Shown here: positions 1 to 64,000 of the stretch, in pieces
How positions within the stretch are numbered: the first letter of the stretch is position 1
Layout of the letters: every line of letters begins with the position of its first letter
Source: Shinella sp. PSBB067
GTDB lineage: Bacteria; Pseudomonadota; Alphaproteobacteria; Rhizobiales; Rhizobiaceae
NCBI RefSeq assembly: GCF_016839145.1
Contig: NZ_CP069303.1
Coordinates: 3,394,501 to 3,458,500 of the forward strand
Direction of reading: 5' to 3'
DNA length: 64,000 bases
Position numbers and translations under genes: made by a program
The notes under the pieces: generated by a model
Seen by the model: the letters and a program-made list of their open reading frames with translations, nothing else
What the model was told of the DNA's origin: nothing
The model's database searches: none

Positions 1-71
1 CAAGCAAAAGGCAAAGTTGGCGTGCAATAAATTATTGGGGCGGAGGCATGGCCGCCGCCCGCGGAGACGTG

Positions 72-1070
72 ATGAGCAAGATGGATCTCGATATTTCCAA
101 CCTCCCGGACACCACGGTTTCCGTACGGGAGGTTTTCGGCATTGATACGGACCTCAGGGTCCCGGCCTATTCCAAGGCGGACGCCTATGTGCCGGACCTC
201 GACCCGGACTACCTGTTCGACCGCGAAACGACGCTCGCCATCCTCGCGGGCTTTGCCCACAACCGGCGCGTCATGGTCTCCGGCTACCACGGCACCGGCA
301 AGTCGACCCATATCGAGCAGGTCGCCGCCCGCCTCAACTGGCCCTGCGTGCGCGTCAACCTCGACAGCCATGTCAGCCGTATCGACCTCGTCGGCAAGGA
401 CGCCATCGTCGTCAAGGACGGCCTTCAGGTCACCGAATTCAAGGACGGCATCCTGCCCTGGGCCTACCAGCACAATGTCGCGCTCGTCTTCGACGAATAC
501 GACGCCGGCCGCCCGGACGTCATGTTCGTCATCCAGCGCGTGCTGGAATCCTCCGGCCGCCTGACCCTGCTCGACCAGAGCCGCGTCATCCGCCCGCACC
601 CGGCCTTCCGCCTGTTCGCGACGGCCAACACCGTCGGTCTCGGCGACACGACCGGCCTCTACCACGGCACGCAGCAGATCAACCAGGCGCAGATGGACCG
701 CTGGTCGATCGTCACCACGCTGAACTACCTGCCGCACGACAACGAGGTGAACATCGTCGCCGCCAAGGTGAAGCGCCTCGCTGCCGGCAAGGACGGCCGC
801 GAGACCATCTCGCGCATGGTGCGCGTCGCCGACCTCACCCGCGCCGCCTTCATCAACGGCGACCTTTCGACCGTGATGAGCCCGCGTACGGTCATCACCT
901 GGGCGGAGAATGCGGAGATCTTCGGCGACGTCGCCTTCGCCTTCCGCGTGACCTTCCTCAACAAGTGCGACGAACTGGAGCGCACGCTGGTGGCCGAACT
1001 CTACCAGCGCGCCTTCGGCGTGGAGCTGAAGGAAAGCGCCGCCAACATCGTCCTGGAAGCGACTGTCTGA
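72..1070 (+). CDS. cobS: Cobaltochelatase subunit CobS
   Basis: AAA+ ATPase subunit of the aerobic, ATP-dependent cobaltochelatase that, with CobT and CobN, inserts cobalt into hydrogenobyrinic acid a,c-diamide in vitamin B12 synthesis. The 332-residue protein carries a Walker A motif GYHGTGKS at residues 71-78 and a Walker B segment ALVFDEYD near 137-144. The ATG at 72 follows a GGAGA ribosome site and gives the length known for the Pseudomonas denitrificans protein; an upstream in-frame ATG at 48 would only add eight residues. cobT follows 16 bases later on the same strand, so the two are very likely co-transcribed. Function is assigned from recognised near-identity across the whole length. 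Confidence 0.96.
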
Positions 1071-1086
1071 CGGCAAGGTGAAGCGC

Positions 1087-2988
1087 ATGGCAGCCCGCGG
1101 AGACAATTCGAAGCCGAGGCCCGGCGGCGTGGTGGACATGGAACCGTTCCGCCGCGCGGTGACGGGCTGCGTGCGCGCCGTCTCGGGCGATGCGGAGGTG
1201 GAGGTTACCTTCGCCAACGAGCGCCCCGGCATGACCGGCGAGCGCATCCGCCTGCCCGAGCTCTCCAAGCGCCCGTCGCCCGCCGAAGTCGCGCTCACCC
1301 GTGGCCTCGGCGACTCGATGGCGCTGCGCAAGGCCTGTCACGACGCCCGCATCCACGCGACCATGTCCCCGCAGGGCGCCGATGCCCGCGCGATCTTCGA
1401 CGCCGTCGAGCAGGCGCGCGTCGAGGCGATCGGCTCCAACCGCATGCACGGCATGGCGCAGAACCTCACCACCATGCTGACGGAGAAATACGCCAAGGCC
1501 AATTTCGGCGCGATCACCCGCCAGGCCGATGCCCCTCTTGAAGAAGCCGTCGCGCTCATCGTGCGCGAGAAGCTGACCGGCCAGGCCCCGCCCGCCTCGG
1601 CCGGCAAGGTGCTCGACCTCTGGCGCGATTTCATCGTCGACAAGGCCGGCAAGGACATGGAGGGCCTTTCCTCCGCCATCAACGACCAGCACGCCTTCTC
1701 GCGCGTCGTGCGCAACATGCTCGCCTCGATGAACGTCGCCGAGCAATACGGCGAGGACGAGAACGAACCGGACGATTCGGAAACGCCCGAGGACGAGAAC
1801 CAGCCGCGCAGCGACGAGCAGGAAGACAACGACAGCCAGGAAGACGCTGGCGACGATTCAGCGCCCGCCGACGAGAACGAGACGTCCGACGAGCAGATGG
1901 ACGAAGGCGAGATGGACGGCGCGGAAATCTCCGACGACGACCTCGTCGACGATGACGGCGACGACACCGAAAAGCCCGGCGAGGTGCGCCGCCCGAACCA
2001 GCCCTTCACGGATTTCAACGAGAAGGTCGATTACGGCGTCTTCACGCAGGAATTCGACGAGACCATCACCGCCGAGGAACTGTGCGACGAGGCGGAACTC
2101 GACCGCCTGCGCGCCTTCCTCGACAAGCAGCTCGCCCATCTTCAGGGCGCGGTCGGCCGCCTCGCCAACCGGCTTCAGCGCCGCCTGATGGCGCAGCAGA
2201 ACCGCGCCTGGGAATTCGACCTCGAAGAGGGCTATCTCGACAGCGCCCGCCTGCAGCGCATCATCATCGACCCGATGCAGCCGCTCTCCTTCAAGCGCGA
2301 GAAGGACACGACCTTCCGCGACACGGTCGTGACGCTGCTGATCGACAATTCCGGCTCCATGCGCGGCCGCCCGATCACGGTCGCCGCCACCTGCGCCGAC
2401 ATCCTCGCCCGCACGCTGGAGCGCTGCGGCGTGAAGGTCGAGATCCTCGGCTTCACCACCAAGGCCTGGAAGGGCGGGCAATCGCGCGAAAAATGGCTCG
2501 GCAGCGGCAAGCCGCAGGCGCCCGGCCGCCTCAACGATCTCCGCCACATCATCTACAAGGCCGCCGACGCCCCGTGGCGGCGCGCACGGCGCAATCTCGG
2601 CCTGATGATGCGCGAGGGCCTCCTGAAGGAGAACATCGACGGCGAGGCGCTGATCTGGGCGCACGACCGCCTGCTCGCCCGCCCCGAGCAGCGCCGCATC
2701 CTGATGATGATCTCGGACGGTGCGCCGGTCGACGATTCGACACTCTCGGTGAACCCCGGCAACTATCTCGAGCGGCACCTGCGCGCCGTCATAGAGCAGA
2801 TCGAGACGCGCTCGCCGGTCGAGCTGCTGGCCATCGGCATCGGCCATGACGTCACGCGCTACTACCGTCGCGCCGTCACCATCGTCGACGCGGACGAGCT
2901 GGCCGGCGCCATGACCGAACAGCTCGCCTCGCTCTTCGCCGACGAAAGCACCGCCCGCCTCCCCGCCAGCCGCCGCCGTGCGGGCTGA
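1087..2988 (+). CDS. cobT: Cobaltochelatase subunit CobT
   Basis: Partner of CobS in the ring-shaped chaperone complex that drives cobalt insertion by CobN. Of 633 residues, about 220-300 form a very acidic linker rich in Asp and Glu, a hallmark of CobT, and the C-terminal third is a von Willebrand A (integrin I-like) domain with the metal-binding DNSGSMRG motif at about 420-427. ATG 1087 is preferred because it begins with the usual MAARGDNS; a GTG at 1078 adds three residues. The gene lies directly behind cobS and its last 11 bases overlap the start of the next reading frame. Confidence 0.95.
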
Positions 2989-4012
2989 GCCGGCGTTCCG
3001 GCAAAGGCCTGCGCGCTTCGTGCGAAGCCTTCCCGCGATCGCCCTGTCCGCCCTGCTCTGCCTGTCGCCCGTGCAGCCGGCGGCAGCGGATGCCATCGAG
3101 GTCCCGGTCTCCAGCCGCGCCATTACGCAGTTCACGCCGGGTTCCGGCCAGCGCATCTTCGGCAGGCTCGAATTCCTCGGCGGCATCGCCTATTCGTCGA
3201 CCAGTCCCCTGCTCGGCGCGATCTCGGCGATCCGCTTCCGAAACGACCGGCAGAACTTCGTCTCGGTGCTCGATACCGGCCACTGGCTGACCGGCCGCGT
3301 CGAGCGCGATGCCGAAGGCCGGTTGAGCGGCCTTGCCGACGTCAGGATCCGCTCGATGTTCAATCGGGACGGCCGCGACGAAAACCCCAAGCAGGCGATG
3401 GATGCCGAGGGCCTCGCCATCGGCAGGGGCGAGCTCCTCGTCAGCTTCGAGGGGCATCACCGGATCGACGCCTATCCCGATCCCGGCTTCATGGACGCAA
3501 GGCCGAAGCGCCGGTTGCCCCTTCCCATCGAACGAAGGGAGATCCGACGGAACCGCGGCATGGAGGCGCTCGCCATGTCGCCGGCCACAGGCCCGCTCGG
3601 CGCCGTACCGGTGGTCGTGACGGAGCGCAGCCTGGATGCCGATGGCAACGTCTTCGCCGCTGTCTTGGAAGGCCCGCGTGCGGGCCTCTTCACCGTCAGA
3701 CGCAACGACCCCTGGGACATCACCGACGGCGCCTTCCTGCCGAATGGCGACCTCCTCCTGCTGGAACGCCGCTTCCGCCTGTTGGACGGCATGGGCATGC
3801 GCATCCGCCGGATCGACGGCGATACGATCCGCCCCGGCGCGGTGGTCGACGGCGAGGTGCTGATCGACGCCGACCTTCGCCAGCAGATCGACAATATGGA
3901 AGGGCTGGACGTGGTGGCGATAGCTAAGGACGACATCCGCATCATCGTCGTTTCCGACGACAATCACTCCATCCTCCAGCGCAACCTGATGCTGGAATTC
4001 CGGCTGAAGTGA
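2978..4012 (+). CDS. Secreted esterase-like phytase-family protein
   Basis: 344-residue protein starting at a GTG that overlaps the end of cobT by 11 bases. The N-terminus has a signal peptide: arginines, then a hydrophobic run ([12 protein letters not shown]) and an AAA-type cleavage site near residue 38. The remainder matches the 'esterase-like activity of phytase' family: a predicted beta-propeller with [24 protein letters not shown] and a final [10 protein letters not shown] segment. Members are periplasmic or secreted and mostly of unknown substrate. Coupling to cobT is common in related genomes but does not by itself show a role in B12 metabolism. Confidence 0.8.
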
Positions 4013-4040
4013 AAGATCGGCCGGAGGAGAAAAACCTTTC

Positions 4041-4123
4041 CTCCGTCATGGTCGGCCTGACCCGACCATCCATCCGCCGGCACGCCGCGCCTGGGGATCC
4101 TCGGCTCAAGGCCGAGGATGACG
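4041..4123. repeat. Intergenic palindromic repeat element
   Basis: The space between two convergent genes holds nested inverted sequences. A GGTCGG/CCGACC stem is followed by ATCCTCGGC-tcaag-GCCGAGGAT (4097-4119), and the ends CGTCAT (4044) and ATGACG (4118) are also complementary. This layout resembles mosaic palindromic repeats common between rhizobial genes. As a strong hairpin between convergent genes it may also serve as a bidirectional transcription end. Only one copy of this type was noticed in the window. Confidence 0.5.
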
Positions 4124-4184
4124 CTGGAGGGCGAGCGAGGCTGGAGCTTTCACTGTCGCTCCTCGACCTCTGGAACGCCGCTCG

Positions 4185-4823
4185 TTAAGCCATCTTCTCG
4201 ACGCCCGGCATCGGCTTGAGCCGGCTCATCAGCGCGCCATAGGGCAGCAGCATGACGAGGCCCACCAGCACCTTCACGGAGAAGTCGCCGATGGCCCAGG
4301 AGATCCAGCGCGGCGTCTCGGCCGCGAAGATGCCGAGCACGGGCGCCGAGGCGATGGCGAAATCGTCGTTCGGCCCGAAGACCGAGAAGAACGGCGCGAA
4401 GGCGAAGGAGAAGAAGATCATCGTATCGAGCACCGAACCGATCAGCGAGGCGATCAGCGGCGCGCGCCACCAGGTCTGCCGGCGCAGCCTGTTGAAGATG
4501 GAGATGTCGAGCAACTGGCCGGCAAGGAAGGCCGAGCCGGAAGCGATGGCGATGCGCGGCGTGGACGCGGCGAACGAGAACAGCACCGCCACGAGGAAAC
4601 CGGCCGCCACGACGCGGCGCGCGATGCGCGGGCCGAACTGGCGATTGGTGAGATCCGTGACGAGGAAGGCGACGGGATAGGTGAAGGCGCCGTAGGTCAG
4701 GAGGTCGCCGAGCGCGATACCGAACAGTTCACCCGAAAGCGGGTACTGCACCAGCACGTTGGAGGCGACGACCACGGCCGTCATCAGGAGGACATAGATA
4801 GGGATGACGCGGTTCGCGAGCAT
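4185..4823 (-). CDS. Queuosine precursor transporter YhhQ family
   Basis: Integral membrane protein of 212 residues with about six hydrophobic helices, matching the YhhQ/COG1738 vitamin-uptake-type family that imports queuosine precursors such as preQ0 or preQ1. Recognisable family features include LVTDLTNRQFGPRIARR near residue 57 and FLAGQLLDISIFNRLR near 97, with SLIGSVLDTMIFFSFAF further on. The start is the ATG at 4823, where the membrane protein begins with MLANRVIPIY; the frame stays open upstream but that part is not membrane-like. A candidate preQ1 aptamer overlaps this start, which fits the proposed substrate. Confidence 0.85.
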   Translation of the reverse strand: MLANRVIPIYVLLMTAVVVASNVLVQYPLSGELFGIALGDLLTYGAFTYPVAFLVTDLTNRQFGPRIARRVVAAGFLVAVLFSFAASTPRIAIASGSAFLAGQLLDISIFNRLRRQTWWRAPLIASLIGSVLDTMIFFSFAFAPFFSVFGPNDDFAIASAPVLGIFAAETPRWISWAIGDFSVKVLVGLVMLLPYGALMSRLKPMPGVEKMA

Positions 4824-4849
4824 TTTTTTATCCTGGGTGATGCCACCAG
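4820..4849 (-). promoter_or_regulatory. Candidate preQ1-I-like riboswitch over yhhQ start
   Basis: On the minus strand the leader reads CTGG-TGGCATC-ACCCAG, then GAT and an A-rich run ending in the ATG. CTGG can pair with CCAG (P1). The loop GCAT can pair with ATGC, which contains the start codon (P2), with the A-run as the linking loop. This is the layout of the small class I preQ1 aptamer, where a short hairpin and A-rich tail form a pseudoknot, and the ACCC segment matches the position of the ligand-contacting cytosine. Binding would hide the start codon. Inferred by eye, with no covariation test. Confidence 0.5.
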
Positions 4850-4936
4850 TTGGAGTAACGATGATGTGCGCAAAGCATTGAGGCCTGCCCGCAAAGCGGT
4901 CAAGCCTCAATGAAAATGCTTCGGCGTGTTGCCCGA

Positions 4937-5233
4937 TCAGGCAGCGGCAGCGGCAGCCGTCTTCTTGGCGATCTGGCGGCGCAGCAGGCGAGCGCGCATC
5001 GACAGTTCGTTCTCTTCGGCCTTCAGCAGGAAGGCGTCGAGGCCGCCGCGGTGCTCGACCGAGCGGAGAGCGGCTGCGGAAACGCGAAGACGGAAACGCT
5101 GGCCGAGGGCGTCGGAAATCAGCGTGACATTGCACAGGTTCGGCAGGAACTTGCGCTTCGTCTTGTTGTTTGCGTGGCTCACATTGTTGCCCGACTGGAC
5201 GCCCTTGCCGGTCAATTCGCAACTACGGGACAT
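4937..5233 (-). CDS. rpmB: 50S ribosomal protein L28
   Basis: 98-residue ribosomal protein. It begins [23 protein letters not shown], continues through the basic [10 protein letters not shown] segment and ends in an alanine-rich tail, as in alphaproteobacterial L28. The single cysteine in the N-terminal segment does not form a zinc ribbon. The gene stands alone, transcribed away from the DUF3108 gene, with a well-formed promoter about 90 bases upstream. Confidence 0.96.
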
Positions 5234-5321
5234 GGTACACCTATTTTTTCTTGTTCAGGACAATACGTTTCCGGTGCCGAAACCGGCCGCAGTCCGTCTG
5301 GCCTTTTTGGAAAGTCGCGGT

Positions 5322-5350
5322 TCTATAGTCACACTGGCCGGCGACGTCAA
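5322..5350 (-). promoter_or_regulatory. Sigma-70-type promoter of rpmB
   Basis: On the minus strand TTGACG (5350-5345) and TATAGA (5327-5322) are separated by 17 bases, a near-consensus housekeeping promoter placed 89 bases before the rpmB ATG. The rest of the 341-base gap 5234-5574 shows no convincing reading frame or further structure; the promoter of the divergent DUF3108 gene should lie in its right half but is not obvious. Confidence 0.7.
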
Positions 5351-5574
5351 GCCAAACCTGCCGTTCCGCCGGAAATCAGTTGCCAAACATCGCGATTTGC
5401 AGGCAATAGCAGGAGACGGCGAGATTTTCCACGGCGTAGAATCGCCGCAATGGCGGGCTAGGCGGGCGTCCTGGAAACGATTCCGGAAAATATGCGCCCG
5501 CAATTGCATCGAAACAGGCAGGTCGGGCGTTTCCGGCTACGGACGAATGCGGAAAGGTCTTGGGAGTCGTGCGG

Positions 5575-6351
5575 ATGAACGGACGGGGTTGGATAGCGGG
5601 CGCAGCGGTGTCGCTTGCCCTTCTGGGCGGCGCGGGGCCCCTTTCGTCGGCCGAGATCCAGCACCGCACGGACTACAGCATCCGCCTTTCCGGACTGCCG
5701 GTCGCGACCGCCAGCTTCCGCTCCGAGTTTTCCGGCAACCGCTACACCATTTCCGGCAGCCTGCATTCGGCAGGCCTCGTCGACATCTTCTCCCGCACGC
5801 AGGGCACGACCTCCGTCTCCGGCATCGTCGGGCGGGACAACCTGCATGCCACCTCCTATTCGGTGAACTACCGCAGCGGCAAGCGCGGCCGGGCCATCGA
5901 CGTCACCTTCCGCAACGGCAACGTCATCCATGCCAACATGGTGCCGGCGCGCAAGAAGCCGGAAAACTGGGTGCCCGTCACCCGCGCCGACCTGCGCGCG
6001 GTGCTCGACCCGATCTCGGGCCTCATCATTCCCGCCGGCAACCGCGTCTGCCCGAACACGCTGCCGATCTTCGACGGCGAATCCCGCCTCGACCTGCAAC
6101 TGACGTCGAAGGGCACGAAGCCCTATTCCACCAAGGGCTTCGAGGGCGAGGCCGTGGTCTGCGGCATCCGCTTCGTCCCCAAATCCGGCTACAAGAAGGG
6201 CCGGGACGACGTGGAATACCTGCGCAGGCTGAGGACGATGGAAATCTGGTTTGCCAAGGCCGAAGACGCGAATGTATATGCTCCAGTCTATGTGAAGATT
6301 CCGACCAAGCTCGGTCCCGTCACCGTCTCGGCCACGCGCTTCGGCGGATGA
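5575..6351 (+). CDS. Periplasmic DUF3108 protein
   Basis: 258-residue protein with an N-terminal signal peptide (GWIAGAAVSLALLGGAGPLSSAE) and the DUF3108 fold: YSIRLSGLPVATASFRSEF near residue 31, RTQGTTSVSG, and a C-terminal segment RRLRTMEIWFAKAEDANVYAPVYVKIPTK cut here by short gaps in conservation. Proteins of this family are exported, beta-rich and of unknown function. ATG 5575 follows a GGGAG site; a TTG at 5560 is less likely. Confidence 0.8.
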   Translation: MNGRGWIAGAAVSLALLGGAGPLSSAEIQHRTDYSIRLSGLPVATASFRSEFSGNRYTISGSLHSAGLVDIFSRTQGTTSVSGIVGRDNLHATSYSVNYRSGKRGRAIDVTFRNGNVIHANMVPARKKPENWVPVTRADLRAVLDPISGLIIPAGNRVCPNTLPIFDGESRLDLQLTSKGTKPYSTKGFEGEAVVCGIRFVPKSGYKKGRDDVEYLRRLRTMEIWFAKAEDANVYAPVYVKIPTKLGPVTVSATRFGG

Positions 6352-6386
6352 CATGACCCCGGTCGGCAGACCGGGAGTGATCGGCC

Positions 6387-7268
6387 TTGAAGACGCGTGC
6401 AACCCTGATCGGCTTTACGGCGATCCTCATGTGGGCGCTGCTGGCGCTCTTCACCGCCGCGTCCGGCAAGATGCCGCCCTTCCAGCTCTCCGCCGTCTGC
6501 TTCCTCATCGGCAGCCTGCCCGGCATCGTCGTGCTCATCGCCCGGCCGCAGCGGGCCCGTCTCCTGAAGCAGCCGGCAAAGGTCTGGATCACCGGCATCC
6601 TCGGCCTCTTCGGCTATCACTTCCTCTACTTCACGGCCCTGCGCAACGCCCCGGCCGTCGAGGCGAGCCTGATCGCCTATCTCTGGCCGCTCCTCATCGT
6701 CACCGGTTCGGCGCTGCTGCCGGGCGAGACGCTGCGCTGGAACCATGTGGTCGGCACGCTGCTCGGCCTCGGCGGCACCGCGCTCATCGTCGGGCGAAAC
6801 GGCGTTACCTTCGACAGCGCCTATCTCATCGGCTATGGCGCCGCCTTCCTCTGCGCCTTCACCTGGGCCGGCTACTCGCTGGCGACCCGCCGTTTCGAGG
6901 CGGTCTCGACGGATGTGGTGACCGGCTTCTGCCTCGCCACTTCCATCCTCTCGCTCATCTGCCACCTGATGCTGGAAACCACCGTCTGGCCGCAGACGGG
7001 CTTCGAATGGCTCGCCATCGCCGGCCTCGGCCTGCTGCCGGTCGGCGCGGCCTTCTATGTCTGGGACTACGGCGTCAAGAACGGCGACATCCAGATCCTC
7101 GGCGCCGCCAGCTATGCCGCGCCGCTGCTTTCCACCCTCGTCCTCATCCTCTCCGGCTTTGCCGAGCCGACCTGGACCATCGCGCTCGCCTGCCTGCTGG
7201 TGACGGGCGGCGCGGTGCTCGCCGCCAAGGACATGATCTTCAGGCGGGCTGTCGCAAGACCCGCCTGA
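6387..7268 (+). CDS. EamA/DMT-family transporter (YddG-like)
   Basis: 293-residue membrane protein with about ten hydrophobic segments arranged as two EamA repeats, the pattern of drug/metabolite exporters. ALRNAPAVEASLIAYLWPLL near residue 88 and the second-half GAASYAAPLLSTLVLILSG are typical of the YddG-like aromatic amino acid exporter branch, so amino acid or metabolite export is likely, but the substrate is not fixed by sequence. The start is a TTG at 6387, the only initiator that begins at the first membrane helix. Confidence 0.8.
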   Translation: MKTRATLIGFTAILMWALLALFTAASGKMPPFQLSAVCFLIGSLPGIVVLIARPQRARLLKQPAKVWITGILGLFGYHFLYFTALRNAPAVEASLIAYLWPLLIVTGSALLPGETLRWNHVVGTLLGLGGTALIVGRNGVTFDSAYLIGYGAAFLCAFTWAGYSLATRRFEAVSTDVVTGFCLATSILSLICHLMLETTVWPQTGFEWLAIAGLGLLPVGAAFYVWDYGVKNGDIQILGAASYAAPLLSTLVLILSGFAEPTWTIALACLLVTGGAVLAAKDMIFRRAVARPA

Positions 7269-7270
7269 TC

Positions 7271-8035
7271 TCAGAACCGGTCCTTTCGCCCGCGGATTTC
7301 GGCAAACACTTCGGCATCGCTCGCCCGCTCCATTCCGAGATGGCGGCGGATCGCCGGATCGCCGGCCCTGAGGAAGGGGTTCGTCGCCTTTTCGATGCCG
7401 ATCGTCGTCGGGGCGGTGAAGGCGCCGTCGGCCCGCAACGCCTCGATCTCGTCGGCACGGCGTGCGAGCGCCGCGTTTTCCGGATCGACGGTCCTGGCAA
7501 AGCGCGCGTTCGACAACGTGTATTCATGGCCGAAATAGACGGTCGTCTCATCCGGCAGGGCGGCGAGCGTCGAGAGCGATTCCCACATCTGGGCGGGCGT
7601 TCCCTCGAAGACACGGCCGCAACCGAGCGCGAAGAGCGTATCGGCGGCAAAGAGCAGCTTCTCCTCCGGCAGGTGGAAACAGATGTGGCCGACCGTATGG
7701 CCCGGCGTCGCGATGACCTCGACGCGCCGGCCGGCGAAATCGAAACTGTCGCCGCCATCCACCTTGCGGTCGATGCCCGGAATGGTCTCGCGCGCCGGGC
7801 CGATGATCGTCGCGCCGAAGCGGTCCTTCAGCGCGAGGTTGGCCTCCACGTGGTCGCCATGGTGATGGGTCGTGAAGATATGGCTGAGGCGCCAGCCGCG
7901 GCGCTCCAGCGCAGCAAGGATCGGCTTTTCCTCCGGCGCATCGATGCTCGCCGTCGCACCCGTTACCGGATCGTGCAGCAACACGCCGAAATTATCGCTG
8001 CGGCAGGCAAAGAGTTCGATTTCCAGCGCGGTCAT
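7271..8035 (-). CDS. gloB: Hydroxyacylglutathione hydrolase (glyoxalase II)
   Basis: Zinc metallo-hydrolase that converts S-lactoylglutathione to lactate and glutathione, the second step of methylglyoxal detoxification. At 254 residues it has the family length. THHHGDH at 56-62 is the metal-binding motif (normally THxHxDH), His113 lies in TPGHTVGH, and FAADTLF plus GHEY supply the remaining ligands. The C-terminal FLRAGDP segment is the glutathione-binding region. The ATG at 8035 is chosen because the family starts at this point; the frame stays open further upstream. It is convergent with the EamA gene, two bases apart. Confidence 0.93.
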
Positions 8036-8126
8036 GGTCGCTCCTCGTCGCATCGGGCAGGTCGTCGCGGGCGAATGTAAGGCAATCGGCCTTGAAGTCC
8101 ACCGGACCATCGCTAACATCTTGTCC

Positions 8127-8876
8127 ATGCATGCAGATATCGTCGACCTCCGCGAATTCTACCACTCGCCCCTCGGCCGCCTTGCCGATCACTCGATCGC
8201 CATGGCGCTCGCCTCGCTCTGGGCGCGGCTGCCGGACGAGCGGCTGGTCGGGCTCGGCTATGCCGTGCCCTATCTCGACCGCTTCCGCGCCGATACGGAG
8301 CGCACCTTCGCCTTCATGCCCGCCGGCCAGGGCGCGGTGAACTGGCCGCCGGGCGAGCTTTCCTCGACGGCGCTGGTCTTCGACGAGGAACTGCCGCTGC
8401 CGGACGCTTCGGTCGACCGCGTGCTGATGGTGCATTCGCTGGAATTTGCCGAGAATCCGCGCGAGACGATGAAGGAGCTCTGGCGCGTGCTGGCCCCCGG
8501 CGGCCGCCTCGTCATCGTCGTGCCGAACCGACGCGGCGTGTGGGCGCGCATGGAGCACACGCCCTTCGGCTCCGGCCGTCCCTACTCCCGCAGCCAGCTC
8601 ATCGCACTGCTGCGCGAGACCAACTTCACGCCCGGCGCCTCGGCCGAGGCCCTGTTCTTCCCGCCTTCCAAGCTGCGCAGCGTGCAGAAGCTGCGCGGCG
8701 CCTTCGAGCGGCTCGGCCGCTCGCTCTGGCCGATGTTCTCCGGCGTCATCATCGTGGAGGCGCAGAAGCGGCTCTATCAGGGCCTGCCGGTCGCTGCCCG
8801 TGCCTCGCGGCGCGTCTTCGTGCCGGTGCTCGCCCCGCAGGGCATCCCCACGACGCGCGAGCGCGCGCCGCGCTGA
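8127..8876 (+). CDS. SAM-dependent methyltransferase (UbiE/type 11-like)
   Basis: 249-residue class I methyltransferase-like protein. The central block [26 protein letters not shown] (interrupted here by the acidic loop) and [19 protein letters not shown] are motifs II to post-III of type 11 methyltransferases. The usual glycine-rich motif I is weak (LGYAVPYL). ATG 8127 starts [12 protein letters not shown], the usual start of this rhizobial family, which often lies divergent from gloB as here. The substrate is unknown. Confidence 0.8.
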
Positions 8877-8903
8877 TCCCCTCGACAAATGCCGGGCCGC
8901 CCG

Positions 8904-9010
8904 CTAGAGCAATTCCAGCAAAAGTGCGCAGCGGTTTTGCGTCCGGAATTGCGTAGAAACAAAAGGATAGAGCGTTTTCGCGATTCGAAGAAAAGCGGAA
9001 ATGCTCTAGA
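8904..9010. repeat. 107-bp dispersed repeat, copy A
   Basis: Begins CTAGAGCAATTCC and ends TGCTCTAGA, so the outer CTAGAGC/GCTCTAG are inverted repeats. Inside are GCGGTTTTGCGTCCGG and CGCGATTCGAAGAAAAGCG. A second copy at 20952-21058 is the same length with only a handful of base differences. It lies between the methyltransferase gene and tyrC. This is a short interspersed palindromic element of the kind frequent in Rhizobiaceae. It has no coding capacity of its own. Confidence 0.85.
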
Positions 9011-9039
9011 GCGGGTTGACGGCAGCAAGGGGCGGCAGC

Positions 9040-9969
9040 ATGACGGACGGACATTTCGACAAGATCGCGCTGATCGGCATCGGCCTCATCGGCTCCTCCA
9101 TTGCCCGCGCCGTCAAGGCCAAGGGCCTTGCGAAAACCGTCACCATCTCGAGCCGCAGCACGGAAACTCTGGACCGCGCCCGCGAACTGGAACTGGGCAC
9201 CGACTACGTGCATGACGCCGGCAAGGCCGTCGAAGGCGCCGACCTCGTCATCGTCTCCGTGCCCGTCGGCGCCTCCGGCAAGGTGGCCGAGGACATCGCC
9301 CCGCACCTCAAGCCCGGCGCCATCGTCACCGACGTCGGCTCCACCAAGGCATCGGTCGTCGCGCAGATGCTGCCGCACATGCCGAAGAACGTGCATTTCA
9401 TCCCCGGCCACCCGCTGGCCGGCACCGAGCATTCCGGCCCGGATGCCGGCTTTGCAGAACTGTTCCAGGGCCGCTGGTGCATCCTGACCCCGGTGCACGG
9501 CACCGACAAGGACGCCAAGCGCAAGCTCGCCGCCTTCTGGGAAGCACTCGGCTCGAAAGTCGACGAGATGGATACGGAGCACCACGACAAGGTGCTCGCC
9601 ATCGTCTCGCACCTGCCGCACATCATCGCCTACAATATCGTCGGCACGGCGGACGACCTGGAGACGGTGACGGAATCGGAAGTCATCAAGTATTCGGCCT
9701 CCGGCTTCCGCGACTTCACGCGCCTTGCCGCTTCGGACCCGACCATGTGGCGCGACGTCTGCCTGCACAACAAGGATGCGATCCTGGAAATGCTGGCGCG
9801 CTTTTCCGAGGACCTTGCCTATCTCCAGCGCGCGATCCGCTGGGGCGACGGGGATAAGCTCTTCGACCTCTTCACCCGCACCCGCGCCATCCGACGCTCG
9901 ATCATCGACGCCGGCCAGGATACCGCCGCGCCGAACTTCGGCCGCCCGGTCGACGACAAGAACGGCTGA
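9040..9969 (+). CDS. tyrC: Prephenate/arogenate dehydrogenase
   Basis: NAD(P)-dependent oxidative decarboxylation of prephenate or arogenate in tyrosine synthesis. The 309-residue protein has the Rossmann motif GIGLIG at 13-18, VSVPVGA, a DVGSTK segment near 103 and the substrate-binding FIPGHPLAGTEHSG, all diagnostic of the TyrA/TyrC family. There is no chorismate mutase or ACT domain. The start at 9040 follows a GGGGCGG ribosome site; an earlier ATG at 9016 would add eight residues reaching back toward repeat copy A. Confidence 0.93.
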   Translation: MTDGHFDKIALIGIGLIGSSIARAVKAKGLAKTVTISSRSTETLDRARELELGTDYVHDAGKAVEGADLVIVSVPVGASGKVAEDIAPHLKPGAIVTDVGSTKASVVAQMLPHMPKNVHFIPGHPLAGTEHSGPDAGFAELFQGRWCILTPVHGTDKDAKRKLAAFWEALGSKVDEMDTEHHDKVLAIVSHLPHIIAYNIVGTADDLETVTESEVIKYSASGFRDFTRLAASDPTMWRDVCLHNKDAILEMLARFSEDLAYLQRAIRWGDGDKLFDLFTRTRAIRRSIIDAGQDTAAPNFGRPVDDKNG

Positions 9970-10977
9970 TCAGAGCGGCGGGATCTCCGCGACGGGGAAA
10001 AGGCCGAGATAGACCGTTCCCTGCCGGATATTGACTTTCACCACGGCCCGCTCCTGCCCGCCCGAGAGGACCTTGACCCCCTCCGCGACGCGCTTCGCCG
10101 TCTTGGCGGCCTGCGGAAACACCTCCGAAACGCGATCGCGCCAGGCCGTGATGCCCTCGATGGTGAGGTCCAGCGCGCCGGAGACATAGCCGTCCTCGCC
10201 GATCGTCACGGGACCGGAAAGGGTCAGCTTCTGGCCCGCGCCGAGATCGAACGACAGGCTGCGCAACTCGGTGCTCGTGCCGAGCGGCAGGTTCGGCGGC
10301 GGGCCCTCGGCGGACATCCACCGGGCCGCATCGGCGATCGTCAGGTCGGCCGCGACGTTCATCGGCGGCAGCGCCTTGCCATTAAGCTCCAGCGAGAGGG
10401 TATCGAGCGAGGCGGCGACGTCGAGCGCTTCGCCGGATCGGCGGACATGCTTTTCGCCGTGGGCCGCGGCAATGCCGACCGACAGGCCGTCCGAGGGCAT
10501 GTTGAGCTGGCCCTTCAGCCCATCGTAAGCGGCCGAGAACCGGTCGAGCCCGTCCGTCCAGGCGACGGCGCTCGCATGCATCAGGTCCCAGTCGGCATCG
10601 AAGACGAGGTCGGGTGTCACGCGCACCTGCGCCGGCCCGTCCAGTTCGAACACCGCATGGCCGGGGCGATAGACCTGCGCGGCCGAGCGCAATGCGCCGA
10701 AAGTGGCCGAAAGCCCGGAAGGCCGGTCGTCGACGGCGACGGAATCGCAGAAGACGCCGATGCGGAACGGAAAGCCGCGAACGTCGAGGTTGCCGCACGA
10801 TGCCGAATGCATGCCCTGTGCGGAGGCGGCAAGCTCCCGATCCAGCCGTTCCTTCAGCCAGCTTGCGGCATAGAACCATCCGCCCGTATAGAGCGCGATG
10901 AAGAGAACGACGCCGATGGCGAGCAGGATCAGTTTGCGCGTAACGCCGGAAACGTCGGCGCGGCTTGACGATGCCAT
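9970..10977 (-). CDS. DUF2125 family envelope protein
   Basis: 335-residue protein with one N-terminal membrane anchor (LILLAIGVVLFIALYTGGWFYAASW) and a large extracytoplasmic part. GNLDVRGFPFRIGVFCDSV near residue 62 and ADWDLMHASAVAWTD are typical DUF2125 sequences; the domain is of unknown function and common beside tyrC in rhizobia. It is convergent with tyrC and the two stop codons abut. The start ATG 10977 is followed by the expected cytoplasmic residues before the membrane helix. Confidence 0.82.
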   Translation of the reverse strand: MASSSRADVSGVTRKLILLAIGVVLFIALYTGGWFYAASWLKERLDRELAASAQGMHSASCGNLDVRGFPFRIGVFCDSVAVDDRPSGLSATFGALRSAAQVYRPGHAVFELDGPAQVRVTPDLVFDADWDLMHASAVAWTDGLDRFSAAYDGLKGQLNMPSDGLSVGIAAAHGEKHVRRSGEALDVAASLDTLSLELNGKALPPMNVAADLTIADAARWMSAEGPPPNLPLGTSTELRSLSFDLGAGQKLTLSGPVTIGEDGYVSGALDLTIEGITAWRDRVSEVFPQAAKTAKRVAEGVKVLSGGQERAVVKVNIRQGTVYLGLFPVAEIPPL

Positions 10978-11066
10978 AGTGTTCTCCAATGGTGACGAAC
11001 GTGATTTGCGCGACAATGCCGGCAATTGCGGCGGCTTTTTGAGAGACGATCCAGGTGACGGTGGAT

Positions 11067-11606
11067 ATGAACGAATTCTGGGTCTTTGGCTACGGATCGC
11101 TGATGTGGAATCCGGGCTTCGAGTTCGAAGAACGGCAGGCGGCCCACCTCTTCGGCTTCCGCCGTTCACTCTGCGTGCGCTCCTGGGTGCATCGCGGCAC
11201 GGAGGAAAGGCCAGGCCTCGTGCTCGGCCTCGACCGCGGCGGCTCCTGCCGCGGCGTCGCCTTCCGCGTGACGCCGGAAAAGCGCGAGGCGGTGGTCGAT
11301 TATCTGCGTGAACGCGAGCTGGTGACCCACGTCTACAAGGAACGCACGCTGCCCGCGACGTTGAGCGACGGCCGCCGCGTCTCAACGCTCGCCTATATCT
11401 GCGACCGCGCCCACCATCAGTTTGCCGGATCGCTGACGGTAGGGGAGGCCGCCAGCACCGTCAGCGCCGCCTTCGGCAAGTCGGGCCACAACATGGATTA
11501 CGTGCGCAACACGCTCGCGCATCTGCGCGAGATGGGCATCCGCGACCACTGGCTGGAGGATGTCGGCCGGGCGGCGGAAAACCTCTACGCGCGCGCCTCG
11601 GCCTGA
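11067..11606 (+). CDS. Gamma-glutamylcyclotransferase, ChaC type
   Basis: 179-residue cytosolic enzyme of the ChaC family, which cleaves glutathione to 5-oxoproline and Cys-Gly. The N-terminal FGYGSLMWNPGF forms the substrate loop, and the catalytic glutamate is expected in the YLRERE segment near residue 82. The ATG at 11067 directly precedes this motif; a GTG at 11055 is possible. The gene overlaps the 3' end of the convergent plsC gene by 22 bases. Confidence 0.88.
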   Translation: MNEFWVFGYGSLMWNPGFEFEERQAAHLFGFRRSLCVRSWVHRGTEERPGLVLGLDRGGSCRGVAFRVTPEKREAVVDYLRERELVTHVYKERTLPATLSDGRRVSTLAYICDRAHHQFAGSLTVGEAASTVSAAFGKSGHNMDYVRNTLAHLREMGIRDHWLEDVGRAAENLYARASA

Positions 11607-12394
11607 CCGGAGCCCTGCGCCTTCAGCTCCGCCAGCCGCTGCACGGCGGTCGGCGGCAGGATGAGATGCGGATTGGCTTCCACCGTCTCGACCAGCAGCC
11701 GGTCGCTCGCCGTCTCCATCACCTCGACGAGATGAGCGAGGAAGGCATCGGGGTCCATGCCGGGCAAAATCGCCGGCAGGATGATCACCTTGAAATGACC
11801 CGGCTGGCGGATGAACTTGCGGCGGGGCCAGAACAGGCCGGGATGCATGACGACCGGCACGACGGGAACCTGAAGGTCACGGTAGAGGCGCGCGATGCCG
11901 TACTTGTATTCCGGCGGAGCGCCGGGCGGACGGCGGGTGCCCTCCGGATAGATGATGAGCTGGCGGCCGGTTTCCATTTCGGCCCTGGTGCGCGCCATGA
12001 CGGCGGCCATGACCTTGCCGCGCGCATTGCGGTTGACCGGCACCATGCGCTGCTTCTTGATGTACCAGCCGAACAGCGGAATCCAGGTCAGCTCGCGCTT
12101 CAGGATGTAGAGCGGGTCGTCCAGCCATGGCAGCAGCGCATAGGCGTCCCAGAAGGACTGGTGCTTCGGCGCGAAGATGTAGCTGCCGTCGGGAATGTTC
12201 TCCAGTCCCTCGATCTCGAAGGTCGTGCCGACGATCCTGGCGAACAGCCAGTGGTTGCTGCGCGCCCAGTTCTTGGCGATGACATAGGCCTTCTTGCGCG
12301 GCAGCAGGAAATAGGCCGGCGTGAAGACGATCATCTGCACGATGAGGTTCACATAGAAGAGGGCGTTGAAGAGCACGGAGCGGAAAGCGAGCAT
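11585..12394 (-). CDS. plsC: 1-acyl-sn-glycerol-3-phosphate acyltransferase
   Basis: Membrane-bound acyltransferase adding the second acyl chain to lysophosphatidic acid in phospholipid synthesis. The 269-residue protein has two N-terminal hydrophobic segments, the catalytic HQSFWD (HX4D) near residue 78, a VPVNRNARGK block and YPEGTR near 149, the three signature motifs of the family. The C-terminal extension is family-variable. The ATG at 12394 begins at the first membrane helix. Confidence 0.9.
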   Translation of the reverse strand: MLAFRSVLFNALFYVNLIVQMIVFTPAYFLLPRKKAYVIAKNWARSNHWLFARIVGTTFEIEGLENIPDGSYIFAPKHQSFWDAYALLPWLDDPLYILKRELTWIPLFGWYIKKQRMVPVNRNARGKVMAAVMARTRAEMETGRQLIIYPEGTRRPPGAPPEYKYGIARLYRDLQVPVVPVVMHPGLFWPRRKFIRQPGHFKVIILPAILPGMDPDAFLAHLVEVMETASDRLLVETVEANPHLILPPTAVQRLAELKAQGSGQAEARA

Positions 12395-12469
12395 CGGGCA
12401 GCCTGTGAGCGGAACGTGCCTTCGCCCTACACGATAATCCCCGGCGGGGAAACTCCCATGGCGGCGATC

Positions 12470-13177
12470 TCAGCTTCCGGTCAGGTCGGCGCGCAGCCCG
12501 GACCAGCTCCGCGCGCCGGCAAAGGCGCGCACATGCGCCAGGCAATATTTGAGATATTCCGAAAGCATGGCCTTCAGGATCATCGGCTGGCGCAGCCAGT
12601 TGCCGTTCTTGAGATCCGAATTGACCACCGGATAGGCGATGAACTCGGTGGCGGGATCGCTGACCCGCAGTTCCAGCAGGCTTCGGGGCATGTGGTAGTT
12701 GTTGGTGACGACCAGCACCCGGCGGAACCGGTGATCGCTGATCCAGCGCGCCGTCTCGTTGGCGTTGCCGATCGTGTCCACGGCCTCGTAGCCCATGTCG
12801 ACGCAGCATTCGAAAAGGGCCGACGAGCTTTGCGTGAGCCTGCGGATCTGGTTGCCGCTCGTCGTGGGGTTCACGCCGGAAATGAGCAGCCGCCCGCCCG
12901 CGCCCTTCTTGAGAAGTTCGATGGCGCGGTCGATGCGCTGGTAGCCGCCGGTGAGCACCACGATGGCATCGGCCTTCGGTTCGCGCGGCGCCTCGAGCGC
13001 GGCGACGGTCTCGGCGAAATAGAGGAAGCCGCCGGCACCCGCCATGGCGGCAAGAAGGATCAGCACCAGGAGAACGCGCACGACGCGCCGGGCGGGCCGC
13101 CGGCGGCGGCGCCGCCTCGCCTCGCCCCGCGAAATGCCCTCAGGCATTCCCGGCTTTGCCCGTTCCAGCGCGTTCAT
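12470..13177 (-). CDS. YdcF-family membrane protein (DUF218)
   Basis: 235-residue protein with a strongly basic cytoplasmic N-terminus (a run of arginines), one membrane helix (VLLVLILLAAMAGAGGFLYFAE) and a periplasmic YdcF/SanA-type domain: DAIVVLTGGYQRID, GGRLLISGVNP, and VLVVTNNYHMPRSLLEL, the last with the conserved NYHMPR. YdcF-like proteins act at the envelope and their reaction is unknown. ATG 13177 is preferred over 13189 because a GGGT site precedes it. It lies downstream of ftsEX on the same strand. Confidence 0.82.
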   Translation of the reverse strand: MNALERAKPGMPEGISRGEARRRRRRRPARRVVRVLLVLILLAAMAGAGGFLYFAETVAALEAPREPKADAIVVLTGGYQRIDRAIELLKKGAGGRLLISGVNPTTSGNQIRRLTQSSSALFECCVDMGYEAVDTIGNANETARWISDHRFRRVLVVTNNYHMPRSLLELRVSDPATEFIAYPVVNSDLKNGNWLRQPMILKAMLSEYLKYCLAHVRAFAGARSWSGLRADLTGS

Positions 13178-13247
13178 GATTCGACCCATAAAACGCGATT
13201 GCGGCAACGAATGGTCCGTTTCGCGGCGATGATCCAACCCGCGCGCG

Positions 13248-14247
13248 TCATGGATCGGGCAGTTGGTCGGTGCGCGACGGGTCGGAGCGGATGAGGTCGA
13301 TCTCGTGGATCGTCCGCATGACGGTGAAGCGGGCCGTCAGCGTCGTCAGCAGCGCGATCACGACAATGGTCCCGGCAATGCCGAGATAGCCGGTCAATCC
13401 CATGGAGAAGGTGCCGAAAAGCGCCGTCGCCTGGTCGCTCTGGGGCGTGGCGATGGCACGGCCCTGCCAGAAGCCGGCCACGGCGAAGAACAGCGCCGCC
13501 AGCAGCCCGCCGGCAAGCGAACCCTTGAGGCTGATCTTCAGGAAATGCTTCTGGAACTCGGAAGCGACGAAGCCCGCCTCCGCCCCCACGAAATGCAGCA
13601 CCTCGACGATGTGCCGGTTGCCGGACAGCGCCCCGCGCGTTGCGAACACAACGGTCAGCACCATGGCCGAGAAGACGAGCACCAGCACGCCCGTGCCGAT
13701 GAAGGCTGTCGTGCGGGCCATGGCGACGAGGCGGTCGACCCAGGTCCGGTGGTCGTCGAGCGAGGCCTGCGGGATCGCTTCGGCGAGCGCCGCGCGCATG
13801 CCGGCGAAATCGGGCGGATTCTGCTCGTCTATGGTGATGATGACGAGCCGCGGCACCGGCAGCTCGTCGATGTCCAGCCCCTCGCCGAGCCAGGGCTCCA
13901 GAAGGCGCGCCGTCGCGGTCTTGTCGACGATCGTGCCGTCGCGCGTGCCCGAGAAGGTGAGCGCAAGGTCGCGCGCATCCTTGAGCGCCGTTTCCATGTC
14001 GAGATTGTCGTCCGGCTTGATCTGGATGGTGACCTCGCGGGAGATCTGGCTCTGCCAGCTCGCCGCCGTCGCCCGCACCATGCTGACGGCGCCGAAGGTG
14101 AGGCAGGCGAGGAAGGCCATGATGGCGATGACGGCCATCAGCGCCGTGCCGGAGACGTTGGACGGCGGCACGATGGGCGCTGTCGGGCGCACGCGCATTT
14201 CCGGCCGGCGGGCGGCCCCGGCATTGTCGGCGGCATCGCGCGGCGCT

Positions 14248-14255
<8 letters not shown>
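13248..14255 (-). CDS. ftsX: Cell division protein FtsX
   Basis: Permease-like subunit of the FtsEX complex, which couples cell division to peptidoglycan hydrolase activation. The 335 residues show one N-terminal membrane helix, a periplasmic loop with the REVTIQIKPDDN and PRLVIITID parts of the extracellular domain, and three C-terminal membrane helices flanking IVEVLHFVGAEAGFVASEFQ. The start overlaps the stop of ftsE by eight bases, implying translational coupling. Confidence 0.93.
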
Positions 14256-14907
<652 letters not shown>

Positions 14908-15082
14908 TGGCCAACCCGGTTCTCGAACAGTCACCCTAGCAACACCGCTCGCATAGGAAAGCGGCTCTTTCACGGTCGGGTTTCCGAAGCATTAACCAGT
15001 ATGGTTTACGTTTCGTAAGGATTGCATTCAATGCCCGACTTTTCGCAGGTGATTTTGCGAATGCGGGCCAGCGGAGGTCGCG

Positions 15083-15751
15083 ATGAACGCCTTCAGGGCA
15101 AGACAGCAGGCGAAAGGCCGGATCGATCTCCTGCCGCCGGAGCCGACGACGCCCGCCCGCAGGGAGCGCTTCACACGGCGGCCCGAAGTGGTGGATGCCG
15201 ATTTCGTCGTGATCCGCGCATCCGCCACGCGCACCTCCAACGACAATCGCCGACCTGCCCGCCCGGCACCGGCGCCGCCGCTTTCCCGGCACGTTCTCTT
15301 CTGCCTCGCCGCCGCCTGCGCGCGGCTTGCGGAAGCGGGCCTGCAGCGCCTGCCCGGACGCGCCTTCGCCGGGCTCGTCATGGCGTCGTGCCTCTTCGTC
15401 TTCGCCTATGCCGGCGGGATTTCGGCATTGAAGGCCGCACTTCCCGGCGCAGGCCCCGCCGAGCCGCTGCGCGTGGCCGAACTCAGCACCTCGCTCGACG
15501 ACCGGAACGGCATGAAGGTGCTGTCGGTCTACGGCCGCCTCGACAATGCCAGCGGCGCGGTACAGCCCGTCCCGCCGCTCGAAATCCGCGTCGACGGCAC
15601 GGGAAAATCGCTCCAGCGCCGCGTCGCGCTCGACGCCGCGACCATTCCTCCCGGCGCCAGCGAGCACTTCGCCCTGCACATCCCGCATGGCGGCGGAAAA
15701 GTGCCGAAAGTCTCGGTTTCCTTCGTCCGCGAGGGTGCGCCCGCTCCCTGA
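15083..15751 (+). CDS. Single-pass membrane protein, DUF3426-like tail
   Basis: 222 residues, divergent from ftsE. The first 70 residues are basic and cytoplasmic, one membrane helix lies near 93-115 (FAGLVMASCLFVFAYAGGI) and the outside part has LSVYGRLDNASGAVQPVPPLEIRV, like the C-terminal domain of MJ0042/DUF3426 proteins. Those proteins usually begin with a four-cysteine zinc ribbon; none is present here, so this is either a shortened relative or a different family. Function unknown. Divergence from ftsEX is the typical position of the zinc-ribbon relatives in rhizobia. Confidence 0.65.
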   Translation: MNAFRARQQAKGRIDLLPPEPTTPARRERFTRRPEVVDADFVVIRASATRTSNDNRRPARPAPAPPLSRHVLFCLAAACARLAEAGLQRLPGRAFAGLVMASCLFVFAYAGGISALKAALPGAGPAEPLRVAELSTSLDDRNGMKVLSVYGRLDNASGAVQPVPPLEIRVDGTGKSLQRRVALDAATIPPGASEHFALHIPHGGGKVPKVSVSFVREGAPAP

Positions 15752-15852
15752 CTATGCTAATCGGCTCCCTCGTTCCTGCGAAATTTTCGGCGTGGCACCA
15801 CGCCGGACCATCGCCGGAACTGCTCTGCCACGACCCAAGGAGCCGCCTCGCG

Positions 15853-16398
15853 ATGCAGATTGTCCGCGGAAAGAAGATCGAAACGCTTTACGACGCCGCG
15901 CAGATCGCCAGGCGCAACGAGGAGCTCGCGGCCGAGATCGCCTCCGGCCCGACGAAGGACCTCCTCGTCATCGCGGTCCTCAAGGGCTCGTTCATCTTCG
16001 CGGCCGACCTCACCCGTGCGCTGCACGCGGCGGGCCTTGCGCCGGAAGTGGAATTCATCACCCTTTCCAGCTACGGCACCGGCACGGTCTCGCAGGGCGT
16101 GAAGGTCATCAAGGACATCGACAGCGACGTCCACGGCCGGGACATCCTGCTCATCGACGACATCCTCGAATCCGGCCGCACACTCAGCTACGCCAAGGAA
16201 CTGATGTACGAGCGCGGCGCGCGCAACGTCACGATCGCCGTGCTGCTCGACAAGCGCGAGAAGCGCAGGACCGACCTTGAGGCCGACTATGTCGGCTTCG
16301 AATGCCCGGACCATTTCGTCGTCGGCTACGGCATGGACGTCGCCTATGCCTTCCGCGAATTGCCCTTCGTGGGCGTCGTGACCGGCGACGCCGACTGA
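15853..16398 (+). CDS. hpt: Hypoxanthine phosphoribosyltransferase
   Basis: Purine salvage enzyme making IMP or GMP from the free base and PRPP. The 181-residue protein has LKGSFIFAADL near 43, the flexible-loop SSYGTGTVS near 72-80, and the PRPP-binding motif ILLIDDILESGRTL at 98-111. VGYGMDVAYAFRELPFV is the typical C-terminus. ATG 15853 begins MQIVRGKKIETLY as in homologues. Confidence 0.94.
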   Translation: MQIVRGKKIETLYDAAQIARRNEELAAEIASGPTKDLLVIAVLKGSFIFAADLTRALHAAGLAPEVEFITLSSYGTGTVSQGVKVIKDIDSDVHGRDILLIDDILESGRTLSYAKELMYERGARNVTIAVLLDKREKRRTDLEADYVGFECPDHFVVGYGMDVAYAFRELPFVGVVTGDAD

Positions 16399-16499
16399 GC
16401 TCTCTCAATTTCCCCTATCCGGCGTTTACGGATCGACAAGGAAAGTCTGGTCTCTTCGTTCCCGAACCAGGGCCGATGATGCGGCCCGAAGGGGGATTG

Positions 16500-16859
16500 A
16501 TGGCGAAGATTCTGATCACCGAAGATGAAGACTCGCTGCGCACCTTCGTGGCGCGGGCCCTGCGCATGGACGGCCACGAGACGGTCGAGGCGCCGGACGG
16601 CGCCGCCGGCCTCGACGCGCTGATTGATGGCGGCTTCGACCTCCTGCTCTCCGATATACGCATGCCCGTGATGGACGGCATCGAGCTTGCCCACAAGGCC
16701 TCCGCCGCCCATCCGGCGCTGAAGATCCTGCTGATGACCGGCTATGCCGACCAGCGCGAACGCGCCGACGACCTCTCCTTGAAGATCGTCGACGTCGTCA
16801 GCAAGCCGTTCAGCCTGCCGGACATCCGCCGCGCCGTGGCACAGGCATTGGCCGCCTGA
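16500..16859 (+). CDS. cpdR: CpdR-type single-domain response regulator
   Basis: 119-residue receiver domain without an output domain. The phospho-acceptor is Asp52 in LLLSDIRMPVMDG, with the acidic pair at EDED (9-12), Thr80 in LLMTGYADQRER and Lys102 in VSKPFS. The GYADQRER segment and ending are those of CpdR, which in alphaproteobacteria controls polar localisation of ClpXP and thus proteolysis of cell-cycle regulators. The start is ATG 16500, with a GGGGG ribosome site immediately upstream. Confidence 0.9.
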   Translation: MAKILITEDEDSLRTFVARALRMDGHETVEAPDGAAGLDALIDGGFDLLLSDIRMPVMDGIELAHKASAAHPALKILLMTGYADQRERADDLSLKIVDVVSKPFSLPDIRRAVAQALAA

Positions 16860-16961
16860 GCGGGTAACGCTTCCCCCCGCTTGCCGGCCGCATAACTGCT
16901 CCAATCGCTTGTTTTCCGCAAATCCGGGCGCAGACCGCCATGCATCCCTGCCGGATCCGCC

Positions 16962-19562
16962 CTAGCGGATCCCGAGCAGCCGCTCCAGGTATTCCCGCTC
17001 GAAGCCGGGCGTGGCGCCCGCGCCGAGCCTGCGGCGAATCTCCTCGAGAATGTCCCGCGCCCGCTGGATGTCGATCTCCTCCGGGACAGAATTCGACGCG
17101 TCGTCAATGGCGCCGGTGCCTTTGTCCCTGGGCTCGCGGCCGAGCGGGTCACGCCCGTTGCGGCCGGCGGCCCTCGGCATGCCCTGGCCCTGCCCCTGGC
17201 CCATGGCCTGCATCTGGCTCATCATGTTCTGCGCGCCCTGCCGCAACGCTTCGAGGGCACGGCCCTGGCCGCCCACGGCCGATTCGCCCTGGCCTTCACC
17301 GAGCGCTTTTGCGGCGCCCTTCATTTCGCGGCCCGCCTGCCCGAAGCCTTCGCCGGGTTCCAGCCCCATGCCCTTCAAGGCTTCCTGCAACGCGCCGAGC
17401 TCTTTGCCGAGACCGTCCTGCTGCTCCTTGAGCGCCTTCAGCGCATCGCGAAGCTGCTCGGCCGTCATCTGGTCGGTCGGCTGCTGGCCGGCGCCGTCGT
17501 CGCCCGGCTGCCGCTCGCCCTCCTCGCCGGGCATCGGGTCGCCCCGCTCCATGCGGTCGCGCTGCGCCTGGTCGAGCTTGAAGGTGTTCTCCATCAACTG
17601 CTGCTGCTTCTGCATGAGCTCGCCGAGCTTGTCCATCTGCTGGCGCATGGCATCGTTCTGCTGGCCCTGACCCTGCTGCGGCCGGCCGGCCTGCAGGTTG
17701 TTCATCATGCGCTGCAACTCGGACAGCATCTGCTGCGCCTGGTCGCGCGCACCCGAGCGCGCCAGGTTCTCGATCTGGTCCATCATGCGCTGCAGGTCCT
17801 GCTGGCGCAGGATGCGGCCCTGCTGCTGGGCACTCTGCTGCTGGCCGTTCTTGGCCGCCTGCTTCGCCAGCTCCTGCATATAGGCCTGCATCGCATCGCG
17901 CAGCTCCTTCATGAGCTGGGCGATCTCCTCCTCGGGCGCGTTGCGCTCAAGCGCCTCGGACAGCGCCTTCTGCGCCTCGCGCAGGCGCCGGTCGGCAAGC
18001 GACAGGTTGCCGTCCTCGATGCCGAGCGCGATTTCCCAGAGGTAATCCGCCGTCTCGCGCATCTGGTCTTCCGTACGCGCCAGCTTCATGCGCGCGCCGG
18101 CCGACTGGATCAGCAGGAAATGCGTGAGGTTCGGGATCGTCTCCTCGGGACGGATCGTCAGCGCCTCGTTGAGCGCGATGGCGAATGGGAGCTGGTTGGC
18201 GTCGAGCGCGAAAACCTGCCGCTCCTCGGCAACGGCGCCGGCAAGCGGTTCGAAGAAGGTCTTTGCCGGCAGCACCATCTCCACCGGCTGGCTGCGCCCC
18301 TCCTGCCCCGCCGCATCCTTGGCGACGAGCGTGATCTTCACGCGCTTGCCGGAGAGCGGGTGTTCGGAAAGGTTGCGGCTCGTAGTGCCCTTGGCCTCGC
18401 GCGCCGCGCGGCGCGGCAGGTCGAGCCGGTATTCCGGCGGCGGATAAAGCGGACGGGCATCCTTCGGCTGATCGACCGGCACGATCTCGGCATGGGCTTC
18501 CTGAAGCCCGTAGTCGTCCTTGGCGATGAAGCTGATCTCGAGGGCGGAAGCGACCGTCTTCTTCGGAATGCCGTCGAAGGCGATCTCGGGCACCCGGTCG
18601 GGGATCACGGCGAACGTCCAGGCGCGCCCATCGACCGTCAGAGTGCCGTCCTTGAGGATCTTGTACTGCATGGTGCGCGCGCCGTTAACGCTCGCCGCCT
18701 TGCCGTCGCCCATCGCACCCCCGGCATTCTCGCCCTTCGGTTTTTCCGCGGCGGGGCGAATGGCGGTGGCCGTGGCCTCGCCGGTTGCCTGGTAGCTGAC
18801 GTCTTCATCACCGCTGCCGCCGGTCACGCGCACGGTCAGCTCGCTGAACTGGGGAATGCGGATTTCCCCCTCCGCCGCCGCGGACGCTTCGCCCTGCGCA
18901 TTGCCGGTGAGGAACACGGGCGCGCGTGACGTATGCGCCGGCGGTGTCACCCACGCGTCGATGCGCATGTCGGGTGCGGTCTGCGCCGGCATGCGGAAGG
19001 CCACGACATCGGCCAGCAGGCCGCCGCGGTTGGAATAGGAAAAGGCAAAGGCGATCGCGACGAGAAGCAGCGGCACGGCGCGCAGCGCATGGCGGTCGTG
19101 GCGCGCGATATCAGGCTCGGGCGTGCCGGTGCGCAGCGCACCGATCATGCGGGCCATGCGCGCCTGGTGCTCGCGCCAGAGCGCCTCGCCGAAGGCATCG
19201 CCGACGGCCGGCCTGTCGTCCTGCACGCGGATCGCCTGGTGCGCCAGCGCATTGCGCGCCTCCAGCATGCGGTCGGCGCTGTCGATCGACGGCCACACGA
19301 TGCCGCGCAGCCGGGCAACCAGGACGACGAACCCGATCGCGAAGCCTGCGAGCGTCGCGATATGCAACCAGAAGGGCGCATGGCGGAAATAGCCGAACCA
19401 TGTCAGCGCAAGGAATGTCGCAACGAGAAGGAGGACCGGCAGCAGCCGCGGCGCAATCGCCTCCATGTAGAGAACGGCCTTGGCCGCAAGGCGTTTGCCC
19501 GCAAGCCGGCGTGCCAGCGGATTGCCGGTCGCCTCCCTCTCGCGCTGCCTTTCAAACGCCAT
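16962..19562 (-). CDS. TIGR02302 family large membrane protein
   Basis: 866 residues: two membrane helices near 38-90 (LLPVLLLVATFLALTWFGYF and LHIATLAGFAIGFVVLVARL), a third near 180, a periplasmic beta-rich middle, and a long glutamine-, methionine- and glycine-rich, coiled-coil-prone region from about 560 to 800 with repeated MQQMDQ-like and GQGQ stretches. This architecture defines the alphaproteobacterial TIGR02302 family, found beside lysA. Its function is not established; an envelope role is likely. The low-complexity part is clearly coding because homologues share it. Confidence 0.88.
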   Translation of the reverse strand: MAFERQREREATGNPLARRLAGKRLAAKAVLYMEAIAPRLLPVLLLVATFLALTWFGYFRHAPFWLHIATLAGFAIGFVVLVARLRGIVWPSIDSADRMLEARNALAHQAIRVQDDRPAVGDAFGEALWREHQARMARMIGALRTGTPEPDIARHDRHALRAVPLLLVAIAFAFSYSNRGGLLADVVAFRMPAQTAPDMRIDAWVTPPAHTSRAPVFLTGNAQGEASAAAEGEIRIPQFSELTVRVTGGSGDEDVSYQATGEATATAIRPAAEKPKGENAGGAMGDGKAASVNGARTMQYKILKDGTLTVDGRAWTFAVIPDRVPEIAFDGIPKKTVASALEISFIAKDDYGLQEAHAEIVPVDQPKDARPLYPPPEYRLDLPRRAAREAKGTTSRNLSEHPLSGKRVKITLVAKDAAGQEGRSQPVEMVLPAKTFFEPLAGAVAEERQVFALDANQLPFAIALNEALTIRPEETIPNLTHFLLIQSAGARMKLARTEDQMRETADYLWEIALGIEDGNLSLADRRLREAQKALSEALERNAPEEEIAQLMKELRDAMQAYMQELAKQAAKNGQQQSAQQQGRILRQQDLQRMMDQIENLARSGARDQAQQMLSELQRMMNNLQAGRPQQGQGQQNDAMRQQMDKLGELMQKQQQLMENTFKLDQAQRDRMERGDPMPGEEGERQPGDDGAGQQPTDQMTAEQLRDALKALKEQQDGLGKELGALQEALKGMGLEPGEGFGQAGREMKGAAKALGEGQGESAVGGQGRALEALRQGAQNMMSQMQAMGQGQGQGMPRAAGRNGRDPLGREPRDKGTGAIDDASNSVPEEIDIQRARDILEEIRRRLGAGATPGFEREYLERLLGIR

Positions 19563-19666
19563 CGTCCATCAGTCTCCGCCACGGGTCGCCTCACCCGAAA
19601 ATAACATGCTTTGTGGCGAAGACGAGGGCATGCGCGAAATCGTGAACGGCATCCGCGCCTGACGGC

Positions 19667-20935
19667 TCAGGCAAGCCAGTCCGGAATCGAGTCGAGGCCG
19701 ATCAGGTCGTCATAGGAAAGCCGCGGGCGGATGACGTGGAACTCGGCTCCGTTGACCAGCACTTCCGGCACCAGCAGGCGGCTGTTGTAGGTGCCCGCCT
19801 GCACCGCGCCATAGGCCCCGGCGGAGCCGACGGCGATGAGGTCGCCGGGCCTCGGCTGCGCCATTTCGCGGTCCTGCGCCAGATAGTCGCCCGTCTCGCA
19901 GACCGGGCCGACGACATCGGCGCGGATGCGCGGCGCGTTCGCCGCCGAGATGACGACGGGCTGGATCTCGTGCCAGGCCTCGTAGAGCGTCGGGCGGATG
20001 AGGTCGTTCATCGCCGCGTCGACGATGACGAAGGTCTTCTCGCCGCCGTCCTTCACATAGAGGACCTCGGTGACGAGGATGCCGGCATTGCCGACGATCA
20101 GCCGGCCGGGCTCCGTGACGATCTTGCAGTCGAGGCCCTTGAGCTGGTTCTTGACGATCTCGGCATAGGCGTCCGGCAGCGGCGGCGGCGCATTGTCGGT
20201 CTTGTAGGGAATGCCGAGGCCGCCGCCGACATCGACATGGTCGATGGTGTGGCCGTCGGCGCGCAGCGTCTCGACGAGTTCGCGCAGCAGCCGGAAGGCG
20301 TCGTCGAAGGGCTGCAGCTCGGTGATCTGGCTGCCGATATGCATGTCGATACCGGTGACCTCGATGCCCGGCAGGCTCGCGGCGCGGGCATAGACGGCGC
20401 GCGCGCGCTCCCAGGAGATGCCGAACTTGTTTTCCTTCTTGCCCGTCGAGATCTTGGCATGGGTGCGGGCATCAACGTCCGGGTTGATGCGGAAAGAGAC
20501 GTGGGCGACCTTGCCGGCCTTGACGGCGCGCGCGTTCAGCACCTCCAGTTCCGGCTCGGACTCCACGTTGAAGCAGTAGATGCCGGCCTCCAGCGCAAGG
20601 TCCATCTCCCGCGGCGTCTTGCCGACGCCGGAGAACATGATGCGCGAGGCGGGAACGCCGGCGGCGAGCGCCCGGCGGAGTTCCCCCTCGGAGACCACGT
20701 CGATGCCCGCGCCGAGCCGGGCGAGCGTCTTCAGCACCGCCTGGTTGGAATTCGCCTTCATGGCGTAGCAGACCAGCGCATCGACGCCCTCGAAAGCCTT
20801 GGAGAACACCTTGTAGTGCCGCTCCAGCGTGGCCGTCGAATAGACGTAGAAGGGCGTGCCGACCGCCTTGGCGATCTCCGGAACAGACACGTCCTCCGCG
20901 TAGAGAATGCCGTCGCGATGCTCGAAATGGTTCAC
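19667..20935 (-). CDS. lysA: Diaminopimelate decarboxylase
   Basis: PLP-dependent last step of lysine synthesis, meso-diaminopimelate to lysine. The 422-residue protein has the PLP lysine Lys60 in CYAMKANSNQ, the HIGSQ segment, GGGLGIPY, EPGRLIV and the substrate-binding CETGDYLA. The start is the GTG at 20935 giving MNHFEHRDGILYAE, the usual N-terminus; the reading frame runs on into the dispersed repeat upstream but that translation is accidental. It is followed by the TIGR02302 gene and preceded by lptM and argH, probably one operon. Confidence 0.94.
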   Translation of the reverse strand: MNHFEHRDGILYAEDVSVPEIAKAVGTPFYVYSTATLERHYKVFSKAFEGVDALVCYAMKANSNQAVLKTLARLGAGIDVVSEGELRRALAAGVPASRIMFSGVGKTPREMDLALEAGIYCFNVESEPELEVLNARAVKAGKVAHVSFRINPDVDARTHAKISTGKKENKFGISWERARAVYARAASLPGIEVTGIDMHIGSQITELQPFDDAFRLLRELVETLRADGHTIDHVDVGGGLGIPYKTDNAPPPLPDAYAEIVKNQLKGLDCKIVTEPGRLIVGNAGILVTEVLYVKDGGEKTFVIVDAAMNDLIRPTLYEAWHEIQPVVISAANAPRIRADVVGPVCETGDYLAQDREMAQPRPGDLIAVGSAGAYGAVQAGTYNSRLLVPEVLVNGAEFHVIRPRLSYDDLIGLDSIPDWLA

Positions 20936-20951
20936 TGCCTGATCCGTAGAA

Positions 20952-21058
20952 CTAGAGCAATTCCAGCAAAAGTGCGCAGCGGTTTTGCGTCCGGAATTGC
21001 GTAAAAACAAAAGGATAGAGCGTTTTCGCGATTCGAAGAAAAGCGCAAACGCTCTAGA
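20952..21058. repeat. 107-bp dispersed repeat, copy B
   Basis: Second copy of the element at 8904-9010, same length and orientation, with CTAGAGC/GCTCTAG outer inverted repeats intact. It lies between lptM and lysA, only 16 bases before the lysA GTG. Its right edge supplies the TAG stop codon of lptM (21054-21056), so the repeat defines the last residues of that gene. Its hairpins would sit in the argH-lptM-lysA transcript and could affect lysA expression. Confidence 0.85.
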
Positions 21059-21239
21059 GAAGGGGGTCGAGGACGAAGGGCCTGTCTTCGACCTGCTCGA
21101 CCTTCTTGCCCTTGATGGTCTTCACGACCGGCTGTCCGCCGCCCGGCAGGTCGAGATCGCCCTTGCGGCCACAAGCGGTCAGAACCGCTGCGGAAAGGCA
21201 GAGCACGAAAGCCAGCCTGCCGATATCGATGCGTGTCAT
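21054..21239 (-). CDS. lptM: LPS translocon maturation chaperone-like lipoprotein
   Basis: 61-residue lipoprotein: signal peptide with lipobox LTAC and lipidated Cys23, then CGRKGDLDLP, the conserved start of LptM/YifL, which assists maturation of the LptDE lipopolysaccharide translocon. argH-lptM-lysA is the standard gene order. AGGGAACG precedes ATG 21239. The final residues (PFVLDPLL) run into dispersed repeat copy B, which contributes the stop codon. Confidence 0.85.
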   Translation of the reverse strand: MTRIDIGRLAFVLCLSAAVLTACGRKGDLDLPGGGQPVVKTIKGKKVEQVEDRPFVLDPLL

Positions 21240-21343
21240 GAAGCGTTCCCTGGAATTGCCGGTGATCGGGTGGGCATCATCCTTAGCGAATTCGCCCGCC
21301 CTGTGCACCCCTAATCTCTCGATGGTTCCCGCAAGCGGTTTGA

Positions 21344-22747
<1,404 letters not shown>

Positions 22748-22777
22748 GGTTGCCTGCCTGGAAAAGAGTCCTGGAGA

Positions 22778-23458
22778 ATGGAAATGTCAGTGAAGAAGAA
22801 ACTCGGCCTGCCCACAGGAAAGCTCATCGCCATCGCCGGGCTCGCCGGACTTCTCGCCGGTGGTGCAGCGATATACGTGAAGGAAAGCCTGTCTGGCAAT
22901 GGCGCGGTCGCGTCCGCCGATGCTGGCGCGTGCGCGCTCGCTGCCGAAAAGGCCGCCGCGATCACGCCCTTCTCGAAGGGTGAGGTCGCCGCCATGCGCA
23001 CGGTCGACGAGCATCGCCCGCTCCCCGACCTCGTCTTCGACGGCCCGGACGGCAAGAAGAAGACCATCGCGGATTTTGCGGGCAAGATGCTGCTGGTCAA
23101 TCTCTGGGCGACCTGGTGCGTGCCCTGCCGCGAGGAAATGCCGGCGCTCAACGCGCTCGAAAAGGATCTCGGCAGCGACAGGTTCGAGGTGGTGGCGATC
23201 AACATCGACACTGGAAACGACGAGAAGCCCAAGGCCTTCCTCGACGAGACGAAGGTGCACGACCTCGCCTATTACCGCGATGCCTCGATGGGCGTCTTCA
23301 ACACGTTGAAGAAGGAAGGCCTCGCCTTCGGCCTGCCCGTCACGCTGCTGATGGACGACAAGGGCTGCCTGGTATCGGCGATGAACGGCCCCGCCGCCTG
23401 GGACGGCGAGGACGCCAAGGCCCTGATCAACGCCGCGCTGGCGGCGCCGAAGAGCTGA
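22778..23458 (+). CDS. tlpA: TlpA-type thiol:disulfide oxidoreductase
   Basis: Membrane-anchored periplasmic thioredoxin-like protein of 226 residues. One N-terminal membrane helix (residues 14-34) is followed by a thioredoxin fold with the redox motif WCVPC at 113-117 and the cis-proline in [10 protein letters not shown]. TlpA reduces metallochaperones and apo-cytochromes during cytochrome oxidase assembly in rhizobia. The position divergent from argH is the usual one. Confidence 0.9.
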
Positions 23459-23462
23459 GATA

Positions 23463-24485
23463 TCATGCCGCCGCGTAGACCCGCGGCCGGCGAATCTCTA
23501 TGAACCCCGCCTCGCCCTTGCGGTGCGGGAATTCCGGCGCAGTGTCGAATTCCACCGCCTGCCCGCTGCCGGTCATCGCCAGCACGCGCCGCGAATCCGG
23601 CCGGTCGATGACCCGGACGATCTTCGCCGCGATCCCCTCTCCGTCCTCGCGCCAGGTGACGTCGGCCGGGCGGAACAGGATCTGCCCGCCGCCATCGGCG
23701 ACGCCCTCGGCCTCGAAGGCAACGTCCTCGACATAGGCCCTGCCGCCGCGGATATCCGCATCGAGCCGGTTGGCATCGCCCAGAAAATTCATCACGAAGG
23801 CATCGGCCGGGTTGCGGCAGACGGCCTCAGGCGTGCCCTCCTGCACGATCCGGCCCTTGTTGAGGATGACGACGCGGTCGGCAAGGTCGAGCGCCTCCTC
23901 CTGGTCGTGCGTCACGAAAAGCGTGGTGATGCCGAGCTCGTCGTGGATCTTGCGCAGCCAGCGGCGCAGGTCCCGCCGCACATTCGCGTCGAGCGCCCCG
24001 AAGGGCTCGTCGAGCAGCAGCACGCGCGGATCGACGGCGAGCGCCCGGGCAAGCGCCACGCGCTGGCGCTGGCCGCCGGAGATCTGGCCGGGAAAGCGGT
24101 CCTTGAGCCCGCCGAGCTGCACGAGATCGAGCAGTTCCCTGACACGCGCCTCGATCGCCTGCGGCGTGCGCTTCACCCTGGAGACCTTCATGCCGAAGGC
24201 GATGTTCTCGCCGACCGTCATGTGCGGGAAGAGTGCATAGTGCTGGAAGACGAAGCCGACGCCGCGCTCGCGCACCGGAATGTCCGTCGCGTTCTCCTCG
24301 CCGAAATAGATAGCCCCGGCATCGGCATATTCGAGACCGGCGACCATGCGCAGGATCGTCGTCTTGCCGGAGCCCGAGGGGCCGAGCAAAGCGACGAGCT
24401 CGCCGCTCTCGATATCGAGCGAGACGCCGTGCACGGCGCGGAAGGTCTGAAACTCCTTGACCACATTATCGAGACGGATCTTCAA
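23463..24485 (-). CDS. cysA: Sulfate/thiosulfate ABC transporter ATPase
   Basis: 340-residue ATPase of the sulfate importer. Walker A GPSGSGKTT 35-43, signature SGGQRQR near 136-142, Walker B LLLDEPFGALD near 156-166, and a C-terminal TOBE-like domain. MKIRLDNVVKEF and the IRRPRVY ending are typical CysA features. The start overlaps the cysW stop by four bases (ATGA), so it is the last gene of the sbp-cysT-cysW-cysA operon. Confidence 0.93.
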   Translation of the reverse strand: MKIRLDNVVKEFQTFRAVHGVSLDIESGELVALLGPSGSGKTTILRMVAGLEYADAGAIYFGEENATDIPVRERGVGFVFQHYALFPHMTVGENIAFGMKVSRVKRTPQAIEARVRELLDLVQLGGLKDRFPGQISGGQRQRVALARALAVDPRVLLLDEPFGALDANVRRDLRRWLRKIHDELGITTLFVTHDQEEALDLADRVVILNKGRIVQEGTPEAVCRNPADAFVMNFLGDANRLDADIRGGRAYVEDVAFEAEGVADGGGQILFRPADVTWREDGEGIAAKIVRVIDRPDSRRVLAMTGSGQAVEFDTAPEFPHRKGEAGFIEIRRPRVYAAA

Positions 24486-25378
24486 GGCTTGACCTCCGGA
24501 GTGATGCTGTCTGCCCCCGCAAGGGCGGACGGGCGCTGCACGCGGCCCGCCCCCTGCCGCTCCAGCGCCACCTTGGCAAGGAGCGTGAGGATGGCGAGGC
24601 CCGCGAGGATGGATGCGGCGGCAAAGGAGCCGGCCGCGTTATAGTCGTGATAGAGCAGCTCGATATGGAGCGGCAGCGTATTGGTCTGGCCGCGGATATT
24701 GCCCGAGACGACCGAGACGGCGCCGAACTCGCCCATCACGCGCGAATTGCACAGCACCACGCCGTAGAGCATCGCCCATTTGATGTTGGGCAGCGTGACC
24801 GAGAAGAAGGTTCGCCAGCCGCTCGCCCCGAGCGACGTCGCCGCCTCTTCGAGATCGCGACCCTGCGCCTGCATGAGCGGGATCAGCTCGCGCGCCACGA
24901 ACGGCGCGGTGACGAACATGCTGGCAAGCACGATGCCGGGCAGCGCGAAGAGAATCTTGATCCCCGCCGCCTCCAGCGCATGGCCGAAAAGGCCCTGCAA
25001 GCCGAAGACGAAGAGATAGGAAACGCCCGCGACGATGGGCGAGACCGAGAAGGGAATCTCGATGACCACGGTGAGCAGCCGCTTGCCCGGAAAATCGTGC
25101 TTGGTGATGGCCCAGGCCGCAGCAACGCCGAAGGCCGTGTTGATCGGCACGGCGATGAGCGCCGTGACGACCGTCAGCAGGATGGCGTGCCGCGTGTCGG
25201 GATCGGCGATGGATTTCGCGAAATAGGCAAAGCCGCGCGAAAAGGCCTCGACGGCGATGACGACGAGCGGCGCGATGATCATCAGCCCCACAAGCAGGAG
25301 GACCACTGTCAGCAGGACGCGGCGGAAGAGGGGATTGTCGCCGACGCGCGGCGGCTTGCCCTTTGCGTGATGCGCCAT
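24482..25378 (-). CDS. cysW: Sulfate ABC transporter permease CysW
   Basis: 298-residue inner-membrane permease with six or so helices and the EAA loop near residues 178-200 (EEAATSLGASGWRTFFSVTLP). SRVMGEFGAVSVVSGNIRGQTNTLPLHIE is diagnostic of CysW; the RGQT segment is conserved in sulfate permeases. The N-terminus is cytoplasmic and basic. It follows cysT by one base. Confidence 0.92.
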   Translation of the reverse strand: MAHHAKGKPPRVGDNPLFRRVLLTVVLLLVGLMIIAPLVVIAVEAFSRGFAYFAKSIADPDTRHAILLTVVTALIAVPINTAFGVAAAWAITKHDFPGKRLLTVVIEIPFSVSPIVAGVSYLFVFGLQGLFGHALEAAGIKILFALPGIVLASMFVTAPFVARELIPLMQAQGRDLEEAATSLGASGWRTFFSVTLPNIKWAMLYGVVLCNSRVMGEFGAVSVVSGNIRGQTNTLPLHIELLYHDYNAAGSFAAASILAGLAILTLLAKVALERQGAGRVQRPSALAGADSITPEVKP

Positions 25379-25379
25379 G

Positions 25380-26201
25380 TCAGCCCCTCACCGTGTAGCG
25401 CAGGGCCCGGGCCTGCATGAGATTGGTGATCGCCAGCATGACGAAGGCCGTCAGCAGCATGACAGAGGCGATGGCGGCGGAGGCCGGATAGTCGTATTCC
25501 TCCAGCCGGATGAAGGCGAGGAGCGCGGTGATCTCCGTCGAGAACGGCTGGTTGCCGGCGATGAAGATGATGGCGCCGAACTCGCCGAGGCTGCGGGCGA
25601 AGGAGAGCGAGACGCCCGCCAGCAGCGCGGGCGCCAGAAGCGGCAGGATGACCTTGGCGAAGATGGAAAGATCGCTCGCCCCGAGCGTCTGCCCCGCCTC
25701 CTCCAGCGCCGGATCGAGCTCCTCCAGCACCGGCTGCACCGTGCGCACGATGAAGGGGATGCTGGTGAAGCTCATGGCGACGATGATGCCGAGCGGCGTA
25801 TAGGCGACCTTGATGCCGAGATGGGAGAGCGGGCCGCCGAACCAGCCGTTGGTGGCGAAGAGCGTGGTGAGTGCGATGCCCGCGACGGCCGTCGGCAGCG
25901 CGAAGGGCAGGTCCACCAGCGCATCGACCAGCCGGCGGCCGGGAAAGCGGTAGCGCACCAGCACCCAGGCGAGCGCCATGCCGAAGAGGAGATTGAAGGC
26001 CGTCGCCGCCAGCGCGCAGAGCACCGTCACGCGGTAGCTCGCAAGGGCGCGGTCGGAGGAGACGATGCGCCAGTAGTCCGCAGGTCCGAGGCTTGCCGCC
26101 TTGAAGACGAGCGCCGCCAGCGGCAACACCACGATGATGGCCACATAGACGAGGGTGATGCCGAGCGCGAGCGGCAGGCCGGGCAGTACACGCCGTTTCA
26201 A
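25380..26201 (-). CDS. cysT: Sulfate ABC transporter permease CysT
   Basis: 273-residue permease partner of CysW. EEAGQTLGASDLSIFAKVILP near residue 165 is the EAA loop contacting CysA, and SLGEFGAIIFIAGN follows it as in CysT/CysU. Six membrane helices are apparent. It lies second in the operon, after the binding-protein gene and a hairpin. Confidence 0.92.
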   Translation of the reverse strand: MKRRVLPGLPLALGITLVYVAIIVVLPLAALVFKAASLGPADYWRIVSSDRALASYRVTVLCALAATAFNLLFGMALAWVLVRYRFPGRRLVDALVDLPFALPTAVAGIALTTLFATNGWFGGPLSHLGIKVAYTPLGIIVAMSFTSIPFIVRTVQPVLEELDPALEEAGQTLGASDLSIFAKVILPLLAPALLAGVSLSFARSLGEFGAIIFIAGNQPFSTEITALLAFIRLEEYDYPASAAIASVMLLTAFVMLAITNLMQARALRYTVRG

Positions 26202-26227
26202 ACGGGCGTTCCTTTCTCATACCACAA

Positions 26228-26250
26228 CCGGCGGGTTTTGCGCCCGCCGG
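26228..26250 (-). terminator. Hairpin between sbp and cysT
   Basis: CCGGCGGG and CCCGCCGG form an 8-bp perfect GC stem around a seven-base loop just behind the sbp stop codon, without a following T-run. In importer operons such a hairpin usually protects the upstream binding-protein message or partly terminates transcription, giving excess binding protein over permease. Confidence 0.6.
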
Positions 26251-26277
26251 CTGCCTTGAAGAACGAAGAGGGAAGGA

Positions 26278-27261
26278 TCAGCGGCTGCCGTAGATCTTGT
26301 CCAGCGTGCCGCCTTCGGAGAAATGCTCCTTAGAGACCTTGTCCCAGCCGCCGAAGACGTCGTCGACATTGACGAGGCGGATGTCCGGGAACTGGTCCTT
26401 GAACTCGGCGGCGACCTTCTCGTCAAGGACGCGGTGGCCGAATTCGGCGGCGATCTTCTGTCCCTCGGGCGCATAGAGGAAGTCGAGATAGGACTTTGCC
26501 AGATCCCGGCTGCCATGGGCATCGGCAACCTTGTCGACCACCGCGACCGGGAATTCGGCAAGCAGCGAGACGGAGGGCACGACGCTTTCGAACTTGTCCT
26601 TGCCATACTGCTTGGCGATCGACTTGGTCTCGGCCTCGAAGGTGATGATGACGTCGCCGATCTCGCGTTCGACGAAGGTCGTCGTCGCCGCGCGGCCGCC
26701 CGTGTCGAAGACCGGCACGTTGTCGAAGATCTTGGTGACGAATTCCTCGACCTTCGCCGGATCGTCGTTGAAGGCTTCCTTGGCATAGGCCGTGGCGGCG
26801 AGATAGGTGTAGCGCGCATTGCCCGAGGTCTTCGGGTTCGGGAAGATGACCTTCACGTCGTCACGGGCAAGGTCGGACCAGTCCTTGATGTTCTTCGGGT
26901 TGCCGGCGCGCACGAGGAAGGACGGGAAGGAGTAGAAGGGCGAAGCGTTGTTCGGGAACGCCTTCTGCCAGCCTTCGGCGACGAAGCCGTTCTTCACGAG
27001 GAAGTCGATGTCCGTCACCTGGTTGAAGGTCACGACATCGGCCTCGAGGCCCTCGACGATGGCGCGCGCCTGCTTGGAGGTGCCGCCATGCGACTGGTCG
27101 ATGGTGACGCCCGGATGCGCCTTCACGAAGGCCTCGTTCTCGGCGGCGAAAAGCTCGCGCGCCACGTCATAGGAGGCGTTGAGCAGCTTGTCGGCGGCGT
27201 TGGCGGAGAGCGGAGCGGCAAGGCCGAGAAGGGCCACGCCGAGAAGGAGCAAACGTTTCAT
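26278..27261 (-). CDS. sbp: Sulfate-binding periplasmic protein
   Basis: 327-residue substrate-binding protein with a signal peptide (LLLLGVALLGLAAPLSANA) cut near residue 22. NASYDVARELF, QSHGGTSKQARAI, DVVTFNQVTDIDFL and NPKTSGNARYTYLAA are the sulfate-contacting segments of the Sbp/CysP family. It leads the cysTWA operon. Sulfate against thiosulfate preference cannot be told from the sequence. The start at 27261 places the signal peptide at the N-terminus; the longer open frame upstream is non-coding. Confidence 0.92.
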   Translation of the reverse strand: MKRLLLLGVALLGLAAPLSANAADKLLNASYDVARELFAAENEAFVKAHPGVTIDQSHGGTSKQARAIVEGLEADVVTFNQVTDIDFLVKNGFVAEGWQKAFPNNASPFYSFPSFLVRAGNPKNIKDWSDLARDDVKVIFPNPKTSGNARYTYLAATAYAKEAFNDDPAKVEEFVTKIFDNVPVFDTGGRAATTTFVEREIGDVIITFEAETKSIAKQYGKDKFESVVPSVSLLAEFPVAVVDKVADAHGSRDLAKSYLDFLYAPEGQKIAAEFGHRVLDEKVAAEFKDQFPDIRLVNVDDVFGGWDKVSKEHFSEGGTLDKIYGSR

Positions 27262-27399
27262 CTGAAAAACCCCGATGCAAGAGAATGGGGCAGACAATAA
27301 CGAGCGGCCGGACGGTCTCCGAGGCACGGGCCTGTCGCGCACGCGGCGACAGGCGGAACATTTTTCCCTGAAAGGGAAGCTTCGCGGATTCTCCGCCCG

Positions 27400-28272
27400 T
27401 CAGCGGGTCGGGACAGGAACCTCGCCGCGATAGTCGTAGAAGCCGCGGCCGGACTTGCGGCCGAGCCAGCCGGCCTCGACATATTTCACCAGCAGCGGGC
27501 ACGGGCGATACTTGGAATCGGCGAGCCCGTCATGCAGCACCTGCATGATCGAAAGGCAGGTATCGAGGCCGATGAAATCGGCAAGCTGAAGCGGCCCCAT
27601 CGGATGGTTCGCGCCGAGCTTCATGGCCGTGTCGATGGCCTCGACCGAGCCGACGCCCTCATAGAGCGTGTAGATCGCCTCGTTGATCATCGGCAGCAGG
27701 ATGCGGTTGACGATGAAGGCCGGGAAGTCCTCCGCGACCGTGATCGTCTTGTCGAGCTTGGTGACGAATTCCTTGGCGGCGGCAAAGGTGCCTTCCTCGG
27801 TCGCGATGCCGCGCACGAGCTCCACCAGCTTCATGACAGGCACCGGGTTCATGAAGTGGATGCCCATGAAGCGTTCCGGCCGGTCGGTGGCCGAGGCGAG
27901 GCGGGTGATCGACAGCGAGGACGTGTTGGTGGCGAGGATCGCCTCCGGCTTCAGCACGGAACAGACCTGCCCGTAGATCTTGCGCTTGACGGTCTCGTCC
28001 TCCGTCGCCGCCTCGATGACGAGATCGGCGTCGGAAAGGTCGTTGATATCGGAGGAGCCCTTGATCAGCGCCAGCGCTTTCTTGCGCTCCTCGTCGCTCA
28101 TCTTGCCGGAGGAGACCTGGCGGGCGAGGTTGCCGTTGATCGTGGCAAGCCCTGCCTCGATACGCTCGGGCGACAGGTCGTAGATATGGACCTTGTAGCC
28201 GGCAAGAGCCGCGACATGCGCAATCCCGCACCCCATCTGGCCCGCACCCACAATACCGACGTTCTTGATCAT
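27400..28272 (-). CDS. 3-hydroxybutyryl-CoA dehydrogenase
   Basis: 290-residue NAD(P)-dependent dehydrogenase of the 3-hydroxyacyl-CoA family, interconverting 3-hydroxybutyryl-CoA and acetoacetyl-CoA. Rossmann motif GAGQMG at 9-14, catalytic His in [11 protein letters not shown] near 138, and the C-terminal [18 protein letters not shown] dimer segment. It follows etfBA on the same strand but a strong terminator separates them, so it may have its own promoter. hbdA is a common label. Confidence 0.92.
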
Positions 28273-28313
28273 AGCGCCAATCGCCCCGTCACTTCAGTCC
28301 GCGCCCTCGGCGC

Positions 28314-28350
28314 AGGCAAAAAAATACCGGGCCGGTCGAGCCGGCCCGGT
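28314..28350 (-). terminator. Rho-independent terminator behind etfA
   Basis: On the minus strand a 10-bp perfect stem ACCGGGCCGG / CCGGCCCGGT with a five-base loop is followed by ATTTTTTT. It lies 70 bases past the etfA stop and before the hydroxybutyryl-CoA dehydrogenase gene, so it ends the etfBA transcript. Confidence 0.9.
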
Positions 28351-28420
28351 GGAAGTGATAAAGCCCCGCGACGCATTTTTCCAGTGAAATCATCGTCGCG
28401 AAAGGAGGCATGAAACCGGC

Positions 28421-29350
28421 TCAGAGCGCCTTTTCGAGCTCCGGGAGGATTTCGAAGAGATCGCCGACAAGGCCGTAGTCGGCGACCTGGAAGATCGGCG
28501 CCTCCTCGTCCTTGTTGATGGCGACGATGACCTTCGAGTCCTTCATGCCGGCAAGGTGCTGGATGGCGCCCGAGATGCCGCAGGCGATGTAGAGCTGCGG
28601 CGCAACCACCTTGCCCGTCTGCCCCACCTGCCAGTCGTTCGGCGCATAGCCCGCATCGACCGCCGCACGGCTTGCACCAACCGCTGCGCCGAGCTTGTCG
28701 GCGACCGGAAGGATGACCTCCTGGAACTTCTCCGACGAGCCGAGTGCACGACCGCCCGAGATGATGATCCTGGCAGAGGTCAGCTCCGGACGGTCGGACG
28801 ACGACAGGGCGTCCTTGACATGGGTCGAGAGGCCCGGGTTCGCTGCCGCCGGGATGGTCTCGATGGCGGCGTTGCCGCCTTCACCCGCTGCGGCGAAGGA
28901 GGCCGTGCGCACGGTAATCACCTTCTTCGCATCGGTGGACTGAACCGTCTGGATCGCATTGCCCGCATAGATCGGACGCTTGAACGTATCGGCCGAGACG
29001 ACCTCGACGATCTCCGAGACCTGCGCCACGTCGAGCAGGGCGGCAACGCGCGGCAAGACGTTCTTGCCGACCGAGGTGGCGGCCGAGACGATGGCGTCAT
29101 AGCTGCCGGCGAGCGACACGATGAGCGCTGCCAGCGGCTCTGCGAGATTGTTGGCAAGGCTGGCATCGTCGGCGAGAAGCACCTTCGTCACGCCCGAGAG
29201 CTTGGCCGCCTGCTCGGCCGCGGCCTTGGCATTGCTGCCGGCGACGAGCACATGCACGTCCGGGCCGATCTTGCTTGCCGCCGTCAGCGCCTTGGCGGTC
29301 TGGTCGGAAAGGTGTGCGTTGTCGTGGTCTGCCAGAAGAAGAATGGCCAT
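28421..29350 (-). CDS. etfA: Electron transfer flavoprotein alpha subunit
   Basis: 309-residue FAD-binding subunit of ETF, which passes electrons from acyl-CoA and other dehydrogenases to ETF:ubiquinone oxidoreductase. The C-terminal domain has the FAD signature: [48 protein letters not shown] and [20 protein letters not shown]. It is 22 bases behind etfB. Confidence 0.95.
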
Positions 29351-29372
29351 GGTGATGTTCTCCCTTTCCTGC

Positions 29373-30122
29373 TTACAGCACGCCGGCTTCGGTCTTGAGC
29401 TTGTCGACCAGTTCGGCGACGCTCTTGACCTTGACGCCTGCCTTGCGGCCCGACGGCTCCTCGGTCTTCAGCACCGTGAGGCGCGGGCGCGTGTCGACGC
29501 CGAAGTCGGCGGGCGTCTTCTTGTCGAGCGGCTTCTTCTTCGCCTTCATGATGTTCGGCAGCGAGGCATAGCGCGGCTCGTTGAGGCGAAGGTCCGTCGT
29601 GACGACCGCCGGAAGCTTGACCTCGATGGTCTGCAACCCGCCGTCGACCTCGCGGGTGACCTCTGCCGAGCCTTCACCGATCTCGACCTTGGAGGCGAAG
29701 GTCGCCTGCGCCCAGCCGAGCAGCGCCGAGAGCATCTGGCCGGTCTGGTTCGAATCGTCGTCGATCGCCTGCTTGCCGACGATGACGAGGCCGGGCTGTT
29801 CGGCCTCGGTGACGCCCTTGAGGATCTTGGCGACCGCGAGCGGCTCGACGGCATCGTCCGTCTCCACCAGCACCGCCCGGTCGGCGCCCATGGCGAGCGC
29901 CGTGCGCAGCGTCTCCTCGGCCTTGGCCGGGCCGATCGACACCACCACCACTTCCTCCGCCTTGCCGGCTTCCTTCAGCCGCAGCGCCTCTTCCACCGAG
30001 ATCTCGTCGAACGGGTTCATCGACATCTTCACGTTGGCAAGCTCGACGCCCGAACCGTCGGACTTCACGCGGATCTTCACGTTGTAATCAACGACCCGCT
30101 TTACAGGGACCAGGATCTTCAT
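29373..30122 (-). CDS. etfB: Electron transfer flavoprotein beta subunit
   Basis: 249-residue subunit that binds AMP and, with EtfA, forms the electron-transferring flavoprotein. [20 protein letters not shown] at the start, [16 protein letters not shown] near 37 and the recognition-loop region near [21 protein letters not shown] are diagnostic. First gene of the etfBA operon; an operator-like palindrome lies 150 bases upstream. Confidence 0.95.
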
Positions 30123-30271
30123 GGCTTCCTTCCTTCATATGCCCGCGAGGGAAAATGCGCCTTTCAGGGGCGGCCTGATTGTCGGTTGGCGACATGGATA
30201 CGCGTTTTTTCCCCAATTACAATGCGACACGGGCCCTCCAAATGAGAAAACGGAAGGCCTTATAAATTACC

Positions 30272-30287
30272 TTTACGTTAACGTCAA
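30272..30287. promoter_or_regulatory. ACGTTAACGT operator-like palindrome near etfB
   Basis: TTTACGTTAACGTCAA contains a perfect 10-bp palindrome ACGTTAACGT extended by matching TT/AA ends. It sits in the A+T-rich 182-base gap between the rhomboid gene and etfB. The shape resembles sites of MerR-type LiuR or related regulators of acyl-CoA and branched-chain amino acid breakdown, which would suit etfBA. This link is inferred only from similarity of the motif. Confidence 0.4.
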
Positions 30288-30304
30288 TTTACGCGTGCGG
30301 GCAC

Positions 30305-31090
30305 CTACCGCCCCCAGTGGGTCGGCGGCACCGAGGGGCGCGCGGCCGCCTCTTCGGCGGCCGCAGGGGCTGCCTCCACATGCCGCACCGCCTTCGGCGT
30401 CAAGATGGTCCGGTCGAACAGCGGCACGCCGCGCCGGCGCAGGACCAGCACGAGGACCGCCCCCGCGAGGATGCCGCCGACATGGGCGCCCCAGGAGACG
30501 CCGCTGTCGCCGTCCACCACCAGCATGTAGAACTGCTGCGCGATCCAGAAGGCGAGCGGAATGACCGCCGGCAGCGGCAGCGGAATGCGGAAGAACACCA
30601 GCACCCAGACCCGCACCTTGGGATGCAGCAGGAAATAGGCCGCGACGACGCCCGAGATCGCCCCCGACGCGCCGATGAGCGGCGCCTCCGAATCCGGCTG
30701 CACCAGCCCGTGCACCAGCGCGCCCGCGGCCGCGCAGAGGAGATAGAACACGAGGAAACGGAAATGCCCGAGCGCATCCTCGACATTGTCGCCGAACACC
30801 CAGAGGAACAGCATGTTCGAGGCGAGATGCATGAAGTCGCCGTGCAGGAACGCATAGGTGATGTAGGTCGCGTCCTGCGGCACAAGGACGAGGCTCGGCT
30901 CCAGATCGGCGAAATCGAAGACCACTGCCGGAATGTAACCGAGGCCGACCACCGCCGCATCGGAAAACGACTGCGTCGAGGCAAGGCCCGTCACCAGCCA
31001 GACGGCCACGTTGACGACGATCAGGCCGATCGTGACATACTGCACCTTGATGTATTTCAAGGCATTGGCGTCATGCAGCGGTATGAACAT
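30305..31090 (-). CDS. Rhomboid-family intramembrane serine protease
   Basis: 261-residue polytopic membrane protein with six core helices. The catalytic serine is in GASGAISGV near residue 142 and the histidine in WGAHVGGILAG near 214. HGDFMHLASNMLFLWVFGDNVED supplies the conserved HxxxN helix-2 segment. The C-terminal 35 residues are cytoplasmic and alanine-rich. Substrates cannot be told. Confidence 0.9.
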   Translation of the reverse strand: MFIPLHDANALKYIKVQYVTIGLIVVNVAVWLVTGLASTQSFSDAAVVGLGYIPAVVFDFADLEPSLVLVPQDATYITYAFLHGDFMHLASNMLFLWVFGDNVEDALGHFRFLVFYLLCAAAGALVHGLVQPDSEAPLIGASGAISGVVAAYFLLHPKVRVWVLVFFRIPLPLPAVIPLAFWIAQQFYMLVVDGDSGVSWGAHVGGILAGAVLVLVLRRRGVPLFDRTILTPKAVRHVEAAPAAAEEAAARPSVPPTHWGR

Positions 31091-31179
31091 GGATCCCTTT
31101 CCCCGTGCGGCGTCCGTGTGCCGCCAATCCCGACGCGGAACCGTTGCGCGCCCTTGCCGGAACCCGGTTCAGGGCGAGC

Positions 31180-31761
31180 TTACCTGTTCTGTCCCGGAAC
31201 CCACAATATGTCCGTGCGCCCCTTGTCGTTCACCCAGCGCGCCGCGACGAAGAGAAAATCGGAAAGCCGGTTGATATAGGCGACCGCCACCGCCGACACC
31301 GTCTCCCCCTCGCTGTCCTGCAGGGCGACGATGCGCCGCTCGGCCCGCCGCGCGACGGTGCGCGCAAGATGCAGCGCCGCCGCCGCGGACGTGCCGCCCG
31401 GCAGCACGAAGGAGCGCAGCGGCTCCAGATCGGCATTGAGCGCGTCGATCTCCTTTTCCAGCCTGTCCACCTGCGCCTGCACGATGCGCAGCGGCTCGTA
31501 GTCAAGCTTCCTGCCCGTGGCGGGCGTGGCAAGATCCGCCCCAAGGTCGAAGAGGTCGTTCTGGATCCGCATCAGCATCCTGTCGAGCGTCGGATGGTCG
31601 GCAAGATGCTGGCGCACGAGGCCGATGCAGGAATTCGCCTCGTCGACCTCGCCGTAGGATTCGACGCGCAGGTCGTGCTTCTTGCGACGCGGGCCGGCGG
31701 CAAGGCCCGTCGTGCCCTTGTCGCCCGTGCGGGTGTAGATCTTGTTGAGCTTGACCATCAT
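31180..31761 (-). CDS. PduO-type cob(I)alamin adenosyltransferase
   Basis: 193-residue enzyme that transfers the adenosyl group of ATP to cob(I)alamin to make the active coenzyme B12. KIYTRTGDKGTTGLAAGPR near residue 5 is the ATP-binding P-loop-like motif of the PduO family and GAEEL-type RRAERRIV follows in the helical bundle. Starts MM (31761 or 31758). Its start overlaps the stop of the small membrane gene. It complements the cobST genes at the left end of the window. Confidence 0.9.
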   Translation of the reverse strand: MMVKLNKIYTRTGDKGTTGLAAGPRRKKHDLRVESYGEVDEANSCIGLVRQHLADHPTLDRMLMRIQNDLFDLGADLATPATGRKLDYEPLRIVQAQVDRLEKEIDALNADLEPLRSFVLPGGTSAAAALHLARTVARRAERRIVALQDSEGETVSAVAVAYINRLSDFLFVAARWVNDKGRTDILWVPGQNR

Positions 31762-31958
31762 CCGCGTCCGCCGCCGGTGATCCACAAGGTCAGCATGATC
31801 AGGATGATCGCGATCGCCTGCAGCAGCACGCGCGCCTGCATCAGCTTGTTCGAGATATTGCCGCTGCCGCCCTTGGCCATGTTGACGAGACCGCGCACGA
31901 GCACGATGGCGACAAGGCCCATGACGAGCAGGGTCAGGAAGGTGAGGAAGGAAGACAT
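31758..31958 (-). CDS. Small twin-transmembrane protein (HIG1-like)
   Basis: 66 residues with two hydrophobic helices (FLTFLTLLVMGLVAIVLVRGL and ARVLLQAIAIILIMLTLWI) joined by a loop with KLMQAR, matching the alphaproteobacterial twin-transmembrane/HIG1 family. Eukaryotic HIG1 proteins associate with respiratory complexes; the bacterial role is unknown. It is translationally linked to the adenosyltransferase gene by overlapping stop and start. Confidence 0.82.
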   Translation of the reverse strand: MSSFLTFLTLLVMGLVAIVLVRGLVNMAKGGSGNISNKLMQARVLLQAIAIILIMLTLWITGGGRG

Positions 31959-32058
31959 GCCAGCGATCCGGTTTGATTTCTGTCAGCCCTATTCAAATAG
32001 GGCATTTCGCGCAAGGTGCACGCATTTTGCGCCACGACGCCTGCGACGCCGCGCCGCG

Positions 32059-32907
32059 TCAGCCGAGCCGCCCGATGATACGGTAGAAGAGCGCGGCCGG
32101 CAGCAGCTTCTTGAGCAGCGCGCCCTGCCTGGCCGGCGACGTCACGACATAATGCGGCCGGGGCGCCTTTGCCGTCAGCGCATGGCGCAGCACCGCATGC
32201 ACCGCCTCCGGCCCGAGCTTGCCGCGCGCCGGCTTCGCCTCGCCGCGCAACCGCTGCAACTGCCGGCGGTATTCCTCCGCATGCACCGAATTCTCAAGGT
32301 CGATGTTCTTCTCGATCTGCACCAGCGCATTGGCGGTGAAACGCGAGGCGATCGGCCCCGGTTCGATGAGGCTGACATGGATTCCCGAGCCGGCAAGCTC
32401 CATGCGCAGCGTCAGCGACAGGCCTTCCAGCGCGAACTTCGAGGCATTGTAGGCGCCGCGCCAGCGATAGGGCACGATGCCGAGGATCGACGAGCATTGC
32501 ACGATGCGCCCATGCCCCTGCCGGCGCATCACGGGGATCACCCGCCGTGTCAGGTCGTGCCAGCCGAAGACATTCGTCTCGAACTGCATGCGCAGCGCCT
32601 CGACCGGCAGGTCCTCCACCGCGCCCGCCTGGCCATAGGCCCCGTTGTTGAAGAGCGCGTCGAGCCGCCCGCCGGTGCGCGCCAGCACGGTTTCCACAAG
32701 GGCGGCGATGGTGTCCGGCTTGGTATAGTCCATCAAGACCGTCTCGATGCCATCGGCATCGAGCCCCGCGCGATCCTCCTCCCGCCGAACCGTCGCGAAG
32801 ACACGCCAGCCCTCGGCCTTCAACGCACGGGCGCAGTAGGCACCGATGCCGGAGGAGCAACCTGTCACGATGATGCTCGGCGACATCGCCGCATTTGCAG
32901 AAGACAT
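32059..32907 (-). CDS. Short-chain dehydrogenase/reductase
   Basis: 282-residue classical SDR. Cofactor motif TGCSSGIGAYCA near residues 15-26, NNGAYGQ near 88, catalytic Ser in QCSSILG and the YxxxK pair in GAYNASKFALEG near 151-155. The C-terminal extension (RQGALLKKLLPAALFYRIIGRLG) is typical of a rhizobial SDR subgroup. ATG 32907 follows AGGAAAG. Substrate unknown. Confidence 0.88.
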   Translation of the reverse strand: MSSANAAMSPSIIVTGCSSGIGAYCARALKAEGWRVFATVRREEDRAGLDADGIETVLMDYTKPDTIAALVETVLARTGGRLDALFNNGAYGQAGAVEDLPVEALRMQFETNVFGWHDLTRRVIPVMRRQGHGRIVQCSSILGIVPYRWRGAYNASKFALEGLSLTLRMELAGSGIHVSLIEPGPIASRFTANALVQIEKNIDLENSVHAEEYRRQLQRLRGEAKPARGKLGPEAVHAVLRHALTAKAPRPHYVVTSPARQGALLKKLLPAALFYRIIGRLG

Positions 32908-33077
32908 GACGCTTTCCTGTACAAATTCGCCCGGGTTTCCCATATTCACCGCCAGGACTGCGCGTGACCCTGGAATCCGGACATACCGCTTAAACAAAAT
33001 CCCGTTTAAGGGGTTATACCCCGGCAGACAACGAAAGAGACGGCCGGCCGCGGCCGCAAAGGAACTGGAAATTGCCG

Positions 33078-34025
33078 ATGCCGACCACCGCCATCCGCTG
33101 TACCTACAAGGTCGTCTTCGATGCGATCTGGCATTTCTCCGAAGACGACGGCTGGGCGATGGCGAGCCATGTCGCGCTTTCCACGCTTCTCGCCGTCTTC
33201 CCGTTCCTGATCTTCGGCACCGCGCTCGGCTCCTTCCTCGGCGCCGACCAGTTCGCCGAAACCGCCGTTCACCTCATCTTCGACACATGGCCGGAATCGA
33301 TCGCCGCTCCCATTTCCCGCGAGATCGTCGCCGTGCTCACCATCCCGCGCGGCGGCCTCCTGACCGTCTCGGTGCTTGCCGCCGCCTATTTCGCCTCGAA
33401 CGGGGTGGAGGCGCTGCGCGTCTCGCTCAACCGCGCCTATCGCGTGGCCGAGACGCGCTACTGGTACATGACGCGCCTTGCCAGCCTCGGCTTCGTCATC
33501 GCCGGCGTGCTGGCGCTTGCCATCATCAGCATCGTGCTTGTCGCCGCGCCCCTTGCGGTGCGCGCCACCGGCGACTGGCTGCCGTGGCTTTCCTATCTCT
33601 ATTCCTGGGTGGAGAGCTGGGGCCTCGTCGGCACCGTGCTGGTGCTGCTCATCGGCCTGCTCATCGCCCATCTGTGGCTTCCCGCCGGCCGGCGCAAGAT
33701 CGCCGACGTGCTGCCGGGGACCCTGCTGACGCTGCTCTTCTGGGCCGTCGGCGCGTACGCCTTCGCGTCCTATCTTTCGACCTTCGCCACCTATGTCTCG
33801 ACCTATGCGGGCCTCGCCTCGATCATGATCGCGCTCGTCTTCCTCTACATGATCGGGGCGATCTTCATCATGGGCGCCGAGATCAACGCGGCGCTGATGA
33901 AATACCGCGTCAAGCACCTCATCCTCGACCGCATCCGCGGCGTCAGGGTTCAGTCGCAGGAGGAAGAGGAATCAATGGAGGACGAAGCCATAGCCCGCGA
34001 GCAGGGCGCGAATGCCGGCCGGTGA
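33078..34025 (+). CDS. YihY/virulence factor BrkB family membrane protein
   Basis: 315-residue inner-membrane protein with six hydrophobic segments and the YihY signature: DDGWAMASHVALSTLLAVFPFLI near residue 22, SRAYRVAE-like NRAYRVAETRYWY, and GSYAFxxYL-like GAYAFASYLSTFATYVSTYAGLA. Function of the family is unsettled. Its last 54 bases overlap the 3' end of gluQ on the other strand. Confidence 0.87.
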   Translation: MPTTAIRCTYKVVFDAIWHFSEDDGWAMASHVALSTLLAVFPFLIFGTALGSFLGADQFAETAVHLIFDTWPESIAAPISREIVAVLTIPRGGLLTVSVLAAAYFASNGVEALRVSLNRAYRVAETRYWYMTRLASLGFVIAGVLALAIISIVLVAAPLAVRATGDWLPWLSYLYSWVESWGLVGTVLVLLIGLLIAHLWLPAGRRKIADVLPGTLLTLLFWAVGAYAFASYLSTFATYVSTYAGLASIMIALVFLYMIGAIFIMGAEINAALMKYRVKHLILDRIRGVRVQSQEEEESMEDEAIAREQGANAGR

Positions 34026-34880
34026 GACGCCCTTCCCGCAATAGGCCGCGATCCCCGTATCCTGATTGCTCTTGGAAAGCTTCCGCCCGTCCGGCCCCGG
34101 CACCAGCCCGTGATGGGTATAGCGCGGCGCGGGCAGGCCGAGCAGGCATTGCAGCAGCCGGTGGACGGCCGTCGCATGGAAGAGATCCTGCCCGCGCACC
34201 ACGTCGGTGATGCCCTGCGCCGCATCGTCCAGCACGACGGCAAGGTGGTAGCTCGCCGGTGCATCCGGCCGCGAGAGGATGATGTCGCCCCAGCGCTCCG
34301 GCCGGGCCGCGACCGTTCCCGTCTCGCCCTCCGGCCCCTCGCCGGCCTCAGACCAGTCCAGCGCCGCCGGCGCGAGCGTCCGGGCCTTCTCCATGTCGAG
34401 CCGCCAGGCATGCTGCCGGCCTTCCGCGATGAAGGCGAGCGCCTGCGGACGGTCGAGCCCGCGCTCCTCCGTCGGATAGAGCGGCGCGCCGTCCGGATCG
34501 CGCGGCCAGACGCCGCCCGCCGCCTCGTGCGCCTCGACGCGCGCCTTCACCTCGCCCCGGCTGAGGAAGCCGGGATAGAGCACGCCCATCTCCTTCAGCC
34601 GCTCCAGCGCCTCGGCATAGAAGGCAAGATGCTCCGACTGGCGCCGCACCGGCCTTTCCCAGTCGAGCCCGAGCCAGGCGAGGTCGCGATAGATCGCCGC
34701 CTCGAATTCGGGCCGCGAGCGCGCCGGATCGATGTCCTCGATGCGCAGCAGGAAGCGCCCGCCGCAGGCCGCGGCAAGGTCGTGGTTGAGGATCGCCGAC
34801 AATGCGTGGCCGAGATGCAGCAGGCCGTTGGGGCTCGGCGCGAAACGGAAGACGCGATTTTTTGACAAAGGGCTTTGCAT
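33972..34880 (-). CDS. gluQ: Glutamyl-queuosine tRNA(Asp) synthetase
   Basis: 302-residue truncated glutamyl-tRNA synthetase homologue that attaches glutamate to queuosine in the anticodon of tRNA(Asp). Class I motifs: FAPSPNGLLHLGHALSA (HIGH) near residue 13 and GRKLSKSNQD (KMSKS) near 268. The anticodon-binding domain is absent as expected. It links to the queuosine-precursor transporter elsewhere in the window. The end overlaps the convergent YihY gene by 54 bases. Confidence 0.92.
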   Translation of the reverse strand: MQSPLSKNRVFRFAPSPNGLLHLGHALSAILNHDLAAACGGRFLLRIEDIDPARSRPEFEAAIYRDLAWLGLDWERPVRRQSEHLAFYAEALERLKEMGVLYPGFLSRGEVKARVEAHEAAGGVWPRDPDGAPLYPTEERGLDRPQALAFIAEGRQHAWRLDMEKARTLAPAALDWSEAGEGPEGETGTVAARPERWGDIILSRPDAPASYHLAVVLDDAAQGITDVVRGQDLFHATAVHRLLQCLLGLPAPRYTHHGLVPGPDGRKLSKSNQDTGIAAYCGKGVSPAGIRALLAGYGFVLH

Positions 34881-34940
34881 GAGGTCTTCTGGCATGAAGA
34901 GGCGTGTCGCGCCACCACCGCGCAAGGACCGCTTGGAACC

Positions 34941-35597
34941 ATGCAACTGCACATGATCAGAACGGAGGCGGATGTCGCCGCGGGGCTCGTCGACCTCGCG
35001 CTGCTCGACGCGCGCCTCTTCACCGTCATCGACAAGGCCGGCCCGGTGCCGCTGCGCCGGCTTGCGCCCGGCTACCGCGGCCTTTCCGGCATTATCGTGG
35101 CGCAGATGGTCTCGCGGGCGAGCGCCGATGCGATCTGGCGGCGGCTGGAGGAGGCGGCCGGCGACATCACGCCCCACCACATGCTCGGCCTTTCCGACGA
35201 GGATTGCCGCGCCGTCGGCCTGTCGCGCGCCAAGGCGGACACCCTGCGCCGGGCGGCCGAGGCCGTCGACCGCGGCGACCTCGATCTCGACGCCGTCTGC
35301 ACGATGGAGGCGGTGGCCGCGACACGCAAGCTCACCGCCATCAAGGGCATCGGCCGCTGGACGGCGGATGTCTACCTGCTCTTCTGCGGCGGGCATCCGG
35401 ACATCTTCCCCTCGGGCGACATCGCCCTCCAGAACGCCGTCGCCCATGCGCTCGGCCTTGCCGTCCGGCCGAGCCCGCAGGAGCTCGACCGGATCGCGGA
35501 AAGCTGGTCACCCTGGCGCGGCGTCTCGGCCCGGCTTTTCTGGGCCTATTACGCGCGGGAAATGCGCCGCGAAGTGGCGCCGGTGCTGGAGGGCTGA
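34941..35597 (+). CDS. DNA-3-methyladenine glycosylase II
   Basis: 218-residue HhH-GPD DNA glycosylase of the AlkA type, removing alkylated purines. The helix-hairpin-helix LTAIKGIGRWTADVYLLF lies near residues 133-150 and the catalytic Asp in FPSGDIALQNAV near 159. GLSGIIVAQMVSRASADAIW is the DNA-contacting helix region. ATG 34941 starts MQLHMIRTEADV. It is divergent from gluQ. Confidence 0.88.
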   Translation: MQLHMIRTEADVAAGLVDLALLDARLFTVIDKAGPVPLRRLAPGYRGLSGIIVAQMVSRASADAIWRRLEEAAGDITPHHMLGLSDEDCRAVGLSRAKADTLRRAAEAVDRGDLDLDAVCTMEAVAATRKLTAIKGIGRWTADVYLLFCGGHPDIFPSGDIALQNAVAHALGLAVRPSPQELDRIAESWSPWRGVSARLFWAYYAREMRREVAPVLEG

Positions 35598-35700
35598 GCC
35601 CTCAAAATACCTTGTTTTCGCTTTTTCTTTCTTGCTTCACAATGCTGTAACAACAGGCCTAATATAGAAAGGCAGATGCCGAATCGATCAGGAGAAGCCC

Positions 35701-36258
35701 TTGACGATTTCTGTTTCACCACAGGCCCTGCCAGCCCTTGTATTGAATGCTGACTACAGGCCGCTGAGTTATTATCCCTTGTCGCTGTGGTCCTGGCAGG
35801 ACGCGATCAAGGCCGTGTTTCTTGACCGCGTAAACATCATCGCCGAATACGAACATTCGGTCTCCTCTCCCAGCTTCACGATGCGCCTGCCGAGCGTCGT
35901 GTGCCTGAAAACCTACGTGCAGCCGTCACGCCATCCGGCCTTCACCCGGTTCAACGTGTTCCTGCGCGACAAGTTCGAATGCCAGTACTGCGGGTCGCCG
36001 GACGACCTGACCTTCGACCATGTCATCCCCCGCGCCCATGGCGGCGAGACGACGTGGCACAACGTGGTCGCGGCCTGCTCCCCGTGCAATTTGAGAAAAG
36101 GCAGCAAGCTGCCGAAGCAGGCGGGCATGCACCCGCATCAGAAGCCCTACCAGCCGACGGTTCAGGATCTGCACAACAACGGGCGACTGTTTCCACCCAA
36201 CTATCTGCATGAAAGCTGGATGGACTATCTCTACTGGGACGTCGAACTGCAACCCTGA
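35701..36258 (+). CDS. HNH endonuclease-family protein
   Basis: 185-residue protein with a zinc-binding HNH domain: FECQYCGSPDDLTFDHVIPRAHGG near residues 96-120 and NVVAACSPCNLRKGSK near 122-137, i.e. two CxxC pairs framing the DH and N of the HNH motif. The N-terminal ALVLNADYRPLSYYPLSLWSWQDAI is typical of a widespread chromosomal HNH family in alphaproteobacteria with no proven role. Starts with TTG 35701 after an AGGAGAAG site. Confidence 0.88.
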   Translation: MTISVSPQALPALVLNADYRPLSYYPLSLWSWQDAIKAVFLDRVNIIAEYEHSVSSPSFTMRLPSVVCLKTYVQPSRHPAFTRFNVFLRDKFECQYCGSPDDLTFDHVIPRAHGGETTWHNVVAACSPCNLRKGSKLPKQAGMHPHQKPYQPTVQDLHNNGRLFPPNYLHESWMDYLYWDVELQP

Positions 36259-36321
36259 GGCCTGCCGCGCGGGAGCGCTTTCGCGCACCTGCGGCATGCA
36301 TCCGAGATCAGGTTGCGGGCA

Positions 36322-36825
36322 TCAAGCTTTCGCCGACCGCGCGCCCGAAAAGGCGATCGCGGCAAGGATCAGGCTTGCGATCACGTTCCAGCCGGCGAAC
36401 GACAGGCCGAGGAGCCGGAAGGACGCTTCCGTGCAGGACGGGCCGTGCTTGGCATTGAGGTCGGAGAGAAGATCACCTGCATTCTGCGTGACGCCCTGCG
36501 CGGAAGTGGCGCAGGTCGCAGGTCCCTCCCAGAAGCCCCATTCCACGCCCGCATGATAGACGCCCATGCCGGCACCGACGAGCATCATGATGCCCGCGAC
36601 GGCGAGCAGCAGCCGCGTCAGCCAGGCCGGACCGCCGAAAAGCGCGGAAAGCAGGGCGGCGATGGCCACCGGAATGCCGTAGTAATAGGGATCGCGCTGC
36701 AGAAGGCAGAGCGCGCAGGGAATATAGCCGCCGACATGCTCGAAGGCGAGCGCCCCGCCCACGGTCGCGGCCATGCCGAGCGAAAGGAGGCCTGCGGATG
36801 TCTTGCGGGAAAGGGATGCGGTCAT
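36322..36825 (-). CDS. dsbB: DsbB-family disulfide bond formation protein
   Basis: 167-residue protein with four membrane helices that reoxidises DsbA and passes electrons to quinone. First periplasmic Cys pair in IPCALCLLQRDPYY near residues 36-39, second pair widely spaced in CATSAQ...PSCTEAS near 105 and 131. FAGWNVIASLILA forms the last helix. Its neighbour genes are unrelated. Confidence 0.9.
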   Translation of the reverse strand: MTASLSRKTSAGLLSLGMAATVGGALAFEHVGGYIPCALCLLQRDPYYYGIPVAIAALLSALFGGPAWLTRLLLAVAGIMMLVGAGMGVYHAGVEWGFWEGPATCATSAQGVTQNAGDLLSDLNAKHGPSCTEASFRLLGLSFAGWNVIASLILAAIAFSGARSAKA

Positions 36826-36994
36826 CGGGCTCGTCCAGAAAGACCGGCGGACATGCCGGCGAAACGGCGCCGAGTTCTATCAGGTGGGCCGCCTTTGTAA
36901 ATGCATCGCACGCATAAGTGATCGCACCCGCCCGCCGATTTGCCGGTTGCCGCCCGCAGGCGCTTCGTGTAAACGCGATTGCTGCAAGTGCCGT

Positions 36995-37079
36995 GCCCCA
37001 TTGGCGGAACTGGTAGACGCGCTCGACTCAAAATCGAGTTCCGAAAGGAGTGCTGGTTCGATTCCGGCATGGGGCACCA
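36995..37079 (+). tRNA. tRNA-Leu (anticodon CAA)
   Basis: 85 bases with the acceptor stem GCCCCAT pairing to ATGGGGC, an encoded CCA end, the D-arm GGCGGAACTGGTAGACGC, anticodon loop CTCAAAA giving anticodon CAA, a long variable arm (TTCCGAAAGGAG) and T-arm GGTTCGATTCC. It is the left edge of the accessory region; a transposon-like element lies 40 bases downstream. Confidence 0.95.
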
Positions 37080-37118
37080 ATTTTCATAAAAACTCAAATA
37101 CATACGAAAATCTTCAGT

Positions 37119-37186
37119 TGGTGCGGCCCCTAACGAATTTCCCTGGAGCCGGTCTTAGGGGGCGGATGCCCCGTAACAACTTTCCC
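37119..37186. repeat. Left end repeats of the element
   Basis: Outer unit: GGCCCCTAACGAATTTCCC ending at 37143, part of the 25-bp terminal inverted repeat. Inner unit: GCCCC-G-TAACAACTTTCCC at 37168-37186 in the same orientation, 43 bases further in. Shared core TAAC-R-A-M-TTTCCC; such iterated units are typical transposase-binding sites. Confidence 0.8.
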
Positions 37187-37220
37187 CGGCAATATTCTTG
37201 GCTTGAAACCGCAAAACTCG

Positions 37221-37928
37221 CTAAATCCGAAAGCCAACTGGTTCAGCACCCCAATCAGGCTCAGAAAGGTCTGGAATCGGCTCGATGTTTCGCCCGACAA
37301 ACTGCACGGCAGGAAAGCCACTTTCCAATAGATAGTGTTCGGAGTTCTCATCGCCGTTCAACGCCTTCCGCAACTGCCTTTCCGGAGCCCCGTCGAAGTA
37401 ACCCGGCTCCAAGTCGCGTCCCTCTTGGCCGAGGTAAATCATCGATCTGATGAGGAGATCATAAGCGGCGCGATAAACCTTCAATGGTGCAGTCAGAACC
37501 TGACTTTCTTCCACCAAGCCGTTTTGTGCCAGGCTGGCGAAGCCCTGTCGTACGCTGTTGGTGTGCTTGATCTCGAATCGAACGAAGTCCGAGTTTCGCT
37601 TAAGCGTTTGGCCGATTGGCCGGTCGAAGGCGAGTCCTCCGAATTCTGGATCGCTGAATACGAGTGCCATTCGGAATGTGCTGACTTCGTCGTCGCCAAT
37701 CTCTTCGTCAGCCTGTGTGACGTAAGCGCCTTCGAAATAGAGGTCCTGAGCGTGATCTACGATGAGCGCTTCTTCGCGACCGAAATGAACGTAGATGGTT
37801 TCATCGCCAGGGAGCACCAGATCGCGCAGGCTGAAGGCTGAGATGTCGTTCTTGGGTAGCTTCGGGAGCAAAGCCGATACGTCAAAGATTGAGCACTTGT
37901 CGCTGTGTAGGACGGGCACCGCTATCAT
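37221..37928 (-). CDS. Hypothetical cargo protein, 235 aa
   Basis: Not recognised. The protein-like part begins at ATG 37928 (MIAVPVLHSDKCSIFDV); the open frame continues upstream but there it is the shadow of the opposite gene. It looks soluble and acidic, with IYVHFGREEALIVDHAQDLY near residue 40, FVRFEIKHTNSVRQGFASL and a C-terminal LLESGFPAVQFVGRNIEPIPD. No signal peptide, membrane helix or known catalytic motif was seen. Its start faces the acidic gene on the plus strand. It lies just inside the left end repeats. Confidence 0.55.
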   Translation of the reverse strand: MIAVPVLHSDKCSIFDVSALLPKLPKNDISAFSLRDLVLPGDETIYVHFGREEALIVDHAQDLYFEGAYVTQADEEIGDDEVSTFRMALVFSDPEFGGLAFDRPIGQTLKRNSDFVRFEIKHTNSVRQGFASLAQNGLVEESQVLTAPLKVYRAAYDLLIRSMIYLGQEGRDLEPGYFDGAPERQLRKALNGDENSEHYLLESGFPAVQFVGRNIEPIPDLSEPDWGAEPVGFRI

Positions 37929-38336
37929 TTCCAAGACGCTGACCTGCTGGACGATGACGCGGACATTGAGGACGGCCACGACGATGAGCCCACCTTGGGC
38001 GCTGAGAATGACCACGAAGGCCGGTCTCAGGAGGTTTGGGCGCAGTCGCGGCTCGATGAATGCGAGGCAGAAGACGAGCACGGCGGCGATATCCTCGACG
38101 AGCCGCACGACGACGACGAGTTGGACGAGAACGGCGACGAGCAGGATTGCTGCCGATCCGAAGGCGAGTGGCATCCGCTTGAGCCCGTCATGCAGTTCGA
38201 TGGAGCCGGGGCAATCATGGCGGGCGAGTTGCTGCGCCGTGCCAAGAGCCGCCGTGAGCCCTACAGCGAGATAATTGGCACGCGCCATCACATCCTCAAA
38301 GACGGCAGCGTTTTTACGACGCTCGTTCCACGGTGA
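37911..38336 (+). pseudogene. Acidic repeat-rich protein, 5'-truncated
   Basis: Open from the stop at 37908 to the TGA before 38337 with no ATG until deep inside; TTG 37995 or CTG 37944 would be the only early starts, so the 5' part is probably lost. The translation is strongly acidic with recurring DxDxEDxHDDEP-type blocks (DDDADIEDGHDDEPTLG, AEDEHGGDILDEPHDDDELDENGDEQD), then MQFDGAGAIMAGELLRRAKSRR. Similar acidic proteins of unknown function occur on rhizobial plasmids and islands. The mid-frame codon pattern and coherent acid blocks argue it was coding. Confidence 0.45.
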
Positions 38337-38420
38337 GGATGTGGCGATGCTGATTGCACATGCGGAAGCAGAAAAGCGAGTGCGCGGCATTGGCCCCGAG
38401 CCGGCAAGGCGGACAGGAAA

Positions 38421-39509
38421 CTATCGGGACCGGAAGCCGGGAAGCAGGCTGCCAGACGAGGGCGGCTCACCCTCTGGATCGTGCAGCTCATCTACCTCCG
38501 GGAAAAGCTTCGCTGCTTGGAGGTTGCGCGCGAGTGTCGCAACGTCGTTCTGATCTGCAATAAATTTCAACCTTTTCCTCGCCCAGTCGATCATGCGTTT
38601 ATATTCGGGCGGGGAACTGTCGTAGTTCGAACTCGCGGCTCGTATTGTCGCTGAAAGATCGGCGGCTTCCCGCTGATATTCAGCGAGTTGCTTCAGAAAG
38701 GTCAGCCTATCGTCCTCCCGCACCTTTCGAAGCTCCTGGAGCTTCCTGCGATGAGCGAGATGTTGTCTCTGCCGCTCCTGTTCTTCACGCTCCTCTCGCC
38801 GCGCCTTGTCGAAGACGAGATGAAATAGAACGCCATCGGCCATGGACTCCAGCATCGTCTCAAGGGATTGATGCTTCCCGTCACTCCATTTCTTTCGGGC
38901 GCCCTCAGCCCAGTTATGGATTTCAAAGGTCAACTTGCCTGTATAGACATAATCGAATTCCGGCCAGAACCGCTCACCCCACAGCCACTCACCGCGCCGG
39001 CGCGCCAATTCTCTCTTTCGTTCGAAGTCTTGCTCCTTCTTCAGTTCAGTGGGTGTCGGCTCGTGTTTCTGACGGCGGTATTCCTCGGTCAGGTCGAATC
39101 GCACCCGATCGACTCCAATCGATGCCATTATGTTTTCGCTGGTGCAGGTGAGCGATATCCCCCGTGCGTCAAGCTCGACGGCTAAATGGTGCAGGACTGC
39201 AATCGATCTGGTCAGGCACGACCTATTGATGCGAACGCTCGAGACCTTGATCTCTCCATCTTCATCTGCCTTTGCAGATTTCAGATCCCCAACCAACCCC
39301 GCGATTGCAGAATGTGGCTTCCGGACGGGTTCTAGTTCCGGTCGCGCGGGCGGCGATGGCATAGCAGTGAGCGGTTCAGCAATCGGGAACTGTCGGGTTA
39401 GCTTGCCGTTCGGTTTATTGTCCGTCCGAGAAACTTTGGCCTGCTGAACGGCGCTGGTAGCAGCCTCTATGGCGAAGCCGCCGAACGTCTGGGATGTGCA
39501 ATGACGCAA
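38421..39509 (-). CDS. Hypothetical protein, probably lacks its N-terminal HTH
   Basis: 362 residues. From about residue 65 it resembles the C-terminal part of a large family found on plasmids and islands: SCLTRSIAVLHHLAVELDARG, a charged linker, YVYTGKLTFEIHNWAEG, WSDGKHQSLETMLESMADGVL, then a coiled coil rich in Arg and Glu (residues 235-310). Full-length relatives begin with a helix-turn-helix with YWAxxxAG; that module is absent here and the first 60 residues look unrelated, so the gene is probably truncated at its 5' end where it meets the TniQ-like fragment. Function unknown. Confidence 0.5.
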   Translation of the reverse strand: MRHCTSQTFGGFAIEAATSAVQQAKVSRTDNKPNGKLTRQFPIAEPLTAMPSPPARPELEPVRKPHSAIAGLVGDLKSAKADEDGEIKVSSVRINRSCLTRSIAVLHHLAVELDARGISLTCTSENIMASIGVDRVRFDLTEEYRRQKHEPTPTELKKEQDFERKRELARRRGEWLWGERFWPEFDYVYTGKLTFEIHNWAEGARKKWSDGKHQSLETMLESMADGVLFHLVFDKARREEREEQERQRQHLAHRRKLQELRKVREDDRLTFLKQLAEYQREAADLSATIRAASSNYDSSPPEYKRMIDWARKRLKFIADQNDVATLARNLQAAKLFPEVDELHDPEGEPPSSGSLLPGFRSR

Positions 39510-40160
39510 ATGGAAGCGTTGTTGAACGAGGGATATCTGCCATTCTCAACAAATGGCGAGGCAATGGGCCGAGTGTACCGATGGGTGTCGGCTGATGAGG
39601 TACAGCGGTTTCGGGATCGCGTTGAGGCTCGTCTTTCGCCTATTGCAACAGAACACGATCTCGTACCGGTACTGGATGCTACCAAAACTTGCCATCGGAC
39701 GTTCGTTGAGATCATCGCACTCATTCTGAATGGTAAACTGGCCCACGTTCAAATGTCGGGACCGGATTTTCGGCTCGATAAAATCATGGTCAACCCGACT
39801 GAGATTGACGAGCTTTCTGGATCGGGGTTCGGAGGAGAATTCCTTGATCGCGCGAGTGCTGCTGCCGCGTTGGGTACTCGCCGGGAGACCATCAATGATC
39901 TTTTCGACCTGGGGATTGTCCCCACAATGAAGGTTCCGCACCAAAAGATCAGGAGCCATATTCTTGTGGTACGATCAGACGATCTGGAAGCGTTTTCGCG
40001 AGAACATGTTTTGCTTGATGTCCTGGCAAAAGAACGGGGTGAAGCCGCACTTGCGGTGCGCAATCGGCTCACCGAGTTGGGGATTTGTCCGGTGTACGAG
40101 GCAAGCCCTAAGGCGACGAAAATCTACCGTCGAAGTGAAATCGAGAGCGTAGGCTTTTAA
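39402..40160 (+). pseudogene. TniQ-like protein, C-terminal fragment
   Basis: The frame is open from a stop at 39399 and reads coherently before its first ATG (39501), e.g. YGEAAERLGCAMTQMEALL, a MerR-like helix-turn-helix, so the start is missing. Two or more HTH-like repeats follow: AAERLGC...LLNEGYLPF, and FLDRASAAAALGTRRETINDLFDLGIVP near the middle, ending with LTELGICPVYEA and YRRSEIESVGF. This pattern of repeated DNA-binding modules matches the C-terminal part of rhizobial TniQ proteins, the target-site subunits of TniA/TniB-type transposons. The N-terminal TniQ domain is gone. Confidence 0.55.
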
Positions 40161-40186
40161 ACACTCGCGTTCTTACCTACCCCATG

Positions 40187-40216
40187 AAAGCCCGCTTTTT
40201 AGCGGGCTTTTTTTTG
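40187..40216 (+). terminator. Rho-independent terminator after TniQ-like fragment
   Basis: AAAGCCCGCT (40187-40196) and AGCGGGCTTT (40201-40210) form a perfect 10-bp stem with a TTTT loop and a run of eight T. It lies 27 bases behind the fragment's stop codon. Confidence 0.92.
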
Positions 40217-40232
40217 CGCTGTAACACTTGCA

Positions 40233-40345
40233 GGGAAAGTTGTTAAGGGGCGTGGTTCCGAGCCGCTTAGAGTGCACGATTTGGAACTTATTCAATGATT
40301 TCAGTAAATCGGTTCCGCTGGGGAAATTCGTTAGGGGCCGCACCA
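40233..40345. repeat. Right end repeats of the element
   Basis: Inner unit GGGAAAGTTGTTA-AGGGGC at 40233-40251 and outer unit GGGAAATTCGTTAGGGGCC at 40321-40339, both inverted relative to the left end and 88 bases apart start to start (43 at the left), an asymmetry usual for Tn7-like ends. The outer unit ends at CACCA 40345, followed by the TCAGT duplication. The stretch 40346-40496 beyond shows no gene. Confidence 0.8.
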
Positions 40346-40496
40346 TCAGTTAAGAATCTTCCCCTTTATCACTGCGGCATTTGTGGATCAGCAACAATCC
40401 TGCTGACCCTCAATCCAGCTACGGGATCAGCGTCAAGCCGGCGAAGCTATCCCGCGCCCCTGAACTGAAGCTCTCCAGATTCGCTGTTCCCATCAG

Positions 40497-40844
40497 ATGC
40501 GATATCGGACAACCGTTTGGCGTTCGCAGGACATCGCCGATCTTATGATGCTACCGCGCACCGAGTGTGGATCGAGCGGCCATGTCGTCGCCACGCGCGG
40601 CGTCATGCTTCTTTCGCCCGACGACCGGTGCGGCCTGTTTCATGCGATGCGGGAGCTCGACCGCTTCAATCCCGAAGACGATCCCTATGGCGAGCACGAC
40701 TTCGGCGCGCTGGCCTTCAAGGATGTGCGGTACTTCCGGAAGATCGACTATTACGACCTCGATCTTCGCTACGCCTCACCCGATTCGGCCGACCCCGCCT
40801 TCACCGTTCGCGTCATGACGATCATGCAGACGGGCGAATATTGA
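40497..40844 (+). CDS. DUF3768 domain protein
   Basis: 115 residues. The C-terminal two thirds match DUF3768: HVVATRGVMLLS, FNPEDDPYGEHDFGAL, RYFRKIDYYDLDLRYASPDSADP and VRVMTIMQTGEY. Family members are small proteins of unknown function common on plasmids and islands of alphaproteobacteria. The first 25 residues do not look like the usual N-terminus, so a small disruption upstream is possible. Confidence 0.7.
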   Translation: MRYRTTVWRSQDIADLMMLPRTECGSSGHVVATRGVMLLSPDDRCGLFHAMRELDRFNPEDDPYGEHDFGALAFKDVRYFRKIDYYDLDLRYASPDSADPAFTVRVMTIMQTGEY

Positions 40845-40900
40845 TGATGCCCTTTCCCACAACCTTCCACCCCAGCAAGCCCGCCTCGCCGCGGGCTTCT

Positions 40901-41143
40901 TCAATTCGAGGTCCTGGGTTTCCTGCCGGCATTCAGCTTCGCAGGGGCACCCGCGTTCGGATCGACGTCCCTGAACAGCGCCGACACCCGCACGTCCAGC
41001 ACATTCGCGAAGGCCTCCAAGGTCGAGACCGGCGACGGGCGTAACGTCGAAGCCGCCACACGAGGGTATACCCAAGGGTGACGGTGATTTCGCGAGGGGA
41101 GCATTTCCTCGCCTTCATAGAAGAGACAAGGCGGAGAGATCAT
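40901..41143 (-). pseudogene. XRE-family regulator remnant
   Basis: The C-terminal part of an XRE helix-turn-helix protein is readable in one frame (VSTLEAFANVLDVRVSALFRDVDP ... AGRKP, interrupted by variable residues), while the recognition-helix part (REITVTLGYT) is in another frame near 41050-41100. A frameshift therefore separates the two and the N-terminus is missing. Between it and the DUF2478 gene (41144-41426) no gene could be seen. Confidence 0.5.
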
Positions 41144-41426
41144 TAGCAGAAATCACACGCTCAGTTAAAGCTGCAGCAACCCAGCCAATGACGCGCGTGC
41201 CAGGGCATCGCCACTGCGCATCCCCGAATTGGGGTCGAAAGCCGCGCCGTCGTCGCGGCACCAACAGTGAATTCCTCGACGAATTTAGCCGAATCGCGAC
41301 GCAGCAAAGCCTATGCGCTCAATCAGATTCCATCACGGGATCATTCGCTGGGGAGCGGGGCGCGACAAGCATCTAGCAAGCAGCGCGACCCTACGCTTGG
41401 GCGGAAAGGCTGGACAGCGGCGCCGC

Positions 41427-41942
41427 CTACTGGTTCGGCAGCTCGGGACAAGCTGCGCGCAGCCAGTCTAGAAGGTGCGCCTCTTCGGGAGGCAGTTCAA
41501 TTGCTTTCCCATTGGCAAAGGCAAGAAACGCCTCCCGCCATTGCGGCGAGACACCGACCAGCACAGGAAGCCCGCGGTCACAGGCTTCGATGATGGCTGC
41601 CACCAGCCCGCGGCCGATTGCTTCCTGCTTGCCGAATTTGTTCACGATCAGGCCTTGGGCGCTCGGCAGCCTGTCGTGGACGACCATCACCGCCTCCTCC
41701 AGCGCCGCTGCATCCAGCCGACATCCGGTCGCGCCCGGGCCGAGGTTGAGGCTGATATTCCGCCGCTCGCCGTCGGGCAGGAGGCCGAGGACGATGTTGC
41801 ACTTTTCATGGACGCCGCCGGGATCAACCGGCTGGACCGTCCCTGCCAGCGCAAGCCCTTCCCGCTTCGCCGATTCGGCGACCGCGGAAAGAGCTGCATT
41901 TGTCCTCATCTCCTCATCAGAGCTGACATAGCCGATATGCAT
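41427..41942 (-). CDS. DUF2478 family protein
   Basis: 171-residue protein of the DUF2478 family, distantly like P-loop nucleotide-binding proteins and often encoded with molybdenum transport or cofactor genes. CNIVLGLLPDGERRNISLNLG, GCRLDAAALEEAV and GLIVNKFGKQEAIGRGL are the family blocks; the last is a conserved NKFGKxEAxGxG. It is 27 bases behind the TonB receptor gene on the same strand, so it belongs to that operon. The exact function is unknown; the family's company supports a molybdate or tungstate link. Confidence 0.8.
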   Translation of the reverse strand: MHIGYVSSDEEMRTNAALSAVAESAKREGLALAGTVQPVDPGGVHEKCNIVLGLLPDGERRNISLNLGPGATGCRLDAAALEEAVMVVHDRLPSAQGLIVNKFGKQEAIGRGLVAAIIEACDRGLPVLVGVSPQWREAFLAFANGKAIELPPEEAHLLDWLRAACPELPNQ

Positions 41943-41969
41943 TCTCGCCTCCCGGGTTGGATGTCACGT

Positions 41970-44150
41970 TCAGAACGTGGCGCGGGCATTCAGATAGAAG
42001 GTGCGGCCGGGTTCGGGGAAACCGGTGACGAGCTCGTAGTTCCTGTCGAACAGGTTGCGCACGCCGAAATTCGTCGAATACGCATCCGTGAACTTATACT
42101 CGAAATTCAGGTTTGCGAGGGCGAAGCCTCCCGTTTCGACATAACGGTCGCCTCCCGCCGGATGATCCGACCAACGCGACGACGAGGTTTCCAAGCTGCC
42201 CGTCATGGAGAACTTCTCCGTTGGAGACCAAGTCGCATAGGCGTAGAGGAGATGTTCCGGCACGCCAGTCGAACGCAGGGTCGGGCGAGCCGGATCGTTG
42301 ATCTCGCGCTTGAGATAGGTGTAAATTCCGCCGAGGGTCAACTCGTCGGTAACGTCCCAATCGGTTTTCAACTCGAAACCGTAGTAGCGGGCGTTGCCAA
42401 CGTTTTGGTTCTGAACGAGCCTCTTTGTTGCATCGTTGGGATCGACACCGATATCGACGGACTGGATGGCATCCGCGATATCGCTATAGAAAACCGCTCC
42501 GGATGCGCGCAACCTGTCCGTCAACTCGGTTTCACCGCCAACCTCGAAATTGAGCGCACGTTCGGAGCCGAGATTTGGATTGGGTTTGACTGTTCCAAAC
42601 CGCGTGCTGAACCGCTCGAACATGTTGGGGAAGCGGGTGCGTGAAGAAATGCTGGCGTGAAGCTCGGTGACGGCGGTCGGGCGCCAGACGGCCGCCGTCT
42701 GCCAGTTGACGGAATCACTGCCGCCAAGCGGATAGGAGAAGAACTTGGGCGTCTTCTTGGAGTCGTACTCCTCCGCCCTCTTCAGCGTGGTCTTCTCGTA
42801 GCTGAGGCCGGCGACGAGATCGAGCGTGTCGGTGGCGTGGTAGGTGTTTTCCAGCGCGAGGGCGAGGCCGTCCTCGACCTGCGTCTGCCGCGGTTCGATG
42901 AAATGCAGGGTCGGATGGTCCGGCCGGTTGTCGTTCCATTCCGTGTGGCTGTCCCGGCGATAGTGGATTGCCGCCTTCAGGCTGTTGCCGGCGATTTCCG
43001 TGCCGGCTTCGGCGCTGAGGCCGTAGGCATGGTCGTCGTAGTAGCTGTCGAAGGCGAGCTTTTCCGCCTTCTGCGTGGAGAAGGTGCTGTCGTCGTAGGC
43101 GGAGAGGATATTGTCGAAGGTGTTGTAGAAGGCCTTCACCTTCACATAGGAGGCGTCGCCGATCGCCGTGTAGGAATTGAACGAAAGCGAATCGATGTCC
43201 CATTGCGGCCACGTCCAGTTGCGCTGGTACTTGTCTCCTATGCCGAAGACGGGCAACGGCGTGCGCCCGAGCACAGCCTGGTTGACAGCATAGGGCGCGT
43301 TCTTTTCACTCTCCTGCTTGGTATAGCTGATGACGTATTCGTCCGTATCGTTCGGCGTGATGCCGACCTTGATGTTGCCGCGCCAGTCTTTTACGTCGCT
43401 GAAATCCCGGCGCCCGCCGTTCTCGACCGCGTTGGGCGTGAAATCGCGCGAAAGGAACCAGCCGTCGCTGGAACGCACCGAGCCGCTTGCCTGCACATAG
43501 AACGTATCCTGCCGCGTGCCGACGGAGGCGAAGGTCTTGTAGGAGGCAAGCTCCCCCGTATTGCCGAATTCCAGCCCGGTCTGGACTTCACCCTCGAAGG
43601 CCTCGGTCGGCGTCTTGGTGACGAGATTGATGGCGCCGCCCATGCCGCCGGGGCCGTTGAGAACCGGGACATAGCCTTTCTGCACCTGAATCTCGGCAAG
43701 ATCCGGCGTCAGGAACCGGCCGTAGTCGATGCGGTTGTCGGCCGGCAGGTAAATGCGAACGCCGTCGATATAAAGCGGCACCTGCCAGCGGTCGAAACCG
43801 CGCACATAGACCATGCGCTCATTGCGGCTACCACCGGAATTGCCCACCTCGACACCCGGAACGACGCGCAGGGCATCGTCGAGCACATCGCGATTGGCGC
43901 TGCGCATCTCGTCGGCCGTGATGGTGGATTGGGAAACGGTCTGGCCGCTGCTGCCACCGCCGCCCGGGACGATGATCTTGCCCAGTTCGAACGCGCCGTT
44001 GTCTTCCGCCTTGACCCGCGGCTTCTTGGCGGAGGTCTTGACGGCCGGCGTGTCCGCCGCCGGCGATTGCGCGAACGCAGGCATGGCCGGGACGACAAAG
44101 ACCGTCGAGCTCAGAAGCGCCACTGAAGCGCGGACGATAAGATAACCCAT
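41970..44150 (-). CDS. TonB-dependent outer membrane receptor
   Basis: 726-residue outer-membrane active transporter. Signal peptide (LIVRASVALLSSTVFVVPAMPAFA), a plug domain from about residue 75 (STITADEMRSANRDVLDDALRVVPGVEV, RGFDRWQVPLYIDGV), then a 22-strand barrel ending FYLNARATF with the terminal aromatic sorting signal. No extra N-terminal signalling domain. The start at 44150 follows GAGGGG; the longer upstream frame lacks a signal peptide. A Mo-box-like palindrome lies 92 bases upstream and a DUF2478 gene follows. It probably delivers the same anion or chelate as the ABC importer upstream; iron-siderophore is the default annotation for such receptors. Confidence 0.9.
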   Translation of the reverse strand: MGYLIVRASVALLSSTVFVVPAMPAFAQSPAADTPAVKTSAKKPRVKAEDNGAFELGKIIVPGGGGSSGQTVSQSTITADEMRSANRDVLDDALRVVPGVEVGNSGGSRNERMVYVRGFDRWQVPLYIDGVRIYLPADNRIDYGRFLTPDLAEIQVQKGYVPVLNGPGGMGGAINLVTKTPTEAFEGEVQTGLEFGNTGELASYKTFASVGTRQDTFYVQASGSVRSSDGWFLSRDFTPNAVENGGRRDFSDVKDWRGNIKVGITPNDTDEYVISYTKQESEKNAPYAVNQAVLGRTPLPVFGIGDKYQRNWTWPQWDIDSLSFNSYTAIGDASYVKVKAFYNTFDNILSAYDDSTFSTQKAEKLAFDSYYDDHAYGLSAEAGTEIAGNSLKAAIHYRRDSHTEWNDNRPDHPTLHFIEPRQTQVEDGLALALENTYHATDTLDLVAGLSYEKTTLKRAEEYDSKKTPKFFSYPLGGSDSVNWQTAAVWRPTAVTELHASISSRTRFPNMFERFSTRFGTVKPNPNLGSERALNFEVGGETELTDRLRASGAVFYSDIADAIQSVDIGVDPNDATKRLVQNQNVGNARYYGFELKTDWDVTDELTLGGIYTYLKREINDPARPTLRSTGVPEHLLYAYATWSPTEKFSMTGSLETSSSRWSDHPAGGDRYVETGGFALANLNFEYKFTDAYSTNFGVRNLFDRNYELVTGFPEPGRTFYLNARATF

Positions 44151-44241
44151 ATACCCCTCCTCAAAATTCAACCGGGCATGCGTGAGCACGCGTTCTGCGA
44201 CGCTCTCGAAAATCTGGATCAGCCCGGTGCGATTCCCCAAC

Positions 44242-44265
44242 CGCTATATTTTCAGAAATATATCG
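44242..44265. promoter_or_regulatory. Mo-box-like operator before the TonB receptor
   Basis: CGCTATATT-N6-AATATATCG, an almost perfect palindrome in the otherwise gene-free 305-base gap 44151-44455. The same sequence pattern occurs before the ABC importer at 47283. It matches the architecture of the Mo-box (CGNTATATA-N6-TATATANCG) bound by ModE/MopA-type molybdate-responsive regulators, differing at the inner position of each half. No modE gene is in the window. Confidence 0.65.
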
Positions 44266-44455
44266 ATGCTTGTTTTCAGGCAACCCCGAGATAGGCGCCC
44301 TGGGCCCCTGTTCCCCTCTATTTCACACATGGAGTTTCATGAAGAATGCGAAAATCGGGGGAACGGATGTATCAAAGGCACAGCTTTCAGGCCTGCAGAC
44401 CTCCCGACGGCCGCAGGGCAAAGTGCTCTAGCCGCTCCTAAAAAATGTCTTCGCG

Positions 44456-45229
44456 TCAGCCGGGCCGCGGGGCACAGACGAATGCGTCGCTTCCCGGGAC
44501 GCTGCCGATCACCACCTCGATGCCGTAAAGCGTCTTCAGGGCATTGGGCGTCAACGTTTCACGCGTGGCACCGAGGGCTGTCAGTTCGCCGTCCTTCAGG
44601 AGGGCGACACGATCGGCTGCCTGCAGGGCATGGTCGGGATTGTGCGTCGAGAGCACGATGGCAAGCCCGTCCGCCGCCAGCCGGCGGATATGGGCGAGCA
44701 ACCGCATCTGGTTGCCGTAGTCGAGGCTTGCCGTCGGTTCGTCCATGACAACGATGCGTGCTTCCTGCGCCAGGGCGCGGGCGATCAGCGCAAGCTGTCT
44801 TTCCCCTCCGCTGATCTCCGTCGAGGGCGTATCGGCAAGTTTTGCGATGCCGAGATTTTCCAGCGCGGCTTCGGCGATCGCGCGGTCACGCGCGCCGGGC
44901 AAGGCGAAGGCGGAAAGATGCGCCGCACGCCCCATCAACACGAGATCGCGCACGGTGAAGGGAAAGGGCGCGGCATGAGCCTGCGGTACATAGGCGATGC
45001 GCAGCGCCCGCTCGCGGCGTGACCAGCCGGAAAGCGGCCTGCCATCGAGCAGGACTTCCCCCGCCTTGACGGGCAGCAGACCCAGCATGGTCTTGAACAG
45101 GGTCGTCTTGCCCGCTCCGTTCGGGCCGAGCAAGGCAAGTACCTCCCCACCCTGAAGCGACAGATCGACGCCGTGACCGATTTCGCGGTCGCGATAGCCG
45201 AAAGCGAGCGTCTTGAGGGTCAGGGTCAT
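44456..45229 (-). CDS. FecCD-type ABC importer ATPase
   Basis: 257-residue ATPase of a type II importer. Walker A GPNGAGKTT near 35-43, Q-loop VPQAHAAPFPFTVRDLVLMGR, signature SGGERQL near 138, Walker B IVVMDEPTASLDYG, H-loop LSTHNPDHA. The PQAH and VLMGR segments are those of BtuD/FepC/MolC proteins. Its ATG overlaps the permease stop (ATGA). Last gene of the importer operon. Confidence 0.9.
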   Translation of the reverse strand: MTLTLKTLAFGYRDREIGHGVDLSLQGGEVLALLGPNGAGKTTLFKTMLGLLPVKAGEVLLDGRPLSGWSRRERALRIAYVPQAHAAPFPFTVRDLVLMGRAAHLSAFALPGARDRAIAEAALENLGIAKLADTPSTEISGGERQLALIARALAQEARIVVMDEPTASLDYGNQMRLLAHIRRLAADGLAIVLSTHNPDHALQAADRVALLKDGELTALGATRETLTPNALKTLYGIEVVIGSVPGSDAFVCAPRPG

Positions 45230-46239
45230 GACCAGCCCCGTTTGCCGGAGATCAGCAGCCAGAGGAAGAAGGGCGCGCCGACCGTCGCCGTCAGGATGCC
45301 GAGCGGCACCTCGATCGATGCGATGGAACGCGCCAGCATGTCGACGACGAGGAGATAGGCGGCACCGAGCATCATGGCGGCCGGCAATAAACGGCGAAAG
45401 TCCGGCCCGACGAGCATGCGGGCGATATGCGGGATGACGAGCCCGATCCAGCCTATGATACCGGTGATCGAAACCGTCGCCGCCGTCACCAGCGTCGCAC
45501 CGGCGATCAGCACGATGCGCGTCTTCAATGTATCGATGCCCAGCGTCTGGGCCTCCTCTTCCCCCAGCGTCATGACATTCATGCGCCAGCGCAGAAGGAC
45601 GAGCGGCACGAAGCCGATCCCCAGGGCGGGCAGGATGGAGAAAACGTCGAAACGGGTCACTGCCGTCATGCTGCCGAGCAGCCAGTAGGTGATCGCCGGA
45701 AGCTGGTCGTAGGGATCGGCAAGGATCTTGATCAGCGATATGCCCGCGCCGATCAATGCCTGGATGGCGATGCCGGCCAGCACCAGCGTCAGCACCGGAT
45801 CGCGCTCGCGCACCAGCATGCCGACGCCGGTAACGAGCAAGACCGCGACGAGGCCGCCGACAAAGGCTGCAAGCTGGATTGCCAGCACCGGCAGCGACAG
45901 GAAGATGCCTGCCACCGCCCCCAGGCTTGCCCCCACCGACACGCCAAGCAGGTCCGGCGAGACGAGTGGATTGCGGAACAGCCCCTGATAGGTCGCTCCA
46001 GCCGCCGCCAGCGCCGCACCGACGACCACAGCGGCCACTACGCGCGGCAGACGCACGTTCCAGAGCACGGTGGCAAGCAACGGGTCGCTTCCCTCGCCCG
46101 TCACCAGTTGCCGCAGCGCCGCGAACAGCGGCCCCGGCCCGCTGCCGTACTTGCCGATCATCATGGAGAAGAGCGCCAGCAGAGCGAGACCGGCAAGGCC
46201 GAGCACCGCCGCCGGGCGGCGGGACAGGAACACGCGCAC
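45226..46239 (-). CDS. FecCD-type ABC importer permease
   Basis: 337-residue permease with about ten helices of the BtuC/FecCD/MolB fold. RLPRVVAAVVVGAALAAAGATYQGLFRNPLVSPDLLGVSVGAS near residues 62-105 (written in pieces in homologues) and VGPDFRRLLPAAMMLGAAYLL are family-typical, with GIIGWIGLVIPHIAR contacting the ATPase. The start is GTG 46239, sharing its G with the TAG stop of the binding-protein gene, so the two are coupled. Confidence 0.9.
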   Translation of the reverse strand: MRVFLSRRPAAVLGLAGLALLALFSMMIGKYGSGPGPLFAALRQLVTGEGSDPLLATVLWNVRLPRVVAAVVVGAALAAAGATYQGLFRNPLVSPDLLGVSVGASLGAVAGIFLSLPVLAIQLAAFVGGLVAVLLVTGVGMLVRERDPVLTLVLAGIAIQALIGAGISLIKILADPYDQLPAITYWLLGSMTAVTRFDVFSILPALGIGFVPLVLLRWRMNVMTLGEEEAQTLGIDTLKTRIVLIAGATLVTAATVSITGIIGWIGLVIPHIARMLVGPDFRRLLPAAMMLGAAYLLVVDMLARSIASIEVPLGILTATVGAPFFLWLLISGKRGWS

Positions 46240-47270
46240 TACCTGTCCGCATCCCGGCCGATGAGGCCCGCGAGCTGGGCGTCATCCAGCTCGACATGAT
46301 AGAACAGCTTGAAGAAGGTCCTGACGTCCTCGTCCAGCTTCGCCGGGAAAGCCTCGGGATAGAGCGTGTGCTCCAGCCATGAAATGCCGATCAGCCGGTT
46401 CACTCCGGGCGGGGAATCGATCCAGCCGAAGGGCAGAGCCGGTGCGACGTGGATCCTCCCGGCCTTCACCGCGTCGAGTTCCCGCCAGAGCGGATCATCC
46501 TTGATCGCGTGGGCGAATTTCGGCGAGGAGGCGAGGATGACGTCCGGTTTCCACGACAGGACCTGCTCGAGCGAAACCTGCGTCAGGCCGCCCTTGCCAG
46601 CGGCGGCGGCAGCGTTGCGCGCGCCGGCCGCCTCCAGGATCTCCATGTTGATCGAGCCGGAAAGCCCCGTCTCCAATCCCTCCGCGCCACGCCCGAAGTA
46701 GACCGACGGGCGCTTTTCCGCGGGAATGGCGGCAAGGCTCTTTTCCAGTGCGGCGAGCTTTTCGTCGGCATAGGCAGCAAGGGCTTCTGCCCGTTCGGGA
46801 ACGCCAAGGATCGCACCCGTCTCTCGCAGCATGGCGGCGCTGCGGGCGAAGGTGCCATCGATCAGCACATAGGGAATGCCCGTTTGCGCCTGCACCTTGT
46901 CGGCAAGCGAGGCATAGGTGGCGCTCACCGTGCCGACGTCCACGATGATATCGGGCCTTGCCGCCAGCACGGCCTCCATATTCGCCGTGCCTCCCTTGCC
47001 GGTGAGTTGTCCGAAGACGGGAAGGTCGCGGACGGCGGGCAGCAGGAAAGCTTTTTCCTCCGGCTTCGGCTCACGCACCCAGCCGGCGAGTTTTTCCGGA
47101 GCGAGAACATAGACCAGCACGGAGGCCGGCGGGCCGGCGGCGAGCACGCGCTGCACCTTGTCCGGTATCTCCACGACACGGCCGGCGGCGTCTGTGACAC
47201 TGCGCGCCGTCGCAGGTAGAGAGGACAAAAGAAGAGCGACAAGACCGACAAGGCCACGGAAGACCGACAT
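46239..47270 (-). CDS. FecB/BtuF-type periplasmic binding protein
   Basis: 343-residue class III binding protein. Signal peptide (LVGLVALLLSSLPATARS), then VTDAAGRVVEIPDKVQRVLAAGPPA, the usual first strand, and ILEAAGARNAAA, SWKPDVILASS and LPFGWIDSPPGVNRLIGISWL in the second lobe. The ending LFYHVELDDAQL is also family-typical. ATG 47270 follows GGAGAG; the frame upstream of it is not a signal peptide. Automatic annotation would call it iron-binding. The Mo-box-like site directly upstream and the DUF2478 partner favour molybdate or tungstate, as in the MolBCA type II importer. Confidence 0.85.
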   Translation of the reverse strand: MSVFRGLVGLVALLLSSLPATARSVTDAAGRVVEIPDKVQRVLAAGPPASVLVYVLAPEKLAGWVREPKPEEKAFLLPAVRDLPVFGQLTGKGGTANMEAVLAARPDIIVDVGTVSATYASLADKVQAQTGIPYVLIDGTFARSAAMLRETGAILGVPERAEALAAYADEKLAALEKSLAAIPAEKRPSVYFGRGAEGLETGLSGSINMEILEAAGARNAAAAAGKGGLTQVSLEQVLSWKPDVILASSPKFAHAIKDDPLWRELDAVKAGRIHVAPALPFGWIDSPPGVNRLIGISWLEHTLYPEAFPAKLDEDVRTFFKLFYHVELDDAQLAGLIGRDADR

Positions 47271-47282
47271 TAAACTCTCCGT

Positions 47283-47306
47283 CGATATATTATGGAAAAT
47301 ATATCG
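47283..47306. promoter_or_regulatory. Mo-box-like operator before the ABC importer
   Basis: CGATATATT-N6-AATATATCG, a perfect 9-bp inverted repeat only 13 bases upstream of the binding-protein ATG, so a bound repressor would cover the ribosome site or the promoter start. Same pattern as the site at 44242. Confidence 0.68.
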
Positions 47307-47523
47307 CGGTTCGCCAAAAAATAGCAACAAATGATAAGGTTTGAGAAGCATCAATCATCGACCTGGCGATCGTGACCCCAGCGCGCGGCAGAACAGGTTA
47401 CCTTGTCAGCCCAAGCGATCCCGGAGAGGCTTGGTCGCGATTTCCTGCACTGGTTGAAGAGCGCTCCTGTGCGCAACAGGCAGGAAGCGAGCAGGTAGCT
47501 GATGTCGTTGGATTAATTGCCCG

Positions 47524-47844
47524 TCATTGCACCTTTGGCGCTGAACACATCGCCTTTGCCCAGTCTCCAAACAAAACGCGGCGCTCCATCAACCGCGCCA
47601 TGGTGGCATCCGAAATTACGCCCTTCCTGATGCTTGGAAAAAGATAGCCGTCGCGGGCAAGAGGCTTCGTCTGCTTGATGAGCGATAGCGTTTCCGGTAC
47701 GAGCGGGACCCGGAAATCGGGTGTTTTGTCTTTGCGCCCCTTCTGCTTTCCGCCGGGGATCGTCCAGGCGTCACCCTCGGATAGCTTACCGGGACCGACA
47801 TTCCTTCCGGCAAGCGCTGAAAGCTTGTTCAATGCCCTCGTCAA
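47524..47844 (-). pseudogene. Tyrosine recombinase/integrase fragment
   Basis: About 90 residues match the mid part of a phage-type integrase: DAWTIPGGKQKGRKDKTPDFRVPL, PLARDGYLFPSIRKGVISDATMARLMERR. The catalytic Arg-His-Arg-Tyr region that should follow is replaced by unrelated sequence (VLFGDWAKAMCSAP) and the N-terminal domain is missing. It is a remnant, consistent with an old integration event in this region. The flanks 47307-47523 and 47845-48058 show no further gene. Confidence 0.7.
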
Positions 47845-48058
47845 TTGATCTCCTTACGCTTTTCGCTTCACGTGAACAAATTCGCACTACAATGGACGTG
47901 ATTCTACAATAAAACACAGGACAATCAGCAGAGATCTGCCTTTAGTAGGCAAATTTGTACCTCGCAACACAAGTATTCAATGTGGGCATTGGGAAAGATA
48001 TATTTTTGCCTTCCGGCCTGCCATCAATATCAGGGCCACAGTTCAACTGCCAATCAAT

Positions 48059-48871
48059 TCAATTGCTTTCCTTTCGAACGTTGGCATTTCCCAGCATCGG
48101 CATGAGAAGGTTGAAGAGTTCGGCCTGGGAACATATGCCGCACCGGCTATAGAGCTGCTTTCTAAAAACCTTGACCGTTTCGGTGCTCACCCCAAGCTGC
48201 AAGCCGATGGATGGCGAGGAATGCCCCTGCAAAATCAGGAGCGCGACTTCGGCCTGACGGGTGCTTATGGACACACCATGATTGCTCCGGAGCTCCTGGC
48301 GAAGGCTATCGGCCAGGGACGTCGCGCGGGGGATGTTGAGATGTGGCGCATCGAGCGCGTTCCAATGGGCCCTGAGGACGGCCATGATGACCGACCGGTG
48401 TTTTCGAAGGCCCTCCTCGGCCTTTTGCGAAAACGTCGTTCCCGAGGACGAATCCTTGCCCATTGAAATCGTGATGGTCGCGTTCCGGGAGACGGGGAGG
48501 ATGACGGAGATCTCGTCGGAAATCCCGATCCTGCCGTAGTACCATTTATAGTAGCGACTGCTGCGGAACTGGTCCGGCGCGACGTCAAGCAGGCGGTAGA
48601 GCCCGGCGTCGCCGTGCCTCAAGTGGAAGTGGTAGACCGGATCCAGGAGATAGGCGCCGGAAAGGTATTGCTCATCGACGAACCGGAACACATCGGGACC
48701 GTAATGCCGCGTATGGGCGATGTGGGGGACGTTCGAACCAACGAAGATGACGACGATCACGTTGTCGAATTCCAGGCATTCGCGCAGGTACGCGCACATC
48801 AACGGATAGAATTGGGCGGAGCCGACAGCATCGATCGCCGCGGCGAGGCTATCGAGGACGGAGAATCTCAT
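48059..48871 (-). CDS. LuxR-family transcriptional regulator
   Basis: 270 residues. The last 65 form a LuxR-type helix-turn-helix (STRQAEVALLILQGHSSPSIGLQLGVSTETVKVFRKQLYSRC, residues about 203-245). The N-terminal 190 residues contain FDNVIVVIFVGSN, YKWYYGRIGISDEISVILPV and resemble the sensor part of a rhizobial LuxR subgroup without a clear autoinducer-binding signature. It is transcribed away from the catabolic cluster and may control it. The start is ATG 48871 (GTG 48874 also possible) behind GGGGG. Confidence 0.85.
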   Translation of the reverse strand: MRFSVLDSLAAAIDAVGSAQFYPLMCAYLRECLEFDNVIVVIFVGSNVPHIAHTRHYGPDVFRFVDEQYLSGAYLLDPVYHFHLRHGDAGLYRLLDVAPDQFRSSRYYKWYYGRIGISDEISVILPVSRNATITISMGKDSSSGTTFSQKAEEGLRKHRSVIMAVLRAHWNALDAPHLNIPRATSLADSLRQELRSNHGVSISTRQAEVALLILQGHSSPSIGLQLGVSTETVKVFRKQLYSRCGICSQAELFNLLMPMLGNANVRKESN

Positions 48872-48875
48872 CACC

Positions 48876-48895
48876 TATACCCCCATGGGGTTATA
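48876..48895. promoter_or_regulatory. Palindrome at the luxR-type gene start
   Basis: TATAC-CCCCATGGGG-TTATA is a 20-base palindrome with one mismatched pair, lying directly before the LuxR-type start and including its ribosome site. Its position suggests autoregulation or control of the facing cluster. Confidence 0.5.
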
Positions 48896-49012
48896 TGCCC
48901 CTCTCAAGGATGGCTTACAGTCGAAAACCATAAAGAGAAGGGTTATAAATCCAAGCCGGGCAGCGTGAAAAGCCCGCCCGTGACGCGGGACAGGGCAACT
49001 GCGGCGTCGAAA

Positions 49013-49026
49013 CTTGTATAGACAAG
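49013..49026. promoter_or_regulatory. HutC-like operator before the catabolic cluster
   Basis: CTTGTATAGACAAG, inverted arms CTTGT/ACAAG, 55 bases upstream of the first cluster gene. It matches, with one change, the TTGTA-N2-TACAA site at 52972 and the TGTA-N2-TACA pattern bound by HutC-subfamily GntR repressors, one of which is encoded in the cluster. Confidence 0.6.
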
Positions 49027-49080
49027 CCTGCACATCCGCCAAAGGCACGTCAAAAAGTGCCAGTCAACGAGGGTGACACA

Positions 49081-51096
49081 ATGCGAAAGCCGCTGAACCA
49101 TTCAGCCATGCCCGTTGCTGGCTACATCGAGCCGTGGAGCGTCAAGGCCGGCGCCTCGACCCGGGCCCATCTTTCCTGTGTCGACCCGCACGCGTCGTTC
49201 CGCATCGTCTCCCTCGACCGGGACGAGCAGGAGGTGGCGGAGTGGGACTTGCAGCGCCATTCCGGCAGCTTCAAGGTCCGGGATTTCTCTCTGGGCTCCT
49301 GGGTCGAGCTCCCGGCGCTCCCCGAAACGGGCGATGCCGGCTGGCAGCTCAGCTTCGAATTTCTGCCAACGCAGAACGACACGCGCAAAACCATCTGCGT
49401 TCTCGGCGATCTCGCCGTTTCGATGGACGCGGACGGACATCTCGATATCGCCACCGCTGATGGTATCCATGCCTTTGCGCAGGTTTCCAACGAGCGCTGG
49501 TACGAGCTTTCCGTCTCCGGCTCGTCCGCCGGCCTCGCCGCGACATTGGTGGCCTCGGCGCGGCGGACCGAGATCGCCAGCGTGGACTTTCACGGCGCGG
49601 TTCATCCCCTCGGCCGCATCTGCATCGGCTCGGACGGGAGCGGGGAGACAAAATCCTTCAACGGGCGCATCGGCCGGATATCGCTCGATGCCGCCGGCCG
49701 GCAGTGCTCCTGGCGTTTCCCGACCCGCGGGCCGGTCGAGCGCCTGGGCTCGGTGGAGGACAGCGCGCTTGCCCTGACGATCCACAACATGCCCACGTTC
49801 TGCGTGGCGTCCGCGCGGTTTACCGCCGAGGTGCATGATCCGCGATTGGAACCCTCGCATTTCGACGCGATCCACCTTCACGACGACGATTTCGGCGGCT
49901 TCGACTGGCCTGCCGACCTGACGATAGACATCCCCGCGGACGCACGGGCCGGCATTTTCGCTCTGGAAGTGACCACGGGACAGGGCACCGAGCGCCTGCC
50001 GTTCTTCGTTCGGGCGGCGAAGCCTTCGGCGGCGCTCGCCTTCCTCGTCCCGACCTCGACCTATCTGGCCTATGCCGACGAACGCCTCCCGCCGGTCCGC
50101 TATCCCTGGCACGGATCGGATCGCGGGCATCTCTTCGCGCTCGACAACGGTTTTCTGTGTCTCTACGACGTCCACAGCGACCTCAGCGGCGTGAGCCTGA
50201 CATCGGCGCGCCGCCCGCGCGCGACGTTGCGCGACGACTATCACTATCCGCTTTCCAATTGCCCGCATCTGTTGCCGGTCGATCTTCAGCTTCTGAAGTT
50301 CTATGCGCGGGAAGGCATCGACATCGACATATTGACGGACCGCGACCTCCATGACGAGGGATACGCGGCGGTCGCCGCCTACAGGGGGCTGCTGACGGGC
50401 AGCCATCCGGAATACTGGTCTTGCGACATGATGAAGGCGCTCGACGGCTATCTCGATGCGGGCGGCAATCTGGCCTATCTCGGCGGCAACGGCTTTTACT
50501 GGGTCGTCGCCTACCAGGGCGAGACCATGGAGCTGCGGCGGGTCAAAAGCGACATCTGGACCGGCCGGCCGGGCGAAGCGCACATGTCGATCACCGGCGA
50601 GCCCGGCGGCAACTGGGAAGACCGGGGCCTGCGGAACCCGCAATCCTATCTCGGCGTCACCTACCTGATCATGAGCTTCGGGCCGAGCCGGCCCTATGGC
50701 AGGCTCGAAGGCAGCTTCGCCCCGGAACACCGCTGGCTCTTCGACGGCATTGCCGACGGGCCGATCGGAGACGGCGGAACGGTGCTGGGCGGCGCGGCCG
50801 GCTATGAGATCGACGCCGTGGTGCGCTCGCAGGAAACACCGAAGAACCTGGTGCGGCTCGCCACGGCGGACGGCTTCGACGACAGTTTCCAGGTCCGGCC
50901 CGAGGTCTGGCTGGCCGACGGGAACGTCGAACGCGAGACGCTGCGGCGCGCGGACATGACGATCTATCGCCACGACGGTGGCGGGCAGGTCTTCTGCACC
51001 GGCTCGGTGGCATGGATCGGCGCCCTGCCCGGCCCCGGCGAAGGCAACGCCGTGGGAACGATCATGAAGAACCTCGCAGAAGGGTTCAGCCGATAA
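49081..51096 (+). CDS. N,N-dimethylformamidase-like large subunit
   Basis: 671-residue protein of the DMFase large-subunit family: an N-terminal beta-sandwich with a lectin-like domain (about 85-225), then a catalytic alpha/beta domain. Paracoccus DMFase uses a mononuclear iron held by two Tyr and one Glu with a nearby His; here Tyr328 or Tyr331 (STYLAYAD), Tyr362 (CLYDV) and His442/Glu444 (GSHPEYWS) have matching order and spacing. The reaction would be hydrolysis of an N-substituted formamide or related amide. The small subunit gene of true DMFase is absent. ATG 49081 follows GAGGGTGA; GTG 49057 is an alternative. First gene of the cluster, behind a HutC-like site. Confidence 0.8.
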   Translation: MRKPLNHSAMPVAGYIEPWSVKAGASTRAHLSCVDPHASFRIVSLDRDEQEVAEWDLQRHSGSFKVRDFSLGSWVELPALPETGDAGWQLSFEFLPTQNDTRKTICVLGDLAVSMDADGHLDIATADGIHAFAQVSNERWYELSVSGSSAGLAATLVASARRTEIASVDFHGAVHPLGRICIGSDGSGETKSFNGRIGRISLDAAGRQCSWRFPTRGPVERLGSVEDSALALTIHNMPTFCVASARFTAEVHDPRLEPSHFDAIHLHDDDFGGFDWPADLTIDIPADARAGIFALEVTTGQGTERLPFFVRAAKPSAALAFLVPTSTYLAYADERLPPVRYPWHGSDRGHLFALDNGFLCLYDVHSDLSGVSLTSARRPRATLRDDYHYPLSNCPHLLPVDLQLLKFYAREGIDIDILTDRDLHDEGYAAVAAYRGLLTGSHPEYWSCDMMKALDGYLDAGGNLAYLGGNGFYWVVAYQGETMELRRVKSDIWTGRPGEAHMSITGEPGGNWEDRGLRNPQSYLGVTYLIMSFGPSRPYGRLEGSFAPEHRWLFDGIADGPIGDGGTVLGGAAGYEIDAVVRSQETPKNLVRLATADGFDDSFQVRPEVWLADGNVERETLRRADMTIYRHDGGGQVFCTGSVAWIGALPGPGEGNAVGTIMKNLAEGFSR

Positions 51097-51163
51097 GACT
51101 CACCTGGTGGAAACCCCTGCCCGGATCGAAACACGCCAATATCACCAAAAGAAAGGGAACGAC

Positions 51164-52159
51164 ATGATCAGCATTTCTCGACGCAACATGCTTGCACTGA
51201 TGGGCGGAACGCTCGCAGCACCCTATATCGTCACGGCCAAAGCCAGCGCCGCCCCGGCGGTGGAGCCGGGCATCTTCAAGATGTCCATCCAGCCGTGGAT
51301 CGGCTACGGCATGTGGTATGTCGCCCAGGACAAGGGCATCTTCGCGGCCAACGGGCTCGAGGGCGTCGAGTTCATTCCCTATACGGAAGACGCCGCCAAT
51401 CTGGCAATTCTGGCCAGCGGCGAGATCCAGGGCACGAACAGCGCCACGCACAACGTGCTGCAGCACCTGCAGGAATCGCCCGACTACCGTATCGCCCTGA
51501 TCGAGGACTACAGCACCACCGCCGACGCCATCGTCAGCCCGAAGAGCATGAATTCCGTCGCCGACCTCAAGGGAAAATCCATCGCCTTCGAGGAAGGCAC
51601 GACCAGCCACCTCCTCGTCGCCGACGCGCTCAAGAAGGCGGGCCTGAAGCTGAGCGACCTCAACTGGACCAACACGCCCGCATCGCAGGCCGCCGCCGCC
51701 CTGCTGTCCGGCTCGACGGACGCGATGGTCACCTATGAACCCTACATCTCGACCGCGCTGAAAGCCGATCCGAACCTCAAGCTCCTCTATACCGCGGCCG
51801 AAAATCCCGGCCTCATCAGCGACTGCTTCGTCGTCACGACCCGGACGCTGAAGGAGCGGCCCGGCCAGGTGCGCGCGATGGTCAAGAGCTGGGGCGATGC
51901 CGTGGACCTCTACAACAAGAACCCCGAAGAGTGCCAGGCGATCATCGCCAAGGGCGTCGGTTCCGATCCGAACGAGCTGGGGACGACCTTCGAGGGCGTG
52001 CACTACTATACGCTGGAGGAGAACAAGACCCTGCTGACCGGCGAGTACGCGACGAAGACCTTCCCGGCCGTGAACGCCGCCAGCCTGGAGCTCGGCCTGA
52101 TCAAGAAGACCTTCGAGGCCAAGGACGTCATCGACACGACGGCCCTTTCGTCGCTTTGA
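51164..52159 (+). CDS. NitT/TauT-type ABC substrate-binding protein
   Basis: 331 residues with a Tat-type signal (SRRNMLALMGGTLAAPYIVTAKASA), then an NMT1/SsuA-like fold: FKMSIQPWIGYGMWYVAQDKGIFAANGLEGVEF, split by variable positions, SPKSMNSVADLKGKSIAFEEGT and ASQAAAALLSGSTDAMVTYEP. Such proteins bind small organic anions, amines or heterocycles. Export already folded through Tat is unusual among neighbours. It is separated from the DMFase-like gene by 67 bases and followed by a strong hairpin. The ligand is unknown but presumably the cluster's substrate. Confidence 0.87.
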   Translation: MISISRRNMLALMGGTLAAPYIVTAKASAAPAVEPGIFKMSIQPWIGYGMWYVAQDKGIFAANGLEGVEFIPYTEDAANLAILASGEIQGTNSATHNVLQHLQESPDYRIALIEDYSTTADAIVSPKSMNSVADLKGKSIAFEEGTTSHLLVADALKKAGLKLSDLNWTNTPASQAAAALLSGSTDAMVTYEPYISTALKADPNLKLLYTAAENPGLISDCFVVTTRTLKERPGQVRAMVKSWGDAVDLYNKNPEECQAIIAKGVGSDPNELGTTFEGVHYYTLEENKTLLTGEYATKTFPAVNAASLELGLIKKTFEAKDVIDTTALSSL

Positions 52160-52166
52160 TCCCCAT

Positions 52167-52196
52167 GGCCGGCCCTGCAGGTTTGCAGGGCCGGCC
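52167..52196 (+). terminator. 13-bp hairpin behind the binding-protein gene
   Basis: GGCCGGCCCTGCA (52167-52179) and TGCAGGGCCGGCC (52184-52196) pair perfectly around a GGTT loop, eight bases past the stop codon, with no T-run. It is likely a message-stabilising or partial-termination hairpin raising binding-protein levels over downstream genes. Confidence 0.7.
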
Positions 52197-52208
52197 GGGA
52201 CAGCCAAG

Positions 52209-52937
52209 ATGCGCCAGCACCTCGATCGCACCATTCCGCTTCCGCTCTACCAGAAGGTCAAGGACCACATCCTCGACCAGGTAAGGCGCGGCCAACTGAA
52301 ACACGGCGTGAAAATCCCTTCCGAGGCCGAGCTCGTCGAACGCTTCGGCGTATCGCGCATGACCGTCCATCGGGCGCTGCGGGAGCTTTCGGCGGCAGGC
52401 GTGGTCGATCGCGTCCAGGGGCTCGGCACCTTCGTCTCGGCGCCCCCGGCGCAGACCGAGCTCATGGAGCTGAAGGACATAGCCGACGACATCAAGGCCC
52501 GAGGCAATGTCCACACGCAGAAGGTCAGGCTTCTCGAGACGATCAGCGCCACGGCGGAACAGGCAGCCTATTTCGACATGCCGCGCGGCTCTCGCCTGTT
52601 CCATTCGATTATCGTGAACTACGAGGACGGAGTGCCGGTGCAGGTGGAGAACAGACTGATCCGGCCGAGCTTCGCCCCCGGCTATCTCGAGCACGACTTC
52701 CAGGCCGTCCCCTCGACGCGCTACCTGCGCTCCATCGCCGACGCGACGAAGATGGAGCATTCGGTCTGCGCCTCGATGGCGGATGCGCAAGCATGCGCGT
52801 TGCTGGAGTTTCCCGAGCCTCGGAGCGTGATGATCCTGACGCGCCGCACCTGGGTCGGGGAAATGGCGGTCAGCCGAAGCGTGTTCACCTATCCCGGCGA
52901 TACCTACAGCCTCATCAGCCGCCGCACCATGGAATGA
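52209..52937 (+). CDS. GntR-family regulator, HutC subfamily
   Basis: 242 residues: winged HTH at about 10-75 (PLPLYQKVKDHILDQVRRGQL, GVSRMTVHRALRELSAAGVVDRVQGLGTFVS in pieces), then a UTRA effector domain from about 95 (RLFHSIIVNYEDGVPVQVENRLI, RTWVGEMAVSRSVFTYPGDTYSL). HutC proteins are usually repressors released by an intermediate of the pathway they control. Two palindromes of the HutC type, before the cluster and just behind this gene, are likely targets. Confidence 0.9.
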   Translation: MRQHLDRTIPLPLYQKVKDHILDQVRRGQLKHGVKIPSEAELVERFGVSRMTVHRALRELSAAGVVDRVQGLGTFVSAPPAQTELMELKDIADDIKARGNVHTQKVRLLETISATAEQAAYFDMPRGSRLFHSIIVNYEDGVPVQVENRLIRPSFAPGYLEHDFQAVPSTRYLRSIADATKMEHSVCASMADAQACALLEFPEPRSVMILTRRTWVGEMAVSRSVFTYPGDTYSLISRRTME

Positions 52938-52970
52938 AAGATCGCCGGGGCGCGACCCTCGGCGGCCGGA

Positions 52971-52984
52971 CTTGTACATACAAA
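52971..52984. promoter_or_regulatory. HutC-like operator before the permease gene
   Basis: TTGTA-CA-TACAA (52972-52983) is a perfect inverted repeat in the 104-base gap between the regulator and permease genes. It suggests a second, separately controlled transcript for the permease and catabolic genes. Confidence 0.62.
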
Positions 52985-53041
52985 TCTATGCAGGCGCCCC
53001 CCGCGGCTGCAGTCCTCCAATCGAACGAGCAAGGCAGACCT

Positions 53042-53845
53042 ATGGCCAAGCCCCGAAAGAAATCCCTTCTCAGCATGCAGGCTGAGATCTCGCCATCGAC
53101 CTATCTCATCATCTCCGTGTGCTCCTTCGCGATCTTCTTCGCGGTCTGGGCTTTGATCGTGCAATCCGGCCTCGTCCGCCCGATCTTCCTGCCGTCCCCC
53201 GTGGCGATCGTCGCGCGCCTGTGGGCGCTCGGCGCCGACGGCACGCTGTTCTCCGACATTGCGGCAAGCGTCTATCGCATCGGTATCGGCTTCGCCGTCG
53301 CATCGGTTTCGGCGCTCGCCGTCGGCGTGCTGATCGGCAACTACAAGTTCTGGGATGCGGCCATCGAGCCCTTCCTCGACTTCATACGCTACATGCCGGT
53401 CGTCGCCTTCGTTCCCCTGACGATCCTGTGGACCGGCACGACGGACACCCAGAAGTTCCTGGTGATCTGGATCGGGACGTTCTTCCAGCAGGCCTTGATG
53501 TTCATGGACAACATCAAGCGCGTCCCGCCCGATTTCATCGGCTTCGGCCGGACGGTCGGACTGAGTGACACGAAAATCGTCACGAAGATCATCCTGCCCT
53601 CGGCCGCGCCGCAGATCTGGGACACGCTGCGCATCTCGCTCGGCTGGGCATGGACCTGGGTTGTGCTCGCCGAGCTCGTCGCGGCCAGCAGCGGCCTCGG
53701 CTACCGCATCACCGTCGCGCAGCGTTATTTCCAGACCGACACGGCCATCGGATACATCGTGGTGCTCGGCGTTCTCGGCCTGATCAGCGACCAGATCATG
53801 AAATTCCTGGGCAAGCGCATGTTCCGCTACGAGGCAAAACACTGA
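53042..53845 (+). CDS. NitT/TauT-type ABC permease
   Basis: 267-residue permease with six helices. GNYKFWDAAIEPFLDFIRYMPVVAFVPL holds the typical segment before the EAA loop (FGRTVGLSDTKIVTKIILPSAAPQIWDTLRISLGWAWTW in pieces). The family includes SsuC, TauC and NrtB. The start ATG 53042 (MAKPRKKS) is preferred; ATG 52988 would add an unlike 18 residues. Its stop overlaps the ATPase start (TGATG). Confidence 0.9.
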   Translation: MAKPRKKSLLSMQAEISPSTYLIISVCSFAIFFAVWALIVQSGLVRPIFLPSPVAIVARLWALGADGTLFSDIAASVYRIGIGFAVASVSALAVGVLIGNYKFWDAAIEPFLDFIRYMPVVAFVPLTILWTGTTDTQKFLVIWIGTFFQQALMFMDNIKRVPPDFIGFGRTVGLSDTKIVTKIILPSAAPQIWDTLRISLGWAWTWVVLAELVAASSGLGYRITVAQRYFQTDTAIGYIVVLGVLGLISDQIMKFLGKRMFRYEAKH

Positions 53846-54621
53846 TGGAAAAGCTTCTGATCCGCGACCTGACGAAGACCTTTCCGGCCGGGCGCTCCAC
53901 CAAGGACCGTGTTACCGTTCTCGACAACATCTCGCTGACGATCCGCGAGAACGAATTCGTTTCGCTGGTCGGCGCATCCGGCTGCGGCAAGAGCACGCTG
54001 CTTTCGATCATCGCCGGACTGCAATCCCATGACGATGGCGACCTCAAGGTCGACGGAAACGACATCCTCGGACCTGGCGCGGACCGCGGCGTGGTTTTCC
54101 AGAGCTATACGCTTCTGCCCTGGCTGACGGCCAGGAAGAACGTGGAATTCGCGCTGGAAGCGACGGGGCATCCGAAGGCCGAGATCGGCGATCTTGCGAT
54201 GACACAGCTCAGGCTGGTGGGCCTGGAAGCCTTTGCGGACCGCTATCCCGCGCAGCTTTCCGGCGGCATGAAGCAGCGGGTCGCCATCGCGCGCGCGCTC
54301 TCCTACAAGCCGAAGCTGTTGCTGATGGACGAGCCGTTCGGCGCCCTGGACGCGCTGACCCGCGTGCAGATGCAGGAACTGCTCACGAGCGTCTGGGAGC
54401 GGGAAAAGCTGACCGTGATCTTCGTCACGCACGATGTCGAGGAAGCCGTCTTCCTTTCCGACCGGATCTTCGTGATGGCCTCCAATCCCGGCCGCATCAA
54501 GACGACCTACGATGTCCCCCTGCCGCGACCGCGCACGCCCGATACCCACCGGCTGCCGGAATTCGCGCAGCTTCAGGCCGAAGTGCTCGGCAGCATCCGT
54601 TCGGAGATGCGGGATCGATGA
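53845..54621 (+). CDS. NitT/TauT-type ABC ATPase
   Basis: 258-residue ATPase. Walker A GASGCGKST at 43-51, VFQSYTLLPWLTARKNVEFAL Q-loop, signature SGGMKQR near 138 and Walker B LLLMDEPFGALDALTR. The C-terminal NPGRIKTTYDVPLPRPRT is typical for SsuB/TauB/NrtD proteins. It overlaps the permease stop and the next gene's start by a few bases, so translation is coupled. Confidence 0.92.
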   Translation: MEKLLIRDLTKTFPAGRSTKDRVTVLDNISLTIRENEFVSLVGASGCGKSTLLSIIAGLQSHDDGDLKVDGNDILGPGADRGVVFQSYTLLPWLTARKNVEFALEATGHPKAEIGDLAMTQLRLVGLEAFADRYPAQLSGGMKQRVAIARALSYKPKLLLMDEPFGALDALTRVQMQELLTSVWEREKLTVIFVTHDVEEAVFLSDRIFVMASNPGRIKTTYDVPLPRPRTPDTHRLPEFAQLQAEVLGSIRSEMRDR

Positions 54622-56198
54622 GAGATTTCCATTTTCCCGGGCGGTCCGTCGTCCGCGGCCAGGAATGCATGATCGCCACAGCGCATCCCGCCGCGTCCGC
54701 CGCCGCCTTCGGCATCCTGCAATCGGGCGGAAACGCCTTCGACGCCGCGATCTGCGCCGCCGCGCTGCTGGCGGTGGTGGAGCCGCAGGCAAGCGGCGTC
54801 GGCGGCGACAGCTTCGTTCTTGGTCATGCGTGCGCCTCCGCAAGGACATTCGGCCTCAACGGATCGGGCAAGAGCGCCGCCGCGATGACCGCCGACGCCC
54901 TGCGCGCGTTGGGCTATACCGGGATGCCGCTGCGCGGCGCGCTTGCCGTCACCTGCCCGGGGGCGGTGGACACCTGGGCGCGCCTCCATGCCGACCACGG
55001 CAGCCTGGATTGGGAGAGACTCTTCCATCCAGCCATCAGGGCGGCCGCCGACGGTTATGTCGTCGCCGACCGCGTGGCGCTCGACTGGAGCTCCTTCGCG
55101 CCGGCACTGGCGACGACGCCGGAGGCGGCGGCCCGGTTCCTCACGGGCGGCCGCGCCTTCCGCGCCGGCGAAATCCACCGCCAGCCGGAGCTTGCACTGA
55201 CGTTGCGCGAGATCGCGGCCAAGGGCCGCGACGGTTTCTATCGCGGCTGGGTCGCGGACGATATCGTGGCGACCCTCGAACGCGGAGGGTCCTGCCTCTC
55301 GCACGACGACCTCGAAAGAACGGCGTCATTCTACGTCGATCCGTTGCGCATCGACTACAAGGGCTTCGAGGTCCTGCAGCTTCCGGCCAACAATCAGGGC
55401 GCCACGGCCCTCCTCCTGCTGAACATTCTCAAGCATCTGCCGAAGACCGACCATTTCAGCGCGGAACGCTTCCACCTGCTGCTCGAAGCGGCGCGGCTCG
55501 CCTATCGCGAGCGCGATCGCTCGATCGGCGACCCGGAGCACAGCGCCGTCGACCACCGGCGGTTCACCAGCGACGCCCATGCCGCCGCGCTCGCCGCCAT
55601 GATCGACGGGGACAGGACGACAAGGGAATTCGGGGAGCCGGCCACGCGCAAATCCGATACCACCACCATTTCGGTGGTGGACGGTTCCGGCAACGCGGTG
55701 ACGCTGATCAATTCGCTCTACCACCATTTCGGCAGTTGCGTCCTGGCGCCGAAATCCGGCGTACTGCTTCAGAACCGCGGCAGCGGCTTCAATCTGGTAC
55801 CTGGCCATCCGAACGAATTCGGGCCCGGAAAACGCCCGCTCCACACGATCATGCCCGGCATGACGCTGAAGGACGGAAAGCCGTCGCTGGTCTACGGCGT
55901 CATGGGCGGGGACTACCAGGCGATCGGTCACGCGCAGCTCGTCACCAATGTCGTCGACTTCGGCCTCGACGTGCAAGAGGCCATCGACCTGCCGCGGACC
56001 TTCCATTTCAAGGGGTTTGCCGAGGTCGAACGCTCGATGCCCGCGCATATCGTCGAGGGCCTGACCAGGAGGGGCCACAGCGTCCAGGTGGCGCATCTTC
56101 CCATCGGCGGGGCGCAGGCCATCTGGATCGATCCGCAGCGCGGTACGCTTGCCGGCGGGTCGGACCCCCGCAAGGACGGCCTGGCGATCGGGATGTGA
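54618..56198 (+). CDS. Gamma-glutamyltransferase homologue, cytoplasmic
   Basis: 526-residue Ntn-hydrolase of the GGT family. The autocatalytic nucleophile is Thr348 in DTTTISVVD, preceding GSCVLAPKSGVLLQNRGSGF and the PGKRPLHTIMPGM segment; the N-terminal half has GGNAFDAAICAAALLAVVEPQASGVGG. Unlike periplasmic GGT it has no signal peptide, so it acts inside the cell as YwrD-type relatives do. Possible roles are removal or transfer of a gamma-glutamyl group or hydrolysis of another amide in the pathway. ATG 54618 overlaps the ATPase stop. Confidence 0.87.
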   Translation: MRDFHFPGRSVVRGQECMIATAHPAASAAAFGILQSGGNAFDAAICAAALLAVVEPQASGVGGDSFVLGHACASARTFGLNGSGKSAAAMTADALRALGYTGMPLRGALAVTCPGAVDTWARLHADHGSLDWERLFHPAIRAAADGYVVADRVALDWSSFAPALATTPEAAARFLTGGRAFRAGEIHRQPELALTLREIAAKGRDGFYRGWVADDIVATLERGGSCLSHDDLERTASFYVDPLRIDYKGFEVLQLPANNQGATALLLLNILKHLPKTDHFSAERFHLLLEAARLAYRERDRSIGDPEHSAVDHRRFTSDAHAAALAAMIDGDRTTREFGEPATRKSDTTTISVVDGSGNAVTLINSLYHHFGSCVLAPKSGVLLQNRGSGFNLVPGHPNEFGPGKRPLHTIMPGMTLKDGKPSLVYGVMGGDYQAIGHAQLVTNVVDFGLDVQEAIDLPRTFHFKGFAEVERSMPAHIVEGLTRRGHSVQVAHLPIGGAQAIWIDPQRGTLAGGSDPRKDGLAIGM

Positions 56199-56201
56199 TC
56201 G

Positions 56202-57485
56202 ATGAACAGTTCGGTCGCTATCGTCGGGGCGGGCGTGATCGGAACAGTCACCGCCATCGAACTCGACCGCCTCGGTTACGATGTCACGCTGATCGACCGG
56301 GACGAGCCGGGCAGCAGCGGGGCGGCAAGCTCCGGCAACGGGGGCTGGCTCTGCCCGGCCTCCATCATTCCTGTTTCCGTGCCTTCGCTGTTGTGGCGCC
56401 TGCCGTCGTTCCTCTTCGGAAGGTCGGCGCCCCTCAGCGGCAACCTTGGTTTTGCCATCCGCAACGCCCGCCATTTTGCACGTTTCGTGACCTCCGGGCT
56501 TACGCTCGAGCGGGTTCGTCACAAGGCGGGCGCCCTCTCCACCCTGCTTTCCGACACGGTCGCGCGGCACCAGGCCCTCGCGAAGGAGGCCGGCCTGCAA
56601 CATCTGATCAGGTCGGAAGGCCTCCTCTACACCTACGGCAGCGAGCAGGCCTTTCGCCGCGACCTGCGCTGGTGGACCCTGCGACGCGAGCTCGGCGTGA
56701 ACTGGACCTTCCTCGACGGCAGGGCGTTGCGTGCGGAAGAGCCGGGCATCGAGCGCGATTGTTTCGGCGCAGTCCTGGTCACCGACGGTGGCCATTGCAT
56801 CGATCCCGCAGGTTACGTCAGGGGTCTTGCCGATCACGCCCGTCGACGCGGCGTCCATGTCATCAAGGCCGACGTCACGAGGCTGATCCACGCCGGCCAC
56901 AGGCTTGCGGGGCTCGAAACGTCGCAGGGGATGCTCGCGTTCGATGCGGTCGTGATTTGCGGCGGTGCGCATTCGCGCGCCCTCGCGCGCCAGATCGGCG
57001 ACGACCCGCCCCTTCTCAGCGAGCGGGGCTACCATGTCACGCTGCCGCCGGGCGAACGATTGAGGCGGCCCGTCATGTTCGATGACGCTTTGATGGTCGC
57101 AACCCCGATGATCGACGGCATCCGTCTGGCCGGCCAGGTCGAGATCGCCGGCCCGGACAGCCCGCCCGACTGGTCGCGCGCCCAGGCATTGCTCGATCTC
57201 GCCCGACGATACTTCGGCGCCCTGCCGGGCGACATCCGGCAGCCGGGCGTTTCCATCTGGATGGGCCGCCGGCCGGCCATCGCCGACGAGCTTCCCGTCA
57301 TCGGACGCGCGACGAACATGGAGAACGTGCATTTCGCGTTCGGACACGGCTTTACGGGACTGGGCGCCGCGCCGGCCACCGCCGCGCTTGCGGCACGATC
57401 CCTGCAATCCGTTTGCGCGGCTTCACCGCAAGCCTCCCCCTTTTCCCCTCAACGCTTCCCGGTGCGCACGAGCAGCCCGCCTTAA
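56202..57485 (+). CDS. DadA-like FAD-dependent oxidoreductase
   Basis: 427 residues: dinucleotide-binding GAGVIG at 9-14, SSGNGGWLCPAS near 44, and C-terminal WMGRRPAIADELPVIGRA followed by FAFGHGFTGLGAAPATAAL, the pattern of D-amino acid dehydrogenase and other DAO-family enzymes that oxidise a C-N bond to an imine. An amine or amino acid intermediate of the cluster is the probable substrate. It follows the GGT gene by three bases. The last 25 residues are a variable tail. Confidence 0.88.
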   Translation: MNSSVAIVGAGVIGTVTAIELDRLGYDVTLIDRDEPGSSGAASSGNGGWLCPASIIPVSVPSLLWRLPSFLFGRSAPLSGNLGFAIRNARHFARFVTSGLTLERVRHKAGALSTLLSDTVARHQALAKEAGLQHLIRSEGLLYTYGSEQAFRRDLRWWTLRRELGVNWTFLDGRALRAEEPGIERDCFGAVLVTDGGHCIDPAGYVRGLADHARRRGVHVIKADVTRLIHAGHRLAGLETSQGMLAFDAVVICGGAHSRALARQIGDDPPLLSERGYHVTLPPGERLRRPVMFDDALMVATPMIDGIRLAGQVEIAGPDSPPDWSRAQALLDLARRYFGALPGDIRQPGVSIWMGRRPAIADELPVIGRATNMENVHFAFGHGFTGLGAAPATAALAARSLQSVCAASPQASPFSPQRFPVRTSSPP

Positions 57486-57494
57486 GGAGATACC

Positions 57495-58838
57495 ATGTCC
57501 GAGACCCCCATTTCGATCCACAAGCTCTGCGACCTGGACGAGGCCCAGCGCAAAAGCCTGCTGCAACGCACGGAAAACGATCTGAGCGCCTTCATGGAGA
57601 AGGTGATCCCGATCATCGACGCCGTCCGGCGCGATGGCGACAAGGCGCTTGCCGACTTTGCGAACAGGTTCGACAAGGCCCCGATCGCCGCGGACCAAAT
57701 TCGTGCGACGCCCGGGGAATTCGCCGCCGCCCGTGCATCTATCGACCGCGAGCTGATCGAAACGCTCGAATTCGCCGCGAAAAACATCCGTCACTTCCAT
57801 GAAAGGCAGATGCCGGAAACGCTGGCCCTGCACGAGACGCATCCCGGCGTCCTCGTCGGCGACCGCTGGAACGCGATCGACTCCGTTGCCTGCTATGTCC
57901 CGCGCGGCAAGGGCTCCTTCCCGAGCTCCGTCCTGATGACCGCGATTCCCGCGAAGGTGGCAGGCGTGAAGAAGGTCGTCGTCATCACACCGCCCGGCCC
58001 CGACGGAACCGTCGATCCGGCGACCCTGGTCGCTGCCGAGATCGCCGGGGTAGCAGACGTCTTCAAATGCGGCGGGGCGCAAGGCATCGCGGCCGTCGCG
58101 TTCGGGACGCAGACGGTTCCCAAATGCGACAAGGTCGTCGGCCCCGGCAGCCCATGGGTGGTGGCGGCAAAAAAGCAGCTTTCGTCCGTCATCGATCCCG
58201 GCAGCCCGGCCGGTCCGAGCGAGTTGATCGTCTTCTCGGACGGCACCGTCCCGCCGGAGCTGGTCGCCCTGGATCTGTGCGTGGAATCCGAGCACGGTCC
58301 CGACTCGTCGGTGTTCTTCGTCACCGACAGCGAGGACTTCGCACATGCCGTTGCTTCCCGCATACCCGCCTTCTGGTCACAGATGGGGGACGTCCGGGCG
58401 CAATATTCCAAAACCGTCCTTTCCGGCCCGAGAGGCGGGATCGTCGTTACCCGCACGAAGGAGGAAGCCTTCGCCTTCGTCAACGACTACGCTCCGGAAC
58501 ACCTCGCGGTCCTCGCCGACAATGCCTGGCAATACCTCACCCGCTTTGAACATGCAGGCGAGATTCTCCTTGGCCCGCATTCGGCGATCAGCATCGCCAA
58601 CTTCGTGCTCGGACCGAGCCATGTCCTGCCGACGGGAGCGGCCGCGAAAACGATGTCTCCCCTGGCAGTCTTCGATTTCCTGAAGCGCACGTCGATCGCG
58701 TCCCTTTCCGAGGCGGCCTACGAAAGCTTTGCCGGCCATGCGGAGCGCCTCGCGCGGTATGAGGGCTTCGATGGCCATGCCAACGCGGTCTCGTCAATCC
58801 GGGACAAGGTTCTCCACGCGGCCGCGCGCACTGCCTGA
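57495..58838 (+). CDS. Histidinol dehydrogenase homologue, catabolic type
   Basis: 447-residue HisD-family protein. HisD oxidises an amino alcohol to the acid with two NAD. The catalytic Glu335-His336 (PEHL) and zinc-type His267 (SEHGPD) and His428 (DGHANAV) are kept. Two other zinc-ligand positions differ from E. coli HisD: Gln259 aligns with Glu264 and Asp360 with Asn369. NAD-contacting FPSSVLMTAIPAKVAGV is present. Its location far from his genes, ending a catabolic operon, and these changes point to another alcohol or aldehyde substrate, as in other HisD-like enzymes such as HpsN. Starts at 57495, nine bases behind the oxidoreductase gene. Confidence 0.88.
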   Translation: MSETPISIHKLCDLDEAQRKSLLQRTENDLSAFMEKVIPIIDAVRRDGDKALADFANRFDKAPIAADQIRATPGEFAAARASIDRELIETLEFAAKNIRHFHERQMPETLALHETHPGVLVGDRWNAIDSVACYVPRGKGSFPSSVLMTAIPAKVAGVKKVVVITPPGPDGTVDPATLVAAEIAGVADVFKCGGAQGIAAVAFGTQTVPKCDKVVGPGSPWVVAAKKQLSSVIDPGSPAGPSELIVFSDGTVPPELVALDLCVESEHGPDSSVFFVTDSEDFAHAVASRIPAFWSQMGDVRAQYSKTVLSGPRGGIVVTRTKEEAFAFVNDYAPEHLAVLADNAWQYLTRFEHAGEILLGPHSAISIANFVLGPSHVLPTGAAAKTMSPLAVFDFLKRTSIASLSEAAYESFAGHAERLARYEGFDGHANAVSSIRDKVLHAAARTA

Positions 58839-59013
58839 GACGCCCGGCGCCACCGCGCCCGTTCCTTGCCTGGAGAACGCACGCCGGGCGATTGTCCCAT
58901 GCGGGGGTATTCCCGCCATGCTAGGATACGTCGCCCGTGGCGCCGTGTGGCGCTGCAACGAACAAATCCCGCCGTGCCGCGTTCTCCAGCGCAAACGGCG
59001 AAAGGAGCGCGTC

Positions 59014-59277
59014 ATGGTCTTCAAGGAAGGAACCTTCAAGGGCGAGGTGCCCGAGCATTTCGACGGGCCTCATCCGGCCTGGCTCGAGGCCGCGGTCGCC
59101 GATGCGCTTTCGGTGGCGGGCGACGTGGACGCCTCTGATATCACCGTGACCTGCAAGGGAACGCGCATCGTGCTCTCGGGCAGTATCGGCTCCGCCGAGG
59201 AGGCCGAGCGCGCGGTGACCATCGCCGCTTCGGTCAAGGAGGTCAGCGAGGTCGACAACCGGCTTTCCTGGCTCTGA
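59014..59277 (+). CDS. Small BON-domain protein
   Basis: 87 residues holding one BON domain: PAWLEAAVADALSVAGDVDASDITVTCKG in its first half, IVLSGSIGSAEEAERAVTIAASVKEVSEVDNRL in its second, with the conserved glycine of the beta-turn. No signal peptide, so cytoplasmic. BON domains bind membranes or ligands in stress-related proteins. ATG 59014 follows AAAGGAG. Lies alone between the cluster and the acyl-CoA synthetase. Confidence 0.85.
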   Translation: MVFKEGTFKGEVPEHFDGPHPAWLEAAVADALSVAGDVDASDITVTCKGTRIVLSGSIGSAEEAERAVTIAASVKEVSEVDNRLSWL

Positions 59278-59351
59278 CCCCGCAAAAGCCGCCATTGCGG
59301 GGCGGCCCTCCGGAATGCTAGGTGCAATGCAGCAAACTGGAGTGACGCCGG

Positions 59352-60995
59352 ATGCTCGCTGCACGACCGACCTATGATGCCCTGTACCGGGATTTCCGCT
59401 GGCAGATCCCCGAACGGTTCAACATCGGCGTTGCCGTCTCCAACGCCTGGGCGGCGCGCGAGCCGGGCCGCGTCTGTCTCCAGCATTTCCTGCCGGATGC
59501 GCCGCCGCTCTCCATGACCTATGGCGAGCTCGCCGCCCGCTCCGACGCCTTCGCCGCGGCACTGGCGGCGGAGGGCGTGCGCGCGGGCGACCGCGTCGCT
59601 ATCCTGCTGCCGCAGGGCTTCGAGACGGTCGTCACGCATGTCGCCATCTACAAGCTCGGCGCCATCGCCCTGCCGCTCGCCCTGCTCTTCGGCGCGGATG
59701 CCCTGCTCTACCGGCTGAGGAATGCCGGGGCGAGGGCGATCGTCACGAACCGCTTCGGCCTGGACCGCCTCGCCCCGATCCGCAGCGATCTTCCGACGCT
59801 GGAGCTGGTGGTGACGACCGAGCCCGGTGCGGACCCCGCCGCCCGATCGTTCCAGGACCTGGTTTCCCGCCACGCCGGTCCCTTCGCCCCCGTGGACAGC
59901 GGGCCGGACGATCCGGCCATGATGATCTACACCTCGGGCACCACCGGTCCGCCGAAGGGCGCGCTGCATGGGCATCGCGTGCTGCTCGGCCATGTGCCCG
60001 GCTTCCAGATGCATCACGAGTTCCTGCCGCAGCCCGGCGACCGCATCTGGACCCCGTCCGACTGGGCCTGGGCGGGCGGGCTCCTCAACGTGCTGCTGCC
60101 GGCGCTGCTGCTCGGCGTGCCGGTCGTCTCCTCGCCCGGCCAGAAATTCGATCCCGACATGGCCTACCGCATCATGCAGGACATGGACGTGCGCAACGCC
60201 TTCATCCCGCCGACGGCGCTGCGGCTGATGAAGACGGTCGCCGATCCGCGCGGGACATACCGGCTCAACCTGCGCACCATCGGTTCGGCCGGCGAATCGC
60301 TCGGCCGCGAGACCTGGGAATGGGTGCGCGACACGCTCGGCATCACCATCAACGAGTTCTACGGCCAGACCGAGTGCAACATCGTGCTCGGCTCGATCGG
60401 CAAGATCGGCGTGTCGCGGCCGGGGCCGATCGGCAAGCCCGTGCCGGGCCATGTGGTCGCGATCGTCGATACGGATGGCCGGGAGGTACCGCGCGGCACC
60501 GTCGGCCAGGTCGCCGTCAGGCGGCCCGACCCCGTGATGTTCCTCGGCTACTGGCAGGACGAGAAGGCGACGGCGGCGAAATTCGTCGGCGACTGGCTGA
60601 TGACCGGCGATCTCGGCCGCATGGACGAGGAGGGCTACGTCACCTTCTTCGGCCGCGACGACGACGTCATCACCTCCTCCGGCTACCGCATCGGCCCGAG
60701 CGAGATCGAGGACTGCCTTGCCGGCCACCCCGCCGTGCAGCTCGCCGCCGCCGTCGGCAAGCCGGACCCGGTGCGCACGGAAATCGTCAAGGCCTATGTG
60801 GTGCTGCGCCCCGGCCAGGCGCCCTCGCCGGCGCTGGCGGCCGACATACGCGAATGGGTGAAGTCACGGCTTTCCATGCACGAATATCCGCGGGAGGTCG
60901 ATTTCGTGGATTCCCTGCCGCTGACCACGTCCGGCAAGGTCATCCGCCACCTCCTGCGCAAGCGCGCGGCCGAAGAGGCCGCACACGCGGCATAG
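59352..60995 (+). CDS. Acyl-CoA synthetase (AMP-forming)
   Basis: 547-residue ANL-superfamily ligase activating a carboxylic acid with ATP and CoA. P-loop-like IYTSGTTGPPKGALHGH from about residue 193, NEFYGQTECN near 333, and WLMTGDLGRMDEEGYVTFFGRDDDVITSSGYRIGP (in pieces) with the ATP-gripping Asp and hinge. The C-terminal catalytic Lys is in LPLTTSGKVIRHLLR. Sequence resembles acetyl- or medium-chain acyl-CoA synthetases; the chain length is not determined. Confidence 0.9.
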   Translation: MLAARPTYDALYRDFRWQIPERFNIGVAVSNAWAAREPGRVCLQHFLPDAPPLSMTYGELAARSDAFAAALAAEGVRAGDRVAILLPQGFETVVTHVAIYKLGAIALPLALLFGADALLYRLRNAGARAIVTNRFGLDRLAPIRSDLPTLELVVTTEPGADPAARSFQDLVSRHAGPFAPVDSGPDDPAMMIYTSGTTGPPKGALHGHRVLLGHVPGFQMHHEFLPQPGDRIWTPSDWAWAGGLLNVLLPALLLGVPVVSSPGQKFDPDMAYRIMQDMDVRNAFIPPTALRLMKTVADPRGTYRLNLRTIGSAGESLGRETWEWVRDTLGITINEFYGQTECNIVLGSIGKIGVSRPGPIGKPVPGHVVAIVDTDGREVPRGTVGQVAVRRPDPVMFLGYWQDEKATAAKFVGDWLMTGDLGRMDEEGYVTFFGRDDDVITSSGYRIGPSEIEDCLAGHPAVQLAAAVGKPDPVRTEIVKAYVVLRPGQAPSPALAADIREWVKSRLSMHEYPREVDFVDSLPLTTSGKVIRHLLRKRAAEEAAHAA

Positions 60996-61054
60996 GGCAT
61001 TTCCCTCTTGCCGCATTGTCCGGCATAGAAGCGATTCCGCTTCGGCTGGAAGCT

Positions 61055-62326
61055 CTAGCGCCGCGCCAGCGACCTGATCTTCTCGCGCAGGAGCCGCGCC
61101 ACGTTGCGGGTGTTGCGATAAAGGTGGAGCTGCGTGGCGACCTGCCGCACGTCGCGGTCGCGGTTCTGCTGCAGGCCGATGACGAGCGTGCCCATGTCCT
61201 CGCGCTCCTCCCAGAACCGGCTCATGACCGGATGGTCGGGCACCGCGCAGGAATCCGAGCGCACGATATTGGCGTCGTCGAGGTGCCATTCGGTGAGTTC
61301 GGCCAGAAGCAGCTTGCCGGGCGAATAGCGCGCGTAATCCTCGTTATAGGCGGTCTTCCAGGTGTAGGCCTCGCCACCCGTCAGGAACACGACCATGGAG
61401 GCGATGGCGCGCCCGTCGAGGTCGAGCGTGTGGATGCGCACGCCGTCCGTTTCCGCAAGGTTGGTGATCGCCTCGCGGGCGAAGGCGGCGCGGTAGCGAT
61501 CGTTGATCATCGCCGTGCGACCGCGGCCCTTCCAGCCGGCGGCCTCCAGCAGCAGGAACTCCTCCATGCGAAGGCGGATTTCGGCCGGCTGGCGCGCGAC
61601 GTTGTAGCTGAGCTCGCCAAGCCGGTCGAGCCTGCGCCATTGCCGGCGCAGCTCGCGGAAATGCTCCGGCGAGATGGCCTTCTGCAGATAGGTCTGGCCG
61701 TCGAGCAGGCTTTCCAGCATGGGCCGGCTATGGGTATCGGTCACCGTGAGCGGCAGGTTCCTGCCGATCGCGACGGCGCGCATCAATTGCGCGAAGGCGC
61801 CGTTGAGGCGAAGGTCGGGCAGGACCAGGATCGGCGGCAGGCCGATGCCGGGCGCGGCAAGCGCCTCCAGGAGGTTGTCGAGCGTCTCGGCCGCCCCCTC
61901 GGCATCGACGAGGGGCGTGCCGAGAGGGCCGAAGGGGTTCGACCAGACGCGCAGGATGCTGGCGCCGATGGAAAAACCCGGCTTCTCGATGGAGAAGGGC
62001 ATCAGGAACCGCAGGCGGCTGCGACCTTCGCCCTCGTCGCGGATGACGGAGAGGCGCACGGTGCGATCCTCGAGCCGCGGCATGGCGGGGGCAAGGAAGC
62101 GGCCGGTGAAGAAGACGTTCGGCTCCATGACGCGGTTCGACAGGAAGTCCAGTTCCTGCTGGAGCTCGTAGCCCGCCGTTGCCGGATAGAGCGCCAGCGA
62201 GCGACCCGGGCGGCCGACGGCAATGCACTGGTCGGCCGGCGGCTGCGCGAGCGGGGCGGCCGGCGGGATGGCGGCCTGGGCACGGCCGGCCGCAATCGCG
62301 TGGTCGAAGCCGTGGCTATCGGTCAT
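61055..62326 (-). CDS. GNAT/FemAB-like acyltransferase (BioF2 domain)
   Basis: 423-residue protein with a BioF2-type GNAT domain in its C-terminal half: EFLLLEAAGWKGRGRTAMI, IASMVVFLTGGEAYTWKTAYNEDYARYSPGKLLLAELT in pieces, the last being the typical acceptor-site segment. Such proteins occur in polysaccharide synthesis clusters and modify sugars or lipids. The start ATG 62326 lies 11 bases inside the flippase gene, so the two are coupled. Confidence 0.8.
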   Translation of the reverse strand: MTDSHGFDHAIAAGRAQAAIPPAAPLAQPPADQCIAVGRPGRSLALYPATAGYELQQELDFLSNRVMEPNVFFTGRFLAPAMPRLEDRTVRLSVIRDEGEGRSRLRFLMPFSIEKPGFSIGASILRVWSNPFGPLGTPLVDAEGAAETLDNLLEALAAPGIGLPPILVLPDLRLNGAFAQLMRAVAIGRNLPLTVTDTHSRPMLESLLDGQTYLQKAISPEHFRELRRQWRRLDRLGELSYNVARQPAEIRLRMEEFLLLEAAGWKGRGRTAMINDRYRAAFAREAITNLAETDGVRIHTLDLDGRAIASMVVFLTGGEAYTWKTAYNEDYARYSPGKLLLAELTEWHLDDANIVRSDSCAVPDHPVMSRFWEEREDMGTLVIGLQQNRDRDVRQVATQLHLYRNTRNVARLLREKIRSLARR

Positions 62327-63749
62327 GGCGGTCCATCCCGTTGACGAGGTTCGCCGGCACCGGATTGGCGAAGGCGAAGAGAATGATCGAGAGCTTTCCG
62401 CGCACAGCAAGGTGCAGCAGCAGCGCCTCGACGACCATGGCGCTGGCCGTGGCGACGGCCGCCCCGGTGACGCCGAAGAGCGGAATGAGGGTGACGTTGA
62501 AGGCGATATTGGCCGCAAAGGCCACGGCATAGACGATGGCGCACAGCCGCTGCTCGCCGGACATGGTGAGCAGCACTTCGCCGGGACCGACGAGCGCCTT
62601 GGCGAGAATGCCGGCAAGCAGGATCGCCATCAGCCCGTGGCCCGCCGTGAAGGCCGGGCCGAACAGCGACAGGAGGAAATGGCCGGACGCGACGACGCCG
62701 AGGCCGACGGCCAGCGACGGCCAGAAGCTCCAGCGCACCGTCTCGCCGGCAAAGCGCGCGAGCGCGAGGCGGTCGCCGGAGGAGAACAGGGCGGAAAAGC
62801 GCGGGGCCGCCGCGGCCTTCACGGAGAAGAACACGAAATGCACCAGCGCCATGGTCTTGGCCGCCGCGAAATAGATCGCCACGCTTTCGGGATCGAGAAA
62901 GAGGCCGACGACGATGACGTCGGAATTGGTCAGCAGGAAACCGAAGCCCTCGATGACGAAGATCGGCAGCGCGGCCCTGATCCAGAGCGAGGTCTCGACC
63001 TTGCGCGGCCCGGCGACATAGCGCTTGCGCAGCCGCCATACGATGTTGAAGAACTGCACGACCGTCGTGAGATAGGTGGCGGCAAGGGCGGCGACCATCG
63101 CCGTCAGCGCCGTATGCGGCGCGCCCATCCGCACGGCGATCACCATGAAGACGAGGATCAGCAGGGGCCGGACGATGTAGGTGGGACTGAGCGCCACCAG
63201 CGCCCAGCTATGCGCGCGCGCCGTCCCGTCGAGCACGTCGCCGAGCGCGATCATCGGCATGCAGAAGAGGCCGATGAAGAGGGGCACGACATAATAGCCG
63301 GCGAAGCTCTCGCGGAACAGCCAGAGGACGAGGAAGCCCAGCATCGCCAGCATCGTCGAGGACAGCATGGCGAAGGTGCGGGCCGTCGAGGTGAGGCCGC
63401 GGATTTCCGCATGCGCGTTGCGCCCGGCATAGTCCGGCAGGAAGCGCACGACGGTCGTATGGAGGCCGAGGCAGGACATGTCGCCGCAGATGACCACGAG
63501 CGCCCAGACGAAGACGAAGATGCCGTATTCGAACTCGCCCATCACGCGCGCAAGGATGATCTGCGAGACGAAGGCGATGGCGGCGCTGACGACGCGGATG
63601 GCGAAGGTGATGAGCGCCATGCGCTGGGCGAGGTTGCGCGGATCTTCGCCGGCCAGCACGGAGGCAACGGCGCGCAGAAAGGGCTCCGCCTTGCCACGCA
63701 GGCCCGCAGGCAGCAACTTCTCCGCCGACTGGATGACAGCCATCAACAC
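62316..63749 (-). CDS. Polysaccharide flippase, Wzx/MATE-like
   Basis: 477-residue membrane protein with 12-14 hydrophobic helices of the polysaccharide-transporter (Wzx/RfbX) family: ALITFAIRVVSAAIAFVSQIILARVMG in the first helices, FVFVWALVVICGDMSCLGLHTTVVRFLPDYAGRN in pieces. It probably flips a lipid-linked oligosaccharide. It pairs with the GNAT gene downstream; no glycosyltransferase is in the window. Confidence 0.88.
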   Translation of the reverse strand: MLMAVIQSAEKLLPAGLRGKAEPFLRAVASVLAGEDPRNLAQRMALITFAIRVVSAAIAFVSQIILARVMGEFEYGIFVFVWALVVICGDMSCLGLHTTVVRFLPDYAGRNAHAEIRGLTSTARTFAMLSSTMLAMLGFLVLWLFRESFAGYYVVPLFIGLFCMPMIALGDVLDGTARAHSWALVALSPTYIVRPLLILVFMVIAVRMGAPHTALTAMVAALAATYLTTVVQFFNIVWRLRKRYVAGPRKVETSLWIRAALPIFVIEGFGFLLTNSDVIVVGLFLDPESVAIYFAAAKTMALVHFVFFSVKAAAAPRFSALFSSGDRLALARFAGETVRWSFWPSLAVGLGVVASGHFLLSLFGPAFTAGHGLMAILLAGILAKALVGPGEVLLTMSGEQRLCAIVYAVAFAANIAFNVTLIPLFGVTGAAVATASAMVVEALLLHLAVRGKLSIILFAFANPVPANLVNGMDRHDR

Positions 63750-63849
63750 AGGAACCCGAACGCTACGCAGAACTCAACAGGGCCAGTCTTGGCAGATCAG
63801 GGTTAACAAAGGGTTGGACGACCCGGTGCGAAAGGCCCGGCCGGCAAAG

Positions 63850-63875
63850 AAAATGCCGCCCGAAGGCGGCATTCC
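63850..63875 (-). terminator. Terminator of secA
   Basis: On the minus strand AATGCCGCC-TTCG-GGCGGCATT forms a 9-bp stem with a stable UUCG loop followed by TTCTTT, 55 bases behind the secA stop codon. The gap 63750-63928 otherwise shows nothing. Confidence 0.8.
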
Positions 63876-63928
63876 AATCGGCGTGTTACGCCATACCGCG
63901 AGCGGCGAGGCGGGCCATCGGGCGTCTG

Positions 63929-64000
63929 CTAGACCTGCTCGAAGGCGCCGTGGCAATGCTTGTATTTCTTGCCCGAACCGCAGGGGCACGGCTCGTTGCG
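63929..64000 (-). CDS. secA: SecA preprotein translocase ATPase, C-terminal end
   Basis: Only the last 23 codons are in the window; the gene continues beyond 64000. They encode RNEPCPCGSGKKYKHCHGAFEQV cut as NEPCPCGSGKKYKHCHG plus a short tail, the C-terminal zinc-binding SEC-C motif (CxCx8CH) of SecA that contacts SecB. The same motif occurs in a few other proteins, but the ending EQV fits alphaproteobacterial SecA. Confidence 0.85.
   Translation of the reverse strand, partial: RNEPCPCGSGKKYKHCHGAFEQV

Follow-up and report, generated by a model that had tools for sequence, protein, structure and literature searches.

A HutC-linked gene cluster in Shinella sp. PSBB067 that may feed imidazole alcohols or amides into histidine utilization

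Histidinol dehydrogenase (HisD) is the final enzyme of histidine biosynthesis. In the stretch of 64,000 nucleotides analyzed here (the window), from the genome of Shinella sp. PSBB067, a soil relative of Rhizobium, a gene of the HisD family closes a run that also encodes a DMFase-like iron hydrolase, an ABC importer and a HutC-family repressor, a catabolic-looking setting for such an enzyme. We propose, as a reading that we regard as about evenly balanced, that the cluster feeds the histidine utilization (hut) pathway under the control of HutC, with import of an amide, its hydrolysis and HisD-type oxidation to histidine. A possible precedent is Arthrobacter histidinolovorans, which grows on histidinol. 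No description of this gene combination or of histidinol use was found among the titles and abstract openings listed, which cover few subscription journals. Further sources of the cited background, likewise available in part, are PMC7686228, PMC4494728, PMC12977541 and PMC8062742.

Gene content and conservation of the cluster

The run of eight genes with overlaps that a sequence-only reading had described is confirmed: the genes lie on one strand in tight packing at 49081-58838 (Table 1), with a one-base overlap between the permease and ATPase genes and a four-base overlap between the ATPase and GGT genes. The likely starts of the DMFase, binding protein, permease and ATPase genes were taken from the annotation of R. 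daejeonense homologues. The next genes past HisD encode a BON protein (from 58729) and an AMP ligase (from 59352), neither of which has a match in the cluster copies L001, L004 and L005, and Rfam matched nothing within 44000-64000.

Table 1. Features of the cluster and its upstream flank, in window positions.
Feature	Position	Strand	Evidence
LuxR-type (GerE) regulator, divergent	48059..48874	-	PF00196, 33 bits
HutC-type palindrome CTTGTATAGACAAG, 5' of the DMFase gene	49013..49026		fits HutC-subfamily consensus GTMTAKAC
DMFase-like iron hydrolase, 671 aa	49081..51096	+	PF20254 (DMFA2_C), 242.2 bits; six DMFase residues conserved
NitT/TauT-type binding protein (SBP), 331 aa	51164..52159	+	PF09084 (NMT1), 74.5 bits
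HutC-family repressor	52209..52937	+	TIGR02018, 247.9 bits; UTRA and GntR domains
HutC-type palindrome (C)TTGTACATACAA, between hutC and the permease gene	52971..52983		contains TGTA-N2-TACA
ABC permease	53042..53845	+	PF00528 (BPD_transp_1); start via homology
ABC ATPase	53845..54621	+	PF00005 (ABC_tran); start via homology and sequence
GGT-fold Ntn hydrolase, gamma-glutamyl contacts mostly replaced	54618..56198	+	PF01019 (G_glu_transpept), 443.6 bits
DAO-type FAD oxidoreductase (DadA-like)	56202..57485	+	PF01266 (DAO), 213.8 bits
HisD-family dehydrogenase, Glu/Asn zinc-site subfamily	57495..58838	+	TIGR00069, 445.5 bits; Histidinol_dh, 459.1 bits

The same genome has a second complete copy of the cluster, with 83.8% DNA identity, on a contig of 108 kb; this plasmid copy is flanked by IS3 and IS5 transposase genes. 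The order of the core genes is kept in several genomes at DMFase identities of 71-85%. Among more distant DMFase relatives (42-48% identity), no HisD lies nearby in four of the six genomes inspected. Three relatives (L008, L071, L072) lack the GGT and DadA genes, and neither was observed in the variant clade L006, L007 and L009-L017. Consequently, the core passes the co-occurrence check by which the sequence-only reading could have been refuted, but the eight genes as a unit are not supported. Judged from these gene orders, the conserved core is the DMFase-like hydrolase, the ABC importer and HisD, together with HutC and LuxR, and the GGT and DadA genes are a local addition; among 30 loci taken from more than 150 places listed, DadA stands beside GGT in one, the window itself. 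The divergent luxR gene is a conserved part of the cluster and adjoins it in L001, L004, L005, L008, L071, L072 and L073. This gene, the second copy and the hut connection described below had all escaped the sequence-only reading.

HutC operators and the connection to histidine utilization

The repressor of the cluster exceeds the cut-off of the TIGR02018 equivalog model (247.9 against 220). Two TTGTA-N2-TACAA-type sites had been claimed; the motif is exact once, at 52972-52983 (mean of 0.00 in shuffles), whereas the palindrome at 49013-49026 reads TTGT-N4-ACAA and is one base off. Jointly, the 2 sites account for 3 strand hits where 0.10 are expected, a number reached by 0 of 100 shuffles. 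Each palindrome fits one of the two HutC operator forms given in the available parts of the published accounts, TGTA-N2-TACA and the subfamily consensus GTMTAKAC, and both keep their position in five related loci, of which two are nearly identical. With a repressor above its cut-off and operators conserved in position, predicted control of the cluster by HutC is well supported, in line with the catabolic unit proposed earlier. In L072, a relative that has no hutC, the palindromes were not found; a rule that ties the operator to the presence of a hutC gene in the cluster is true for this locus within the window's clade but not in general, as the operator is present without a cluster hutC in L013 and L015. 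In eight other loci (L057-L059, L083, L084, L115-L117) a hutC-type gene is present, but the operator pattern searched for is not. At 38940, a word that resembles the operator with one mismatch is located inside the ORF 38421-39509 and was regarded as a chance occurrence. The flanks of the cluster operators (CTTGT..ACAAG) are unlike those of the genome's own hut site (ATGTATATACAT), so the cluster HutC may answer to another ligand; varied ligands are reported for HutC-subfamily repressors in the accessible parts of the literature.

At least two hut enzyme genes are found in 8 of the 40 loci of the HisD subfamily to which the cluster enzyme belongs (L049, L060, L066-L068, L118, L130 and L131, from four families), and in the last two the HisD gene comes after hutI-hutH-hutG-hutU. 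HutC operators precede hut genes and HisD units alike, with 19 sites against 0.025 in shuffles over 12 chosen loci (221 kb), one being the hut locus of this genome. Of the 40 HisD loci, 27 contain at least one of three features, namely a hut enzyme gene, a HutC-type gene or an operator; the other 13, which include L063 and L065 of the KIN type, show no hut link. The HGDAHNAN loop is invariant in the KIN proteins, and a fold search returned APH-type kinases with TM values of 0.23-0.44 to the query among the 50 matches listed, which serves as support beside that loop only. None of the eight cluster genes encodes a hut enzyme, and the hut genes of this genome lie near C2:1.08 Mb, about 2.3 Mb from the cluster, together with a HutC-type site. 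Genome G013 has no HisD other than the hut-adjacent one, so that this position may hold a biosynthetic gene beside hut. On the evidence of these neighborhoods, a hut connection of the HisD subfamily is well supported.

Active-site residues of the encoded enzymes

The cluster HisD lies above the TIGR00069 cut-off of 243.8. At the zinc ligands of HisD (Gln259, His262, Asp360 and His419) it reads Glu, His, Asn and His; of 65 fetched loci that gave a HisD hit, 64 carry the Gln259 to Glu and Asp360 to Asn exchanges, and the catalytic Glu326 and His327 are kept in 29 of 29 alignment rows and in the 65 loci. By these predicted ligands, the protein falls into a distinct HisD subfamily whose zinc site is altered. 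In the tree, which carries a long-branch warning elsewhere, the window HisDs join the f14 HisDs with a support of only 86/85. The cluster HisD scores 280 bits to true HisD versus 216 to HpsN, and it has an invariant PRGKG loop, which reads PRGKGSFPS and does not contain the His126 described as the sulfonate-loop residue of HpsN in the available part of PMC11382572. Six of the 13 genomes counted (G433, G480, G459, G427, G013 and G308) have no HisD other than the Glu/Asn type, a count that presumes complete, prototrophic genomes (G480 is 84% complete), so the subfamily can probably act on histidinol. In view of these genomes, the altered zinc ligands were dropped as proof of a non-histidinol substrate. 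G013 and G308 show the same signature as the window HisD, His367 included; position 367 is Ala in the four sole-HisD f90 genomes, so the signature is not decisive. A canonical hisD (540 bits) is also present in the genome of the window.

The DMFase-like protein exceeds the PF20254 cut-off of 27, and residues identical to Y399, Y440, H519, E521, N547 and E657 of DMFase are aligned in it (by eye). Dimethylformamide breakdown was set aside because the partner genes differ. The closest matches of the binding protein are sulfonate and nitrate binders, yet it stays under the family cut-offs (140.7 against 163.5 for TIGR01728, SsuA_fam; 48.4 against 304.25 for TIGR01729, taurine). In the GGT homologue the catalytic Thr aligns with the E. 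coli GGT position, and S, Y, R, G, H and T stand at E. coli R114, N411, Q430, D433, S462 and S463 (by eye); the R to S and SS to HT exchanges also occur in extremophile GGTs, according to the parts of the sources available. A gamma-glutamylation cycle was rejected because these contact residues are mostly lost. The DadA-like protein remains under the cut-off of NF001933 (166.5 against 383).

Proposed pathway, alternatives and related systems

Gene content, operators, conservation, hut linkage of the relatives and active-site residues are read from the sequence; substrate, product, step order and inducer are what we infer. An amide would be taken up by the NitT/TauT-type importer and its C-N bond cleaved by the DMFase-like hydrolase, and in this clade further amide or amine groups may be the targets of the GGT-fold hydrolase and the DAO-type flavoenzyme. 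The released primary alcohol, with histidinol or a closely related imidazole alcohol as the likeliest candidate, would undergo a four-electron oxidation to the acid by the HisD-family enzyme, so that the product would be L-histidine or lead to it, for breakdown by the distant hut enzymes. HutC would repress the unit via the two palindromes, with relief by a hut intermediate or a cluster substrate. The order of import, amide hydrolysis and alcohol oxidation offered by the sequence-only reading is supported as an inferred order, but not the gamma-glutamyl step that it gave to the GGT homologue. More tentatively, and with somewhat less than even confidence, the cluster may belong to a widespread, undescribed upstream hut branch in this genome's order, in which HutC-controlled modules, centered on a catabolic histidinol dehydrogenase with the Glu/Asn zinc site, use interchangeable front ends to scavenge imidazole alcohols and their amides and pass histidine to hut; these front ends might be the DMFase-like hydrolase, the GGT-fold hydrolase, a Zn-ADH with an SDR and an APH-like kinase, lactate-type dehydrogenases (FMN or Lut type) or a HisC-like transaminase.

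On the other hand, the HisD-family enzyme might oxidize a non-imidazole alcohol, with HutC recruited to a new effector and the amide degraded by a route that does not pass through histidine. HpsN, which oxidizes dihydroxypropanesulfonate, shows that the HisD fold can switch substrate (PMC11382572, seen in part), and the closest matches of the binding protein and the varied ligands of HutC-subfamily repressors point the same way; however, the cluster enzyme is nearer to HisD than to HpsN and has no His126, hut genes and HutC operators recur with its subfamily, and sole-HisD genomes exist, which makes this explanation rather unlikely. Sulfonate breakdown in particular was suggested by the SsuA-like binding protein and by the HisD/ADH/SDR trio found in relatives, and was set aside given the absent His126 and the SsuA and taurine scores.

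HutC and HisD could also be signs of a histidine or imidazole context in which the DMFase-like, GGT and DadA proteins process histidine that carries an acyl or peptide group, with HisD acting on a side product or making histidine for biosynthesis from imported histidinol, and no free amide-alcohol route. The canonical hisD of this genome, and a hut-type repressor and importer that argue for uptake and breakdown, render this improbable, even though six genomes have this subfamily as their sole HisD, both the DMFase-like and the GGT-fold enzymes are amide hydrolases and a DAO-type flavoenzyme suits amine oxidation. That unrelated functions were merely assembled on a mobile island, with no shared pathway, is suggested by the transposase genes around the plasmid copy and the GGT and DadA genes restricted to some members, but is very hard to reconcile with the kept core order, the overlapping genes and the conserved operators. 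If the feeder reading is true, several bacterial families also use a version of HisD for food under a hut repressor, a catabolic role that automatic annotation (hisD, 'histidine biosynthetic process') conceals. Imidazole alcohols or amides would be food for soil and plant bacteria, the known histidine-eating pathway would be extended upstream, and the DMFase-like subfamily, a kinase family that mostly lacks a Pfam name, and the altered-zinc-site HisD subfamily would gain a function and testable substrates.

Compared with known systems, the DMFase-like protein shares the PF20254 domain and six iron-site or catalytic residues with the DMFase large subunit and with N-acetyl-(R)-beta-phenylalanine acylase, its best solved match, but its shorter N-terminal half is unmatched in the alignments, its partner genes are different and no small-subunit gene was noted beside it. 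The GGT homologue has the PF01019 domain and catalytic Thr of the gamma-glutamyltranspeptidase / class IV cephalosporin acylase fold (best solved match 2nlz), with the six contact positions replaced. The DHPS pathway (HpsN, HpsO, HpsP), which includes a Zn-ADH and an SDR, resembles many relatives of the cluster HisD in grouping a HisD-fold enzyme with alcohol oxidoreductases, whereas the window cluster has no ADH, SDR or His126 and its HpsN match is weaker than its HisD match. HisD itself shares the family model, Glu326/His327 and the ligands His262/His419 with the cluster enzyme, which differs in the two exchanged ligands, the invariant PRGKG loop and the catabolic-looking setting. Finally, the hut regulon under HutC has the same repressor family and operator form, and relatives of the cluster HisD adjoin hut operons under similar operators; the cluster, itself devoid of hut enzyme genes, would add import, amide hydrolysis and an alcohol-to-acid step ahead of histidine.

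Genes and operators of the cluster

By Pfam and NCBIfam assignment, the same-strand run of eight genes claimed by the sequence-only reading is present in the window, with the starts of the DMFase, SBP (NitT/TauT-type binding protein), permease and ATPase genes taken from annotated Rhizobium daejeonense homologues. The paired matching sites that it also claimed were recovered as two HutC-type palindromes (3 strand hits vs 0.10 expected). The luxR-type gene is kept together with the cluster, and the BON and AMP-ligase genes 3' of the cluster have no match in the second cluster copy (L001) or in loci L004 and L005.

Coordinates of features in the window and in the other loci examined
Feature	Locus	Coordinates	Remark
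HutC-operator-like word	window	38940-38950	one mismatch; lies within an ORF; attributed to chance
FecCD permease, ABC ATPase, periplasmic binding protein	window	44456-47354	minus strand, left of cluster; iron/siderophore-type importer
Short ORF	window	47524-47844	minus strand; resembles a tyrosine recombinase piece by eye; no Pfam match
luxR-type gene	window	48059-48874	divergent from cluster; PF00196
HutC-type palindrome	window	49013-49026	CTTGTATAGACAAG
Eight-gene run	window	49081-58838	
HutC-type palindrome	window	52971-52983	CTTGTACATACAA
KIN (kinase-like) gene	L006	14971-16260	
Cluster and adjoining operon	L072	4008-10685	
HpsN-like HisD	L002 (contig C3)	8025-9338	
Old-yellow-enzyme/trimethylamine-dehydrogenase-like protein	L083	11551-13596	beside HisD unit; KIN absent
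Old-yellow-enzyme/trimethylamine-dehydrogenase-like protein	L084	6289-8334	beside HisD unit; KIN absent

Both operator sites stand at the same two positions in L001, L004, L005, L008 and L071. In the TTGT-N4-ACAA frame, one mismatch each is found in L001, L004 and L005, of which L001 and L005 are almost identical to each other, and none in L008 and L071; neither intergenic stretch of L072 holds a site even when two mismatches are allowed. It is highly probable that the cluster is under HutC control.

Distribution of the cluster and its second copy

One scan of genome contigs gave 15 loci. The co-occurrence expected from the sequence-only reading holds for all eight genes in L004 and L005 and for the core (DMFase-SBP-HutC-permease-ATPase-HisD) in L008 and in a Rhizobium leguminosarum WSM2304 plasmid record (L071); it fails for GGT and DadA, which are absent from L008. 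In eleven loci (L006, L007, L009-L017) the DMFase faces the ABC importer, with HisD in 10 and the cluster hutC in 8; L013 and L015 have no cluster hutC, and the L014 contig ends before either gene. A distant DMFase (31%) in L018 is without HisD. An Ensifer adhaerens plasmid record (L072) carries the core without hutC, back to back with a glutamate mutase/methylaspartate ammonia-lyase operon, possibly a route for hut-derived glutamate. Of 397 genomes sampled across the order, 7, our own among them, encode DMFase relatives with 42% identity or more over almost the full length; when one stretch was viewed around each of the other six, HisD was near in two (L049, L050) and not in four (L051-L054), of which L051 has the ABC importer.

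The 5.77 Mb genome carries the window on contig C2 and, on contig C4 (108,567 bases), a complete second copy of the cluster including luxR (G000:C4:36000-54000). The two versions are diverged within one genome, with 83.8% DNA identity across 10.75 kb, and across 15,057 bases the C4 stretch shares 99.86% identity with plasmid unnamed4 of R. daejeonense KACC 13094 (NZ_CP048428.1 1-20434), where IS3 and IS5 transposase genes stand on either side of the copy.

The HisD subfamily and its hut neighbours

When the window HisD is aligned with 28 cluster relatives, some of them duplicates, all 29 show Glu and Asn in place of the zinc ligands Gln259 and Asp360, with Glu326, His327, His262 and His419 retained and the PRGKG loop invariant; our own canonical and HpsN-like HisDs, compared alongside, retain Gln and Asp. 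The Glu/Asn pair is found in 64 of 65 examined loci with a HisD match, the exception being L002. This change does not exclude histidinol as a substrate, because the Glu/Asn type is the sole HisD in 6 of 13 genomes counted (G433, G480, which is 84% complete, G459, G427, G013 and G308); both HisDs of G403 are likewise Glu/Asn, and each of the six remaining genomes has two to four HisDs. The whole window signature including His367 is common to G013 and G308, and four genomes of group f90 have Ala at 367. In the HisD tree, where L002, the canonical row, L077 and L132 drew a long-branch warning, the window clade is firm (100/100) and joins the f14 HisDs, two of them hut-adjacent, at 86/85, under the firm threshold of the tool.

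With a KIN-clade HisD as query, 68 matching places were obtained, spread over 66 of 395 genomes. The following counts cover 40 of the 68 places, 16 of them with KIN. At least one hut enzyme gene is present in 11 and at least two in 8, from four families (L049, L060, L066, L067, L068, L118, L130, L131); a HutC-type gene is present in 21 and an operator in 17. Some such feature is present in 27, and 13 have none. HutU, HutG, HutH and HutF of L049 and HutI of L062 were identified by NCBIfam, the others by tblastn. In L130 and L131, some 340-430 bases separate HisD from a preceding hutI-hutH-hutG-hutU run; since the L130 HisD is the sole one of its genome, biosynthetic use is possible there.

The pattern [AT]TGT[AC]TA[TG]ACA[AT] occurs at 19 sites in 12 loci (221 kb) picked for hut or KIN content, vs 0.025 in 40 shuffles, ahead of hut genes and of HisD units, and is absent in two of them (L063, L065). 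In 19 further loci it is found once or twice in 13 and is absent in six (L057-L059, L076, L083, L084); it is also absent in all six comparison loci without Glu/Asn-type HisD (L002, L051-L054, L064).

KIN (about 430 aa) is found in variant clusters, mostly without a Pfam domain (weak APH match, E 0.021) and with an invariant HGDAHNAN loop; its predicted model (pLDDT 80.5) suggests a weak likeness to APH-type kinases. It is present in 29 of 397 genomes, within 4 kb of a Glu/Asn-type HisD in 28, and 172 kb away in G085.

Proposed route and comparison with known systems

The ABC system would import the substrate, the DMFase-like enzyme would cleave an amide, the HisD-type enzyme would oxidize a primary alcohol, and histidine would pass to hut; GGT and DadA in the window clade probably take off further groups. 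The six iron-site and catalytic residues of the DMFase-like enzyme are intact, and among solved structures N-acetyl-(R)-beta-phenylalanine acylase is closest to it. That the cluster feeds hut is the best reading of the catabolic unit, and we lean towards it slightly; the HisD substrate may be histidinol or a close imidazole alcohol, a tentative assignment. A route from hydroxy acid through keto acid to histidine would use the lactate-dehydrogenase-like FMN enzyme (7 of 40 HisD loci) or the Lut-type proteins (L049), together with the HisC-like transaminase of some HisD loci. Our own hut locus near C2:1.08 Mb holds hutF, hutI, hutH, hutG and at least part of hutU, inside which the examined stretch ends, as well as hutC and the site ATGTATATACAT.

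Close homologues of the window GGT occur widely: at 1e-110, 194 of 397 genomes have one. Its catalytic threonine is retained, and at E. coli R114, N411, Q430, D433, S462 and S463 it has, read by eye, S, Y, R, G, H and T. According to PMC8062742, extremophile GGTs also show R to S and SS to HT, and D433-type mutants lose transpeptidation and partly keep hydrolysis. These replaced contacts and the mutant data argue that the homologue would more likely hydrolyze some amide than transfer a gamma-glutamyl group; the sequence-only reading had it remove or add such a group. That reading holds in part, for the HutC-controlled catabolic unit.

Of the four HisD-family genes in our genome, one is canonical (540 bits), two belong to the cluster copies, and the fourth, on C3, has HpsN as its best match (382 bits). 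According to PMC11382572, CpHpsN retains Gln and Asp, its D352A mutant loses much activity, and His126 is said to mark HpsN; the C3 protein has Leu there (read by eye) and may represent another branch of the family. The cluster palindromes match in form the TGTA-N2-TACA site of HutC in Pseudomonas and the HutC-subfamily consensus GTMTAKAC, as given in PMC12977541 and PMC4494728, respectively.
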